Under the pieces are notes generated by a model. The model was given only the letters and a program-made list of their open reading frames with translations, searched no databases and was not told the DNA's origin. A DNA stretch of 41,782 nucleotides, taken from assembly GCA_020859995.1 (NCBI GenBank), contig JAJBVE010000012.1, positions 1 through 41,782 of the forward strand, written 5' to 3'. Each line of letters begins with the position of its first letter. The first letter of the stretch is position 1. Made by a program: the position numbers and the translations under genes. Of the stretch, positions 1-41,782 are shown one piece after another. Origin of the DNA: Clostridiales bacterium (GTDB taxonomy: Bacteria > Bacillota > Clostridia > Lachnospirales > Lachnospiraceae).

Positions 1-54
1 TAGAGCACTTGACTTTTAATCAAGTTGTCCGGGGTTCGAATCCCCGATGTCTCA
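1..54 (+). tRNA. tRNA-Lys (UUU), 3' portion; 5' end outside window
   Basis: The window opens inside a tRNA. The anticodon stem CTTGA/TCAAG encloses the loop CTTTTAA (anticodon TTT, lysine). The T arm CGGGG-TTCGAAT-CCCCG and the acceptor 3' strand ATGTCTC with discriminator A follow. The 5' half lies upstream of the window. The last 46 bases are probably supplied by the integrated element, because the same sequence recurs at 12031-12077. Confidence 0.93.
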
Positions 55-55
55 T
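9..55 (+). repeat. attL: 47-bp direct repeat in tRNA-Lys 3' end
   Basis: This copy is identical to 12031-12077 and runs from the anticodon stem to one base past the discriminator. The flanks then diverge (TGCAA here, GAAGG at the right copy). It is the expected product of integrase crossing over within the tRNA anticodon or T arm. Confidence 0.93.
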
Positions 56-60
56 TGCAA

Positions 61-107
61 AAAGTCCCAAAAATCCTTTAAAATCAAGGGTTTTGGGGCT
101 TTTTTGT
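61..107 (+). terminator. Rho-independent terminator after tRNA-Lys
   Basis: An imperfect stem pairs AGTCCCAAAAATCC with GGGTTTTGGGGCT and is followed by six T residues. It lies just inside the element, so the element supplies both the tRNA 3' end and a terminator. Confidence 0.7.
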
Positions 108-158
108 TGTCTGGACATATTTCAAAGAATTGTCACAAATAGCCCTACTTTTTTGACG

Positions 159-191
159 GTAGGACACACGTAGCGCACACGTAGCCCACAC
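159..191 (+). repeat. Three tandem 11-bp boxes, left-end arm-type sites
   Basis: GTAGGACACAC (159-169), GTAGCGCACAC (170-180) and GTAGCCCACAC (181-191) abut without gaps. The same box occurs twice in tandem, same orientation, near the right end. The position about 100 bp inside attL and the helical 11-bp period suggest arm-type binding sites of the integrase. Confidence 0.7.
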
Positions 192-260
192 AAAAGCGGC
201 GTAAAGTGACCTGTCAATTTTCATCAAGTTTTGCAAATTATTAAATTTTTATAAACAAAT

Positions 261-313
261 ACCATTAAAGAAAAAACCGTACCTGGCTATGTCGATACGG
301 TTTCCTTAACGGT
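261..313 (+). repeat. TACGG-motif copy A with hairpin
   Basis: The motif TACGGTTTCCTTAACGGT (296-313) folds back on upstream sequence: AACCGTA pairs with TACGGTT, and ACCATTAA (261-268) pairs with TTAACGGT at seven of eight positions. Related copies lie at 992-1010, 7813-7832 and 10714-10733, all on the same strand and all between genes. Confidence 0.6.
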
Positions 314-597
314 GTTTCTTGCAGGTTCATGAGTGGTATAATGCGGATAAGATTCTTTTAAATGGTTTTCTGTTTTTTAGACTTGAAATTAAATGGTATG
401 ATGATATACTATTTACAAACGGCATATAGCAATGACAGATGTAATACAGCACAGAAGAGCATAGCACAAAACATAATAGTTTACATGGCAGGGTTTGGCG
501 CGGTCTGGTAAGGCAAGGCGTGGCAAGGCTTGGAAAATCCCTATGATTTCACTTGTAGAATTTCCAACAGAAAGAAAGAGGTAAACAATTATGTATA

Positions 598-849
598 GTG
601 AAAAAAACACTTAGAAAGAAAGCTTATGCAGTAGGAATACAGTTGAATAAGGGATTTTCTCATTACTTGTGCGGCGGCGCAGTTGTAGAATACGGCGGTG
701 AACGCATGACCGGGTATAATGCAGTAGATTTGTCAACCGGGTTAAGTATATGGGGAAGTTTTGATTATGTAAGAGACCATGTATGGCAGCTTGAAGATGT
801 TGAAGAATATCTTAAAGAAGTCTATGAGGATGCAGGCTTGAAATTCTAA
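598..849 (+). CDS. Small protein of unknown function (83 aa)
   Basis: I do not recognise a family. The protein has a basic N-terminus (MKKTLRKKAYAVGIQ), a Cys-Gly-Gly stretch near residue 24 and an acidic C-terminal third. The start is odd. The best ribosome binding site (AAAGAGGT, 576-583) serves an ATG at 591 that opens a seven-codon frame (MYSEKNT, stop at 612-614). The long frame opens with an overlapping GTG at 598, shifted by one base across a run of seven A residues (601-607). Loss of one A would fuse the ATG to the long frame. This may be translational coupling, slippage or a sequencing artefact. A good terminator follows at 918-956. Confidence 0.6.
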   Translation: MKKTLRKKAYAVGIQLNKGFSHYLCGGAVVEYGGERMTGYNAVDLSTGLSIWGSFDYVRDHVWQLEDVEEYLKEVYEDAGLKF

Positions 850-917
850 TGTTTATGCAAAGCCCGGAACAGGCTTCTAATATGTTTCCCGTCTGTCTAT
901 ATGAATAGCCGTGAATG

Positions 918-956
918 AGAACCGTAACGCACATAGGGGCGCAGCGGTTCTTTTTT
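918..956 (+). terminator. Rho-independent terminator
   Basis: AGAACCG (918-924) pairs with CGGTTCT (945-951) and runs directly into six T residues. It closes the transcription unit of the gene at 598-849. Confidence 0.8.
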
Positions 957-963
957 ATTGGAT

Positions 964-1017
964 AAGAAAAAACCGCATCGGATAATACGACACGGCTTTT
1001 CCTTAATGGTGTTTTAT
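964..1017 (+). repeat. TACGG-motif copy B
   Basis: ACGGCTTTTCCTTAATGGT (992-1010) is a diverged copy of the recurrent motif. Like copy A it is preceded by AAGAAAAAACCG and followed by GTTT, so copies A and B resemble each other over about 50 bp. It overlaps the 3' end of the XRE gene on the other strand. Confidence 0.55.
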
Positions 1018-1235
1018 TTATGGCTATCTTTATCCGAGATGTACTCCATGATATCCCCCGGCTGACAGTCGAGGACTTCACAGAGCCTTGCTATAGTTTT
1101 GCTATCAAGACCGCCCGTTCCGTTCTTTAATGCAGTGAGCGTTCCTTGTCCCATCAGCTTTTCTTTTCGGATTCTGTAGGTAGACCATCCTTTTTCACTC
1201 AACAGGTCAAATAATTTCTGGTAGCTTATCGGCAT
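1014..1235 (-). CDS. XRE-family (Cro/CI-like) transcriptional regulator, 73 aa
   Basis: This is a single helix-turn-helix domain protein of the short YozG-like type. Residues about 5-66 cover the five-helix fold. The recognition region is around GQGTLTALKNGTGGLDSKTIARL, split as GQGTLTALKNG and LDSKTIARLCEVL, and the family-typical ending CQPGDIMEY is present. It faces the gene at 1438 across 202 bp that carry three similar palindromes (1300-1389). These are very likely its own operators, so it probably represses itself and the divergent small-gene operon. It is separate from the integrase-linked repressor at 3920-4600. The domain call is secure; targets are inferred from position. Confidence 0.9.
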   Translation of the reverse strand: MPISYQKLFDLLSEKGWSTYRIRKEKLMGQGTLTALKNGTGGLDSKTIARLCEVLDCQPGDIMEYISDKDSHK

Positions 1236-1299
1236 AACGTCACTTCCATTCTGTAAGTTTTATTCATAATGGTTATCATAAACAAATATATCATATCAT

Positions 1300-1389
1300 A
1301 TGCACAAAATCAAGTGCATAACATTCCACAAAACAAGCACAAAACTTTGTGCATAAAATCAATAGACTATACACAAAATTAAGTGTATA
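1300..1389. promoter_or_regulatory. Three regularly spaced operators, divergent control region
   Basis: Three dyads share the core CACAAAA-N4-GTG. They are ATGCAC-N8-GTGCAT (1300-1319), GCACAAA-AC-TTTGTGC (1337-1352) and TATACAC-N8-GTGTATA (1368-1389). Their centres are 35 and 34 bp apart. A half-site CACAAAACAAG lies at 1327-1337. The layout recalls the three-operator switch of temperate phages. The natural ligand is the XRE protein encoded at 1014-1235. Confidence 0.75.
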
Positions 1390-1437
1390 TTATTTACTGT
1401 AACAAGCATATCTGATTCAAACAGAAAGGAGTTCACA

Positions 1438-1632
1438 ATGGGAAAAACAATCAGCTTACAGGTATACATTAGTGAAGAGGATGCAAAGAGATTCGATAAG
1501 ATTCTGCATTACCTGAACAGTTCTAACGAGGTAACAAGCGGAGATGTCCCGGCATGGGATGAAACATCTTTATACGGTGTACTGTTAAGCAATGGAATTG
1601 AACAGTTTAAGTTTAACCGTTCGGCAGGTTGA
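1438..1632 (+). CDS. Small protein of unknown function (64 aa)
   Basis: This is the first gene of the divergent operon controlled from 1300-1389. The start has a strong site (AAAGGAGTTCACA before ATG). The protein opens with a beta-strand-like segment (TISLQVYISEEDAKRFDKIL) followed by a helix, a pattern shared with small ribbon-helix-helix or CopG-like proteins. The similarity is too weak for a call. There is no signal peptide or membrane segment. It is followed after 21 bp by the gene at 1654. Confidence 0.65.
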   Translation: MGKTISLQVYISEEDAKRFDKILHYLNSSNEVTSGDVPAWDETSLYGVLLSNGIEQFKFNRSAG

Positions 1633-1653
1633 GAGCCGGGAGAAAGGGAAAGT

Positions 1654-1899
1654 ATGCAGGAGACTAAAAACCTGATTGACCATCACTTCAATTTATGGCT
1701 TGAAAGAATACATAAGCCGACCGAAAAGCAGAAATCTGCATATTCTGTTATTGAATCTATGCAGGAAGAAAAAAATACATTGCTTTATGAATATATCTCA
1801 GAAGTGCAGGAACAGGCATTTTATGGTGGTTTTGTAATGGCTATGCAGCTTGCAGCTGATTGTTACGCAGAACACAAAAAAATCGTTTTTAGGCAGTAA
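1654..1899 (+). CDS. Small helical protein of unknown function (81 aa)
   Basis: The start has a purine-rich site (GGGAGAAAGGGAAAGT). The protein is charged and almost wholly helical, with a C-terminal half (FYGGFVMAMQLAADC) whose spacing of small and aromatic residues resembles the DUF6809-type small proteins of Clostridia mobile elements. That resemblance is weak. It lies 21 bp after the gene at 1438 and probably shares its transcript. Two hairpins follow (1907-1974). Confidence 0.65.
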   Translation: MQETKNLIDHHFNLWLERIHKPTEKQKSAYSVIESMQEEKNTLLYEYISEVQEQAFYGGFVMAMQLAADCYAEHKKIVFRQ

Positions 1900-1906
1900 A
1901 GAAAAA

Positions 1907-1974
1907 GCCCTTGCAGAAGCTGCAACTTCCGCAGGGGCATAACCCGAGTAAAGGACACATCAAAGACCGGGTTA
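1907..1974 (+). other. Two tandem hairpins between small genes
   Basis: The first hairpin has two stacked stems: GCCCTTGC/GCAGGGGC (1907-1914 with 1931-1938) enclosing GAAG/CTTC (1916-1919 with 1926-1929). The second pairs TAACCCG (1940-1946) with CGGGTTA (1968-1974). Neither ends in a T run, so they may be an mRNA stability or processing element, or a small RNA, rather than a terminator. Confidence 0.5.
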
Positions 1975-2013
1975 GGTGGAATTATACCATATACCCGGCA
2001 GAAAGGAAAGGCA

Positions 2014-2232
2014 ATGGATAAACAGAACCGTTACCAGAAAAACGAGACTATGAGACTGTTAGGTTATCAGAGCGTGGAATCACCCGAGATCAGACCATTA
2101 CTGGAAGATCTGAGGGCGGCTTATCCTGATTCATTTAACCGCAATTATATGATGGTGCTGGATGCATTCCACCTTGGCGTTATTCTTGGCAAGCAGCAGG
2201 AACGCGCCAGAAGAAAGGCGGTGAGATCATGA
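2014..2232 (+). CDS. Small protein of unknown function (72 aa)
   Basis: The start is supported by GAAAGGAAAGGC eight bases upstream. The protein is helical, with a central aromatic stretch and a basic C-terminus (GKQQERARRKAVRS) that could bind nucleic acid. Its stop overlaps the start of the next gene by four bases (ATGA), so the two are translationally coupled. I recognise no family. Confidence 0.65.
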   Translation: MDKQNRYQKNETMRLLGYQSVESPEIRPLLEDLRAAYPDSFNRNYMMVLDAFHLGVILGKQQERARRKAVRS

Positions 2233-2420
2233 ATGAGAATGAAACTACCAAAATGGCTATAGAAATGGTTGAATCCTTAACGATAATGTCAGATGAAGAT
2301 TTTGTAGAAATGAAAGCGCAGATTATGGAAGATGCAGAGAGATTGCCTAGAGTAAAGGAATTCATGGAAATTGTATTTCGGACTGCTGAACGGCAGCGGA
2401 GAAAGGAGGAATCACTATAA
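2229..2420 (+). CDS. Small acidic protein of unknown function (63 aa)
   Basis: The ATG overlaps the stop of the preceding gene (ATGA), which argues for coupled translation. The protein is acidic, methionine-rich and helical throughout, ending in a basic segment (RTAERQRRKEESL). The acidic partner next to a basic one could form a small two-protein complex, but that is inference. A terminator follows at 2470-2507. Confidence 0.65.
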   Translation: MNENETTKMAIEMVESLTIMSDEDFVEMKAQIMEDAERLPRVKEFMEIVFRTAERQRRKEESL

Positions 2421-2469
2421 GATAATAAGCATCTTGTTTTAAAAAGAGGATTGTGGTAAATCTGAAAAT

Positions 2470-2507
2470 TCCAGTGCGGTTCTGGTAAAGCTGCACTGGA
2501 TTTTTTT
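2470..2507 (+). terminator. Rho-independent terminator
   Basis: TCCAGTGC (2470-2477) pairs perfectly with GCACTGGA (2493-2500) and is followed by seven T residues. It ends the operon that begins at 1438. Confidence 0.9.
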
Positions 2508-2531
2508 ATGTCGTGGGCTTGCAATAATTAG

Positions 2532-2828
2532 CTTGGTAGGAGAAATCTTTCGAACGAGCAGAAAACTTATCTGCTTGGGAAGAGATATGAAAGTGAGAAA
2601 ATGGCACACGGAGCATCAGACGGTTTTCGCGGAAACCAGAGCAAAACGGTAAAGGCTCAAAATGAGCCTTTACCAAAATCAAATAAAAAGAAAGACAGCG
2701 GAACCGCTCAGCGTCTTGCCAATGAATATGGTGTTGGACGTGAAACCGTTAAACGTGCTGAAAAGTTTTCAAAAGGTATTGACGTGATTGAGAAACAGGA
2801 ATCCGAACTGAAAGACACGATTCTTTAA
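2532..2828 (+). pseudogene. Remnant of a ParB-like DNA-binding protein
   Basis: An ATG at 2601 opens a 75-aa frame, but the frame reads on upstream to a stop at 2529-2531. The upstream part encodes RRNLSNEQKTYLLGKRYESE. It then continues through a Gly-rich linker into TAQRLANEYGVGRETVKRAE and KFSKGIDVI. Those two blocks, in that order, are typical of the middle of ParB-related plasmid and phage proteins: a linker, then the helix-turn-helix. The N-terminal ParB nuclease-like domain and everything after KDTIL are missing. I read it as an internal fragment, probably dead. A short helix-turn-helix peptide translated from 2601 remains possible. Confidence 0.6.
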
Positions 2829-2863
2829 AGAAAAATAATAGCCCGATCAACTAAGACCGGGCT
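2829..2863 (-). terminator. Terminator of the integrase unit (minus strand)
   Basis: On the minus strand AGCCCG pairs with CGGGCT (2840-2863) and is followed by a T-rich tract. It lies just past the integrase stop codon. Confidence 0.7.
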
Positions 2864-2870
2864 GCAATCA

Positions 2871-3923
2871 TTAAATCTGGTTAATAGCTGCAAGCATCGT
2901 TTCCCGTGTCAGATGCGTGTATACGTCTCTTGTAACGGTACTTCCTTTATGTCCTACTATCTTTTCAATGATTCTTTCGTCTACCCCGGCGGCGGTCAAG
3001 AGACTAACACAGGTGTGTCTTGTGTCGTGGGGCTTATGGTTCATGTTAAATTCCGTCATGATAGGATTCCAGTATTTGCGCAGGAAATTTGAATAGAGCA
3101 TCTTGCCACCCTTGCTTGTACTGATAAGATAAGGGCAATCATTAAGGTTGTACCAGTATTCGAAATACTTCAAGGTTTTGTCAGCTATCGGTACAATACG
3201 GACACCTGCATCTGTTTTTGATTTTTTAACGTCAATCCATTGTTCGCCTAAATGCACATCCTCTTTTTTGAGATCAAGCAATTCATCTATACGCACTCCC
3301 GAATAGATTAGCATTAAAAGCACGTTACAGTAAGGAACGTCCGTCCTGCTCCACAGCTTGTCAATTTCTTCTGCACTGAACGGCTGACGGTCAAGCGCGT
3401 TCGGGTTCAAGTCTTTATCAATCTCCACATACTGCACCTTGTTTCTGTCAGCCGGGACAATATCATGTTTCACAGCATAGTCGAACATTTGAGACAGCAG
3501 ACCTTTATAGCGTTTCTGGATGGGAGTATTTTTCCCGCATCCATCTAATACGGATTGCATAGCAGACAGATTAACGTCTATCATTTTCATATTAGCGAGT
3601 GGAGCGGCTACCCTGTACCCGGCGCGGTATCCATCCACAGAACCTTTAGACAGTTTCGGGAAAGATTCAGCAGACCATTTTTCGTATACTTCCGCAAAGG
3701 TGATTGTCCGGGCTTCAATGTCCCACGGTGCTTTATTAAATTCCGCAAGATAGATTTCAGCTTCTTTTCTGGATTCAAAGCAGCCGATAGTCTTTTTTGT
3801 CTGTACGGCTTTTCCTGTAACGGCGTTAGTAGTCCATCCTGTAGTGACTACTACACGCCAAGGTTTACGACGGCGGCGGTCGGATTGCTTATAGATTGAC
3901 CCGTAACCGTTAGGATTTTTCAT
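2871..3923 (-). CDS. int: Tyrosine recombinase (site-specific integrase), 350 aa
   Basis: It catalyses integration and excision at the tRNA-Lys attachment site. Residues 1-60 form the arm-binding domain typical of Tn916/lambda-type integrases, about 72-165 the core-binding SAM-like domain, and about 180-345 the catalytic domain. All catalytic residues are visible: Arg211 (SGVRIDELL), Lys236 (KSKTDAG), His299 and Arg302 (HDTRHT), His325 (VGHKGS) and nucleophile Tyr335 (RDVYTH). Length is normal. The ATG overlaps the stop of the repressor gene by four bases, so both are co-transcribed. Unusually, the gene is 2.8 kb from attL and 8.1 kb from attR. The N-terminal domain fits the tandem 11-bp arm boxes at both ends. 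Confidence 0.97.
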   Translation of the reverse strand: MKNPNGYGSIYKQSDRRRRKPWRVVVTTGWTTNAVTGKAVQTKKTIGCFESRKEAEIYLAEFNKAPWDIEARTITFAEVYEKWSAESFPKLSKGSVDGYRAGYRVAAPLANMKMIDVNLSAMQSVLDGCGKNTPIQKRYKGLLSQMFDYAVKHDIVPADRNKVQYVEIDKDLNPNALDRQPFSAEEIDKLWSRTDVPYCNVLLMLIYSGVRIDELLDLKKEDVHLGEQWIDVKKSKTDAGVRIVPIADKTLKYFEYWYNLNDCPYLISTSKGGKMLYSNFLRKYWNPIMTEFNMNHKPHDTRHTCVSLLTAAGVDERIIEKIVGHKGSTVTRDVYTHLTRETMLAAINQI

Positions 3924-4600
3924 GATTCATCCTCCGTTTCTTCTTTATTGCAGTGCGCTGTCAACAGTTCTGGTTCACTATCATCTTTAGGCGGATTCTT
4001 GCGAACTTCCTGCAATACTTTCTTAAATGATTCACTGGCAAGATAATCTTTGACGCTATTGTTATCTACCCCGGAAAGCTTCCTATAAATATTAGGTGTT
4101 TCCGTTTCGTGTTTTTCGTAGTAAATCATATCATCAATCATTCCGTATTTAGATATGGTTTGAATAAGAAATTTAAGCAGCGTATCGCAGTACGTATCTG
4201 GAGGAGCAGGAGCGGTCATAAGATGGTTTAATAGTCTTTTCCATTCTTTATTATAATTCTTTAAATTTTCTACTGCCTGCTCCGATAGTCCATAGACTCT
4301 TTCGGTTTTAGCATTGTCGTTTGTTATTATTCCTGTATAACCCATTAGGTAATCAACCGATACTTCTATTCCATATTTGCTTTCAAAATAACATCTGTAC
4401 GCTTGCATATGAAATAATGATAAGTCTTTATCTCCGCTTTCAAGATTGGAAATATCAGATTTTGTAAACCCTACTTCCTTAATAAATTGCGCTTGCGTCA
4501 AATGTGCAATCTCTTCACGGAGATAAACTAAGTTTTTAGTACGCTGTTTGAGATAATTTGAATGATAATACTTTTTCAAAGCATCCGAATTATACGTCAT
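3920..4600 (-). CDS. CI-like XRE transcriptional repressor, 226 aa
   Basis: Residues about 20-85 are an XRE helix-turn-helix domain (LTQAQFIKEVGFTKSDISNL carries the two core helices). The C-terminal 130 residues are helical and acidic and lack the LexA-type Ser/Lys protease, so the switch is probably not RecA-cleaved. It is co-transcribed with and overlaps the integrase. It faces the Cro-sized gene at 4808 across a 207-bp operator region with GATAACA dyads. By position it is the master repressor of the replication/excision genes at 4808-7682. In a satellite, such a repressor would be relieved by a helper protein, but that is inference. Confidence 0.88.
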   Translation of the reverse strand: MTYNSDALKKYYHSNYLKQRTKNLVYLREEIAHLTQAQFIKEVGFTKSDISNLESGDKDLSLFHMQAYRCYFESKYGIEVSVDYLMGYTGIITNDNAKTERVYGLSEQAVENLKNYNKEWKRLLNHLMTAPAPPDTYCDTLLKFLIQTISKYGMIDDMIYYEKHETETPNIYRKLSGVDNNSVKDYLASESFKKVLQEVRKNPPKDDSEPELLTAHCNKEETEDES

Positions 4601-4622
4601 ACAATTCCCCCTACCTATATAA

Positions 4623-4742
4623 ATTATTTGATAACAGTCAATAATAAATTATCAAATAATATAATTTATTGATAATTCTGTTGAATCTATTAATTAAACG
4701 TTTATAATGAGATTCGATAACAGAAACATTGTTGTTATCAAA
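4623..4742. promoter_or_regulatory. Repressor/Cro divergent operator region and rightward promoter
   Basis: Two large dyads share the half-site TTGATAACA. The first, ATTATTTGATAA (4623-4634) with TTATCAAATAAT (4649-4660), has perfect 12-bp arms. The second, GATAACA (4716-4722) with TGTTATC (4733-4739), has 7-bp arms. A rightward promoter TTGAAT (4681-4686), 16 bp, TATAAT (4703-4708) would start transcription at about 4715, inside the second dyad. Repressor bound there would shut off the genes at 4808-7682. Confidence 0.75.
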
Positions 4743-4807
4743 TATATACTACATCTTTCTGCAGAGGGTGTCAAGAACAATTTTCAGTAATTACGAGGAG
4801 GATTACC

Positions 4808-4999
4808 ATGTGTAACAAAGATATAAGGGATTATGCACGGATAAAAAATATCAGTTTGTGGAGAATAGCCGCAAAGATGGGTATGCGTGATAGTAATTTT
4901 TCGCGCAAATTAAGGTTCGAACTTCCCGAAACTGAAAAAGAGCAGATCAAAACAATCATTGACGAACTGGCAGCAGAGCAGGAGGGAGCGGAGACGTGA
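4808..4999 (+). CDS. Small Cro-like DNA-binding protein (63 aa)
   Basis: The start is set by GAGGAGGATTACC before ATG. Residues about 5-40 (RDYARIKNISLWRIAAKMGM) form a helix-turn-helix of the kind seen in small phage early proteins. The position, first gene rightward of the repressor operator, is that of Cro or an excisionase. It overlaps the next gene by four bases (GTGA). The fold is likely; the exact role is open. Confidence 0.75.
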   Translation: MCNKDIRDYARIKNISLWRIAAKMGMRDSNFSRKLRFELPETEKEQIKTIIDELAAEQEGAET

Positions 5000-5403
5000 C
5001 AGCAGAATTGAAGATACCCAAAAACATCAAGCCTATTCCGGGAACTATCACGGTCAAAGAAGCGGCGCAGGTGTTAGGCGTAGACCCACAGACGGTAAGA
5101 GTCTGGTTACAACAGGGGCTTGTGTCATGGGGGCAAGCGATAAAGGTTAAAGGCAGTACACAGTATACTTATGTGATTTATAAGATACCTTTCCAGAACC
5201 TTACAGGCTACCCGGATGCAATGGAAAGAGACGGCGTAGACAGCTTGGACAGGTTGCAGAATACGTTACAGAAAACGTATGAGATTGTAGACGAAGCGCG
5301 GACGGAACACGGAGATTTTGACGAGATTGGAAAAGCAGTACAGACCGGGCTTGACGAAGTAAGCGAACTTATCCGGGCATACCGCGCAGAGGTGACAAAA
5401 TGA
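4996..5403 (+). CDS. MerR/excisionase-type helix-turn-helix protein (135 aa)
   Basis: The GTG start overlaps the stop of the previous gene, with a GGAGGGAGCGGAGA site upstream. Residues about 17-45 (ITVKEAAQVLGVDPQTVRVW) are a clear winged-helix DNA-binding motif of the HTH_17/excisionase class. The rest is acidic and helical. It overlaps the primase gene by four bases. A place between the Cro-like gene and the replicase suggests a directionality factor or replication regulator. The domain call is strong; the role is inferred. Confidence 0.75.
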   Translation: MTAELKIPKNIKPIPGTITVKEAAQVLGVDPQTVRVWLQQGLVSWGQAIKVKGSTQYTYVIYKIPFQNLTGYPDAMERDGVDSLDRLQNTLQKTYEIVDEARTEHGDFDEIGKAVQTGLDEVSELIRAYRAEVTK

Positions 5404-7682
5404 CTTACGAAGAATTTTTACAACACTTCAAGATAAGCCGCAGGTACGGAGACAAGGCACAGTGTATTTGTCCTGCACATTCCGATAATAAAGCGTCTCT
5501 GACGATTACAAAAGGCAACAGGGGGACATTAATAAAGTGTCATGCCGGGTGTACGTGTGAAGAGGTGTTGACAGCAGTCGGGCTTGCAAAATCTGATTTA
5601 TTTTATGAGGATAGGCACTCACAGGACGAAGCGTGGAAACACTACGTAGAAAAACGTGAGGGAAGAAAAGTAGAAGAACGGTATGATTACGTTTTTATTA
5701 ACGGTGATGGTTATGCTTTTACGAAACTCCGTCTAGACAACAAAGATATGAAAATGGGAATGATGCGAGACGGAAAATTTAAATATAGCTTACGCGAGTA
5801 CGGCGGAAGAAAGGCATTTAATGCACTGTATATACCACAAGGGCTTAAAGCTATAAGCAAGGCAATTACGAACGGCGAGATGATATTTTTGCCCGAAGGT
5901 GAAAAGGATGTAAACACACTTACATCTAACGGTTACATATCACTTACATACGGGAGTGAAGGGGATTGGCAGAAAAATTATGCCGAGATTTTCAGGGATG
6001 CACGAGTCGTTATTCTGGCGGACAATGACCCACCGGGCGCGAGAGTGGCGGCAAGGGCATCAAAGGACATCGGCATAATAGCAAAATCTGTAAAAATTAT
6101 TACCCCTATGCCCGATTTACCACATGGTGATGTATCAGACTATTTTGCGGCAGGACACACGAAAGAAGAATTTGAGCAGCTTGTCAGCCGGGAGACGGAG
6201 CAGGAAAGACCGTTACAGGAAACCGTATCAGCTACAGCCGGGAGTGAATCTCTTGTGCGGAAGTTAGAGCAGCTGGACGCTTGCAATAATTACCCGGCTA
6301 ACGATATGGGGACATCAAGACTATTTGCCGAGGTATTCAAGGATGAATGCCGATATAGTCCGACCGTCAAAGACTGGATGCATTATGACGGCATCATGTG
6401 GCAGCGTGATTATGAAGGAATGGCGGCGCGTGGATGCTGTAAGCAATTGGCAGATGCTTTTTTGAAATATGCTGTAAGCTGCAATCTGGACGGAGAGCGC
6501 AGAACCGCATATTTAAAGTATGCTGTCAGCTTAACATCATATAGAGTCCGTAACACGATAGTAAATGACAGCCGGGAAATAAACCGCTTTACTTCCGAGC
6601 AGATGGACGCAGACGATTATTTGCTTAACTGTCTTAACGGTACGCTTGTTTTGAGCGAAGTTAAGCCATTATTCCGGGAACACAGACCAGATGATTTGAT
6701 ATCTAAGGTGAGCGGCACGAACTATGACCCGGCGGCAAAATATCAGTTATGGGAAAAGACCTTAGACGAAATATTTGAGGGAGATACAGGGAAGATAGAT
6801 TACCTGCAAAAGCTGTTGGGATATTGTCTTACAGGCTGCACCAAAGAGGAACAGATGTATTTTCTTTATGGGGCATCGACTAGAAACGGGAAAAGCACAA
6901 TAACAGAGACATCAAATTATATTTTAGGTGATTACGCAGCTACCATATCACCAGAAACGTTAGCTGTGAAGCAGAACAAAGATTCACGGACAGCTTCACC
7001 CGATATAGCCAAACTGGCAGGAGCGCGGCTTGTGATTGCGTCAGAGCCGCAGAAAAGGATGCTATTTGATTCTGCACTTGTAAAGGCGCTGACAGGGCGA
7101 GATCGAATAACGGCAAGACATTTGTATGAAAATGAATTTTCGTTCATTCCAAAATTCAAGTTGATTTTGAACACAAATTATTTGCCGACCATCACAGACC
7201 CGACAATTTTTAAATCAGGCAGAATAAAGGTTCTTTCATTCAATAGGCATTTTGCCGAGTCGGAGCAGGACTTAACGTTAAAGGAAAAATTACGTAGTGA
7301 AGCATCGGGCATTTTGAACTGGATGATTGAGGGCTATTACAAGTATAAAACAGATGGTTTGAAGCCGCCCGAATCAGTGACCAGAGACACCGAAGAATAT
7401 CAGCATGACTCAGATAAGCTACAGAAATTCATAGACGAATGCCTGATTGAAAGTAAAGGTAACTGTAAAGCCGGGGATGCTTATAAAACTTATGCCGAAT
7501 GGTGCAGATCAAACGGTCAAGGAATTGAAAGCAAAGGTAATTTCTTTTCAGACTTAAAGACCAAAGGAATTTTCAAGGATACCGGGACGGTAAACGGCGC
7601 AACAGTGAAAAATGTTATTGCCGGATATGTGATTGATATATTCACGGAGATTCAACCAGATGAAATGTTACCTTTTGCATAA
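5400..7682 (+). CDS. Primase-helicase (CHC2-like zinc finger, TOPRIM, D5/SF3 helicase), 760 aa
   Basis: This is the likely replication initiator of the element. Residues 18-60 form a primase-type zinc finger (Cys22, Cys24, His27, Cys47, Cys51). About 160-255 is a TOPRIM fold with its glutamate in LPEGEKD and acidic pair in ILADNDPPG. About 300-470 is the D5 N-terminal region. About 485-640 is an SF3 helicase with Walker A GASTRNGKST near 489-498 and sensor asparagine in ILNTNYLP near 588. The C-terminal residues form a winged-helix-like tail. The architecture resembles P4 alpha and the Pri-Rep proteins of phage satellites. The gene overlaps its upstream neighbour by four bases and is followed by a long inverted repeat that could be its origin. 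Confidence 0.95.
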   Translation: MTYEEFLQHFKISRRYGDKAQCICPAHSDNKASLTITKGNRGTLIKCHAGCTCEEVLTAVGLAKSDLFYEDRHSQDEAWKHYVEKREGRKVEERYDYVFINGDGYAFTKLRLDNKDMKMGMMRDGKFKYSLREYGGRKAFNALYIPQGLKAISKAITNGEMIFLPEGEKDVNTLTSNGYISLTYGSEGDWQKNYAEIFRDARVVILADNDPPGARVAARASKDIGIIAKSVKIITPMPDLPHGDVSDYFAAGHTKEEFEQLVSRETEQERPLQETVSATAGSESLVRKLEQLDACNNYPANDMGTSRLFAEVFKDECRYSPTVKDWMHYDGIMWQRDYEGMAARGCCKQLADAFLKYAVSCNLDGERRTAYLKYAVSLTSYRVRNTIVNDSREINRFTSEQMDADDYLLNCLNGTLVLSEVKPLFREHRPDDLISKVSGTNYDPAAKYQLWEKTLDEIFEGDTGKIDYLQKLLGYCLTGCTKEEQMYFLYGASTRNGKSTITETSNYILGDYAATISPETLAVKQNKDSRTASPDIAKLAGARLVIASEPQKRMLFDSALVKALTGRDRITARHLYENEFSFIPKFKLILNTNYLPTITDPTIFKSGRIKVLSFNRHFAESEQDLTLKEKLRSEASGILNWMIEGYYKYKTDGLKPPESVTRDTEEYQHDSDKLQKFIDECLIESKGNCKAGDAYKTYAEWCRSNGQGIESKGNFFSDLKTKGIFKDTGTVNGATVKNVIAGYVIDIFTEIQPDEMLPFA

Positions 7683-7690
7683 TAAGTAAC

Positions 7691-7772
7691 TGTGCAAAAT
7701 GTGCAAATCTCATGTAAAGTTTTGAAAAATTGTTCTATAGGGACTTTACATAAAAAATGCATATTTTGCACA
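7691..7772. repeat. 29-bp inverted repeat, candidate replication origin
   Basis: The left arm 7691-7719 and right arm 7744-7772 are inverted copies. TGTGCAAAATGTGCA matches the complement of TGCATATTTTGCACA at 14 of 15 positions, and ATGTAAAG/CTTTACAT is perfect. A 24-base AT-rich loop separates them. The left arm also contains a 10-bp direct repeat (GTGCAAAA). Iterons with AT-rich DNA directly after a primase-helicase gene are the layout of satellite origins such as those of SaPIs. Confidence 0.6.
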
Positions 7773-7812
7773 AAACTCAGAACAAGCAATTGCAAACTAA
7801 AATAAAACACGA

Positions 7813-7832
7813 TACGGTTTTCCCTTAACGGG
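7813..7832 (+). repeat. TACGG-motif copy C
   Basis: TACGGTTTTCCCTTAACGGG lies 22 bp upstream of the start codon at 7855. It matches copy D at 19 of 20 positions. Confidence 0.6.
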
Positions 7833-7854
7833 ATTTTAGGAAGGATGGTTAATT

Positions 7855-8043
7855 ATGTCAGAAACGAGAAACGAAGCTTGTGAACTTACAGAAAAAAGGA
7901 TTGCGGATTTTCATGAACACCGCACCTGTTTGGGTTCGGCAACCAGCAAGGAAATCTATCAGGCGGCGCAGATGGATATGCTTATTGAACAACTTAGCCT
8001 TATAGCGCAGGAGTTGCACTACCTGACGAGCAGGTTGAGTTAA
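7855..8043 (+). CDS. Small protein of unknown function (62 aa)
   Basis: The start is supported by AGGAAGGATGGTTAATT. The protein is helical, with a leucine-rich C-terminal half (MLIEQLSLIAQELHYLTSRL) that could form a coiled coil. I recognise no family. It opens the rightward operon that continues with the HNH nuclease 13 bp later, and TACGG-motif copy C sits in its leader. Confidence 0.6.
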   Translation: MSETRNEACELTEKRIADFHEHRTCLGSATSKEIYQAAQMDMLIEQLSLIAQELHYLTSRLS

Positions 8044-8056
8044 TGGAGGTGATAGC

Positions 8057-8323
8057 ATGAGATTACATAGCCGTAAATATGAGGAGTATATTCATTCGTG
8101 GAAATGGCAGCAGACAGCGGAATTAAGACGCAAAATTGACCATTACCAGTGTGCAGCTTGTGGCAGACCGCAAACAGACAAATGCAGGTTGCAGGTGCAT
8201 CATATTACTTATGACAGGATAGGGCATGAGGATATTGAGCATGATTTAGTTACACTTTGCCCGGAATGTCATAAAAAAATTCACAAGATTTTGAAACCGT
8301 ACAAATACGCAGATAGGGGGTGA
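8057..8323 (+). CDS. HNH endonuclease (88 aa)
   Basis: The start is set by GGAGGTGATAGC before ATG. The protein is a minimal HNH nuclease. A CxxC zinc knuckle (CAAC) sits at residues about 33-36. The catalytic segment LQVHHITYDRIGHEDIEHD follows at about 51-69, and LCPECHKKIH completes the beta-beta-alpha metal fold at about 73-82. Small HNH proteins often lie beside terminase genes in phages and satellites and assist DNA packaging or cleavage. Here the next gene is a possible small-terminase-like protein. The nuclease call is secure; the packaging link is inferred. Confidence 0.92.
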   Translation: MRLHSRKYEEYIHSWKWQQTAELRRKIDHYQCAACGRPQTDKCRLQVHHITYDRIGHEDIEHDLVTLCPECHKKIHKILKPYKYADRG

Positions 8324-8332
8324 GGTAAAGCA

Positions 8333-8971
8333 ATGGCGAATACAATTAAAACCGCATCGGGCGCGGAGGTATATGAGCATGGCATCATGGTGTATTTAGA
8401 CCAGTACATAGCCGAAAAAGGTATTGAGGATATGTCAAAGGAAACGCAGTCTAAGTGGAATGCTTGCCTGATGTATATTTACAATAATCTGTTTAAGGCA
8501 GATGATACTTGTGTGAAATACAATAACAAAAACGCCTGTATTGATTATTCCGATTACGAAACTATTGATAGAATCTGCAATATTTATATCAATCTCTGTT
8601 TCGAGTATGACAAAGAAATTTCTGTTATGGGCTTCTCGCTTATGACCGGAATTTCAAGGGATACAATCTATAGTTGGGGGAACGGTGAGTATAGGCTTAA
8701 TTCTTCACACTCCGACGTTTATAAAAAATTGCACGATTTTAACGAAGAATCACTAAGTAATATGCTTGTTTCTGGCAAGAAAAATCCTGTCGGTATCCTT
8801 GGCTGCTTGAATCGGCGGCACGGATGGAATATGCCGGGAGCTGCTAAGGCAGAAGAACCGAAGCGTACACAGTCAATAGATGATATTGCGCGGCGGTATG
8901 GTATCACAGACACTACAAGCAACGCAGATGCAGATACAGAGCCGTTAGAGCCACCTGTAGCAGATTTTTGA
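8333..8971 (+). CDS. DNA-binding protein, possible terminase small subunit (212 aa)
   Basis: The start has GGGGGTGAGGTAAAGCA nearby. Residues about 100-125 (VMGFSLMTGISRDTIYSWGN) are a helix-turn-helix. It is followed by a helical segment ending in GILGCLNRRHGWN, the pattern seen in small terminase or packaging-initiator proteins of Firmicutes phages (recognition helix, then a 'short-chain replacement' and reading LLKAKYGW-like end). The last 50 residues look disordered and acidic. It sits nine bases after the HNH gene. In phage satellites a private small terminase redirects helper packaging. That would fit, but the assignment rests on pattern and context only. Confidence 0.55.
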   Translation: MANTIKTASGAEVYEHGIMVYLDQYIAEKGIEDMSKETQSKWNACLMYIYNNLFKADDTCVKYNNKNACIDYSDYETIDRICNIYINLCFEYDKEISVMGFSLMTGISRDTIYSWGNGEYRLNSSHSDVYKKLHDFNEESLSNMLVSGKKNPVGILGCLNRRHGWNMPGAAKAEEPKRTQSIDDIARRYGITDTTSNADADTEPLEPPVADF

Positions 8972-8981
8972 GGGTGAGCAA

Positions 8982-9197
8982 ATGGCTAAGAAGAAAATGA
9001 CCCCGGAGCAGATACGAGCGCGCCGCGATGAGTTGAAGATATTGTTTGATGTAAACGATCACGACGATGATAAAGTGCTTGATATTATCAGTGATGAGAA
9101 CGGCGAGTTTGAAGAGTCTGATTACTGGATTTTGCGGCTGATTCTGGCAGATTACCAGATCAATTATCGTTCTCCGCCGCAAGACGGTAACTATTAA
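8982..9197 (+). CDS. Small acidic protein of unknown function (71 aa)
   Basis: The start has GAGGGTGAGCAA directly upstream. It follows the previous gene by ten bases, so it belongs to the same operon. The N-terminus is basic (MAKKKMTPEQIRARRDELK), the middle very acidic (FDVNDHDDDKVLDIISDENG), and the C-terminus aromatic. No membrane segment or known motif is seen. Confidence 0.65.
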   Translation: MAKKKMTPEQIRARRDELKILFDVNDHDDDKVLDIISDENGEFEESDYWILRLILADYQINYRSPPQDGNY

Positions 9198-9250
9198 TTT
9201 TACATAGATGCAACTATTAATTTTTCAGAGAAGAAAGGTAGGTAACTAAT

Positions 9251-9559
9251 ATGTTTGATCAGTATAATCCGTATCGGATTCAGCCGGGAGAAAGCGATTG
9301 GCTCAAAGGACAGCGTGAGTTAGCGAGACGCGAAAACGAAAGGGCAGAAACCAAAAGGCGGATGAAAAATCTGCTCGAAAAAGCTGGGGGCAATGACAAG
9401 ACAGTACGCAATAATTATCTTCTGACACCGGACGAACAGTCAGCACTCACCGAAGCAAAACAGAAGTGGGACGAAGAACAGAAGATGGGCGAGGATTTTG
9501 TCAAAGCGTTTACGTATGCAACAGCGCAAAACGGTTACGCACTCCCCCCTAAAGATTGA
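9251..9559 (+). CDS. Small charged protein of unknown function (102 aa)
   Basis: The start follows AGAAAGGTAGGTAACTAAT. The protein is highly charged and mostly helical. Residues about 18-50 (LKGQRELARRENERAETKRR and following) are a likely coiled coil. I recognise no family. It lies in the same direction as the HNH and possible terminase genes, 53 bp downstream of the previous gene, and a 9-bp perfect hairpin follows. Confidence 0.65.
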   Translation: MFDQYNPYRIQPGESDWLKGQRELARRENERAETKRRMKNLLEKAGGNDKTVRNNYLLTPDEQSALTEAKQKWDEEQKMGEDFVKAFTYATAQNGYALPPKD

Positions 9560-9571
9560 TTAACCCGGACA

Positions 9572-9613
9572 TCCTGCTCCCACCTGGCATTTTCTGGATG
9601 AAGTGGAGCAGGA
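9572..9613 (+). other. Hairpin after the 9251-9559 gene
   Basis: TCCTGCTCC (9572-9580) pairs perfectly with GGAGCAGGA (9605-9613). No T run follows, so it may stabilise the message or be a weak terminator. Confidence 0.5.
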
Positions 9614-9739
9614 CGCCAGAAACAACGGTACACAGGGCGCGAAACGGTCAAAATTCAATTTAAAAGCTTTAAAGGTAGACTTGTTAAGGTGTGATTCTCA
9701 AATGCGATTTTGGGCGAGATTTTACGGAGGTTTATTAGT

Positions 9740-10300
9740 ATGAGTGCATCAGCAGCAGATAAGATGATATTTGATTTAATAAAGAGTAGAGAACCGTTAC
9801 AGAAACCGTATCTGTCATTAAGAAAGCTTCTGGAGGTGAAAGAACTTCCAGACGGCTATCTATCAATAGCAGCAGACCGATTTTCTGATGCAGAATTGAT
9901 TGACGGTGAATCAGTAATTATTGATTTTACTGATTTCCCGAATCTGTTTTTGACTTCTGACGGTTTGTTAGACAGCAGACACATCTTAGCAAGCTATATC
10001 TCCCAGAAAGAATTGACGGAGTTATATAAAATGGTATGCAGCCGGGAACGTGAAGTCATGCTATTCAATTCCATGACGGCTATGTTACGTGAAATGACGG
10101 TGAAAGACCTGTTGAAGTATTCCAGACAGGCGAAACCAGAACAGAGAAGATTCTATCTATATGAATTGCGTCAACGTTTGCCATGGACACAGGCAGCGCA
10201 CAAGGTGAGATCAGCGGCGCACCTGTTCCACACCCGAATTAAGTATCATGGTACATTATCGCTGCTTAAGTCAGCTGCAGAATCGTTACAGGAAGAATAA
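9740..10300 (+). CDS. Protein of unknown function (186 aa)
   Basis: The frame can be opened at a TTG at 9710, but ACGGAGG (9724-9730) lies nine bases before the ATG at 9740, so I prefer that start. The protein is helical and soluble. Its C-terminal third is basic (LLKYSRQAKPEQRRFYLYEL, then RQRLPWTQAAHKVRSAAH), which suggests nucleic-acid binding. I recognise no family. A 640-bp gene-free stretch follows. Confidence 0.7.
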   Translation: MSASAADKMIFDLIKSREPLQKPYLSLRKLLEVKELPDGYLSIAADRFSDAELIDGESVIIDFTDFPNLFLTSDGLLDSRHILASYISQKELTELYKMVCSREREVMLFNSMTAMLREMTVKDLLKYSRQAKPEQRRFYLYELRQRLPWTQAAHKVRSAAHLFHTRIKYHGTLSLLKSAAESLQEE

Positions 10301-10309
10301 CCAGATAAT

Positions 10310-10377
10310 AAGGCGGTATCCGCTCCAAACTGTCAAAATATCAGACGGAAAAGAGCAAAACCGCCTTGTATTTTGAC
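10310..10377 (+). ncRNA. Interleaved repeats able to form an H-type pseudoknot
   Basis: AAGGCGGT (10310-10317) pairs with ACCGCCTT (10360-10367), and GTCAAAATA (10332-10340) pairs with TATTTTGAC (10369-10377). The order a-b-a'-b' with 8 and 9 perfect pairs is that of a pseudoknot. Whether it is transcribed is unknown; it lies just after the gene ending at 10300. Confidence 0.4.
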
Positions 10378-10713
10378 CGTAAACGAACGCAAAGCAGATA
10401 AGCCGAGGGATTTACCATCAAAAGGTTGAAATGGCTGTACGGGGCAAATAGAATGCTTTAGGGCTATTTTGTCTAATTGGTATTATCTACAATGCAATAA
10501 TTAAAAGAATCAATGATACCAGAATAACAGATGCACTACGCACACGCGCGTGAGGAATAACTGCAGGACAAATTACGGCACTAAATTCTGCTGCATCCAT
10601 CGGACAAGATCACGCCGGGAAATGGAAGTGCAGGAAGTGACCGCAGATGATTTATTAGAGATTGGAGCAGGTGAGATTGTGACGGATTGCTTTATAGTAT
10701 GGCAGTCGGTCAA

Positions 10714-10733
10714 TACGGTTTTCCCTTAACGGT
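10714..10733 (+). repeat. TACGG-motif copy D
   Basis: TACGGTTTTCCCTTAACGGT is the fourth copy of the recurrent motif, on the same strand as the others. It lies about 120 bp before the recombinase promoter. Confidence 0.6.
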
Positions 10734-10805
10734 TATTTATAACTATGATTCTACAGGAAAGGAGGGTGCAACAGTCGGAGTCTTAAATTGATACAGGCAG
10801 ATTTT

Positions 10806-10908
10806 AAAAGTATCAATTTAAACGTTGTTAAAAATAGTATCAAAAAATCCCTTGACAATGGCTGATATTTGAGTATAATTAAAGTATCAAATAAAACGTT
10901 CGTTTAAA
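10806..10908 (+). promoter_or_regulatory. Recombinase promoter flanked by repeated boxes
   Basis: TTGACA (10852-10857), 16 bp, TATAAT (10874-10879) is a near-consensus sigma-A promoter. AAAGTATCAATTTAAACGTT (10807-10826) and AAAGTATCAAATAAAACGTT (10881-10900) are direct repeats on either side. A third AGTATCAAA lies at 10836-10844, and TTTAAACG is inverted as CGTTTAAA at 10901-10908. These are probably operators, perhaps bound by the recombinase itself. Confidence 0.75.
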
Positions 10909-10944
10909 TAAATACAAAACAGAAATTGAAAGGGGAAAGATACC

Positions 10945-11652
10945 ATGACAAAGATTTACGGCTATTGCAGAATTTCAACGATGAAACAGAAAATCGAAAG
11001 ACAGATTGAGAACATCAAGAGACTTTACCCGGACGCTGTGATTATTAGTGAAGCGTATACAGGCACATCATTAGACCGCCCGAAGTTTACGAAATTGATT
11101 GAACAGGTGAAACGTGATAGGGCAAAGGGAACGAATGTTACACTGGTGTTTGATGAGGTTTCCAGAATGTCAAGGAATGCAGAAGAAGGCTTCAAAACCT
11201 ACAAGATGCTTTATGATTTAGGCGTTGAATTGGTTTTCATCAAAGAGCCACACATCAACACATCCTGCTATAGAGATGCTTTAAACTCAAAAGTGAGTAT
11301 GACAGGCGGTGATGTGGATATCATTTTACAGGCGGTCAATGAATATCTGATGAAGTTAGCGGAAAGACAGATTGAAATTGCATTTCAGACGGCGCAAGCA
11401 GAGGTTGACTTCCTGCATCAGAGAACTTCCGAGGGTGTACGGAAAGCGCAAGCGGCAGGTAAACAGGTAGGACGCGCGCCAGGTGCTACAGTGACCACAA
11501 AGAAAGGAATTGCAGTCAAAGAGATTATCAAGAAACATTCTAAGAATTTTGACGGTAGTCTTAATGATATTGATACTATGAAACTGGCAGGAGTCGCAAG
11601 GAATACATATTACAAATACAAGAGTGAACTGAAAGCTGAAATGGGCGCATGA
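10945..11652 (+). CDS. Serine recombinase, resolvase/invertase family (235 aa)
   Basis: The start follows GAAAGGGGAAAGATACC. The catalytic domain spans residues 1-150, with nucleophile Ser11 (YCRIS) and the conserved FDEVSRMSRN block (Asp70, Arg74, Arg77). A long helix follows (about 115-150), and a C-terminal helix-turn-helix (about 185-230, ending in GVARNTYYKYKSEL) would bind DNA. It is a small resolvase-type enzyme, not a large serine integrase. It sits at the far end of the element from the tyrosine integrase under its own promoter. It could resolve multimers, invert a segment or regulate the element; no clear res site outside its promoter was found. Confidence 0.93.
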   Translation: MTKIYGYCRISTMKQKIERQIENIKRLYPDAVIISEAYTGTSLDRPKFTKLIEQVKRDRAKGTNVTLVFDEVSRMSRNAEEGFKTYKMLYDLGVELVFIKEPHINTSCYRDALNSKVSMTGGDVDIILQAVNEYLMKLAERQIEIAFQTAQAEVDFLHQRTSEGVRKAQAAGKQVGRAPGATVTTKKGIAVKEIIKKHSKNFDGSLNDIDTMKLAGVARNTYYKYKSELKAEMGA

Positions 11653-12030
11653 GACGCTTGAAATGGATGTAAGGAAAGATTGCTTGCCTCTCTTTTTTTA
11701 TTGTCTGTTTGCGCTTCTGGATGCTTCACTGACACGTTACAGGAACAGGCGAACACAAGCTTATATATCATCATGCAGGTGCAGGACAAGCCCGGCAGCA
11801 TGACCGGGGGCATCCCTTTACAGGAAAGCACCCCGGCGGCACACTTAACCCCGGAAGTAGCGCGAAAATGAAAAAAGCCCTTTCTTGAACGTCTCAAATT
11901 TAAAAAAAAACAAAAAGGCAGTCATTATTTTGTAGTGTAGAATTGATACAGATTGAAATTTGTAGGACACAGGTAGCCCACACAAGGACGCAGAAATGCC
12001 GTAATTACGGGCTTTTCTGAATTCTGCAAA
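11653..12030. other. Gene-free right end of the element
   Basis: This stretch holds the two right-end 11-bp arm boxes and little else. A TTG-initiated frame at 11680-11871 begins with a lipoprotein-like sequence (LASLFLLSVCASGCF), but it lacks a ribosome binding site, a basic N-terminus and a sensible tail. I do not count it as a gene. Confidence 0.55.
11962..11983 (+). repeat. Two tandem 11-bp boxes, right-end arm-type sites
   Basis: GTAGGACACAG (11962-11972) and GTAGCCCACAC (11973-11983) repeat the left-end boxes in the same orientation. They lie about 47 bp inside attR. Confidence 0.7.
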
Positions 12031-12077
12031 TTGACTTTTAATCAAGTTGTCCGGGGTTCGAATCCCCGATGTCTCAT
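12031..12077 (+). repeat. attR: 47-bp direct repeat of tRNA-Lys 3' end
   Basis: This copy is identical to 9-55. It lacks the 5' half of the tRNA, so it is the leftover of the original gene's 3' end. Confidence 0.93.
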
Positions 12078-12119
12078 GAAGGAAAGCTGCTAAATTTCAA
12101 GATTTTGCGGTAAAGAGTA

Positions 12120-12146
12120 AGCGTCTCGTGATGGGGCGCTTTTTTA
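12120..12146 (+). terminator. Original tRNA-Lys terminator
   Basis: AGCGTCTC (12120-12127) pairs with GGGGCGCT (12133-12140, with G-T pairs) and leads into a T run. It would have ended the tRNA transcript before the element inserted. Confidence 0.8.
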
Positions 12147-12357
12147 TTTATTAAAGAAAGGTTTATTTTATGTGAAGCTCTTACTTCATACGCGGTTAAA
12201 TCAGCATGATGTATATGAGCGAAGGTAAAAGTTGTATTTCTGTTTTTGTTGCTTCAGAAAAAGGATATTTTCGCAGTTTATACGCTTGCGCTTTGAACTG
12301 GTGAGGGAAAGCAGAAATCGAAAAAGTTCATACTCGGATTAATAGCAGGTTGAGTAT

Positions 12358-14394
12358 TTAAGGGAGTATGATACTGGTAACATCCAGACATTCTTCAACG
12401 TCGCTGCTTCCGCCATATACATGGATATTTAATTCTCCATGCAAGGTGTGGTCCGATAGTGATATTTTGATGTGCCAGGATCCGTCACTTTGCTTTTTGG
12501 CTTTATACCACACCAGATCATCTTGACCATCTTCGGTACTCCAGACAGGGAACCAGTAATGAGTATAGGTTTCACTTTCATCGGGAGTGTAGGTAATTTC
12601 CAGTTTTTGGCCATTGTTGGAAAGATTCGTTGTTGTGCGAACAACGAGGGTACTGACGGACTCCAGGTAAGACTCTGAAGGAGAGGACAATTTGGCTGTG
12701 AAATACAGGCGCAGATTTTCGTCAAACCAGGTTTCATCGGATTCTGATAAGCTGGATATCGTTCCATTTAACGTGGAAATGGGTCTGATTTCACAGTAAA
12801 AAATGGTATCAAAGCTCACATTCTCTGAAGGATCAGCAAAAAGACTTGATCCTAAAAAGTAGTTGGGTGCGCTGATATCCAGGAAGTCCAGAATAGTAGG
12901 TGCGAGGCACAGAGAATTACGCCCATTGACCGAAATGGTTTCAGCTTCAATGCCCTGATAGTAGATGACCAGCGGGATTTCGTCCAACTGAGAGGAGATA
13001 CGCTCATAATCCGGAAATGCAGAGGCAAATTTGCTGTCCTGATAAGTTGCATGATCAGCAGTAAAAACAAGGATGGTACCCTGGGCCAGATCACTTTGCT
13101 TAAATTTATTGAAAAACACTCCGAATTGGTAGTCGGCGTTATAAAATTTATTTAACTCGGCGTCGCTTCCGTCTCCGAATACCTCATCTGGGCTATCAAG
13201 CGAGGCGTGAGTACCAAAGGTATAAATGACAAGGAAATAAGGATCTTCTGTCGAGGAAAGCTTTTCTGCTTCGTTCCATAGGAGTTCGTAAGCTTCTTTA
13301 TCTGAGTACGTATTCGCGTTGCCGCTGAGAGTATCGGTTGTCTCTCCGAGAAGTTCGTCAAATCCCATGGAGGCGAGATAACCTGAAAAATCCTCATTAT
13401 TCGGCTCTGTGTTAATAAAAACGGTACGATAGCCCTGGTCGCTGAGAATGCTTTGGAGAGAGAGCAGATTGTTTTCATCGAGATTGTCCATCTGATAGCC
13501 GGAATAAAGCTGTCCGATCAGACCGCGGTAGGTGGCGAAGGTGTGATTGTAATATTCGGTGAAATTCAGGGATTCTTCTTCAAAAGCGGCTATGTTTGGC
13601 ATAATTTCCCGCTCATCATCAATGATATTTTGCGAAAGGCCTTCTGTGAATATCAGAATGATATTTGGCGTTTCCGCAAGAGAAGAATCTTTTTCCCTGT
13701 AGTCGGCTAAATCTGAAGAATAGAAGGTATCTGCTGCATTTTCTGAATTACTGTCAGAGCTTTCTGAGGCTACCTGTTGGCGAATTTGGTAAATGTGATA
13801 TTCCTGCCGCAGCAGGATCAGATAGTTCCCAAATGGAGAATATACAACATTTGTAGTCAATAGGAGAATAATTTCCAGGATTATTGCAGACAGAAGAATC
13901 CAGCATCTCGGAGTTTGCCTTTTGGTTTGCTTTTTTAAAAGTCTGGTGCCGTGTGTGTTATCGTCAGAGCACTGGATACTTTGGATTGGCAAAAAAGAAA
14001 AAATCAGAACGACAACGACTGCGCTTAAATATTCGCCGGCATTTCCAGACAAGTCTTCTATGGATGCCAGGTTGGAGAGCATTACTGTTTCCACATATAT
14101 ATTCGCGAAAAAGAGAACCGCCATCTGGATATTAAAGAACGCGATAAAAATGCTGTTTAACACATTGGCCAGAAGAGGCTTTTTATGTACAAGAATATCT
14201 GATATGCTCACGATGAGCAGAAGCTCAATAAGAGCGTTGAATGTATATATGGATGATTGTCCGGCAAAAATAGGAAGCAGGGCAAAAATGGTGGATACGA
14301 AATACTTTGAGCACATAATAATGCGGCTAAATGGTTTGTTGAAGTTTGTTTTATTATTCGGAAGGGTTTTGGACTGTTGTTTATTAATTGACAT
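12358..14394 (-). CDS. Membrane-anchored sulfatase/LTA-synthase-like protein with GBS-Bsp-like domain (678 aa)
   Basis: The N-terminal 210 residues carry about four or five membrane segments. A sulfatase/alkaline-phosphatase-superfamily domain follows (about 240-540). Its first metal motif is NIILIFTEGLS, the nucleophile threonine lies probably within HTFATYRG, and the metal pair is in FTADHATY. This is the layout of LtaS and phosphoethanolamine transferases that modify envelope glycans or lipids outside the membrane. The last about 90 residues (YWFPVWSTEDGQDDLVWYKA, then GSWHIKISLSDH and IHVYGG) match the GBS Bsp-like repeat, a wall-associated domain. That fusion is uncommon for LTA synthases. 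The gene lies alone, pointing toward the tRNA site. Substrate is unknown. Confidence 0.88.
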   Translation of the reverse strand: MSINKQQSKTLPNNKTNFNKPFSRIIMCSKYFVSTIFALLPIFAGQSSIYTFNALIELLLIVSISDILVHKKPLLANVLNSIFIAFFNIQMAVLFFANIYVETVMLSNLASIEDLSGNAGEYLSAVVVVLIFSFLPIQSIQCSDDNTHGTRLLKKQTKRQTPRCWILLSAIILEIILLLTTNVVYSPFGNYLILLRQEYHIYQIRQQVASESSDSNSENAADTFYSSDLADYREKDSSLAETPNIILIFTEGLSQNIIDDEREIMPNIAAFEEESLNFTEYYNHTFATYRGLIGQLYSGYQMDNLDENNLLSLQSILSDQGYRTVFINTEPNNEDFSGYLASMGFDELLGETTDTLSGNANTYSDKEAYELLWNEAEKLSSTEDPYFLVIYTFGTHASLDSPDEVFGDGSDAELNKFYNADYQFGVFFNKFKQSDLAQGTILVFTADHATYQDSKFASAFPDYERISSQLDEIPLVIYYQGIEAETISVNGRNSLCLAPTILDFLDISAPNYFLGSSLFADPSENVSFDTIFYCEIRPISTLNGTISSLSESDETWFDENLRLYFTAKLSSPSESYLESVSTLVVRTTTNLSNNGQKLEITYTPDESETYTHYWFPVWSTEDGQDDLVWYKAKKQSDGSWHIKISLSDHTLHGELNIHVYGGSSDVEECLDVTSIILP

Positions 14395-14769
14395 TATAAA
14401 ATCTCTTTCGCTTTTGGATAGAATATTAATTTAATTTTATTAGCCTGGATGAATGGATATTGTTATGAAAAACTGTCCTTGTATAATTATATAAAAGTAT
14501 AATTGCTCTCATAAAGATAACAGAGATTACGTAAAAATGCAATAGAATGAAACAAAATCAGATTTAAGAAATGGATTTGTCGGCTTTGACGCACCTTATG
14601 ACATAGCTTGCACGGATATCTGTCTGCGCTGAATGGTCCTGCGAGCCGGTTTATGAAAAATGATGCATTCTTTGAAAGTATATAGTATAATGTTACCTGA
14701 AGAAATTTCTGGCGCTTGTACCGGAATAATTCGAGTGTCAGCGAGCAGTTGGGGTTGCTGCGAGTAATA

Positions 14770-14868
14770 TAACTTATCGGAAGGAGAGGGTGCTGAGCGC
14801 CAGTGGCGCTCGTTAAGCACCGACCGGAGCGGCAGCGGAGAGCTTGCGTACTCTCACCCGATAAGTTA
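14770..14868. repeat. Palindrome-ended folded repeat (REP/MITE-like)
   Basis: TAACTTATCGG (14770-14780) is inverted as CCGATAAGTTA (14858-14868). Inside, GGTGCT/AGCACC (14789-14794 with 14816-14821) encloses AGCGCC/GGCGCT (14796-14801 with 14805-14810). A third TAACTTATCGG lies at 14924-14934, just before the next gene's ribosome binding site, like a duplicated target. Confidence 0.6.
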
Positions 14869-14883
14869 GCGACAGAATCGCCA

Positions 14884-14921
14884 GATTCTGGAGATTATGC
14901 GAAGCGGTTTTCTTCGCATAA
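14884..14921. repeat. Recurring hairpin, copy 1
   Basis: TTATGCGAA (14895-14903) pairs with TTCGCATAA (14913-14921) around the loop GCGGTTTTC. It is preceded by GATTCTGGAG. The same loop and preceding sequence recur at 33761-33799 with a compensated stem change. Confidence 0.65.
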
Positions 14922-14948
14922 AATAACTTATCGGAAAGGATATGCGAG

Positions 14949-15470
14949 ATGAAAGTTTTGGTTGTAGTGGATATGCAAAATGACTTTATTGACGGGGCGC
15001 TTGGTACGAAGGAAGCGGTTTCGATTGTAGAGCGTGTACGGGGAAAAATTGATCAATATATCGAAAACGAAGATGCTGTAATTTATACGCGGGATACTCA
15101 TTCTGAGGCGTATTTACAGACGCAGGAGGGACGTAATCTGCCGGTAGTACATTGTGTGAAAGGGACGCCTGGATGGGATATTTCAAAGCAGGTGTACGTG
15201 GAAGGGTGCATGGTGGTGGACAAGCCGTCGTTTGGGTCGCTGTCGCTGCCGGAGGCAGTAAAAAATTGTGCTGTGGATTCTGCTGTGGAGTCGATTGAGT
15301 TGATTGGTCTTTGCACGGATATCTGTGTGATTTCGAACGCGATGATTCTTAAGGCGGCCTTTCCGGAGGTGCCGATTGCAGTGGATGCGTCCTGCTGTGC
15401 GGGGGTGACGCCGGAAAGCCATGAGAATGCGCTGAACGCAATGCGGATGTGTCAGATACAAATCCTGTAA
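14949..15470 (+). CDS. Isochorismatase-family cysteine hydrolase, nicotinamidase-like (173 aa)
   Basis: It probably deamidates nicotinamide to nicotinate for NAD salvage. The catalytic triad of the family is visible: Asp8 (VVVDMQNDF), Lys92 (DKPSFGS) and nucleophile Cys126 (GLCTDICV). A metal-binding set Asp49, His51 (RDTHSEAY) and His68 favours a nicotinamidase over an isochorismatase. The protein is shorter than most PncA proteins (about 180-210 aa). The start has GGAAAGGATATGCGAG before ATG. It stands alone and is followed by an 8-bp stem hairpin (15491-15528). Confidence 0.85.
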   Translation: MKVLVVVDMQNDFIDGALGTKEAVSIVERVRGKIDQYIENEDAVIYTRDTHSEAYLQTQEGRNLPVVHCVKGTPGWDISKQVYVEGCMVVDKPSFGSLSLPEAVKNCAVDSAVESIELIGLCTDICVISNAMILKAAFPEVPIAVDASCCAGVTPESHENALNAMRMCQIQIL

Positions 15471-15490
15471 TTGAGTTGGGAAGAGCCATA

Positions 15491-15528
15491 CCTGTTGCCT
15501 TACTCATTCTAACAGCTTAAGCAACAGG
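15491..15528 (+). terminator. Hairpin after the hydrolase gene
   Basis: CCTGTTGC (15491-15498) pairs with GCAACAGG (15521-15528). The following sequence lacks a clean T run, so termination is only probable. Confidence 0.5.
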
Positions 15529-15655
15529 ATGGATAATTCCTTACTGATTGCAAGGGGTATGAACCATAAATACATTGTAGTAGAAAGCAATACAAAAGTA
15601 ATGAAAATAAGAAAATCGTAAAAAAGAAAATATTACAGGATGATGAAAGAAGAAG

Positions 15656-15684
15656 TTGACTTTTTATATACCGAACGGTATAAT
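15656..15684 (+). promoter_or_regulatory. TetR-gene promoter with palindromic operator
   Basis: TTGACT (15656-15661), 17 bp, TATAAT (15679-15684) is a good sigma-A promoter. The perfect palindrome TATACCGAACGGTATA (15667-15682) fills the spacer and overlaps the -10 box, so a bound repressor would block RNA polymerase. It is the expected autoregulatory site of the TetR protein downstream. Confidence 0.85.
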
Positions 15685-15754
15685 CAGATAGGATAGTGTA
15701 GTATGTTTCCATTCAGAACGTCCATCTTTTTGATGGATGTGAAATGGAGGGGCT

Positions 15755-16363
15755 ATGGAAAACATGGACGGTATGGAAACGAAGGATAACCGGAACCGGC
15801 TTTTACGGTGTGCGAGTGAGTTGTTTTATGAAAAAGGATATGACGCAGTTGGTGTACAGGAGATTGTAGTTCGTGCTGGTGTTACGAAACCGACGCTGTA
15901 TTATTATTTCGGGAGTAAAAAGGGGCTGTTGGAAGCACTGGTGGCGGAACGTTTTGATACATTGCGCTGGATGTACAGCGATCTGGGAAGCCGGAAGGAT
16001 CTGCGGATTGAGGAAGCTTTGCATTGGCTGGCGGATATTTTCTGCGGCTTTTTTGAGCAGGACCGGCATTTTTATATGTTGATGATGGCGCTGTTTTACT
16101 CGGCGAGGGGAAATGAGGCGTATCAGACGATTCAGCCTTATATGGTGGAATTTTATGATATGGTAGTGCGGATATTTGACAGGGCCGCGGATCAGCTGGG
16201 AAATATGAATGGCAGACAGCGGCAGTTCGCAATCGGGTTTGTCGGTACGATCAGTTCGTATTTTTTGCTTCATTATGAACACGATCCAGCAGAGCAGGAA
16301 AAGGTGGATCGCCAGCAGATTTCCGCACTTGTGAGGCAGTTTATGTATGGGATTTTCTCATGA
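15755..16363 (+). CDS. TetR/AcrR-family transcriptional regulator (202 aa)
   Basis: Residues about 11-60 form the TetR DNA-binding domain, with the signature ELFYEKGYDAVGVQEIVVRA followed by GVTKPTLYYYFGSKKGLLEA. The C-terminal domain (about 75-200) is the helical ligand/dimer domain. The start follows AAATGGAGGGGCT. Its promoter contains a 16-bp palindrome, so it almost surely represses itself. The GH13 gene follows after 76 bp in the same direction and may be part of the unit. The ligand is unknown. Confidence 0.93.
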   Translation: MENMDGMETKDNRNRLLRCASELFYEKGYDAVGVQEIVVRAGVTKPTLYYYFGSKKGLLEALVAERFDTLRWMYSDLGSRKDLRIEEALHWLADIFCGFFEQDRHFYMLMMALFYSARGNEAYQTIQPYMVEFYDMVVRIFDRAADQLGNMNGRQRQFAIGFVGTISSYFLLHYEHDPAEQEKVDRQQISALVRQFMYGIFS

Positions 16364-16439
16364 TACGGATACTGAGTTTTGGAAGTCAGCGAACGTCTGG
16401 TTTTTGCCGGGAGTATTTTAATTACGGAGGATTTGGATA

Positions 16440-17834
16440 ATGTCAGTCTGGTATGACAATACAGTTTTTTATCATATGTATCCGCTGGGAATGAGCGGAG
16501 CACCATTTGAAAATAAAGAGGAGCAGGTGGTTCACCGGTTTGTGGAGTTGGAGAAATGGCTGCCGCATATCCGCGCTCTGGAGTGTGGCGCAATTTATAT
16601 TGGGCCGCTTTTTGAGTCGACAACGCATGGCTATGATACGAAAGATTATAAGAAAGTGGACCGCAGGCTGGGCGATAATGAGGATTTTAAAAGGTTTGTA
16701 AAAAAAGCGCATGAGCTGGGGCTGAAGGTTGTGGTGGACGGCGTGTTTAACCATACGGGGCGCGAGTTTTTCGCGTTTCAGGACATCCGGCAAAACCGTG
16801 AAGGATCGCGGTATTGCGGCTGGTATAAGGGCATTAATTTCTGGGGAAATAACCCATATAACGATGGGTTTGGTTATGAGGCCTGGCGGAATTGCTTTGA
16901 GCTGGTGAATCTGAATCTGCAGAACCGCGAGGTGAAGGATTATCTGTTTGATGTGATTCGATTCTGGATTCGGGAATTTGATATTGACGGCATCCGTCTG
17001 GACTGTGCCGATTGCCTAGATTTTGACTTCATGCGTGAAATGCGGTGGATGACGGGCAATGAAAAGCAGGATTTCTGGCTGATGGGCGAGGTGATTCACG
17101 GGGATTATTCGCGTTGGGCGAATCCGGAAATGCTGCATTCGGTGACCAATTATGAGCTTCACAAGGGATTGTATTCGGGGCATAATGATCATAATTATTT
17201 TGAAATCGCGCATACGATACGGCGGCTGTTTGATGGAAATGGCGGCCTTTGCAGAGGACGGGTGCTGTACTCGTTTGTAGACAATCATGATGTAGATCGG
17301 ATTGTATCGAAACTGAATGATAAGAGACATTTGAAATCGGTGTATACGCTTCTTTACACTCTGCCTGGGATTCCGTCGATTTATTATGGATCGGAATGGG
17401 GCGTAGAAGGGAGAAAAGCAAATGGAGGCGATCCGGCACTGCGGCCTTATCTGAATCTGGAGGAAATGGAGAAGAATCCTCCAATGCCGGGAGTGAAGGA
17501 GTATATCACGTTCCTTGGCAAGTGCCGCAGGGACTATCCGGTGATTGGGGAAGGAGCTTATCGGGAACTGCTGCTGACTACCAGGCAGTATGCGTTCGCA
17601 CGGATCGGGCAGAATCAGACGGCCATCGTAATGGTGAATAATGACGATCAGTACGCGACGCATACGGTGCAGCTGCCATGTCATGCCGCGAAAATTACAG
17701 ATACTGCGGCAGAAAAGACATTTGCGGTGATGGATGGAAGGCTGCAGGACGGAGCGGCGATTGGCTTTGAAAATGGAAGACTGACTGCGCAGGTGGGTCC
17801 GGGAGAAGGCAGAATTTTTATTGTAGAGGAATGA
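16440..17834 (+). CDS. GH13 alpha-amylase-family glucosidase, cytoplasmic (464 aa)
   Basis: The (beta/alpha)8 domain shows the four GH13 regions: DGVFNHTG (100-107), GIRLDCAD with nucleophile Asp188, the acid/base Glu217 in MGEV, and FVDNHD with Asp284. There is no signal peptide, so it acts on intracellular alpha-glucans such as maltodextrins or glycogen fragments. It resembles small cyclomaltodextrinase/neopullulanase-like enzymes but lacks their N-terminal domain. The start follows ACGGAGGATTTGGATA. The glycogen branching enzyme gene lies 300 bp downstream in the same direction, consistent with glycogen turnover. Exact specificity cannot be read from the sequence. Confidence 0.92.
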   Translation: MSVWYDNTVFYHMYPLGMSGAPFENKEEQVVHRFVELEKWLPHIRALECGAIYIGPLFESTTHGYDTKDYKKVDRRLGDNEDFKRFVKKAHELGLKVVVDGVFNHTGREFFAFQDIRQNREGSRYCGWYKGINFWGNNPYNDGFGYEAWRNCFELVNLNLQNREVKDYLFDVIRFWIREFDIDGIRLDCADCLDFDFMREMRWMTGNEKQDFWLMGEVIHGDYSRWANPEMLHSVTNYELHKGLYSGHNDHNYFEIAHTIRRLFDGNGGLCRGRVLYSFVDNHDVDRIVSKLNDKRHLKSVYTLLYTLPGIPSIYYGSEWGVEGRKANGGDPALRPYLNLEEMEKNPPMPGVKEYITFLGKCRRDYPVIGEGAYRELLLTTRQYAFARIGQNQTAIVMVNNDDQYATHTVQLPCHAAKITDTAAEKTFAVMDGRLQDGAAIGFENGRLTAQVGPGEGRIFIVEE

Positions 17835-18148
17835 AAGAATTCGAAAGCTTGTGAAGGATTAGAAAATCTGGTTATGGAATCGTGTATGTTCATGTATGCA
17901 AACGTATTATGAATTGTGTTTGCAGCGGGTGAAATCGGTGCATCCTGATACAGTAATAAGTGAAGATATCATTTGTGAGAAATCACGAAAATGGTTGCGC
18001 GTAAAGAGAATAGATAGTATATTTATAACTGAAAAGATGCAGAATTGATGCGTATATTTATGCTGTCAGGCGTTTCTGAATGGAAAACGATCTGCACACA
18101 TTTGTATAAAAAGCGGAAGATATCATTATTTTGCAAGGAGAAAGCGAT
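17835..18148. other. Gap between GH13 gene and glgB
   Basis: No recognised element. A 50-codon frame at 17896-18048 (MQTYYELCLQRVKSVHP...) has no ribosome binding site and no family resemblance. A -10-like TATAAA lies at 18105-18110 without a fitting -35 box. Confidence 0.45.
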
Positions 18149-20116
18149 ATGGCAGGGAAAATGACAAAAACAGGGGCAGCATCGGAGAATGGCGCACGGA
18201 AGAATACCAGAGGCAAAATAAAGCAGGAATTTATCAGTGAGCTTGACCAGTATCTGTTCGGGCAGGGAGCGCATTACGATATTTATAAAAAGCTGGGAGC
18301 GCATCCGATGACCTGGGAGGGAAAGGCAGGCACTTATTTTGCAGTGTGGGCTCCGCATGCCGAGCGTGTACAGCTGGTCGGATCTTTTAATGAGTGGGAT
18401 GAATACAGCCATCCAATGGAGAGACTGGAGCCACTTGGAATTTATGTCCTTTTTGTACCAGGCGTGGGAGAAGGTGTGTTGTATAAATATTTGATTCTTA
18501 CACCGGACGGCAGGAAGCTTTACAAGGCGGATCCCTTTGCAAATTATGCGGAATATCGGCCGGGGACTGCGTCGCGGGTCGCGGATCTGACAAAGATTAT
18601 CTGGTCGGACGCTGCCTGGCAGGAGAGCAAAAAGACATTTGATCAGGATAAGAGCCCTATCGCGATCTACGAGGTACATCCGGGCAGCTGGAAGAGGCAT
18701 CCGCATGGAGAGGATGAGAGCGGTTACTATAATTATCGCGAGTTCGCGAAGGAACTGACCGCTTATGTGAAAGATATGGGCTATACTCACGTGGAACTGA
18801 TGGGGATTTCGGAGCATCCGTTTGATGGTTCCTGGGGATATCAGGTGACGGGGTATTTCGCGCCTACCTCGAGGTATGGGACGCCGGCTGATTTCGCGTA
18901 TCTGGTAAATTATCTGCATAAAAATAAAATCGGTGTGATTCTGGACTGGGTGCCGGCGCATTTTCCGCGCGACGCGCAGGGACTTGCCGAGTTTGACGGT
19001 ACCTGCCTGTACGAGTATGCGGACACGCGTAAGGGCGAACATCCGGACTGGGGTACCAAGGTGTTTGATTACAGCAAATACGAGGTGAAGAATTTCCTGA
19101 TTGCCAGTGCGATCTACTGGATCAATGAGTTTCATGTGGACGGGCTGCGTGTGGACGCGGTGGCTTCGATGCTGTACCTGGATTATGGTCGGCAGAACGG
19201 CCAGTGGGTGGCAAACAAGTACGGCGGCAATCAGAATCTGGAGGCAATCGAGTTTTTCAAACATCTGAACAGTGTGCTGGTGGGGCGCTATCCGGGCTTT
19301 ATGATGATCGCGGAGGAGTCGACCGCATGGCCGAAGGTAACGAGCCGTCCGGAGGATGACGGACTTGGGTTTACCATGAAGTGGAATATGGGCTGGATGC
19401 ATGATTTCCTCGAATATATGAAGCTTGACCCCTATTTCCGCCAGTACAACCACAATAAGATGACGTTCGCGATGACGTACGCCTATTCAGAAAAATACAT
19501 CCTGCCGCTCTCTCATGATGAGGTGGTGCATCTGAAGTGTTCCATGGTGAACAAGATGCCGGGGCTGTATGATGATAAATTTGAGAATTTAAAGTGCGGC
19601 TATTCCTTCTTTATCGGGCATCCGGGCAAAAAGCTTTTATTTATGGGGCAGGATTTCGGGCAGCTCCGGGAGTGGAGCGAGGAGAGGGAGCTTGACTGGT
19701 TCCTGCTTTCTGAGCCGCGGCATGCACAGATGCAGAATTATACGCGCGCGCTGCTGAAGCTTTACCGGAAGAATGCCTGCCTTTACGAGCAGGACTGCGA
19801 TCCGGCCGGATTTGAGTGGATCAACCCGGACGACAATTCGCGCAGCATTTTCAGTTTTGTGCGTCATTCGGCCAATGGGAAAAATAACTTGCTTTTTGTG
19901 ATCAATTTCACGCCGGTGGACCGGCCGGACTACCGGGTTGGTGTCATGAGGAGAAAGCAGTACCGGCTGGTGCTTGATAGCAACGCTGCGGAATTTGGCG
20001 GCACCGGAAAGGAACAGCCGGAGGTTTATAAGGCTGTGAAGCAGGAATGCGATGGGAAACCGTTTTCGTTTGCGTATGATCTGCCGAGATATGGCGTAGC
20101 GATATTCCGGTTCTGA
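18149..20116 (+). CDS. glgB: 1,4-alpha-glucan (glycogen) branching enzyme (655 aa)
   Basis: It forms alpha-1,6 branches in glycogen. Residues about 48-150 are the CBM48 domain (AVWAPHAERVQLVGSFNEWD). The GH13 domain runs from about 170, with WGYQVTGYFAPTSRYGTP, DWVPAHF (266-272), nucleophile Asp336 (DGLRVDAV), the glutamate pair in MIAEEST (389-390) and LSHDEVV (Asp457). A C-terminal beta domain follows. The frame can open at a TTG at 18131, but CAAGGAG (18134-18140) lies eight bases before the ATG at 18149, so I use that. The extra N-terminal 30 residues are basic. A good terminator follows at 20142-20172. Confidence 0.97.
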   Translation: MAGKMTKTGAASENGARKNTRGKIKQEFISELDQYLFGQGAHYDIYKKLGAHPMTWEGKAGTYFAVWAPHAERVQLVGSFNEWDEYSHPMERLEPLGIYVLFVPGVGEGVLYKYLILTPDGRKLYKADPFANYAEYRPGTASRVADLTKIIWSDAAWQESKKTFDQDKSPIAIYEVHPGSWKRHPHGEDESGYYNYREFAKELTAYVKDMGYTHVELMGISEHPFDGSWGYQVTGYFAPTSRYGTPADFAYLVNYLHKNKIGVILDWVPAHFPRDAQGLAEFDGTCLYEYADTRKGEHPDWGTKVFDYSKYEVKNFLIASAIYWINEFHVDGLRVDAVASMLYLDYGRQNGQWVANKYGGNQNLEAIEFFKHLNSVLVGRYPGFMMIAEESTAWPKVTSRPEDDGLGFTMKWNMGWMHDFLEYMKLDPYFRQYNHNKMTFAMTYAYSEKYILPLSHDEVVHLKCSMVNKMPGLYDDKFENLKCGYSFFIGHPGKKLLFMGQDFGQLREWSEERELDWFLLSEPRHAQMQNYTRALLKLYRKNACLYEQDCDPAGFEWINPDDNSRSIFSFVRHSANGKNNLLFVINFTPVDRPDYRVGVMRRKQYRLVLDSNAAEFGGTGKEQPEVYKAVKQECDGKPFSFAYDLPRYGVAIFRF

Positions 20117-20141
20117 GATATTTACAATATAGAAATTGCGT

Positions 20142-20172
20142 AAATAGAATCCTGCCTTGCGGGATTCTATTT
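20142..20172 (+). terminator. glgB terminator
   Basis: AAATAGAATCC (20142-20152) pairs perfectly with GGATTCTATTT (20162-20172) and runs into T residues. Confidence 0.8.
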
Positions 20173-20312
20173 TATGCGCAGGGGCGCGTAAGGTGTTTTG
20201 TGGCTTACGCCACACGCGCCCCGCGCAGCGGATAGGGTGAGAGGATTCCCCCTATCCGATTGCACAGGACCTGGTAAGGTGTTTTGCGGCGAAAAACGTT
20301 TTCTAACTGATC

Positions 20313-20341
20313 TTGTCAAAAAGTTCAAAATAGTTTATTAT
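20313..20341 (+). promoter_or_regulatory. Promoter of the CdaR/PucR-like gene
   Basis: TTGTCA (20313-20318), 17 bp, TATTAT (20336-20341) fits a sigma-A promoter, about 80 bp before the start codon. Confidence 0.65.
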
Positions 20342-20423
20342 GGCAGGGGGCAGTAAAAAGCAAGATACGGATAGTGAGCAATTCTATGGACAGTGACTAA
20401 CTTTACAGAAAAGGATGGTTTTC

Positions 20424-21509
20424 ATGATTTCTAGCCAGATTTTACAGAATACGATTGAAGAGATGTACACAATTACCCATGTGAATTTTACGATCATGGA
20501 TGCGGATGGGGGCGAGGTGGCCGCTACGTCCGGCGCCGGGACAGTTTCGCCGGAGGCAGTGACTCAGTTTGTTGATTCGCCTGCTGACAGTCAGGTGGTT
20601 CAAAGCTCTCACTTTTTTAAGGTTTTTGATGATAAGAAGCTGGAGTATATTCTGATATCGGACGGGAAGACAGACGATGCCTATACGATGGGACGTGTAG
20701 CGGTCAGCCATATTCAGAATCTGATTGTGGCATACAGAGAACGTTATGACCGAAATAATTTTATTCAGAATCTTTTGTTGGACAATATGCTGTTGGTGGA
20801 CGTGTACAATCGCGCGAAGAAGCTGCATATCGACACGGACGCGCGCAGGATTGTTTATCTGATTGAGACAAAAAATGAAAAGGACGGCACGGCAAAAGAG
20901 ATCGTGAAGGGATTATTTGGCAGCCAGCCGCAGGATTTTGTCACAGAGGTGGATGAGAAGAGTATTATTCTGGTACAGCAGCTTTCTGATAAAGAGACCT
21001 ATGCTGATGTGGAACGTACAGCAAAAATGCTGCGTGACATGTTAAATACAGAGGCAATGTCGAATGCAAAGATAGCATATGGAACAATTGCGAAAGAGAT
21101 CCGGCAGGTATCCCGCTCCTACAAAGAAGCGAAGATGGCGCTTGATGTTGGTAAGATTTTTTATGAGGAAAAATCGATTGTCGCGTATAATTCGCTGGGG
21201 ATTGGCCGCCTGATCTATCAGTTGCCGATTCCGCTCTGTCAGATGTTTATGAGAGAGGTGTTTGGTGAAGACACACCGGATACGTTTGATGAAGAGATTA
21301 TTACAACGATTAATAAGTTTTTTGAGAATAATCTGAATGTGTCGGAGACGGCCAGACAGCTTTATATTCACAGAAATACGCTGGTATATCGCTTGGAGAA
21401 GCTGCAGAAAACTACCGGACTGGATATTCGTGTATTTGATGACGCGCTTACATTTAAGATTGCGATGATGGTTGTGAGCTATATGAGGTACATGGAAAGA
21501 GAGAGCTGA
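20424..21509 (+). CDS. CdaR/PucR-family transcriptional regulator (361 aa)
   Basis: Residues about 1-125 resemble the sugar-diacid recognition domain of CdaR, about 145-260 the CdaR GGDEF-like domain, and about 300-355 the PucR C-terminal helix-turn-helix (NNLNVSETARQLYIHRNTLV, then YRLEKLQKTTGLD). Two ATGs are in frame. AAAGG lies directly against the first (20415) but nine bases before the second (20424), so I use the second. Such proteins usually activate carbohydrate or glycerate uptake genes. Here no obvious target adjoins; the glycogen genes upstream are the nearest metabolic candidates. A strong terminator isolates it from the Tad operon. Confidence 0.9.
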   Translation: MISSQILQNTIEEMYTITHVNFTIMDADGGEVAATSGAGTVSPEAVTQFVDSPADSQVVQSSHFFKVFDDKKLEYILISDGKTDDAYTMGRVAVSHIQNLIVAYRERYDRNNFIQNLLLDNMLLVDVYNRAKKLHIDTDARRIVYLIETKNEKDGTAKEIVKGLFGSQPQDFVTEVDEKSIILVQQLSDKETYADVERTAKMLRDMLNTEAMSNAKIAYGTIAKEIRQVSRSYKEAKMALDVGKIFYEEKSIVAYNSLGIGRLIYQLPIPLCQMFMREVFGEDTPDTFDEEIITTINKFFENNLNVSETARQLYIHRNTLVYRLEKLQKTTGLDIRVFDDALTFKIAMMVVSYMRYMERES

Positions 21510-21593
21510 AAGAGAACGGCATTGGAATAACCGATGCCGCCTGATATAATTTCATAATTTGATACCACAATTGATTATTCGTTTTAATCCACA

Positions 21594-21624
21594 AAAACCG
21601 AGGGGTTCGTCCCCTCGGTTTTTT
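21594..21624 (+). terminator. Strong rho-independent terminator
   Basis: AAAACCGAGGGG (21594-21605) pairs perfectly with CCCCTCGGTTTT around TTCGT, followed by T residues. Confidence 0.95.
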
Positions 21625-21664
21625 GTATGTAAATCACAAACTTGAAAAAAATCAACATATCATA

Positions 21665-21692
21665 TTTACAAAACAAAAAACTGTGCTATAAT
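21665..21692 (+). promoter_or_regulatory. Probable promoter of the Tad pilus operon
   Basis: TTTACA (21665-21670), 16 bp, TATAAT (21687-21692) lies between the terminator and the first pilus gene. Confidence 0.6.
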
Positions 21693-21947
21693 CACTTCTG
21701 CATCGATTCAAAAACAGATATTAGATATCATATTGCATGATAAAAATAAGATGCATGATATGGAACTTGCGATGAAAGGTGAGCTTGACGGCTGGGCTTG
21801 CGGAGTGACCTGGCCTGGAAAGCTGGCAGAAAAGCTTGATCGGGCAGAATGGGTGGAAAAGATTGCTTTGGTGGAGCCTGGCGGAAAAGATCTGGCTTTA
21901 ACGAAGAAAAGCTGCCAGGGAAGGAAGAAAAGAGAGGAGGAACTGGT
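21693..21947. other. Leader before the first prepilin peptidase
   Basis: Two overlapping frames (a TTG-opened 81-aa frame at 21733-21978 and the upstream extension of the peptidase frame from an ATG at 21849) cross this leader. Neither encodes anything recognisable here. It is probably an untranslated leader or decayed coding DNA. Confidence 0.45.
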
Positions 21948-22451
21948 ATCAGAGAAATTCAGATTGTTTCGCTTGTAGGAATTGCCATGATGGCTGCTTT
22001 GTGTGATTTATCGTCCGGGAAGATTCCGAACGCGCTGATAGCGGCAGGCCTGGGGATGGGGCTGACCTGTCAGGTTGCTTTGCGGGGGATTCTTGGCGTG
22101 ATATTTTTCCTGGGAGGCATGCTGCTGCCGGCACTGGTCCTCGGGATACTGTATTATTTTCGAATGATCGGAGCGGGAGATATCAAACTGCTCTGTGTGC
22201 TTGGAGGATTTCTGGGGCCCGCGGGCGCGGCAGGCTGTATGCTGCGGTCTCTGTTTGCCGCCGGAGTGCTTTCATTGCTGATCATGTGGCGGAGACATAT
22301 TTTGCGGAAACGGATTCGTTATTTTTGGGAATTTGTTGTCGCTTACCAGGAAAGCGGCAGATGGAGATCTTATCTGGAAGGGGTGGAGGAATACGCGAAG
22401 TTTTGCTTTTCAGTGCCAGTGCTGATTGGGATTCTCTGGTGTCTGACTTGA
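21948..22451 (+). CDS. Type IV prepilin peptidase, A24 family (about 167 aa)
   Basis: This membrane aspartic protease cleaves Flp and TadE-type prepilins. Both catalytic motifs are present: the first aspartate in ALCDLSSGKIPN and the second in GAGDIKLL (the GxGD motif). About five membrane segments are seen, and the length is normal for the TadV/CpaA type. The start is a puzzle. AGGAGG (21935-21940) is ideally placed seven bases before an ATC codon at 21948, where homologues should begin. The nearest in-frame ATGs are 21849 (adds 33 unlikely residues) and 21987 (cuts the first membrane helix). A second peptidase gene lies at 30346. Confidence 0.85.
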   Translation: MREIQIVSLVGIAMMAALCDLSSGKIPNALIAAGLGMGLTCQVALRGILGVIFFLGGMLLPALVLGILYYFRMIGAGDIKLLCVLGGFLGPAGAAGCMLRSLFAAGVLSLLIMWRRHILRKRIRYFWEFVVAYQESGRWRSYLEGVEEYAKFCFSVPVLIGILWCLT

Positions 22452-22529
22452 AATAAGACTGTTATGAAACATTCACACTTTTGGAAGCTGACAGATGCCG
22501 CAGGGAAGGACAAGGGAAATGTGATAGTT

Positions 22530-22558
22530 TTGCTGCCGCACTCTCGGCACGATATTAT
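22530..22558 (+). promoter_or_regulatory. Possible internal promoter before tadZ-like gene
   Basis: TTGCTG (22530-22535), 17 bp, TATTAT (22553-22558) lies in the 141-bp gap before the next gene. Confidence 0.5.
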
Positions 22559-22592
22559 TTAGATATCACTATAAAATAATTGGGAGGTTTGT

Positions 22593-23624
22593 ATGAAAAA
22601 AAGTGTTTTTGCAGTTTGTGATCTGGAGGCTTCGTACGCATGTAATCTTACGGAATATCTGAATGAGCGTAAAACGACGCCGTTTGAAGTGCAGGCATTT
22701 ACAAATGTGGAGAGTCTGGAGAAATTTGCGAAGGAAAATCCGATTGAGATTCTGCTAATTTCGACAAGGGCGATGTGTAATGAGATTCGAGATCTGCCGA
22801 TTAGCCGCACAATTATTCTGTCGGAGGGAGAACAGATGTCTGATCTGGGATATCCGTTGATTTATAAGTATCAGTCGTCGGATGACATTCTGTCTGAGGT
22901 GATGGAATATTATGTGCAGGATCACCCGCAGCCGCACATTCTTTCGTTAAACGCGAAAAGCACGAAGTTGTACGCGGTCTATTCTCCGATCGGGCGCACA
23001 AGAAAGACTTCTTTCGCGCTTGCGCTGGGAGAGATCCTCGCTGAGACCAGAAAGGTTCTGTATTTGAATTTTGAGGAGTTTTCCGGATTTGAGGAGCTGT
23101 TTCAGGTGAAATACCGCATGGATATCTCCGATCTGATTTATTTTTCCAGACAAAAGGAGGGCGGCATGATCTTTAAGATGAATTCGGTGATTCAGACTTT
23201 TCATAATCTTGAGTATATTCCGCCGGCAGTTTCCTGGGCGGACATCCATGATGTGACAGGGGATGAGTGGATGAAGTTTCTGAATGAACTGATATCTTTT
23301 CAGGAGTATGACATCATGATTCTGGACTTAAGCGAGCAGGTGGATGATCTGTTTCGGATATTAAAAGAGTGCGACAGGATTTATATGCCGGTTCAGGATG
23401 ATATGATATCGCAGGCAAAACTGAAACAGTATGAGCATTTGCTGAAAATGCTTGATATGGAGGATTTACAGGATAAAACATTACACATTCATCCTCCTGT
23501 ACAGCCTTTGCAAAGAGATAATGGGGAGATGACGCAGCAGCTGGTATGGGGAGAGATGGGAAACTTTATCAGAAGACTTCTCTGGGAGGAAGATGGTTGC
23601 GTGACGGAAGGACGAGTGGAGTAG
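22593..23624 (+). CDS. TadZ/CpaE-like ATPase, pilus localisation (343 aa)
   Basis: It would place the Tad machine in the cell. Residues about 1-115 look like a receiver-like alpha/beta domain (atypical, no clear phosphorylation set). About 120-300 is a MinD/ParA-type domain with a degenerate P-loop (YSPIGRTRKTSFALALGE), lacking the usual GKGG lysine pair. A Walker-B-like strand (YDIMILDLSEQ) and a later EYLI-type region follow. TadZ proteins of Clostridia often have such degenerate P-loops, so ATP use is uncertain. The start follows TTGGGAGGTTTGT. TadA lies 100 bp downstream. Confidence 0.85.
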   Translation: MKKSVFAVCDLEASYACNLTEYLNERKTTPFEVQAFTNVESLEKFAKENPIEILLISTRAMCNEIRDLPISRTIILSEGEQMSDLGYPLIYKYQSSDDILSEVMEYYVQDHPQPHILSLNAKSTKLYAVYSPIGRTRKTSFALALGEILAETRKVLYLNFEEFSGFEELFQVKYRMDISDLIYFSRQKEGGMIFKMNSVIQTFHNLEYIPPAVSWADIHDVTGDEWMKFLNELISFQEYDIMILDLSEQVDDLFRILKECDRIYMPVQDDMISQAKLKQYEHLLKMLDMEDLQDKTLHIHPPVQPLQRDNGEMTQQLVWGEMGNFIRRLLWEEDGCVTEGRVE

Positions 23625-23724
23625 GAAGTGTCTGCGGCAGAAAGCCGAGTGGAATAGAAAGTATTCGCTGAGAATTTACAGATAGCTGTGATGAACTGCA
23701 GAGGGGAATCAGGAGGAGGCGGGA

Positions 23725-24957
23725 ATGAAGATGGATGAGCATAGATTCAGCAGCATGCGCAAGAAATTGCTGGACAATCTGGAAGGGTGCCGTGAGATCC
23801 AGGATGAAGAGATTTATCAGAATATTGATGATCTGATCCTGGAGTCAGGGATGGAATATTATATCCGGCTTTCAGATAAGACGGACCTGAGACAGGAATT
23901 GTTTAATTCTGTACGGAAACTGGATATTCTGCAAGAACTGATTGATGATGATACAGTAACGGAAATTATGGTGAATGGTACGGAAGGCATTTTTGTAGAG
24001 AGAAATGGCAGACTGGCGCGCTGGAATAAGTGTTTCTATACGAGGGAACGGCTGGAAGATATTGCACAGCAAATCGTTGGTAAGTGTAACCGGATCGTGA
24101 ATGAATCTGTTCCGATTGTGGACGCGAGACTGGATAATGGAGCCAGGGTAAATATTGTGATGCCTCCAGTGGCGCTCAATGGCCCGATTATTACGATCCG
24201 CCGGTTTCCAGATAAGCCGATACTGATGGAGCAGCTGGTCCGATGGGGAACTCTGACGCAGGAGGTGGTGGATTTTCTGGAAAAACTGGTGCGGGCCGGA
24301 TACAACATATTTATATCGGGAGGTACTGGATCCGGAAAGACTACGTTTATGAACGCATTGTCTAATTATATTCCAAAGGATGAGCGGATCATTACGATTG
24401 AAGACAATGCGGAGCTGCAGCTGCAGGGTGTTCAAAATCTGGTGCGCATGGAGGCGCGCAACGCGAACGCGGAGGGGGAAAAGGAGATCAGTATCCGGGA
24501 TTTGATCCGATCAAGCCTTCGGATGAGACCTGACAGGATCCTGGTGGGAGAAGTACGTGGGAGTGAGACGATTGATTTGCTGCAGGCTTTGAATACCGGA
24601 CATGACGGCTCGATCAGCACGGGACACGCGAATAGTCCGCAGGATATGCTTTCCCGTCTGGAGACGATGGTATTGATGGGGATGGAGATTCCGCTTCCTG
24701 CGGTGCGCAGGCAGATAGCGTCTGGAATTGATATGATTGTGCATGTCGGCAGAATGCGGGACAAGACGAGGAAAGTACTGCAGATTCAGGAAATACTGGG
24801 TTACGACAGTGAGCGGGGAGAAATTCAGACCCAGACGCTGTTTGAATTTGAAGAGGAGCAGGATGGATGCGAGAAGGTAAATGGGAAACTGCAAAAAAGA
24901 GCGAAATTAAAAAAGCGGCAGAAGCTGGCGCGCGCGGGGATCAGCCTGGAAGAGTGA
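23725..24957 (+). CDS. tadA: TadA/CpaF secretion ATPase (410 aa)
   Basis: This hexameric motor powers Tad pilus assembly. Residues about 20-180 are the N-terminal domain. The RecA-like motor has Walker A GGTGSGKTT (199-207), an Asp box with catalytic acid in TIEDNAE, Walker B RILVGEVRG with Glu276, and the His box STGHANS (298-304). All key residues are intact. The start follows CAGGAGGAGGCGGGA. It overlaps the TadB frame at its 3' end. The last 30 residues are basic and lie beyond the ATPase core. Confidence 0.97.
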   Translation: MKMDEHRFSSMRKKLLDNLEGCREIQDEEIYQNIDDLILESGMEYYIRLSDKTDLRQELFNSVRKLDILQELIDDDTVTEIMVNGTEGIFVERNGRLARWNKCFYTRERLEDIAQQIVGKCNRIVNESVPIVDARLDNGARVNIVMPPVALNGPIITIRRFPDKPILMEQLVRWGTLTQEVVDFLEKLVRAGYNIFISGGTGSGKTTFMNALSNYIPKDERIITIEDNAELQLQGVQNLVRMEARNANAEGEKEISIRDLIRSSLRMRPDRILVGEVRGSETIDLLQALNTGHDGSISTGHANSPQDMLSRLETMVLMGMEIPLPAVRRQIASGIDMIVHVGRMRDKTRKVLQIQEILGYDSERGEIQTQTLFEFEEEQDGCEKVNGKLQKRAKLKKRQKLARAGISLEE

Positions 24958-25841
24958 GAGCGGATAGAGAAACAGCAATGCAAAGGGCAGAAGCAAAATG
25001 CACGCATGGAGCGGAGGGAAAGCCGAATGAGAGAAAGGCGCGCGGAAGACTTCCTGATCGCAGAAAAATAAGAAGGCATGCGCGGGATCGTCCATTGGGG
25101 AAAGCGAATTATTCTGTTTACCGGTTCACAAGAAAGGAACTGCTGCAGTATCTGGCAATTTATATTCTGTTGGATGGATGCGTCAGCTATCTTTTTTTCC
25201 GGTCGGTCATCGCTTTTGCCGCGCTGTTCCCTGGTATGCTTTTGTTTTTCCGGGAAGAGAAGAAATCTTTGCTGAAAAAGCAGAAAAAGGAAATTACAAA
25301 ACAATTTCTGGACGGGATTCAGCTGATGCTTTCGGCATTGCAGGCGGGGTATTCGCCAGAGAACGCATTGGGAGAAGCATTGAAGGAGCTGAGAAAGATT
25401 TATCCTCCGGACGCGCTGATTATTGCTGAGTTTCATCGAATAGACGCGCAGATACAGATGAGTCACAGCCTGGAAGAACTGCTTCTGGATTTCGGACGGC
25501 GGACAGATGTTCCTGATATTATCAGTTTTGCGGAAGTATTTCTGACAGCAAAACGTACAGGCGGCGACTTAATCGCGATTATCCGGAATACGATCGTCTG
25601 TATCCGGCAGAAGCAGGAGACTGTACAGGAGATAGAAACATGTCTGGCCGGAAAGATGATGGAACAGAACATTATGAGCGCGATACCGCTGCTTATTCTG
25701 GCGTATATCCGGTTTTCATCGCCGGGCTTTCTGGAGGTGATGTATGAAACATCGGTCGGAGTGGCTGCGATGTCAATATGCTTTGGTGTTTATCTCCTGG
25801 CGTATTTTTGGGGACAGAGCATTGTGAGAATTGAGGTTTAG
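24867..25841 (+). CDS. tadB: TadB inner-membrane pilus assembly protein (up to 324 aa)
   Basis: This is a T2SS-F family platform protein. Two membrane segments flank residues about 95-130, the cytoplasmic GspF domain spans about 150-250 (LDGIQLMLSALQAGYSPENA is the family core), and a membrane pair ends the protein. The start is uncertain. An ATG at 24867 with GAGGAGCAGG upstream overlaps tadA by 91 bp, but it adds 80 arginine-rich residues of low quality. A GTG at 24954 overlaps the tadA stop. Homologues would begin near YSVYRFTRKELLQYLAIY (about residue 82). Confidence 0.9.
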   Translation: MREGKWETAKKSEIKKAAEAGARGDQPGRVRADRETAMQRAEAKCTHGAEGKPNERKARGRLPDRRKIRRHARDRPLGKANYSVYRFTRKELLQYLAIYILLDGCVSYLFFRSVIAFAALFPGMLLFFREEKKSLLKKQKKEITKQFLDGIQLMLSALQAGYSPENALGEALKELRKIYPPDALIIAEFHRIDAQIQMSHSLEELLLDFGRRTDVPDIISFAEVFLTAKRTGGDLIAIIRNTIVCIRQKQETVQEIETCLAGKMMEQNIMSAIPLLILAYIRFSSPGFLEVMYETSVGVAAMSICFGVYLLAYFWGQSIVRIEV

Positions 25842-25980
25842 GCAGCCTGGAATAATGTCTGGCGGGATGTATTGCGGGAGACTGCAGCGAATGCTGACAG
25901 GAATGTGCTGCGGAAGTGCCGGAAAGATGCTGACAAAATCATGCCTCGGCGGGATCGAGACAAATGGGATGAGGAGTTTT

Positions 25981-27372
25981 ATGAGACAAAGAAACGTGCG
26001 CTTAATAGAAGCCGTGAATCGAAAAGTACATGGTTTTGGGGCGGCTCTGGTGGAGAAGCTTCAGTTGGATCAGCCAGGGAAGGGGAAGCTTGAGCTGCAG
26101 CAGGAATTGATCGCGTTGTCGGCGGGAAGCAAAGCGGCTGTTAAAAATTATTATGTTCGGAAAGTGTCCGTTGTTTTAATAATTTTGTGCGCGGGATTAG
26201 TCCTTTCGGGACTCTGCTTTCTGGTGAATAGACCAAATGGAGGACAGACAACGCTTTCGTTTCTGCTTCGGCCCGGCTATGGGGAAGGAGATAAGGAGAC
26301 GGCACTGTCAGTACAGGTAGAAGACGAGAGTGAGGTTCAGGTTCTTACTGTAACGGTCCAGGAAAGAAAGTATACGGATGAGGAAAAACAGGTTTTTCTG
26401 GATTTGGCGCTTGAGGAACTGGAGGAACAGTTCCTGGGAGAAAATGAGTCGCTGGATGGTGTGCGGACCAGCCTGGTGTTCCCCGAGAGCCTGCAGGGAG
26501 GAGTGGTTCAGGTAAGCTGGACCACCACTCCCTATGGGGTAATTGGTTCGGATGGGAGCATACTTTCAGCGGTTGATGAGGATGGTACCCTCGTGGAAAT
26601 ACAGGCAGCGTTAAGCTGCGGCGGTCTGGAGGCGTTTTTCAGTGTTTGCGCCAATGTTCTGCCGCCGGTATTGACAGAGGAAGAACAGCTTCTTGCGGCA
26701 ATCCGGGAGGAGATCGCGCGCGCGGATGAAGAGAGCAGTTATGAAAGTGAGCTTATTCTGCCGGCTTCGGCGGCCGGCAGAGAGCTGACCTGGGTGAAGG
26801 ATTCCGATAATCCGTATCTTTCTATAATAGCGTTAACGTTGGTCCTCGCGGTTTGTGTGTATCTGCAGATGGATAACGAGGTACATAAAAAAGCGGAGGA
26901 GAGAAAAAAACAGCTGCTGTTGGATTATCCGGATCTGATGTGGAAAATGACCATGCTTTTGGGGGCTGGTATGAGTATTCGTGGAGTTTTTACAAGAATT
27001 TCGGAGGAATATGAGCGGGGGCGCGCCGGAGATATGTCCGGAAAATCCAGATTTGTTTATGAGGAAGTGACATTCACCTGTCATGAAATGCAAAGCGGCA
27101 TCGGTGAAGCGCAGGCGTATGAACGATTTGGGAAACGTTGTCAGCTTCCGGAGTATATTCGTATCGGCTCTGTTCTCTCTCAAAATCTTAGAAAGGGGGC
27201 GAAGGGACTGGCCGCGCTTTTGGAGACCGAGGCAGAGTCTTCTCTGAATGATCGAAGAAATCAGGCCAGAAAGATTGGTGAGCAGGCCGGGACAAAGCTT
27301 CTCCTGCCGATGATTCTGATGCTGGGGATTGTGTTGGCAGTGTTGATGATACCGGCGTTTTTATCTTTTTGA
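25981..27372 (+). CDS. tadC: TadC-like pilus assembly protein with extracytoplasmic insert (463 aa)
   Basis: This is the second T2SS-F platform protein. The frame is open from 25831, but GAGGAG (25971-25976) precedes the ATG at 25981, and the upstream 50 residues look non-coding. A membrane helix at about 60-85 (VSVVLIILCAGLVLSGLCFL) is followed by an acidic soluble segment of about 190 residues. A second helix (IIALTLVLAVCVYLQ), the GspF domain (LMWKMTMLLGAGMSIRGVFT) and a last helix follow. The insert contains VQVSWTTTPYGVIGSDGSIL, a pattern of atypical bacterial Ig-like domains. Such an insert is absent from classical TadC proteins (about 300 aa). Confidence 0.88.
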   Translation: MRQRNVRLIEAVNRKVHGFGAALVEKLQLDQPGKGKLELQQELIALSAGSKAAVKNYYVRKVSVVLIILCAGLVLSGLCFLVNRPNGGQTTLSFLLRPGYGEGDKETALSVQVEDESEVQVLTVTVQERKYTDEEKQVFLDLALEELEEQFLGENESLDGVRTSLVFPESLQGGVVQVSWTTTPYGVIGSDGSILSAVDEDGTLVEIQAALSCGGLEAFFSVCANVLPPVLTEEEQLLAAIREEIARADEESSYESELILPASAAGRELTWVKDSDNPYLSIIALTLVLAVCVYLQMDNEVHKKAEERKKQLLLDYPDLMWKMTMLLGAGMSIRGVFTRISEEYERGRAGDMSGKSRFVYEEVTFTCHEMQSGIGEAQAYERFGKRCQLPEYIRIGSVLSQNLRKGAKGLAALLETEAESSLNDRRNQARKIGEQAGTKLLLPMILMLGIVLAVLMIPAFLSF

Positions 27373-27511
27373 ATTTACTACAGGCTTGTTTTTCGTGGCA
27401 GACCTGGCCGCAGGAAAGAGCCGCGGCAGTGTCTGAGCGGAAGACTTTGGGAAGAATACCAGGTAAAATAACGATTTTGAAAGATATCCAATAAAGAAAG
27501 CGAGGGAGAAA

Positions 27512-27679
27512 ATGAACCATGTGAATGCTTTTTTAAAGGAAGAAGAAGGCGTAGGAGTTGTAGAAATTATTCTGATACTGGTCGTTTTGATCAGCCTGGT
27601 GCTTATCTTCAAAGAACAGCTTACGAGCATTGTAAATACTATATTCAGTAAAATTACAAGTCAGAGCAACAGTGTGTAA
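27512..27679 (+). CDS. flp: Flp-type class IVb pilin (55 aa)
   Basis: This is the main pilus subunit. The precursor begins MNHVNAFLKEEEG, and the prepilin site follows: Gly13, then VGVVE with Glu18 at +5 of the mature protein. A single hydrophobic helix (IILILVVLISLVLIF) and a short hydrophilic tail complete it. The length, charge pattern and place between tadC and the minor-pilin genes are diagnostic. The start has GAGGGAGAAA upstream. Confidence 0.93.
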   Translation: MNHVNAFLKEEEGVGVVEIILILVVLISLVLIFKEQLTSIVNTIFSKITSQSNSV

Positions 27680-27688
27680 GGAGAACGT

Positions 27689-29233
27689 ATGGACAGAAGA
27701 GACAGAGCCGCGGACGATGGTGTCTGTGTGTGGAAAGGATCAATCACCATATTTTTAAGCCTGGCCTGTATTCTGTTTCTTTCTTTGATCTGTGCGGTAA
27801 CTGAATCGGCAAGAGTCCAGGGAGCAAAGACACAGTCTGCAAATATTACGGGTATGGGGACATTTTCACTGCTGAGCGAGTTTGAAACAGGGTTGCTGGA
27901 GAAGTACGAGATTTTTTCTCTGGATGGAGCGTCTTCCGGCAGCTTTCAGATTCAGAACATGAATCAGCGGTTTGAAGAATTTGTTTCGCAAAATACCAAT
28001 CCAAAGACAGGGATACTGAAATCGCTGGCCTTTGATCCCTGGAACCTTGCTGTGGAATCATGCGAGATTACGGGCTACGCGCTTTTGACGGATGACAAAG
28101 GGGAAGCTTTTTATCAGCAGGCGGTATCATATATGAAAGCGAATGTTGGGGTGATCGCGCTGGAAGAATTGCTGAAGCTGGCAGATGATACGGATGAGAT
28201 TGAAAAGAAACAGGAGGAATATGAGACAAGCCAGGACAACAGCGACGGGCAATTGTCCGAACTGGAAGATGAAAAACAGGAAAAACTGGATGTACTGGAA
28301 TCAGAAGCACAGGAATCCGGAGAAGACACGGCGGTTTCTGTCCAGACAGTGGGAAATCCGCTTACAGAGATCGCGAAGCTTCGAAAGAAAAGCACGCTGG
28401 AGATCGTGACCTGGGATAAAACAATTTCCGCGAAAAGCATCACGTTAAAGTCGCAGCCATCCAAAAGCAGCCTGCGTAAAGGGAACCTGAGTATCGAGGA
28501 AGAGCACAGTGGGTTGATTTCTAATGTGCTGTTTCGAGAATATCTGGCACGGTATTTTCCAAATTATGAAAACGGAGCATCTGGAGCAGCACTGGATTAT
28601 CAGCTTGAATATATTCTCGGAGGAAAAGCAGCAGATCAGAATAATCTGAAGTATGTGGTTAACCGGCTTCTTTTGCTGCGGGAAGGTATGAATTATGCAT
28701 ACAGTGTCGGAAATGATGTGATGAATACACAAGCGGGAACGCTGGCAGTATCGCTGACTGGATTTCTGGGTATACCGGCGTTGACGACAGCCACGAAACA
28801 TGCGCTGCTGTTGGCGTGGGCTTATGGTGAAAGTCTGGTTGATGTACGGATCCTTCTGGATGGGGGAAAGGTGCCGCTTTGGAAGGATGAAAACTCGTGG
28901 TCCCTGACACGGGAAAATCTTGGAAGAGTAACGGAAGTGTTGAAGTCGGGCGCGAAAGGGAAGGAAGAAGGGCTTTCTTACCTGGACTATCTCAGAGTCC
29001 TTTTGAACATGGGATCGCTTTCTGATCAGAAAATGCGGGCTCTGGATCTGATTCAGGCTCAGATGCGCCAGGAAGAAGGAATGAGCGGCTTTCAGGTACA
29101 GAATTGTATTGTAGCGGTGGCGACAAGCGCAACTTATCGGTGCGGACAGATCTTTTGGGGACTGCCGCAAACAGTGATGGGAATAACCGGCTCGTCTGCA
29201 ACATTCACGCAGACATCCAGTATGGCTTATTAA
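27689..29233 (+). CDS. DUF5702-family Tad-associated protein (514 aa)
   Basis: The N-terminal helix (KGSITIFLSLACILFLSLIC) has the look of a TadE/TadG-type signal anchor, and the block ESARVQGAKTQSA after it is typical of DUF5702. The rest is probably outside the membrane. Residues about 165-215 are highly charged and likely coiled coil (EEYETSQDNSDGQLSELEDE). The family is known only from Clostridia Tad loci and is thought to be a minor pilin or scaffold. It begins nine bases after flp with AAGGAGAACGT before ATG. Confidence 0.85.
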   Translation: MDRRDRAADDGVCVWKGSITIFLSLACILFLSLICAVTESARVQGAKTQSANITGMGTFSLLSEFETGLLEKYEIFSLDGASSGSFQIQNMNQRFEEFVSQNTNPKTGILKSLAFDPWNLAVESCEITGYALLTDDKGEAFYQQAVSYMKANVGVIALEELLKLADDTDEIEKKQEEYETSQDNSDGQLSELEDEKQEKLDVLESEAQESGEDTAVSVQTVGNPLTEIAKLRKKSTLEIVTWDKTISAKSITLKSQPSKSSLRKGNLSIEEEHSGLISNVLFREYLARYFPNYENGASGAALDYQLEYILGGKAADQNNLKYVVNRLLLLREGMNYAYSVGNDVMNTQAGTLAVSLTGFLGIPALTTATKHALLLAWAYGESLVDVRILLDGGKVPLWKDENSWSLTRENLGRVTEVLKSGAKGKEEGLSYLDYLRVLLNMGSLSDQKMRALDLIQAQMRQEEGMSGFQVQNCIVAVATSATYRCGQIFWGLPQTVMGITGSSATFTQTSSMAY

Positions 29234-29236
29234 TCT

Positions 29237-29253
29237 CCAGGCGGAAAGCCTGG
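29237..29253 (+). other. Short hairpin inside the Tad operon
   Basis: CCAGGC pairs with GCCTGG around GGAAA. There is no T run. It may tune expression or message decay between the DUF5702 and TadE-like genes. Confidence 0.5.
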
Positions 29254-29279
29254 TGTAATGGTAAGTGAGGTGAAGAAGA

Positions 29280-30236
29280 GTGCTTTTGCATCAGAAAAGT
29301 GGAGAATATTCAAATGGGGGTAGTAAGACTTCTAGTTTTTTTAAATTGTCCTTTTCAAAAAAGCATACACAATCAAACACATGTATTCAAAAATATAAAA
29401 AAAAGGAGGCAAACAGTTTCCCCGGTTTATGTTGTTATATAAAAGGTGCAAAAGCACTCTTCTTTGTTTCACATAAGGCATCACTTACCGTAGAAGCCGC
29501 GTTGGTTTTGCCGATGTTTTTGTTCTGTATGGTCGCGGCGCTGCGATACTGTCAGGTGATGGAGACGGCGGTCCAGTTCGGAACTGCTCTTTCGGAGACT
29601 GGAAAAACGATTGCGGCGGCCGCTTACGCGACAACCTATACCAGTGAAGCTGGTACGGGGGCAGAGCTTGCGGCAAGCGCGGTTTCCCTGGTCTATGCCC
29701 AGAGCAGCGTGACGGGCAAGACGAGCGATACCTCGCCTGTAAAAAATGTAAACATGGTTCTTTCTTCTCTGATGCAGGAGGATGAAATGATTGATCTGGT
29801 GCTGACTTATCAGGTCAGTTCCCCCTTCGCCATTGTGAATCTTCCCGGAACTTTTTTTATCCAGAGAGCAAGTGTACGTGCGTGGGTTGGACGCTCCGAA
29901 GAAGAGACTAATGAGGAGGAAACAGGAGAAGAGGATGATGAATATGTTTACGTGACGGAGACAGGAACGGTATACCATAGAAGCGCGGACTGCACCTATC
30001 TGAAGCTGTCAACCTTTACGATAGATATCAATACGCTTACGACATTGAGAAATAACAGTGGAGAAATCTATCATGCCTGTGAGTTGTGCGGAGACGAGGC
30101 CGGGGTGATCGTTTATGTCACTACGGAAGGAAACCGATACCACAGCTCACTCTCCTGCAGCTCATTGAAAAGAACTGTTACACAGGTGAAACTGTCAGAA
30201 GTGGGGGATATGCATGCGTGCTCAAAGTGTGGATAG
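29280..30236 (+). CDS. TadE-like minor pilin with duplicated Cys/His tail (318 aa)
   Basis: A GTG start follows GTGAGGTGAAGAAGA. The TadE signature helix lies at about residues 67-92 (ASLTVEAALVLPMFLFCMVA), unusually far from the start, so about 60 residues precede it. The C-terminal 100 residues hold two similar modules: YVTETGTVYHRSADCTYLK ending HACELCG, and YVTTEGNRYHSSLSCSSLK ending HACSKCG. Each has the set His, Cys, His, CxxC, a likely metal-binding unit outside the cell. An acidic stretch (EEETNEEETGEEDDE) joins them to the pilin part. Function of the tail is unknown. Confidence 0.85.
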   Translation: MLLHQKSGEYSNGGSKTSSFFKLSFSKKHTQSNTCIQKYKKKEANSFPGLCCYIKGAKALFFVSHKASLTVEAALVLPMFLFCMVAALRYCQVMETAVQFGTALSETGKTIAAAAYATTYTSEAGTGAELAASAVSLVYAQSSVTGKTSDTSPVKNVNMVLSSLMQEDEMIDLVLTYQVSSPFAIVNLPGTFFIQRASVRAWVGRSEEETNEEETGEEDDEYVYVTETGTVYHRSADCTYLKLSTFTIDINTLTTLRNNSGEIYHACELCGDEAGVIVYVTTEGNRYHSSLSCSSLKRTVTQVKLSEVGDMHACSKCG

Positions 30237-30345
30237 GACTGGTAAGCAGCAGCTGGTGGTTGGCGGTGCCGGCCCCTGACCAGGCAGGGAAGTGTAGCGG
30301 CAGGCGGATAATTGTATTGGAACGCTATAAGGAAGGCGGTGTGTT

Positions 30346-30771
30346 ATGGCTCAATCAATCCTGACAGGGGCGGTATTGCTGATTTGCGCATACACGGACA
30401 TTCGGAAACGTGAAATTTATAAAAACGTGATCGGGGTGCATCTGGCTGCTGCGCTGCTTCTGCATCTGATAACAGAGAAAGGCGCGTTTCTGGCTGCTGC
30501 TGCCGGTGCTTTGCCGGGAGTACTTTGTCTGGCGGTCTCTTTTCTGACAGGGCAGGAAATAGGCTATGGGGATGCGTTTCTCATAATGTCGTGCGGATTT
30601 TCCCTGGGGCTGTACAAAGGGATGATTATTTTATATGCGGCGTTTCTGTGCGTGGGATTATGGGCGCTGGGAATGGTATTGTCCGGAAAGGGAAAAAGGA
30701 AGACTGAAATCCCTTTTGCTCCTTTTATGCTGGCCGGAGCGATTCTTCAGGGACTGAGGGAGATGGTATGA
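30346..30771 (+). CDS. Second prepilin peptidase, A24 family (141 aa)
   Basis: Both catalytic aspartates are present: YTDIRKREIYKNV (Asp about 18) and GYGDAFLI (the GxGD motif, about 73-76). Four or five membrane segments are seen. It is shorter than the first peptidase at 21948. The start follows AAGGAAGGCGGTGTT. Its stop overlaps the next ATG by four bases. Two peptidases in one Tad locus may divide work between the Flp pilin and the TadE-like proteins, but that is inference. Confidence 0.9.
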   Translation: MAQSILTGAVLLICAYTDIRKREIYKNVIGVHLAAALLLHLITEKGAFLAAAAGALPGVLCLAVSFLTGQEIGYGDAFLIMSCGFSLGLYKGMIILYAAFLCVGLWALGMVLSGKGKRKTEIPFAPFMLAGAILQGLREMV

Positions 30772-31229
30772 GTAAAAAGGAGAAAGAGAAGAAATGGAAG
30801 GGCAGCTATACTGTGGAAGCAGCGTTGGTTGTATCTATTACGTTTTTGGTACTGGCATCTCTTGTGATCGGGACATTTTATCTGCATGACCGCGCTGTGT
30901 TTCAGTGTATGGTATGTGAAATTGCTTCTGCAGGCAGTTCATATGCGACGGAAAATGAACGGGAAAATGCAGTTTCTTCGCTTAAAATGCAGGTAAGCGC
31001 ATCCAGATTTTTGGGAAGCAAAAATCTTTCCGGCAGTGCATCGGCCGGAGAAAAGGAGATCGCGGCAAGCTGGACGGCAAGCTTTCCGGTGTTTGGGTTC
31101 GCCATGCAATATCTGGCAGGTAATGAACTATCAATTGAAACGTCCTGGACAAGTAAAATTATAGAGCCTGTAGACACGATACGGCTGATCAGGGGTGCCG
31201 GGGAACTGATTACCGAAGGAGATGACTGA
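30768..31229 (+). CDS. TadE-like minor pilin (153 aa)
   Basis: After a basic N-terminus (MSKKEKEKKWK), the TadE signature GSYTVEAALVVSITFLVLAS gives one membrane helix, and the remaining about 110 residues face outward. The Glu after Val in TVEA is the prepilin-type glutamate. It overlaps the peptidase gene by four bases and the FHA gene by eight, so all three are coupled. Confidence 0.88.
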   Translation: MSKKEKEKKWKGSYTVEAALVVSITFLVLASLVIGTFYLHDRAVFQCMVCEIASAGSSYATENERENAVSSLKMQVSASRFLGSKNLSGSASAGEKEIAASWTASFPVFGFAMQYLAGNELSIETSWTSKIIEPVDTIRLIRGAGELITEGDD

Positions 31230-32814
31230 GGTGAGAGCGGAATATAGAAGAGATCTTCAAAATAATTATCTGATATTGGAAGTGCCGGAAACGAATGTGG
31301 AAGACGGATATGGACTGCGGATGGCTGAGCAAAATCAGGTGAAGGGGCTATTGCCGATGCATGAGTCGAGACGGGATGGAAAATTGTTTTTGCATTACGA
31401 GATTACGTCCAGACAGACCCTTGAAAGCGTATATGAAAAAAAGGTTATGGGCTATCAGGATATCCTTGCGGTTTTGTCAGGAATAAAGGATACTCTGGAG
31501 AATATGCGCAAGTATCTATTATCGCCGCAGAAGCTTTTGTTTGCTCCGGAGCTGATTTACGTCCTGCCGGAAAAAAAGGGATTGCAGTTATGCTATTATG
31601 CGAAGGAAGATGAATATCCGATTACGATGCTGGCTGAATTTATCCTGAAGCGACTTGACCACAGAGACCGGCAGGCGGTTACGCTTGGATATGGCTTTTT
31701 TCAGCAGGCAAATAGTGCAAATTTTAGCCTCACGGAAGCGCTGAAGGAAATTTTTGTGGGGATTCGGGTGCCGGGAGAACAGATAAATACTGATTTAGCC
31801 GGCAGCAGGCGTTGGACCTCAGCCGTAACGGGAGATGGAGCGACTCAGAAAAGTGAACTCTCCCGGAGTGGTGCTTCGATGCAGAATAATACTCTGACCT
31901 GGGAAAATGGCCCGGCTGGCGGCAGAACCTTTCCGTCAGGCGGCGGCCTGGCCCGGGGAAGGCGTTTAGACGGGGGAAAGGAATCATTCAGGGGCAGTGA
32001 AACGCTTCAGGGAAGCAGACCGGAAAATGCTGATGGATGGAATGTCTGCCAGAAAAACAGCACCCATCAGGATGAAGAGGCAGAGTATCTTTATGATACC
32101 AGAGAAGCAGACGAGGATGAAATTTTTGTGACGCACCGGGAGCGAAAGAAGCAGAATAACAGGCCGGATCTGGCAGAACGTGTGTTTAGCAGGATCCATC
32201 CCGCAGTGTTGTTGTCGTTTCTGGCGCTTATGATCGGGCTGGAGCTGTTATTTGCTTTTGAAATACTTGGCCTGACAGAAACAGGTGGATGTTTCTTTTT
32301 GATATTGTCCGCTGAGATGCTGGTGAATCATAGAGTGTTAAAGAAAGAGCAGGACGGCAGGGGAGTACCAGAATGGGAGGATGAGGAAAATGAGAACTAT
32401 GAAAGCATTATGCAGGAGGTCTATCGGAAGGAACTGCGCCCGGAGCCGGAGGCGGTCGAGGAGACGAGATGTTTGATTTTAGATGATACGAAAGAAGAAT
32501 TTCGTCTGACGCGTGTATGCACAGGAAGTGCGGCAGAGGAACAACAGGATCTGCAGGACATTCATCCGGGGGCTGATCCGATCTATATAGGAAAGATAAA
32601 GGGAGAGGCAGACATCATTCTGCATGCCCCGACGGTGAGCAGAATGCATGCGCGGATCCAGATCAGAGAAGGGATCTGTTATTTGAAAGATATGAATAGT
32701 AAAAACGGTACTTTTGTCAATGGGGAGCGGTTGATACCACAGGAAGAACGAGAGATAGTGGAAGGAGACAGAGTTTCTTTTGCCAATGTTGAATATCGAG
32801 TGGTGAAAGACTGA
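31222..32814 (+). CDS. DUF6382-FHA domain protein of the Tad locus (530 aa)
   Basis: Residues about 1-175 are the DUF6382 domain seen in Clostridia Tad loci. A long disordered linker (about 180-320) is rich in Ser, Gly and charged residues. Two membrane helices lie at about 330-372. The last 78 residues form an FHA domain with all landmarks: YIGKIKGEADIIL, SRMHARI and NSKNGTFVNG. FHA domains bind phosphothreonine, so the protein probably links a Ser/Thr kinase to the pilus machine. No kinase gene is in the window. It is the last gene of the operon. Confidence 0.9.
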   Translation: MTEVRAEYRRDLQNNYLILEVPETNVEDGYGLRMAEQNQVKGLLPMHESRRDGKLFLHYEITSRQTLESVYEKKVMGYQDILAVLSGIKDTLENMRKYLLSPQKLLFAPELIYVLPEKKGLQLCYYAKEDEYPITMLAEFILKRLDHRDRQAVTLGYGFFQQANSANFSLTEALKEIFVGIRVPGEQINTDLAGSRRWTSAVTGDGATQKSELSRSGASMQNNTLTWENGPAGGRTFPSGGGLARGRRLDGGKESFRGSETLQGSRPENADGWNVCQKNSTHQDEEAEYLYDTREADEDEIFVTHRERKKQNNRPDLAERVFSRIHPAVLLSFLALMIGLELLFAFEILGLTETGGCFFLILSAEMLVNHRVLKKEQDGRGVPEWEDEENENYESIMQEVYRKELRPEPEAVEETRCLILDDTKEEFRLTRVCTGSAAEEQQDLQDIHPGADPIYIGKIKGEADIILHAPTVSRMHARIQIREGICYLKDMNSKNGTFVNGERLIPQEEREIVEGDRVSFANVEYRVVKD

Positions 32815-32816
32815 AA

Positions 32817-32845
32817 CAGGGGAATGCGCATGACATTTCCCCCTG
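32817..32845. terminator. Bidirectional hairpin between convergent genes
   Basis: CAGGGGAATG (32817-32826) pairs with CATTTCCCCCTG (32834-32845), with one bulge. It separates the pilus operon from the convergent acetyltransferase gene. Confidence 0.6.
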
Positions 32846-32853
32846 GCATCTGG

Positions 32854-33699
32854 TTATCGGGAAGAACTTTGCTCCGGCGGATTTGCGTGTACGCGAAACC
32901 AATAGGTGTAGAGGTCGCTAAAACCAAGGGATGAATAAAGATTTTTCGCGCAGATATTTCCCTGCACGACCTGTAAGTACGCAGTTTTCACACCTTTTTT
33001 CTGCGCTTCTGACAGGATGGTGCTGCATATTGCGCGGGCGAAGCCCTTACGGCGGCAGCTGGCGTCAACATAGATGGCGTATAGCCCCACATGCCCGCGA
33101 TCGAGAATGCCAAGCCCAGACGCAACCATGCGCCCATCGATTTCAATACTGGCTACGATGGTCTCCTTTGGAATCGCTTTAAACATAGAAGGAACGATGC
33201 GGCGAAGCGTTGGATTGGTTGTGCCGTTCAGCCGAAAAAGCGAAGTAATCCATTCATCTGTGATCCGATCCTGAAGCAGTACGACCGTGCTGCCGGGATA
33301 CACGACAAAAGATGGGAGACCGGAATTCCTTCCAAAGTATTCGTATTCAGCGGAAATAGCTGGCCAGGGACGAAAATTCTCGAAGTCCATGGTCATTACC
33401 TCCGTCGTATGCTGGATTTCATAGCCTTTTTCGGCCAGAAGCGAATCAAAGGAAGCATCAGTCAACGGACTGATTTTGAAAATAGAAGGTGTGTGATAGT
33501 TCTGGTATATTTTTTCACAGTATTCTATTTTTTCTTCAATCGGAATCAGAGAAGCGCCAACCTGCGTGACGCTGTTGGTCCGGTGAGTGTAATTGTGTGA
33601 AAAACGAATCAGCCATCCGTCGTAAAGCTCTATTTTGTGAGATGGCCATGCGTTTAATGAAATTTCTTCAATCAGCCTGATATATGCAATGTCTGCCAT
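32854..33699 (-). CDS. GNAT-family N-acetyltransferase (281 aa)
   Basis: The acetyl-CoA-binding motif lies in the C-terminal half: YVDASCRRKGFARAICSTIL. It is followed by KGVKTAYLQVVQGNICAKNL and YSSLGFSDLYTYWFR, the full GNAT signature. The N-terminal half (NAWPSHKIELYDGWLIRFSH) is a degenerate second GNAT-like fold of the kind in two-domain acetyltransferases. The start has AGGAGAAAATC before ATG on the minus strand. Substrate unknown. Confidence 0.92.
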   Translation of the reverse strand: MADIAYIRLIEEISLNAWPSHKIELYDGWLIRFSHNYTHRTNSVTQVGASLIPIEEKIEYCEKIYQNYHTPSIFKISPLTDASFDSLLAEKGYEIQHTTEVMTMDFENFRPWPAISAEYEYFGRNSGLPSFVVYPGSTVVLLQDRITDEWITSLFRLNGTTNPTLRRIVPSMFKAIPKETIVASIEIDGRMVASGLGILDRGHVGLYAIYVDASCRRKGFARAICSTILSEAQKKGVKTAYLQVVQGNICAKNLYSSLGFSDLYTYWFRVHANPPEQSSSR

Positions 33700-33734
33700 G
33701 ATTTTCTCCTGTTGACTGAGGTGAGATCGGTCAG

Positions 33735-33762
33735 ATCCCCCTTATGACACGCTGTGGGGGAT
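33735..33762. other. Hairpin upstream of the acetyltransferase gene
   Basis: ATCCCCC (33735-33741) pairs with GGGGGAT (33756-33762). It abuts the recurring hairpin, copy 2. Confidence 0.5.
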
Positions 33763-33799
33763 TCTGGAGCATTATGAGAAGCGGTTTTCTTCTCATAAT
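33761..33799. repeat. Recurring hairpin, copy 2
   Basis: ATTATGAGAA (33771-33780) pairs with TTCTCATAAT (33790-33799) around the loop GCGGTTTTC, preceded by ATTCTGGAGC. It matches the element at 14884-14921. The one stem difference (C-G there, A-T here) keeps the pairing. Confidence 0.65.
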
Positions 33800-34015
33800 T
33801 TCAGATAAGTGTAGCACACCATCTGGCCGGACGCAATAAAAAATTGCCTGGAAAATACACCGGAAAATAACAGTTTGCTGAAAGGTGTCAGTCAGTGGAA
33901 AGCATCGGCGAACAGCACCGGAACGGGTATTGACGTATGAAAAGAAAACATGGTATTCTGTATCCGCATTACTACTGTTCACAAAGACGGAAAAACAGAA
34001 ATGTGGAGGGATTTC

Positions 34016-34657
34016 ATGCAGGAAGCGGCAGATTTTTTCAGATCAAGACAGCCGGTAAACCTTGCGGTAGTTTTGACAAACATAGTGGTATTTATAATTC
34101 TTGGTATTTTGGGGGATACCACGAGCGGCTATTTTATGGTAATGCATGGGGCGAATTACGCACCTTATGTAGCAGAAGCGGGGGAATATTACAGGCTGCT
34201 TACCTGTATGTTTATGCACTTTGGAATACAGCATTTGTTCAACAATATGCTTGTTCTCGTTTTTCTTGGCGATGAGTTGGAAAAACTGGGGGGAAAGCTG
34301 TGTTATCTGGTTATTTATCTGGTGGGAGGGGTTGCCGGTAATCTTGTGTCTGTGATTTATGACATGTATACAGGTGTTTACAGCGTATCAGCAGGCGCTT
34401 CGGGAGCGATTTTTTCTGTGATCGGAGCTCTTCTTGCCATTGTTCTTTTGAACCGCGGCAGAATACCCAGTTTCACAAAACGCAGGATGTTTTTGATGGC
34501 GTCGCTTTCGGTGCTGCAGGGATTGACGTCTTCTGGTGTAGACAATTGCGCTCATATAGGGGGACTGGTGGCTGGGTTTTTGCTGGCGATGCTTTTTCAC
34601 AGGAAACTGACGTTTGAGACAAAGATCCCGGTAGAAGATTTCCGGGAAAATCGCTGA
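34016..34657 (+). CDS. Rhomboid-family intramembrane serine protease (213 aa)
   Basis: Six membrane segments and the rhomboid catalytic dyad are seen: Ser129 in GASGAIF and His180 in NCAHIGG. The oxyanion set lies in HLFNNMLVL (His73, Asn77). The frame is open from 33950, but TGGAGGG (34004-34010) is correctly spaced before the ATG at 34016. It would cleave membrane-anchored substrates, which are not known here. The gene stands alone. Confidence 0.93.
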   Translation: MQEAADFFRSRQPVNLAVVLTNIVVFIILGILGDTTSGYFMVMHGANYAPYVAEAGEYYRLLTCMFMHFGIQHLFNNMLVLVFLGDELEKLGGKLCYLVIYLVGGVAGNLVSVIYDMYTGVYSVSAGASGAIFSVIGALLAIVLLNRGRIPSFTKRRMFLMASLSVLQGLTSSGVDNCAHIGGLVAGFLLAMLFHRKLTFETKIPVEDFRENR

Positions 34658-34730
34658 TGACAAAAAACTGAAAAATACACAAAAAGACTGAAAAAAGATG
34701 GGAAAAAGACTAAAATAGAAAAATATCATA

Positions 34731-34759
34731 TTGACAATTGAGAATATTCTTTTTATTAT
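34731..34759 (+). promoter_or_regulatory. Promoter of the HIT gene
   Basis: TTGACA (34731-34736), 17 bp, TATTAT (34754-34759) is close to consensus and about 100 bp before the start codon. Confidence 0.8.
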
Positions 34760-34859
34760 AGATATTGTATGTGTGTGTAACTGAAAACACAAGAATCTGT
34801 GTTCACGCAGCACACCCGGAGTCTGTGCTGCAGTAGCCAAAAAGAAAGAAGGGATTGTT

Positions 34860-35264
34860 TTGGAATGCGACTGTGTATTCTGTAAAATTGCAAAAGGAGA
34901 TATTCCGTCGGCCACATTATATGAAGATGAGGATCTGCGTGTGATCCTGGATCTGGGGCCGGCCTCGAAAGGTCACGCGCTTGTTATTCCCAGGACACAT
35001 GCGGCGAACTTGTTTGAACTGCCGGATGAGATTGCGGAAAAGGCAATTGTAGTCGCAAAAAAAATCGCAGTGCGGCTGAAAGAAGGGCTTCACGCTGATG
35101 GACTGAATCTGGTTCAGAACAATGGCGAGGCAGCGGGTCAGACGGTGGATCATTTTCATATTCATCTGATCCCGCGCTATAAAAACGATACGGTAAATAT
35201 AAAATGGCAGCCGGGAACGCTGAGCGAAGCAGATAAGGAGGACATTCTGAAATTATTCCGCTAA
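34860..35264 (+). CDS. HIT-family nucleotide hydrolase (134 aa)
   Basis: The histidine-triad motif HFHIHLIPR (His98, His100, His102) and a zinc pair CVFC (Cys5, Cys8) mark the Hint/HinT branch. It cleaves phosphoramidates of purine nucleotides in the cytoplasm. Length is normal. The start is a TTG, supported by AAGAAGGG seven bases upstream. It has its own strong promoter and runs into the sigma-factor gene 22 bp later. Confidence 0.94.
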   Translation: MECDCVFCKIAKGDIPSATLYEDEDLRVILDLGPASKGHALVIPRTHAANLFELPDEIAEKAIVVAKKIAVRLKEGLHADGLNLVQNNGEAAGQTVDHFHIHLIPRYKNDTVNIKWQPGTLSEADKEDILKLFR

Positions 35265-35286
35265 TAACAGGAGTTAATAATTTGGG

Positions 35287-35826
35287 ATGAACATGAAAGA
35301 GGAAAAAGAAAGGTTTGAAGGGTGTTATCAGAAATTCAGAGGATTGATAATGTACTATGTTGAGGGTAAGACCTCGGATTTTCAACTTGCGGAAGAAATT
35401 GTACAGCAAGTATTTTGCAAGTTTTACGTGCATATGAATGAAGTCGTTCCGGCTGCAGAGAAAAATTGGCTGATGAGCTGCACGCGGAACGCTGTAACCG
35501 ATCATTTTAGAGCCAGGCAGCGCCGGTTAAAATTGTATCCGGATTCAGATGCCTGGACAAAGGGTATGCTGATATGCGATGTTACGGATTCCCTGGAGGG
35601 AAGGATTATCCGGAAGGAATTGGCAGAGCGTATTCTGAAGGATCTGGAGAAGGTGAATGTGGCGTGGTATGAAGTGATTGTCCTGTGTGTTGTGCAGGAA
35701 TTTTCATACAGGGAAGCGGCGGAAGTTCTGCATGTGTCGACTGACGTAGTGCGTTCAAGAATCAGCAGAGCCAGGGCTTATATCCGGGAACATTATCGTG
35801 GTGAATTTCTGGAAGATTTTGTGTAG
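35287..35826 (+). CDS. ECF-like sigma-70 family RNA polymerase sigma factor (179 aa)
   Basis: Region 2 lies at about residues 10-78 (LAEEIVQQVFCKFYVHMNEV is the core-binding helix; NWLMSCTRNAVTDHFRARQR is 2.3-2.4). Region 4 lies at about 118-168 (FSYREAAEVLHVSTDVVRSR is the -35-binding helix-turn-helix). No anti-sigma gene follows, as the next gene is convergent murG. The target promoters are unknown. Possible coupling to the HIT gene is suggested by the 22-bp gap. Confidence 0.92.
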   Translation: MNMKEEKERFEGCYQKFRGLIMYYVEGKTSDFQLAEEIVQQVFCKFYVHMNEVVPAAEKNWLMSCTRNAVTDHFRARQRRLKLYPDSDAWTKGMLICDVTDSLEGRIIRKELAERILKDLEKVNVAWYEVIVLCVVQEFSYREAAEVLHVSTDVVRSRISRARAYIREHYRGEFLEDFV

Positions 35827-35835
35827 ACGTGATAA

Positions 35836-35872
35836 TCACGCGGTCTTCACACTCCCCGTGGAGACCGCGTGA
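35836..35872. terminator. Bidirectional hairpin between sigma factor and murG
   Basis: TCACGCGGTCT (35836-35846) pairs perfectly with AGACCGCGTGA (35862-35872), with a small inner CAC/GTG stem. There is no T run on either side, but convergent position and strength suggest termination. Confidence 0.65.
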
Positions 35873-35883
35873 AAGCGTAGAGG

Positions 35884-36957
35884 TTATGTCGTAGTATGCA
35901 CGACTTCTTCAATTAGAGCAGTTATCTTAGTAATGGCGTCGCTCGCTTCGCTTTGCTCCATAGCGGTAATATACTTCTGACGATTCTGGTACAACTGATT
36001 GATTTTGGAAAGAAGGAGCTCCGGGGTGATTGCATCCTCCATCAGGACCTCGCTGAATCCCTGCTTTTCAAAAGATCGTGCGTTTAAAATCTGATCTCCC
36101 CGGCTGGAAGCTGCCGGGAGCGGAATCAGGAGATTTGGCTTGCGCAGATCCAAAAGTTCGCAGATGGCATTTGCGCCAGCTCTGGAGACAACGATGTCGG
36201 CGAGCGCGAACAGGTCGGGCAGCTCCTCCTGGATGTATTCAAACTGGATATAGCCGGTGGTATGGAGCAGAGTTTCATCCAGATTGCCTTTCCCGCAAAG
36301 ATGGACGACCTGGAAGTTTTTCAGCAGCTCCGGGAGAATCCTGCGGACTGCCTGGTTGACAGCTACGGAACCAAGACTGCCGCCGATGATAAGCAGTACG
36401 GGTTTTTCAGCGGTAAATCCACAGAACTTCATGCCGGACAGACGATTTCCATTATGCAGCTCCTGACGAATCGGGGAACCAGTGACGACTGCTTTTCCTT
36501 CAGGAAGGCTCTGCAGTGTTTCCGGAAAATTGCAGCATACCTTTGTCGCGGCCGACAGAGAAAGCTTGTTCGCGAGGCCTGGAGTCATATCAGATTCGTG
36601 GATGATGACCGGGATATGAAGACTTTTAGCTGCCTGTACGACAGGGACAGCTACAAAGCCGCCTTTTGAAAAAATGATGTCCGGCCTGAGCTTTTTCAAT
36701 ATTGTTTTTGCTTCAAAATAGCCTTTCACCACGCGGAAAGGGTCGGAAAAGTTTTTCAGGTCAAAGTATCGGCGCAGCTTTCCGGAGGAAATGCCGGAAT
36801 AAGGGATACCTTGCTGTTCGATCAGCTTTTTTTCGATGCCATCATAAGAACCTATATAATAGATATCGTATCCGAGCTCTCGCAGACGTGGAACGAGAGC
36901 AATATTGGGTGTAACATGTCCGGCGGTACCGCCGCCGGTGAGAACGATTTTTTTCAT
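35884..36957 (-). CDS. murG: MurG: UDP-GlcNAc--MurNAc-pentapeptide undecaprenol GlcNAc transferase (357 aa)
   Basis: It makes lipid II at the inner face of the membrane. The GT-B fold shows the N-terminal glycine loop [11 protein letters not shown] (8-18), the lipid-binding loop near [23 protein letters not shown], the second glycine loop IIGGSLGS and the UDP-GlcNAc-binding region [12 protein letters not shown] followed by [11 protein letters not shown]. Length is normal. The start has TGGAGGAATCAC before ATG. It stands alone rather than in a division-wall cluster, which is common in some Clostridia as a second or relocated copy. Confidence 0.96.
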
Positions 36958-37637
36958 GTGATTCCTCCAGATTGAAACAGATTTTGATTACAGTTTACCC
37001 CGGATCGAAAAAAAGTCAAGGAAGGATGAGAGAGAAAGAACTTTTTGATAGAAAAAGGATTGTGTTTTTTCTATATTTTATTTAGATTCTTTATGCAGTC
37101 GGACGGCCAGAGAAAAACGGGGGAAAGGAGGGCCAGCAACAGTTCCGTAAAAACTGTGTAAATTTCGCCTGCAAAAGATAAGGCCTTCTTTAATGGAAAG
37201 GCCAGGATGCTGATTGATAAACACAGATGAGTGAAGAACACATACATACTATAACGCGGGGCCAAAACAGCTTACGCGGTGGTCATGCAGCAAAGCGGCC
37301 TTTTTGCCGGGAAGAGGCCGCCTCCTGCTTGATCACAGAGCCAGGCACGGCCCTGGGAAGTAAGTAATTGCTGCCGGATTGAAAAATGTGCAAGGGATGA
37401 TTAGCTAAGCTATTTGAATAAGAAAAATAGATTGATGAGGTGTTTGGATAAAAGGAAAATTTGCGAGGTGTTTGGATAAGAGGAAAATTTGCGAGGTGTT
37501 TGAATAAGAGGAAAATTGACGAAGTGTTTGGATTAAGAGGAAAATTGACGAGGAATTCGGATAAGAGGGGAAATTGACGAGGCGTTCGGATAAGAAGGGA
37601 GATTAACGGAAACATTCGGACAAGAAGGGGCGATCGG
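36958..37637. other. Long gene-free region with hairpins and tandem repeats
   Basis: No gene is seen over about 680 bp. The stretch holds a hairpin GCGGCC/GGCCGC (37295-37300 with 37316-37321), a smaller AAGGCC-type stem near 37180-37200, and the 28/29-bp tandem repeat array from 37437. A long minus-strand frame (37283-37852) exists only because the repeats lack stops. Confidence 0.6.
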
Positions 37638-37660
37638 ATGAGAAATTCGGATAACCAGAA
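37437..37660 (+). repeat. 28/29-bp tandem repeat array, about eight units
   Basis: Units start at 37437, 37465, 37493, 37521, 37550, 37579, 37608 and 37637 and are 28, 28, 28, 29, 29, 29, 29 bp long. The core is GAGGTGTTTGGATAAGAGG followed by AAAATTGAC. The first two are nearly identical and later ones diverge. The last unit contains the start codon and first codons of the gene at 37638. There are no spacers, so this is not a CRISPR array. Confidence 0.85.
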
Positions 37661-38930
37661 AGTGAGTGTACAACAGCGGAAGGAAAAGGGGAGACGTCTG
37701 GCACAGCAGATGGTGTGTGCCTGCGAGCTTTGTCTGTGTGTGCTGCTTTGTGTGGTTCTTCTGACAAGAAGTGGAGTTGTTTCACGGGTAAAATATGAAT
37801 TGACAGGAAATGAGGAGACCTGGGAGGACGCGGCTGCGGAAGAAGGATACATTTCTTCTGTAGAGGAGTATTATTATGATAATATTCCGGAAGAGCTTCA
37901 TGAGGCGTACCGGGAGATTTATGTACATTTGATGCGCTATGAAGATTCTGGCGATTTTTTGTCTTCCGTTTCAGTGGAGGACTTCTGGACAGCTTATTAC
38001 GCAGTGCTGGCGGACCATCCGGAAATATTCTGGACAGATACGAGCGCACAGGTGGAAGAATCGAGTCTGATGGGGACGGTGGTATCGTACTCTTTTGATG
38101 TGACGGTGGCGCCTGAAGAACGTGACGCGATGAGGGAGGAGCTGGAAGCTGCGGCGGATGCCTGTATCGCGCAGATTCCTGCGGACGCGACGGATTATGA
38201 AAAAATCAAATATGTTTATGAGTATGTCATTGATACAACGGAGTATGATATAAACAGCGCGGATTCACAGAATGTCCAGAGCGCTCTGCTTTACCATTCG
38301 TCCGTATGCGCTGGTTATTCACGGGCGTTTCAGTATATTCTTCACCGGATGGGGCTGTTTTGTACTTATATTACCGGAACGATCATTGGCGGCGGAGACC
38401 ATGGATGGAACATGGTACGGATCACGGAAGCAGGGGCAGCGGCAGAGACACTTGCAGGAGTTCCCGCGGCGTCTGCCCAGGAGTATTATTATTATGTGGA
38501 TGTCACATGGGGGGATCCGGTATTTGCCGGAAATATGGACGGTTATACTTCAGAGGATACGATCAGCTATAATTATCTGTGCTGTACGGGGCAGGATTTG
38601 TTTAAGACGCATGTACCGGGCGATTCGGTTGAGCTGCCGGAGTGCACTTCAGACGTTTATGACTATTACAAGCTGAATGATATGTATTATGAGAATTTTG
38701 ATCGGGATGAGATTTACCAGGCCCTGATGGAGTCTGTCCAGGCGGGCGACGCCCGTACAATGATGAAATTTGGAAGTGAAGAAGCATATCAGGAAGCACA
38801 GTTGGCTCTTTTTGAAGGAGATCTTTTAAATGACGCCGGGCAATATCTCATGAAGCAGAATGGAGAATCCCGCTGGAGCTATCGCTATCATACGGATGAT
38901 CATTTTTATTTGATTACAATATACTGGTGA
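37638..38930 (+). CDS. Membrane-anchored transglutaminase-like protein (430 aa)
   Basis: One membrane helix (about 26-43) anchors a soluble outer part. A transglutaminase-like core shows the catalytic triad Cys224 (SSVCAGYSRAF), His255 (GDHGWNMV) and Asp288 (YYVDVTWGDP), as in bacterial cysteine peptidase-like transglutaminases that act on wall peptides. The last 100 residues are unassigned. The ATG lies in the last unit of the tandem repeat array, with AAGGGG eight bases upstream, so the repeat itself supplies the ribosome binding site. The first ten residues (MRNSDNQKVS) come from the repeat. Confidence 0.88.
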   Translation: MRNSDNQKVSVQQRKEKGRRLAQQMVCACELCLCVLLCVVLLTRSGVVSRVKYELTGNEETWEDAAAEEGYISSVEEYYYDNIPEELHEAYREIYVHLMRYEDSGDFLSSVSVEDFWTAYYAVLADHPEIFWTDTSAQVEESSLMGTVVSYSFDVTVAPEERDAMREELEAAADACIAQIPADATDYEKIKYVYEYVIDTTEYDINSADSQNVQSALLYHSSVCAGYSRAFQYILHRMGLFCTYITGTIIGGGDHGWNMVRITEAGAAAETLAGVPAASAQEYYYYVDVTWGDPVFAGNMDGYTSEDTISYNYLCCTGQDLFKTHVPGDSVELPECTSDVYDYYKLNDMYYENFDRDEIYQALMESVQAGDARTMMKFGSEEAYQEAQLALFEGDLLNDAGQYLMKQNGESRWSYRYHTDDHFYLITIYW

Positions 38931-38955
38931 GAATGGTAAGCCGCAGTCAAAAAGA

Positions 38956-38978
38956 TGCGCCGCCCGGAGAGCGGCGCA
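38956..38978. terminator. Hairpin between convergent genes
   Basis: TGCGCCGC (38956-38963) pairs with GCGGCGCA (38971-38978). No T run follows. Its place between convergent genes suggests termination. Confidence 0.55.
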
Positions 38979-39075
38979 GATGCCTTAGAAGCTGTTATGA
39001 ACTTTGCGGCACACCTTCCTGGCAAGCGTTGTAAGAGGCGCGTCAGCCTCAAAGGAAAATACTGATAACAGATCC

Positions 39076-39318
39076 TTACTGCCCGATAGCCAGCTTTAAC
39101 GCCTGAGCAAGCTGATCCGGGCAGGATGTGGATTTGAATCCGCAGCGGATACCTTCAAGGCGGGAGATCGCGTCAGTGGCTTTCATTCCTTCTACAAGCC
39201 GTGCCACGCCCTGTGTATTGCCGGAGCATCCGCCGACGAATTCTACATGTTTGATAGTGTCTCCGTCCATATCAATGTGGATGGACTTTGAACAGACACC
39301 TTTTGGGCTGTAATCCAT
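39076..39318 (-). CDS. TSCPD domain protein, TIGR03905 type (80 aa)
   Basis: The frame extends to 39384, but AGGAGGTCTTATTTT precedes the ATG at 39318, giving MDYSPKGVCSKSIHIDMDGD. The signature TSCPDQLAQAL lies at the C-terminus, and FVGGCSGNTQGVARLVEG is the conserved centre. Related domains occur at the C-terminus of adenosylcobalamin-dependent ribonucleotide reductases, probably holding a metal or thiol site through the cysteines. The free-standing form has no known function. Confidence 0.9.
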   Translation of the reverse strand: MDYSPKGVCSKSIHIDMDGDTIKHVEFVGGCSGNTQGVARLVEGMKATDAISRLEGIRCGFKSTSCPDQLAQALKLAIGQ

Positions 39319-39427
39319 AAAATAAGACCTCCTTTCCCGGCAAGTATAACGTTTTTGCGGGAAATTTTCAAGGTGAAACAGCAATCGGATGAAAGATAAT
39401 GAAAACTCAAGAAAGGGACGATCTTAA

Positions 39428-40135
39428 ATGAAAAAAATTGGAATTATCGGAGCGATGGAGATTGAAGTAGAGAAGCTGAAGGCGGATATGACAGGCCGGC
39501 GTGAAGTAGAGAAAGCCAGGATGGTGTTCTGTGAGGGTGAGCTTTCCGGAATGCCGGCAGTCGTGGTCCGCAGTGGAATCGGCAAAGTAAACGCGGCTGT
39601 ATGCACACAGATCCTTGTGGATGATTTTGGGGTGGATGCTGTGATAAACACAGGCGTAGCGGGATCGCTGGATGCCAGAATTAATATCGGAGATATTGTG
39701 ATCTCGACGGATGTCCTGCATCACGATATGGACGCGGTCAATTTCGGCTATCCGCTGGGACAGATCCCGCAGATGCCGGTATTTTCCTTTGAAGCTGACG
39801 CATCTCTTACCGCGCTTGCTGAGGAAGTGTGCCGCAAAGTGAATCCAGCGATAGGGATTCACCACGGGCGGATTGTCAGCGGAGATCAGTTTGTCGCTGA
39901 CAAGGCCTCGAAGGAGCGGATCGTTTCAAACTTTAAGGGAAGCTGTACGGAGATGGAGGGAGCGGCGATTGCGCAGAGTGCCTATCTCAATAACATTCCA
40001 TTTCTGATAGTCCGTGCAATATCAGACAAGGCGGATGACAGCGCTTCGATGGATTATCCGACCTTTGAACGTGAAGCCGCGCAGCATTGCGTGCGGCTGG
40101 TGGAGGGGCTTCTGGAAAAACTTGCCGCGCAATAA
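39428..40135 (+). CDS. mtnN: 5'-methylthioadenosine/S-adenosylhomocysteine nucleosidase (235 aa)
   Basis: It cleaves MTA and SAH to adenine and the thioribose compounds, recycling methionine and limiting product inhibition of methyltransferases. Signature residues are present: Glu11 (GAMEIEVE), the Glu177 of EMEGAAIAQ and Asp200 of RAISDKAD. Length is normal. The start has GAAAGGGACGATCTTAA upstream. It stands alone between a minus-strand gene and a noncoding region. Confidence 0.96.
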   Translation: MKKIGIIGAMEIEVEKLKADMTGRREVEKARMVFCEGELSGMPAVVVRSGIGKVNAAVCTQILVDDFGVDAVINTGVAGSLDARINIGDIVISTDVLHHDMDAVNFGYPLGQIPQMPVFSFEADASLTALAEEVCRKVNPAIGIHHGRIVSGDQFVADKASKERIVSNFKGSCTEMEGAAIAQSAYLNNIPFLIVRAISDKADDSASMDYPTFEREAAQHCVRLVEGLLEKLAAQ

Positions 40136-40356
40136 TCATGCAGCGCGATCTGCCGCCGAACGCTGCCAGGGGACGTTTCCACATTGGGCGCGGTCTTTGT
40201 CTTTATATGCGATGTGAGTACAGGCAGGTAATGAGAGCTGTGCAATAAAAAACGCCATACCGAATAACGATTTGGCACCCTCTTTTTTGAACCTCATAAT
40301 AGATTCCATGGAGAAAAAGTCGAACGATTTTGCTTTGCAAACCCGATTTTACCGAC
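40136..40356. other. Gap after mtnN
   Basis: The region holds a weak stem CCGAAT/ATTTGG followed by CACCCTCTTTTTT (about 40260-40288), probably the mtnN terminator, and an unsupported GCAGCG/CGCTGC stem at 40140-40166. No gene is seen. Confidence 0.5.
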
Positions 40357-40362
40357 TATAAT
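40335..40362 (+). promoter_or_regulatory. Promoter of the candidate noncoding RNA
   Basis: TTGCAA (40335-40340), 16 bp, TATAAT (40357-40362). Transcription would begin near 40369, at the closing stem of the folded region. Confidence 0.65.
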
Positions 40363-40365
40363 GGG

Positions 40366-40582
40366 CGGCATCCGGGCAGATGCAGCGAAAGGCGCCTTCG
40401 CGGATGGCCAGACCATCTGTCTCGAACGGGAAATACGCGGCGGCGGTATGCCGACATGTCGCGGGCAAAGCCAGACTTTTGATTCATCAGGTGGATTGGA
40501 AGCCGGCGTACCTGGTTTGAGATTGCTATGCCGGGCAGGTTCATAAAATGAAAAACGAGCGCAGGATACTCTGCTTTGTTTT
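40366..40582 (+). ncRNA. Candidate structured noncoding RNA, about 215 nt
   Basis: The region is not coding on the plus strand but folds densely. CGGCAT (40366-40371) pairs with ATGCCG (40528-40533) as a closing stem. GGTATGCCG (40445-40453) pairs with CGGCGTACC (40504-40512). Small hairpins GCATC/GATGC, GCGAA/TTCGC and GATGG/CCATC lie near the 5' end. A terminator-like GCAG/CTGC stem with T-rich tail (40561-40582) closes it. Size, taxon and multi-stem form would fit the raiA RNA class, but I could not confirm any Rfam family. A 112-aa minus-strand frame (40294-40632) is probably spurious. Confidence 0.55.
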
Positions 40583-40615
40583 TCCGGTGATTTTTCCATA
40601 AAAGGGGGAACGGTT

Positions 40616-41701
40616 ATGCTGCGGTTCATCATGGAAAAGAATGTTTTGCTTTACGTACTTGCGGCTGCGTGCGCTGTGGGAGTGATCAGCCAGATGATTT
40701 TGAGACGGATTTACGATGGCCTGTTGAAAAACACAAAAAATACCGGAGCTGCGGAAGGGCGTTTTTTGCAGCAGCTGCGGCAGAGGTTTCAATATTGCGG
40801 GCATCTGAATGGACAAGTGGGAGACATTGAGGCACTGATTCAGAAAAGTCTGCTGGAATATCGGGTTGTCGGAATCAGTCTGCATGGATTCTGGCGGATG
40901 GGATTCGGATGCCTTGCGGCAAGTCTGTTATGTGCTTTTGCCGGAACGGTGGTGCGGCTGCAGGGCGGAGCGTCGGTTATAAATGGGAATGTGTATTTCT
41001 GGCTGGGAGCAGGCGCGGTTGTTTTGACTGCTCTCGCCTACGGATTTGCAGATACTGGCTACCTGAGCCAGGCGTTGGAAGTCTGCCTGCGCGATTATCT
41101 GGAAAACAGCGGCGTGGCCTGCAGCCACGCTGAGCAGGAAGAGACAGCTCAAATGGAGTTTGAGACAGCCGTGGAAGGAACGCCGGCACTTTCTATCTGG
41201 GGAGAACGCAGGACGAAACGGCGTGTAAAAGCGGAAGCTTCTGGACGAAAGCGATCATCCAGGGGAATTTCAGATCAGACATATTCAACCGGTGAAATAT
41301 CAGATCAGACGCATTCTTCCAGGGAGGCTGCGGGTTCGGTGCGCGCGCAAAGAAGCGAGGCTGCGGTCTGCGCCTCGGGACAGTATTCGGATTCCATTTC
41401 GGATCAGACTCGCCTGCAAAGAAGTGAAGCGGCAGTCAGCGGGACAGGGCAGCGCTCAGATCCGATTTCCGATCAGACCCGTGCGCCAAGGAGCGGGGAT
41501 TCGACTCGTGCACGAAGAGATAAAAATGAACTCAGGGAAAATATTTCCCGCATGAAAACAGGAATGCGGGAAAGCGCGGCTTCGGATACGGATCGTTCTG
41601 AAGCCAGAAGCGAGCGAGGAGCACAGCTGCTGCGGGAAATGGATCCGAAGGAGCAGGAGAGACTTATCCGGGAGGTATTAAGTGAATTTCTTTCCCAATA
41701 A
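40616..41701 (+). CDS. Membrane protein with repeated hydrophilic tail, unknown function (361 aa)
   Basis: The start follows AAAAGGGGGAACGGTT. Helices at about 8-28, 95-112 and 125-147 (VLLYVLAAACAVGVISQMIL; GFGCLAASLLCAFAGTVV; FWLGAGAVVLTALAYGF) anchor the protein. The C-terminal half is hydrophilic and likely disordered, with a repeated segment: ISDQTYSTGE, ISDQTHSSRE, then SDSISDQTRLQRSEAAV and SDPISDQTRAPRSGD. The last 30 residues (LLREMDPKEQERLIREVLSE) look like a folded helix pair. I recognise no family. It starts 34 bp after the candidate RNA's terminator. Confidence 0.7.
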   Translation: MLRFIMEKNVLLYVLAAACAVGVISQMILRRIYDGLLKNTKNTGAAEGRFLQQLRQRFQYCGHLNGQVGDIEALIQKSLLEYRVVGISLHGFWRMGFGCLAASLLCAFAGTVVRLQGGASVINGNVYFWLGAGAVVLTALAYGFADTGYLSQALEVCLRDYLENSGVACSHAEQEETAQMEFETAVEGTPALSIWGERRTKRRVKAEASGRKRSSRGISDQTYSTGEISDQTHSSREAAGSVRAQRSEAAVCASGQYSDSISDQTRLQRSEAAVSGTGQRSDPISDQTRAPRSGDSTRARRDKNELRENISRMKTGMRESAASDTDRSEARSERGAQLLREMDPKEQERLIREVLSEFLSQ

Positions 41702-41782
41702 GGGTTGCGAAACCGTTCGTGGTTTGTTACAGCGCTAAAGAATAAAAACTTTTCGCAATAAAAATACTTGTATTTTCCCACA

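Follow-up and report, generated by a model that had tools for sequence, protein, structure and literature searches.

Phage satellites shape both phage defence and gene flow. Those named in the literature that we surveyed come from staphylococci, lactic acid bacteria, Proteobacteria, marine bacteria and Streptomyces, and the closest to the locus described here are the Gram-positive, SaPI-like PICIs, for which the parts of PMC6092414 available to us give the possession of genes exclusive to PICIs as a criterion and state that the att sites are never used by prophages. The locus lies in a window of 41,782 bp, the whole stretch of DNA that was analysed, from a Clostridiales bacterium of the Lachnospiraceae. 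From its gene content and order we read it as a PICI-like phage satellite, a reading to which we give a probability of about 0.83.

Sequence comparison delimits a discrete element at 9–12077, bounded by perfect 47-bp direct repeats of the 3′ part of tRNA-Lys, attL at 9–55 and attR at 12031–12077 (both + strand). The tRNA match (bases 1–54; Rfam RF00005, 43 bits) is cut at its 5′ end because the contig begins there; ARAGORN reported no whole tRNA, the anticodon (TTT) was read from the sequence, and a search of the element's own genome did not find the left-flank contig. Empty sites occur in two congeners, where a whole tRNA-Lys is followed by the right flank of the window, matching at 89% over 1284 nt in G027 (C351) and at 80% over 1221 nt in G752 (C68), with a short diverged stretch of about 40–120 bp between tRNA and flank in both. 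In the congener G001 the site is occupied by a different insertion, of which three proteins were scanned: an AAA_25 helicase, an integrase and a protein that scores weakly as a tape measure. Among 47 genus genomes, with six candidates scored per genome and contigs often broken, paired repeats on one contig were found only for this element and that of G001. The sequence GTAGNNCACA has five copies in the window, all at the element ends (159, 170, 181; 11962, 11973), and none on the other strand; they form three putative integrase arm repeats GTAGNNCACAC with an 11-bp period at 159–191 (+), a motif that the G683 element likewise has close to each end, and two further putative arm repeats at 11962–11982 (+). 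The proposal of a satellite-like element in tRNA-Lys, made in the sequence-only reading, is borne out by the 47-bp repeats, the two empty sites and the confinement of the arm repeats to the ends. Virion genes in relatives at the same locus, which that reading had named as the sign of a decayed prophage, did not appear, two sites being empty and that of G001 holding its different, partly scanned insertion.

A tyrosine integrase (2871–3923, −; PF00589, 6.8e-20; phrog_1, 1.4e-57) and an HTH repressor in the Rpr/Stl position (3920–4600, −; phrog_8, 5.4e-8) are divergent from a Cro-like regulator (4808–4999, +; phrog_17740, 4.2e-12), homologs of which occupy the same position in L251, L254 and L258 (50–55%) and in L252 (35%). 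The HTH/excisionase-like protein in the xis position (4996–5403, +; phrog_6058, of unknown function, 3.5e-15) is a putative Xis on the strength of weak HTH and excisionase scores (MerR_1, 1e-4; TIGR01764, 1.1e-4, below cut-off); it also has a weak score to a phage small terminase (phrog_57, 0.0028). Between attL and the integrase lie small cargo genes, namely g1 (598–849, +; an ORF of 83 aa with a weak match, 0.0016, to a PHROG of unknown function and no Pfam family matched) and the ORFs g3–g6 (1438–2420, +; 64, 81, 72 and 63 aa), of which g4 is 47% like a gene on the host's own prophage contig (C57) and g5 and g6 are 50% and 55% like genes of the G015 element. Their control by a separate regulator, suggested earlier, fits the XRE-type gene beside them (1014–1235, −; PF13443, 1.7e-12) and the operator-like repeats that a repeat search found between the two (1299–1389, no strand assigned). 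A 75-aa gene, g7 (2601–2828, +), may be a truncated HTH gene, judging by a weak score. Among integrase relatives in viral contigs the gene order of the element was seen in 0 of 66 loci; 23 of these 66 encode two or more element-like proteins, in most cases the integrase together with the HTH gene, and in a few a weak primase or cro match.

The fused primase-helicase Pri-Rep (5400–7682, +) is of the D5/P4 type (phrog_6088, 7.3e-131; TIGR01613, 6e-67), and a scan of viral contigs with this single protein returned none. Its stop codon is directly followed by a candidate origin (7683–7799, +), a 25/30 inverted repeat at 7691–7772 in which two inverted iteron sets flank an AT-rich core. The best of 30 shuffles reached 20, and among 30 sampled stretches of the element 25 was reached only by the one containing this repeat, the next best being 19. 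A similar layout is present in L251, L252, L253, L254 and L255, while L258 has a different repeat pair at this position. A serine resolvase, absent from the earlier gene list, is encoded at 10945–11652 (+; PF00239, 1.8e-21) and has homologs of 43–59% in L251, L254 and L258; ahead of it, at 10783–10915 (+), AGTATCAA repeats surround a 12/12 match to a sigma-70-like promoter (10852–10879), a candidate res site or operator, and such repeats also precede the resolvase of L254 and that of L258 but are absent there in L251.

Behind the origin, an HNH endonuclease (8057–8323, +; PF01844, 6.5e-8), with homologs of 41–48% in L075, L251, L252, L254 and L258, directly precedes a gene that we identify as a gp3-type small terminase, TerS (8333–8971, +). 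The integrase, immunity switch, primase-helicase and HNH of the sequence-only reading all have profile matches, its candidate origin stands above both controls, and what it called a possible small terminase has gained in definition. The Pfam score to PF16677 is 1.6e-4 (22.3 bits, below the cut-off of 29.4 bits); the identification is made because hhalign gives a 97.3% probability to the gp3-type profile (E 1.8e-11) and because phage kin lie upstream of a large terminase (TerL), which was found downstream of the homolog in 23 of 36 loci, or 21 of the 26 in which at least 6 kb is kept, a count that leaves out L005 and L006, two kin loci found earlier. Some TerS-kin loci, and the protein record P0123, carry a Lachnospiraceae label. 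It is unlikely, in our judgement, that the product is a DNA-binding regulator of a satellite packaged through a cos or pac site, an idea to which the weak Pfam score lends something, as does the position of the homolog 3–8.4 kb before TerL, not adjoining it, in 22 of the 23 TerL-bearing loci; against it speak the gp3-type profile match, the homolog of L012, which lies 313 bp before TerL, and the PF16677-scoring proteins in the same slot of cousin elements. A PDB sequence search with TerS gave no match, and its structure model is poor (pLDDT 56.8). With one query, the matching TerL family turned up in none of the host's contigs and in a single one of the 47 genomes of the genus. The three ORFs that follow, g16, g17 and g18 (8982–10300, +; g18 from the ATG at 9740), are of unknown function; g18 has two homologs besides itself in a protein search and a third (32%) next to a related primase on L382, none in a single-protein scan of viral contigs, and a structure model of pLDDT 54.7. 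The stretch at 10300–10945 is sparse.

In trees of 19 chosen TerS and 14 chosen primase sequences, in which the branches at the deep TerS joins are very long, we rely on two groups only. The TerS of the element joins nine phage TerS (99/97), separate from those of its cousins, and Pri-Rep groups with those of G602, G536 and G061 (98/99), one member being from another order; the primase of G640 falls outside this group of four and that of G683 is placed elsewhere. Since this TerS belongs to the lineage of a tailed-phage group and is unlike that of the cousins, such a phage is the probable donor of terS, which we take as probably an exchanged packaging gene, and the phage group sharing its lineage is the predicted helper type.

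A search of relatives for the same gene order in tRNA-Lys had been suggested earlier. HNH and TerS follow in the same order in 4 of 12 other family genomes with a close Pri-Rep, three of the four with the resolvase. The order cro, HTH gene, pri-rep, HNH, terS, resolvase is found in G640, G536 and G683, with the integrase also in G640 and G683, and cro, pri-rep, HNH, terS in G602; the TerS slot of these cousins is filled by PF16677-scoring proteins, three of the four below the Pfam cut-off. The G683 element has 42-bp att-like repeats (4400–4441/14573–14614), with four copies of GTAGNNCACA near its left end and one copy and one variant near its right; no clear att repeats were found for the G640 and G017 elements, and G602 has a 20-nt match at a lysS-like end. 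PF16677 was found at 11 places in eight genomes: this element; three further TerS-bearing, satellite-like elements without a recognised large terminase (G015, G017 and G752); four phage-like places, with TerL by homology in G016 (C16) and G000 (C12) and a large gene beside TerS taken as TerL by position in G033 (C24) and G000 (C9); one in G758 with a primase and a tape measure; and two that we regard as spurious from their surroundings (G017 C14, G035 C49). The G015 element spans two contigs, presumed to be joined because the flanking genes adjoin in four of six genomes whose regions were fetched, G752 not among them. Virome records with resolvase or TerS homologs do not present the architecture of the element and were not counted as packaging evidence.

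A search with 15 virion proteins (tblastn) gave no match at E ≤ 0.01, whether in the element or in the seven further satellite-like ones tested, and Pfam, PHROG and NCBIfam profiles recognised no virion or lysis genes in the element: no large terminase, portal, capsid or tail gene, and no capsid-remodelling gene. A prophage that had lost its virion genes and kept its early region and TerS would have phage-like integrase, regulators and TerS, as here, and g7 and the sparse stretch might be its remnants; we hold this to be very unlikely, as the core genes have kept open reading frames and elements of other genera share the virion-less order, that of G683 having att-like and arm-like repeats as well; the same gene set is not readily expected from independent decay. 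Plasmid mobilisation genes, also named earlier as a contrary sign, did not appear, no relaxase family being recognised among 20 proteins with Pfam and 10 with NCBIfam. This bears on the slightly less probable view that the locus is an integrative mobilizable element, or else an integrated plasmid, that spreads by conjugation and whose resolvase, at the 3′ end, would serve plasmid multimers; P4-type primases do occur on plasmids (369 records, the best-ranked 39% identical and none covering 80% of the query), whereas TerS had no match in the plasmid collection and has no known role in conjugation. As to genes exclusive to satellites, HNH homologs occur in phages (59 records) and a Pri-Rep relative on L381 adjoins capsid-gene fragments, so neither gene is exclusive to them. 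Among the 119 best matches listed for each, own protein excluded, of 1655 for Pri-Rep and 200 for TerS, 44 Pri-Rep and 9 TerS homologs lie on contigs of 8–13.5 kb, the two genes differing in length. A 77% homolog of Pri-Rep and an 84% homolog of g18 are both listed on metagenome DNA in one or more contigs of 12,302 bp.

The motif ACGG-N-TT-N1-8-TAACGG was located by pattern scan at 7813–7832 (+) and near 297, 3805, 6210, 9794 and 10715. The repeats at 7813 and 10714 were considered as a cassette boundary, an idea dropped because the motif is dispersed on both strands. Within the material searched it is confined to this element lineage, the pattern having been derived from copies first seen in these elements, with sub-loci of the same places left out; in viral contigs at least 120 stretches match, with one match in each shown, and the pattern is too loose for that collection. 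Tentatively, and at somewhat less than even odds, we suggest an undescribed, multi-genus PICI-like lineage whose terS, following a conserved HNH gene, can be exchanged as a cassette, the TerS of this member having been replaced from another phage group with a change of helper, and in which the lineage's own motif, kept by several members at the junction of origin and late operon and inside the primase gene, is a site of replication, regulation or packaging. A satellite lineage across several genera of one more family, its TerS pointing to a helper group, would make satellite–helper parasitism directly testable, and an exchanged terS, if true, would offer a naturally occurring test of how a satellite switches from one helper to another. 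For the PICI-like satellite, a helper phage would relieve the repressor, the integrase and HTH protein would excise the element, Pri-Rep would replicate it starting in the region beyond 7682, multimers would be separated by the resolvase, and TerS with the helper's large terminase would direct its DNA into helper capsids.

P4-like satellites have a P4/D5-type primase-helicase, as does the element. Unlike them, it carries TerS, has the Gram-positive PICI order and is without a recognised P4-type activator. PICMI (PMC10803314) and cfPICI (PMC11389934) are, in the portions of these sources available, likewise small satellites dependent on phage particles; cfPICI make capsids, whereas the element has no recognised capsid gene, and PICMI, described from Vibrionaceae, are set beside it by description, not by gene content. 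Unlike the Gram-positive PICIs, as far as the available parts of PMC6092414 describe them, it has the HNH gene directly before terS, a serine resolvase at its 3′ end, cargo genes placed between the att site and the integrase gene, and a lineage-confined dispersed motif, and is without a recognised capsid-remodelling gene. The order of the element, int and repressor divergent from cro, HTH/xis, pri-rep, origin, HNH, terS and resolvase, is close to that same description in its divergent regulators, its int to the left of the repressor and in the same direction, the xis position and fused pri-rep to the right, an origin-like region immediately 3′ of rep, where two sets of iterons lie on either side of AT-rich DNA, as judged from the nucleotides, terS downstream (sometimes present in PICIs), no recognised virion or lysis genes, and a length of about 12 kb against about 12–15 kb. 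With the 15 virion proteins unmatched, this supports the earlier PICI/SaPI-like reading; the suggestion of a new family stands in so far as no description of the lineage was found in the literature searched, of which coverage was partial, while the layout itself is that of a Gram-positive PICI.

The window begins at base 1 of contig C4 in the source genome. Its first 54 bases match a tRNA 3′ part whose anticodon, as read from the sequence, is TTT (Lys). A perfect 47-bp repeat of this tRNA 3′ part lies at 12031-12077, the right end of the element, and in two congeners (G027 and G752) an intact tRNA-Lys is followed by a short diverged stretch and then by the flank that borders the element on its right in the window. 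Since both genomes join a complete tRNA-Lys to this flank, positions 9-12077 are an insertion; the sequence-only reading had likewise placed the element in tRNA-Lys. In the whole 41.8 kb, GTAGNNCACA is present just five times, in two arrays of 11-bp period that lie at the two element ends; these are putative integrase arm sites, placed as such sites should be. The same tRNA-Lys carries a different 11-kb insertion in another genome (G001:C119:6108-17203, locus L113), with an integrase, an AAA_25 helicase and other genes. Outside the element, window positions 37449-37597 hold five tandem-like repeat copies with a 28-29-bp period.

The integrase and the adjacent HTH repressor are encoded on the minus strand. 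Divergent from the repressor are, in order, a Cro-like gene, an HTH/excisionase-like gene and a 760-aa P4/D5 primase-helicase (Pri-Rep, 5400-7682), followed by an AT-rich origin candidate, a small gene, an HNH gene (8057-8323), a TerS-like gene (8333-8971), genes of unknown function and a serine resolvase (10945-11652). The att-to-integrase interval is taken up by small cargo genes, which have an XRE regulator of their own. Structural, lysis and conjugation genes had been noted as missing, and neither Pfam and PHROGs, applied to 20 proteins, nor NCBIfam, applied to 10, recognised a virion, lysis or relaxase family. The HTH gene gave a weak terminase-like PHROG score (0.0028), that of the HNH protein (5.4e-6) was due to its HNH part, and PADLOC returned a single weak score for nine small proteins and the resolvase. 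One cargo gene, g4 (1654-1899), is 47% identical to a homolog that lies terminally on a prophage contig of the host (G000:C57:385-642); prophages and satellites may exchange cargo. The gap between g17 and g18, two of the genes preceding the resolvase, matches a site beside the integrase of another element in G001:C25 over 48 nt at 83% identity (window 9642-9689, L116:8819-8866).

The 212-aa TerS product scores 1.6e-4 against PF16677, under the curated cut-off; its profile compared with that of seven PF16677-scoring proteins gave 97.3% (E 1.8e-11). The best 120 of 200 homologs are mostly 50-60% identical, one carrying the name 'DNA-packaging protein'. A large terminase lies downstream in 23 of 36 fetched homolog loci (in 21 of the 26 for which 6 kb or more was retained) and a portal is present in 12 of the 36. 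When ten proteins taken from five loci were scanned against PHROGs, L014, L015 and L012 each showed TerL and portal, and L014 also a head protein. The TerS homolog is 313 bp upstream of TerL in L012 and 3-8.4 kb upstream in the remaining 22 TerL-bearing loci.

A Pri-Rep profile at E<=1e-100 matched 13 of 397 family genomes, the source genome included, and inspection of all 12 others showed that four also carry HNH and TerS, arranged as in the window element. These four, G640, G683, G536 and G602, share the gene order wholly or partly, a comparison that the sequence-only reading had suggested for relatives. G640 and G683 carry integrase, cro, HTH gene, Pri-Rep, HNH, TerS and resolvase; G536, on an 8.1-kb contig, runs from cro through resolvase; and G602 has cro, Pri-Rep, HNH and TerS along with a different integrase. 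Identities to the window element are 44-51% for Pri-Rep, 41-48% for HNH and 43-59% for the resolvase, and one of the four TerS proteins passes the PF16677 cut-off. The G683 element, which lies where a protein gene ends and not in a tRNA gene, has 42-bp repeats (95% identical) at both ends and carries GTAGNNCACA four times inside its left end and once, plus one variant, inside its right. The G640 contig is also present in IMG/VR as a virus contig. Primase-bearing elements of three different genera (L252, L253 and L256, from G602, G570 and G643) adjoin lysS- and greA-like genes, judged by eye, and have similar integrases, perhaps marking a shared insertion hot spot. In a 23.3-kb IMG/VR contig (L381), a Pri-Rep relative is located after capsid-gene fragments, making this either a phage or a capsid-forming satellite.

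In the TerS tree, the element protein clusters with nine phage TerS (99/97), away from seven other satellite TerS, and as a query it found no match in the four cousin elements at E<=1e-4. From these sequence comparisons terS appears to have been replaced within a conserved slot behind HNH, the two TerS groups being separated by very long branches. In the primase tree, the element joins G602, G536 and an element from a different order (98/99), G640 falling just outside and G683 elsewhere; therefore Pri-Rep too has been shuffled.

Scanning 47 genomes of the genus for gp3-type TerS led to three more elements (G017, G752, G015), each with a TerS, an integrase and regulators but no recognised large terminase. 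That of G017, on a 111-kb contig, has a D5-type primase, and that of G752 has a resolvase and runs to the contig end. The G015 element, in which HNH adjoins TerS, shares cargo DNA with the window element (69-77% in pieces) and is presumably split over two contigs, flanked by activase and tgt genes that are adjacent in four of six fetched genomes but not in G001 and G000. An 18-kb island in G364:C2 (~783,734-802,068; L386, L069) contains an integrase, a D5-type primase and a 1305-aa tape-measure-like gene, and on inspection no capsid or large-terminase gene was noticed; a gene near-identical to the 1305-aa one lies beside a primase in L384, and in L218 (G758) a primase is accompanied by TerS and a tape measure. 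These are possibly satellites that bring their own tail gene.

The motif ACGG-N-TT-N1-8-TAACGG occurs 18 times in the element and its four cousins (55 kb together), six of these in the window element, against none in 14 other elements or 194 kb of flanks and two in 2.16 Mb of other loci. In the window, L252 and L254 one copy comes after the origin, and in the window, L251 and L252 another lies within Pri-Rep at nearly the same offset (796-811). The motif is not explained by protein conservation, because copies in the integrase and in Pri-Rep/g18 stand in different frames (by eye). Ahead of the resolvase, AGTATCAA is repeated three times in the window, three in L254 and two in L258, and is absent in L251; the window repeats lie either side of a 12/12 sigma-70-like match, and the region is a candidate res/operator.

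Homology places a large terminase on at least three phage-like contigs of the host genome (C57, C225, C12), and contig C9 has TerS and, by position, a likely TerL. The TerL family accompanying the element TerS (L015 query) had no match on the host's phage-like contigs, so a resident helper is not indicated; within the genus it was found in G016 only. Among the best 119 matches listed for each, and for genes of unequal length, the longest metagenome contig was 8-13.5 kb for 44 Pri-Rep homologs and longer for 29, versus nine and 53 for TerS. For both a 77% Pri-Rep homolog and an 84% g18 homolog the longest contig measures 12,302 bases, about the element's length, and the two are presumably on one contig.

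Taken together, the element reads as a PICI-like phage satellite, well supported in structure and putative in function. Our literature search, of partial coverage and with genome-wide satellite surveys outside it, found no satellite described from this bacterial group, and PMC11389934, PMC11318856 and PMC12946183 were also drawn on. Downstream of Pri-Rep, inverted iteron pairs flank an AT-rich core in the window and in L251, L252, L253, L254 and L255; in L254 the left iterons are altered and the right ones altered to match, and L258 has another repeat pair at the same place, 152 bp apart. This candidate origin agrees with the origin organisation of PICIs in PMC6092414, the description used for comparison. 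The element appears to represent a new lineage, set apart by its HNH-terS module, its resolvase and its own DNA motif.
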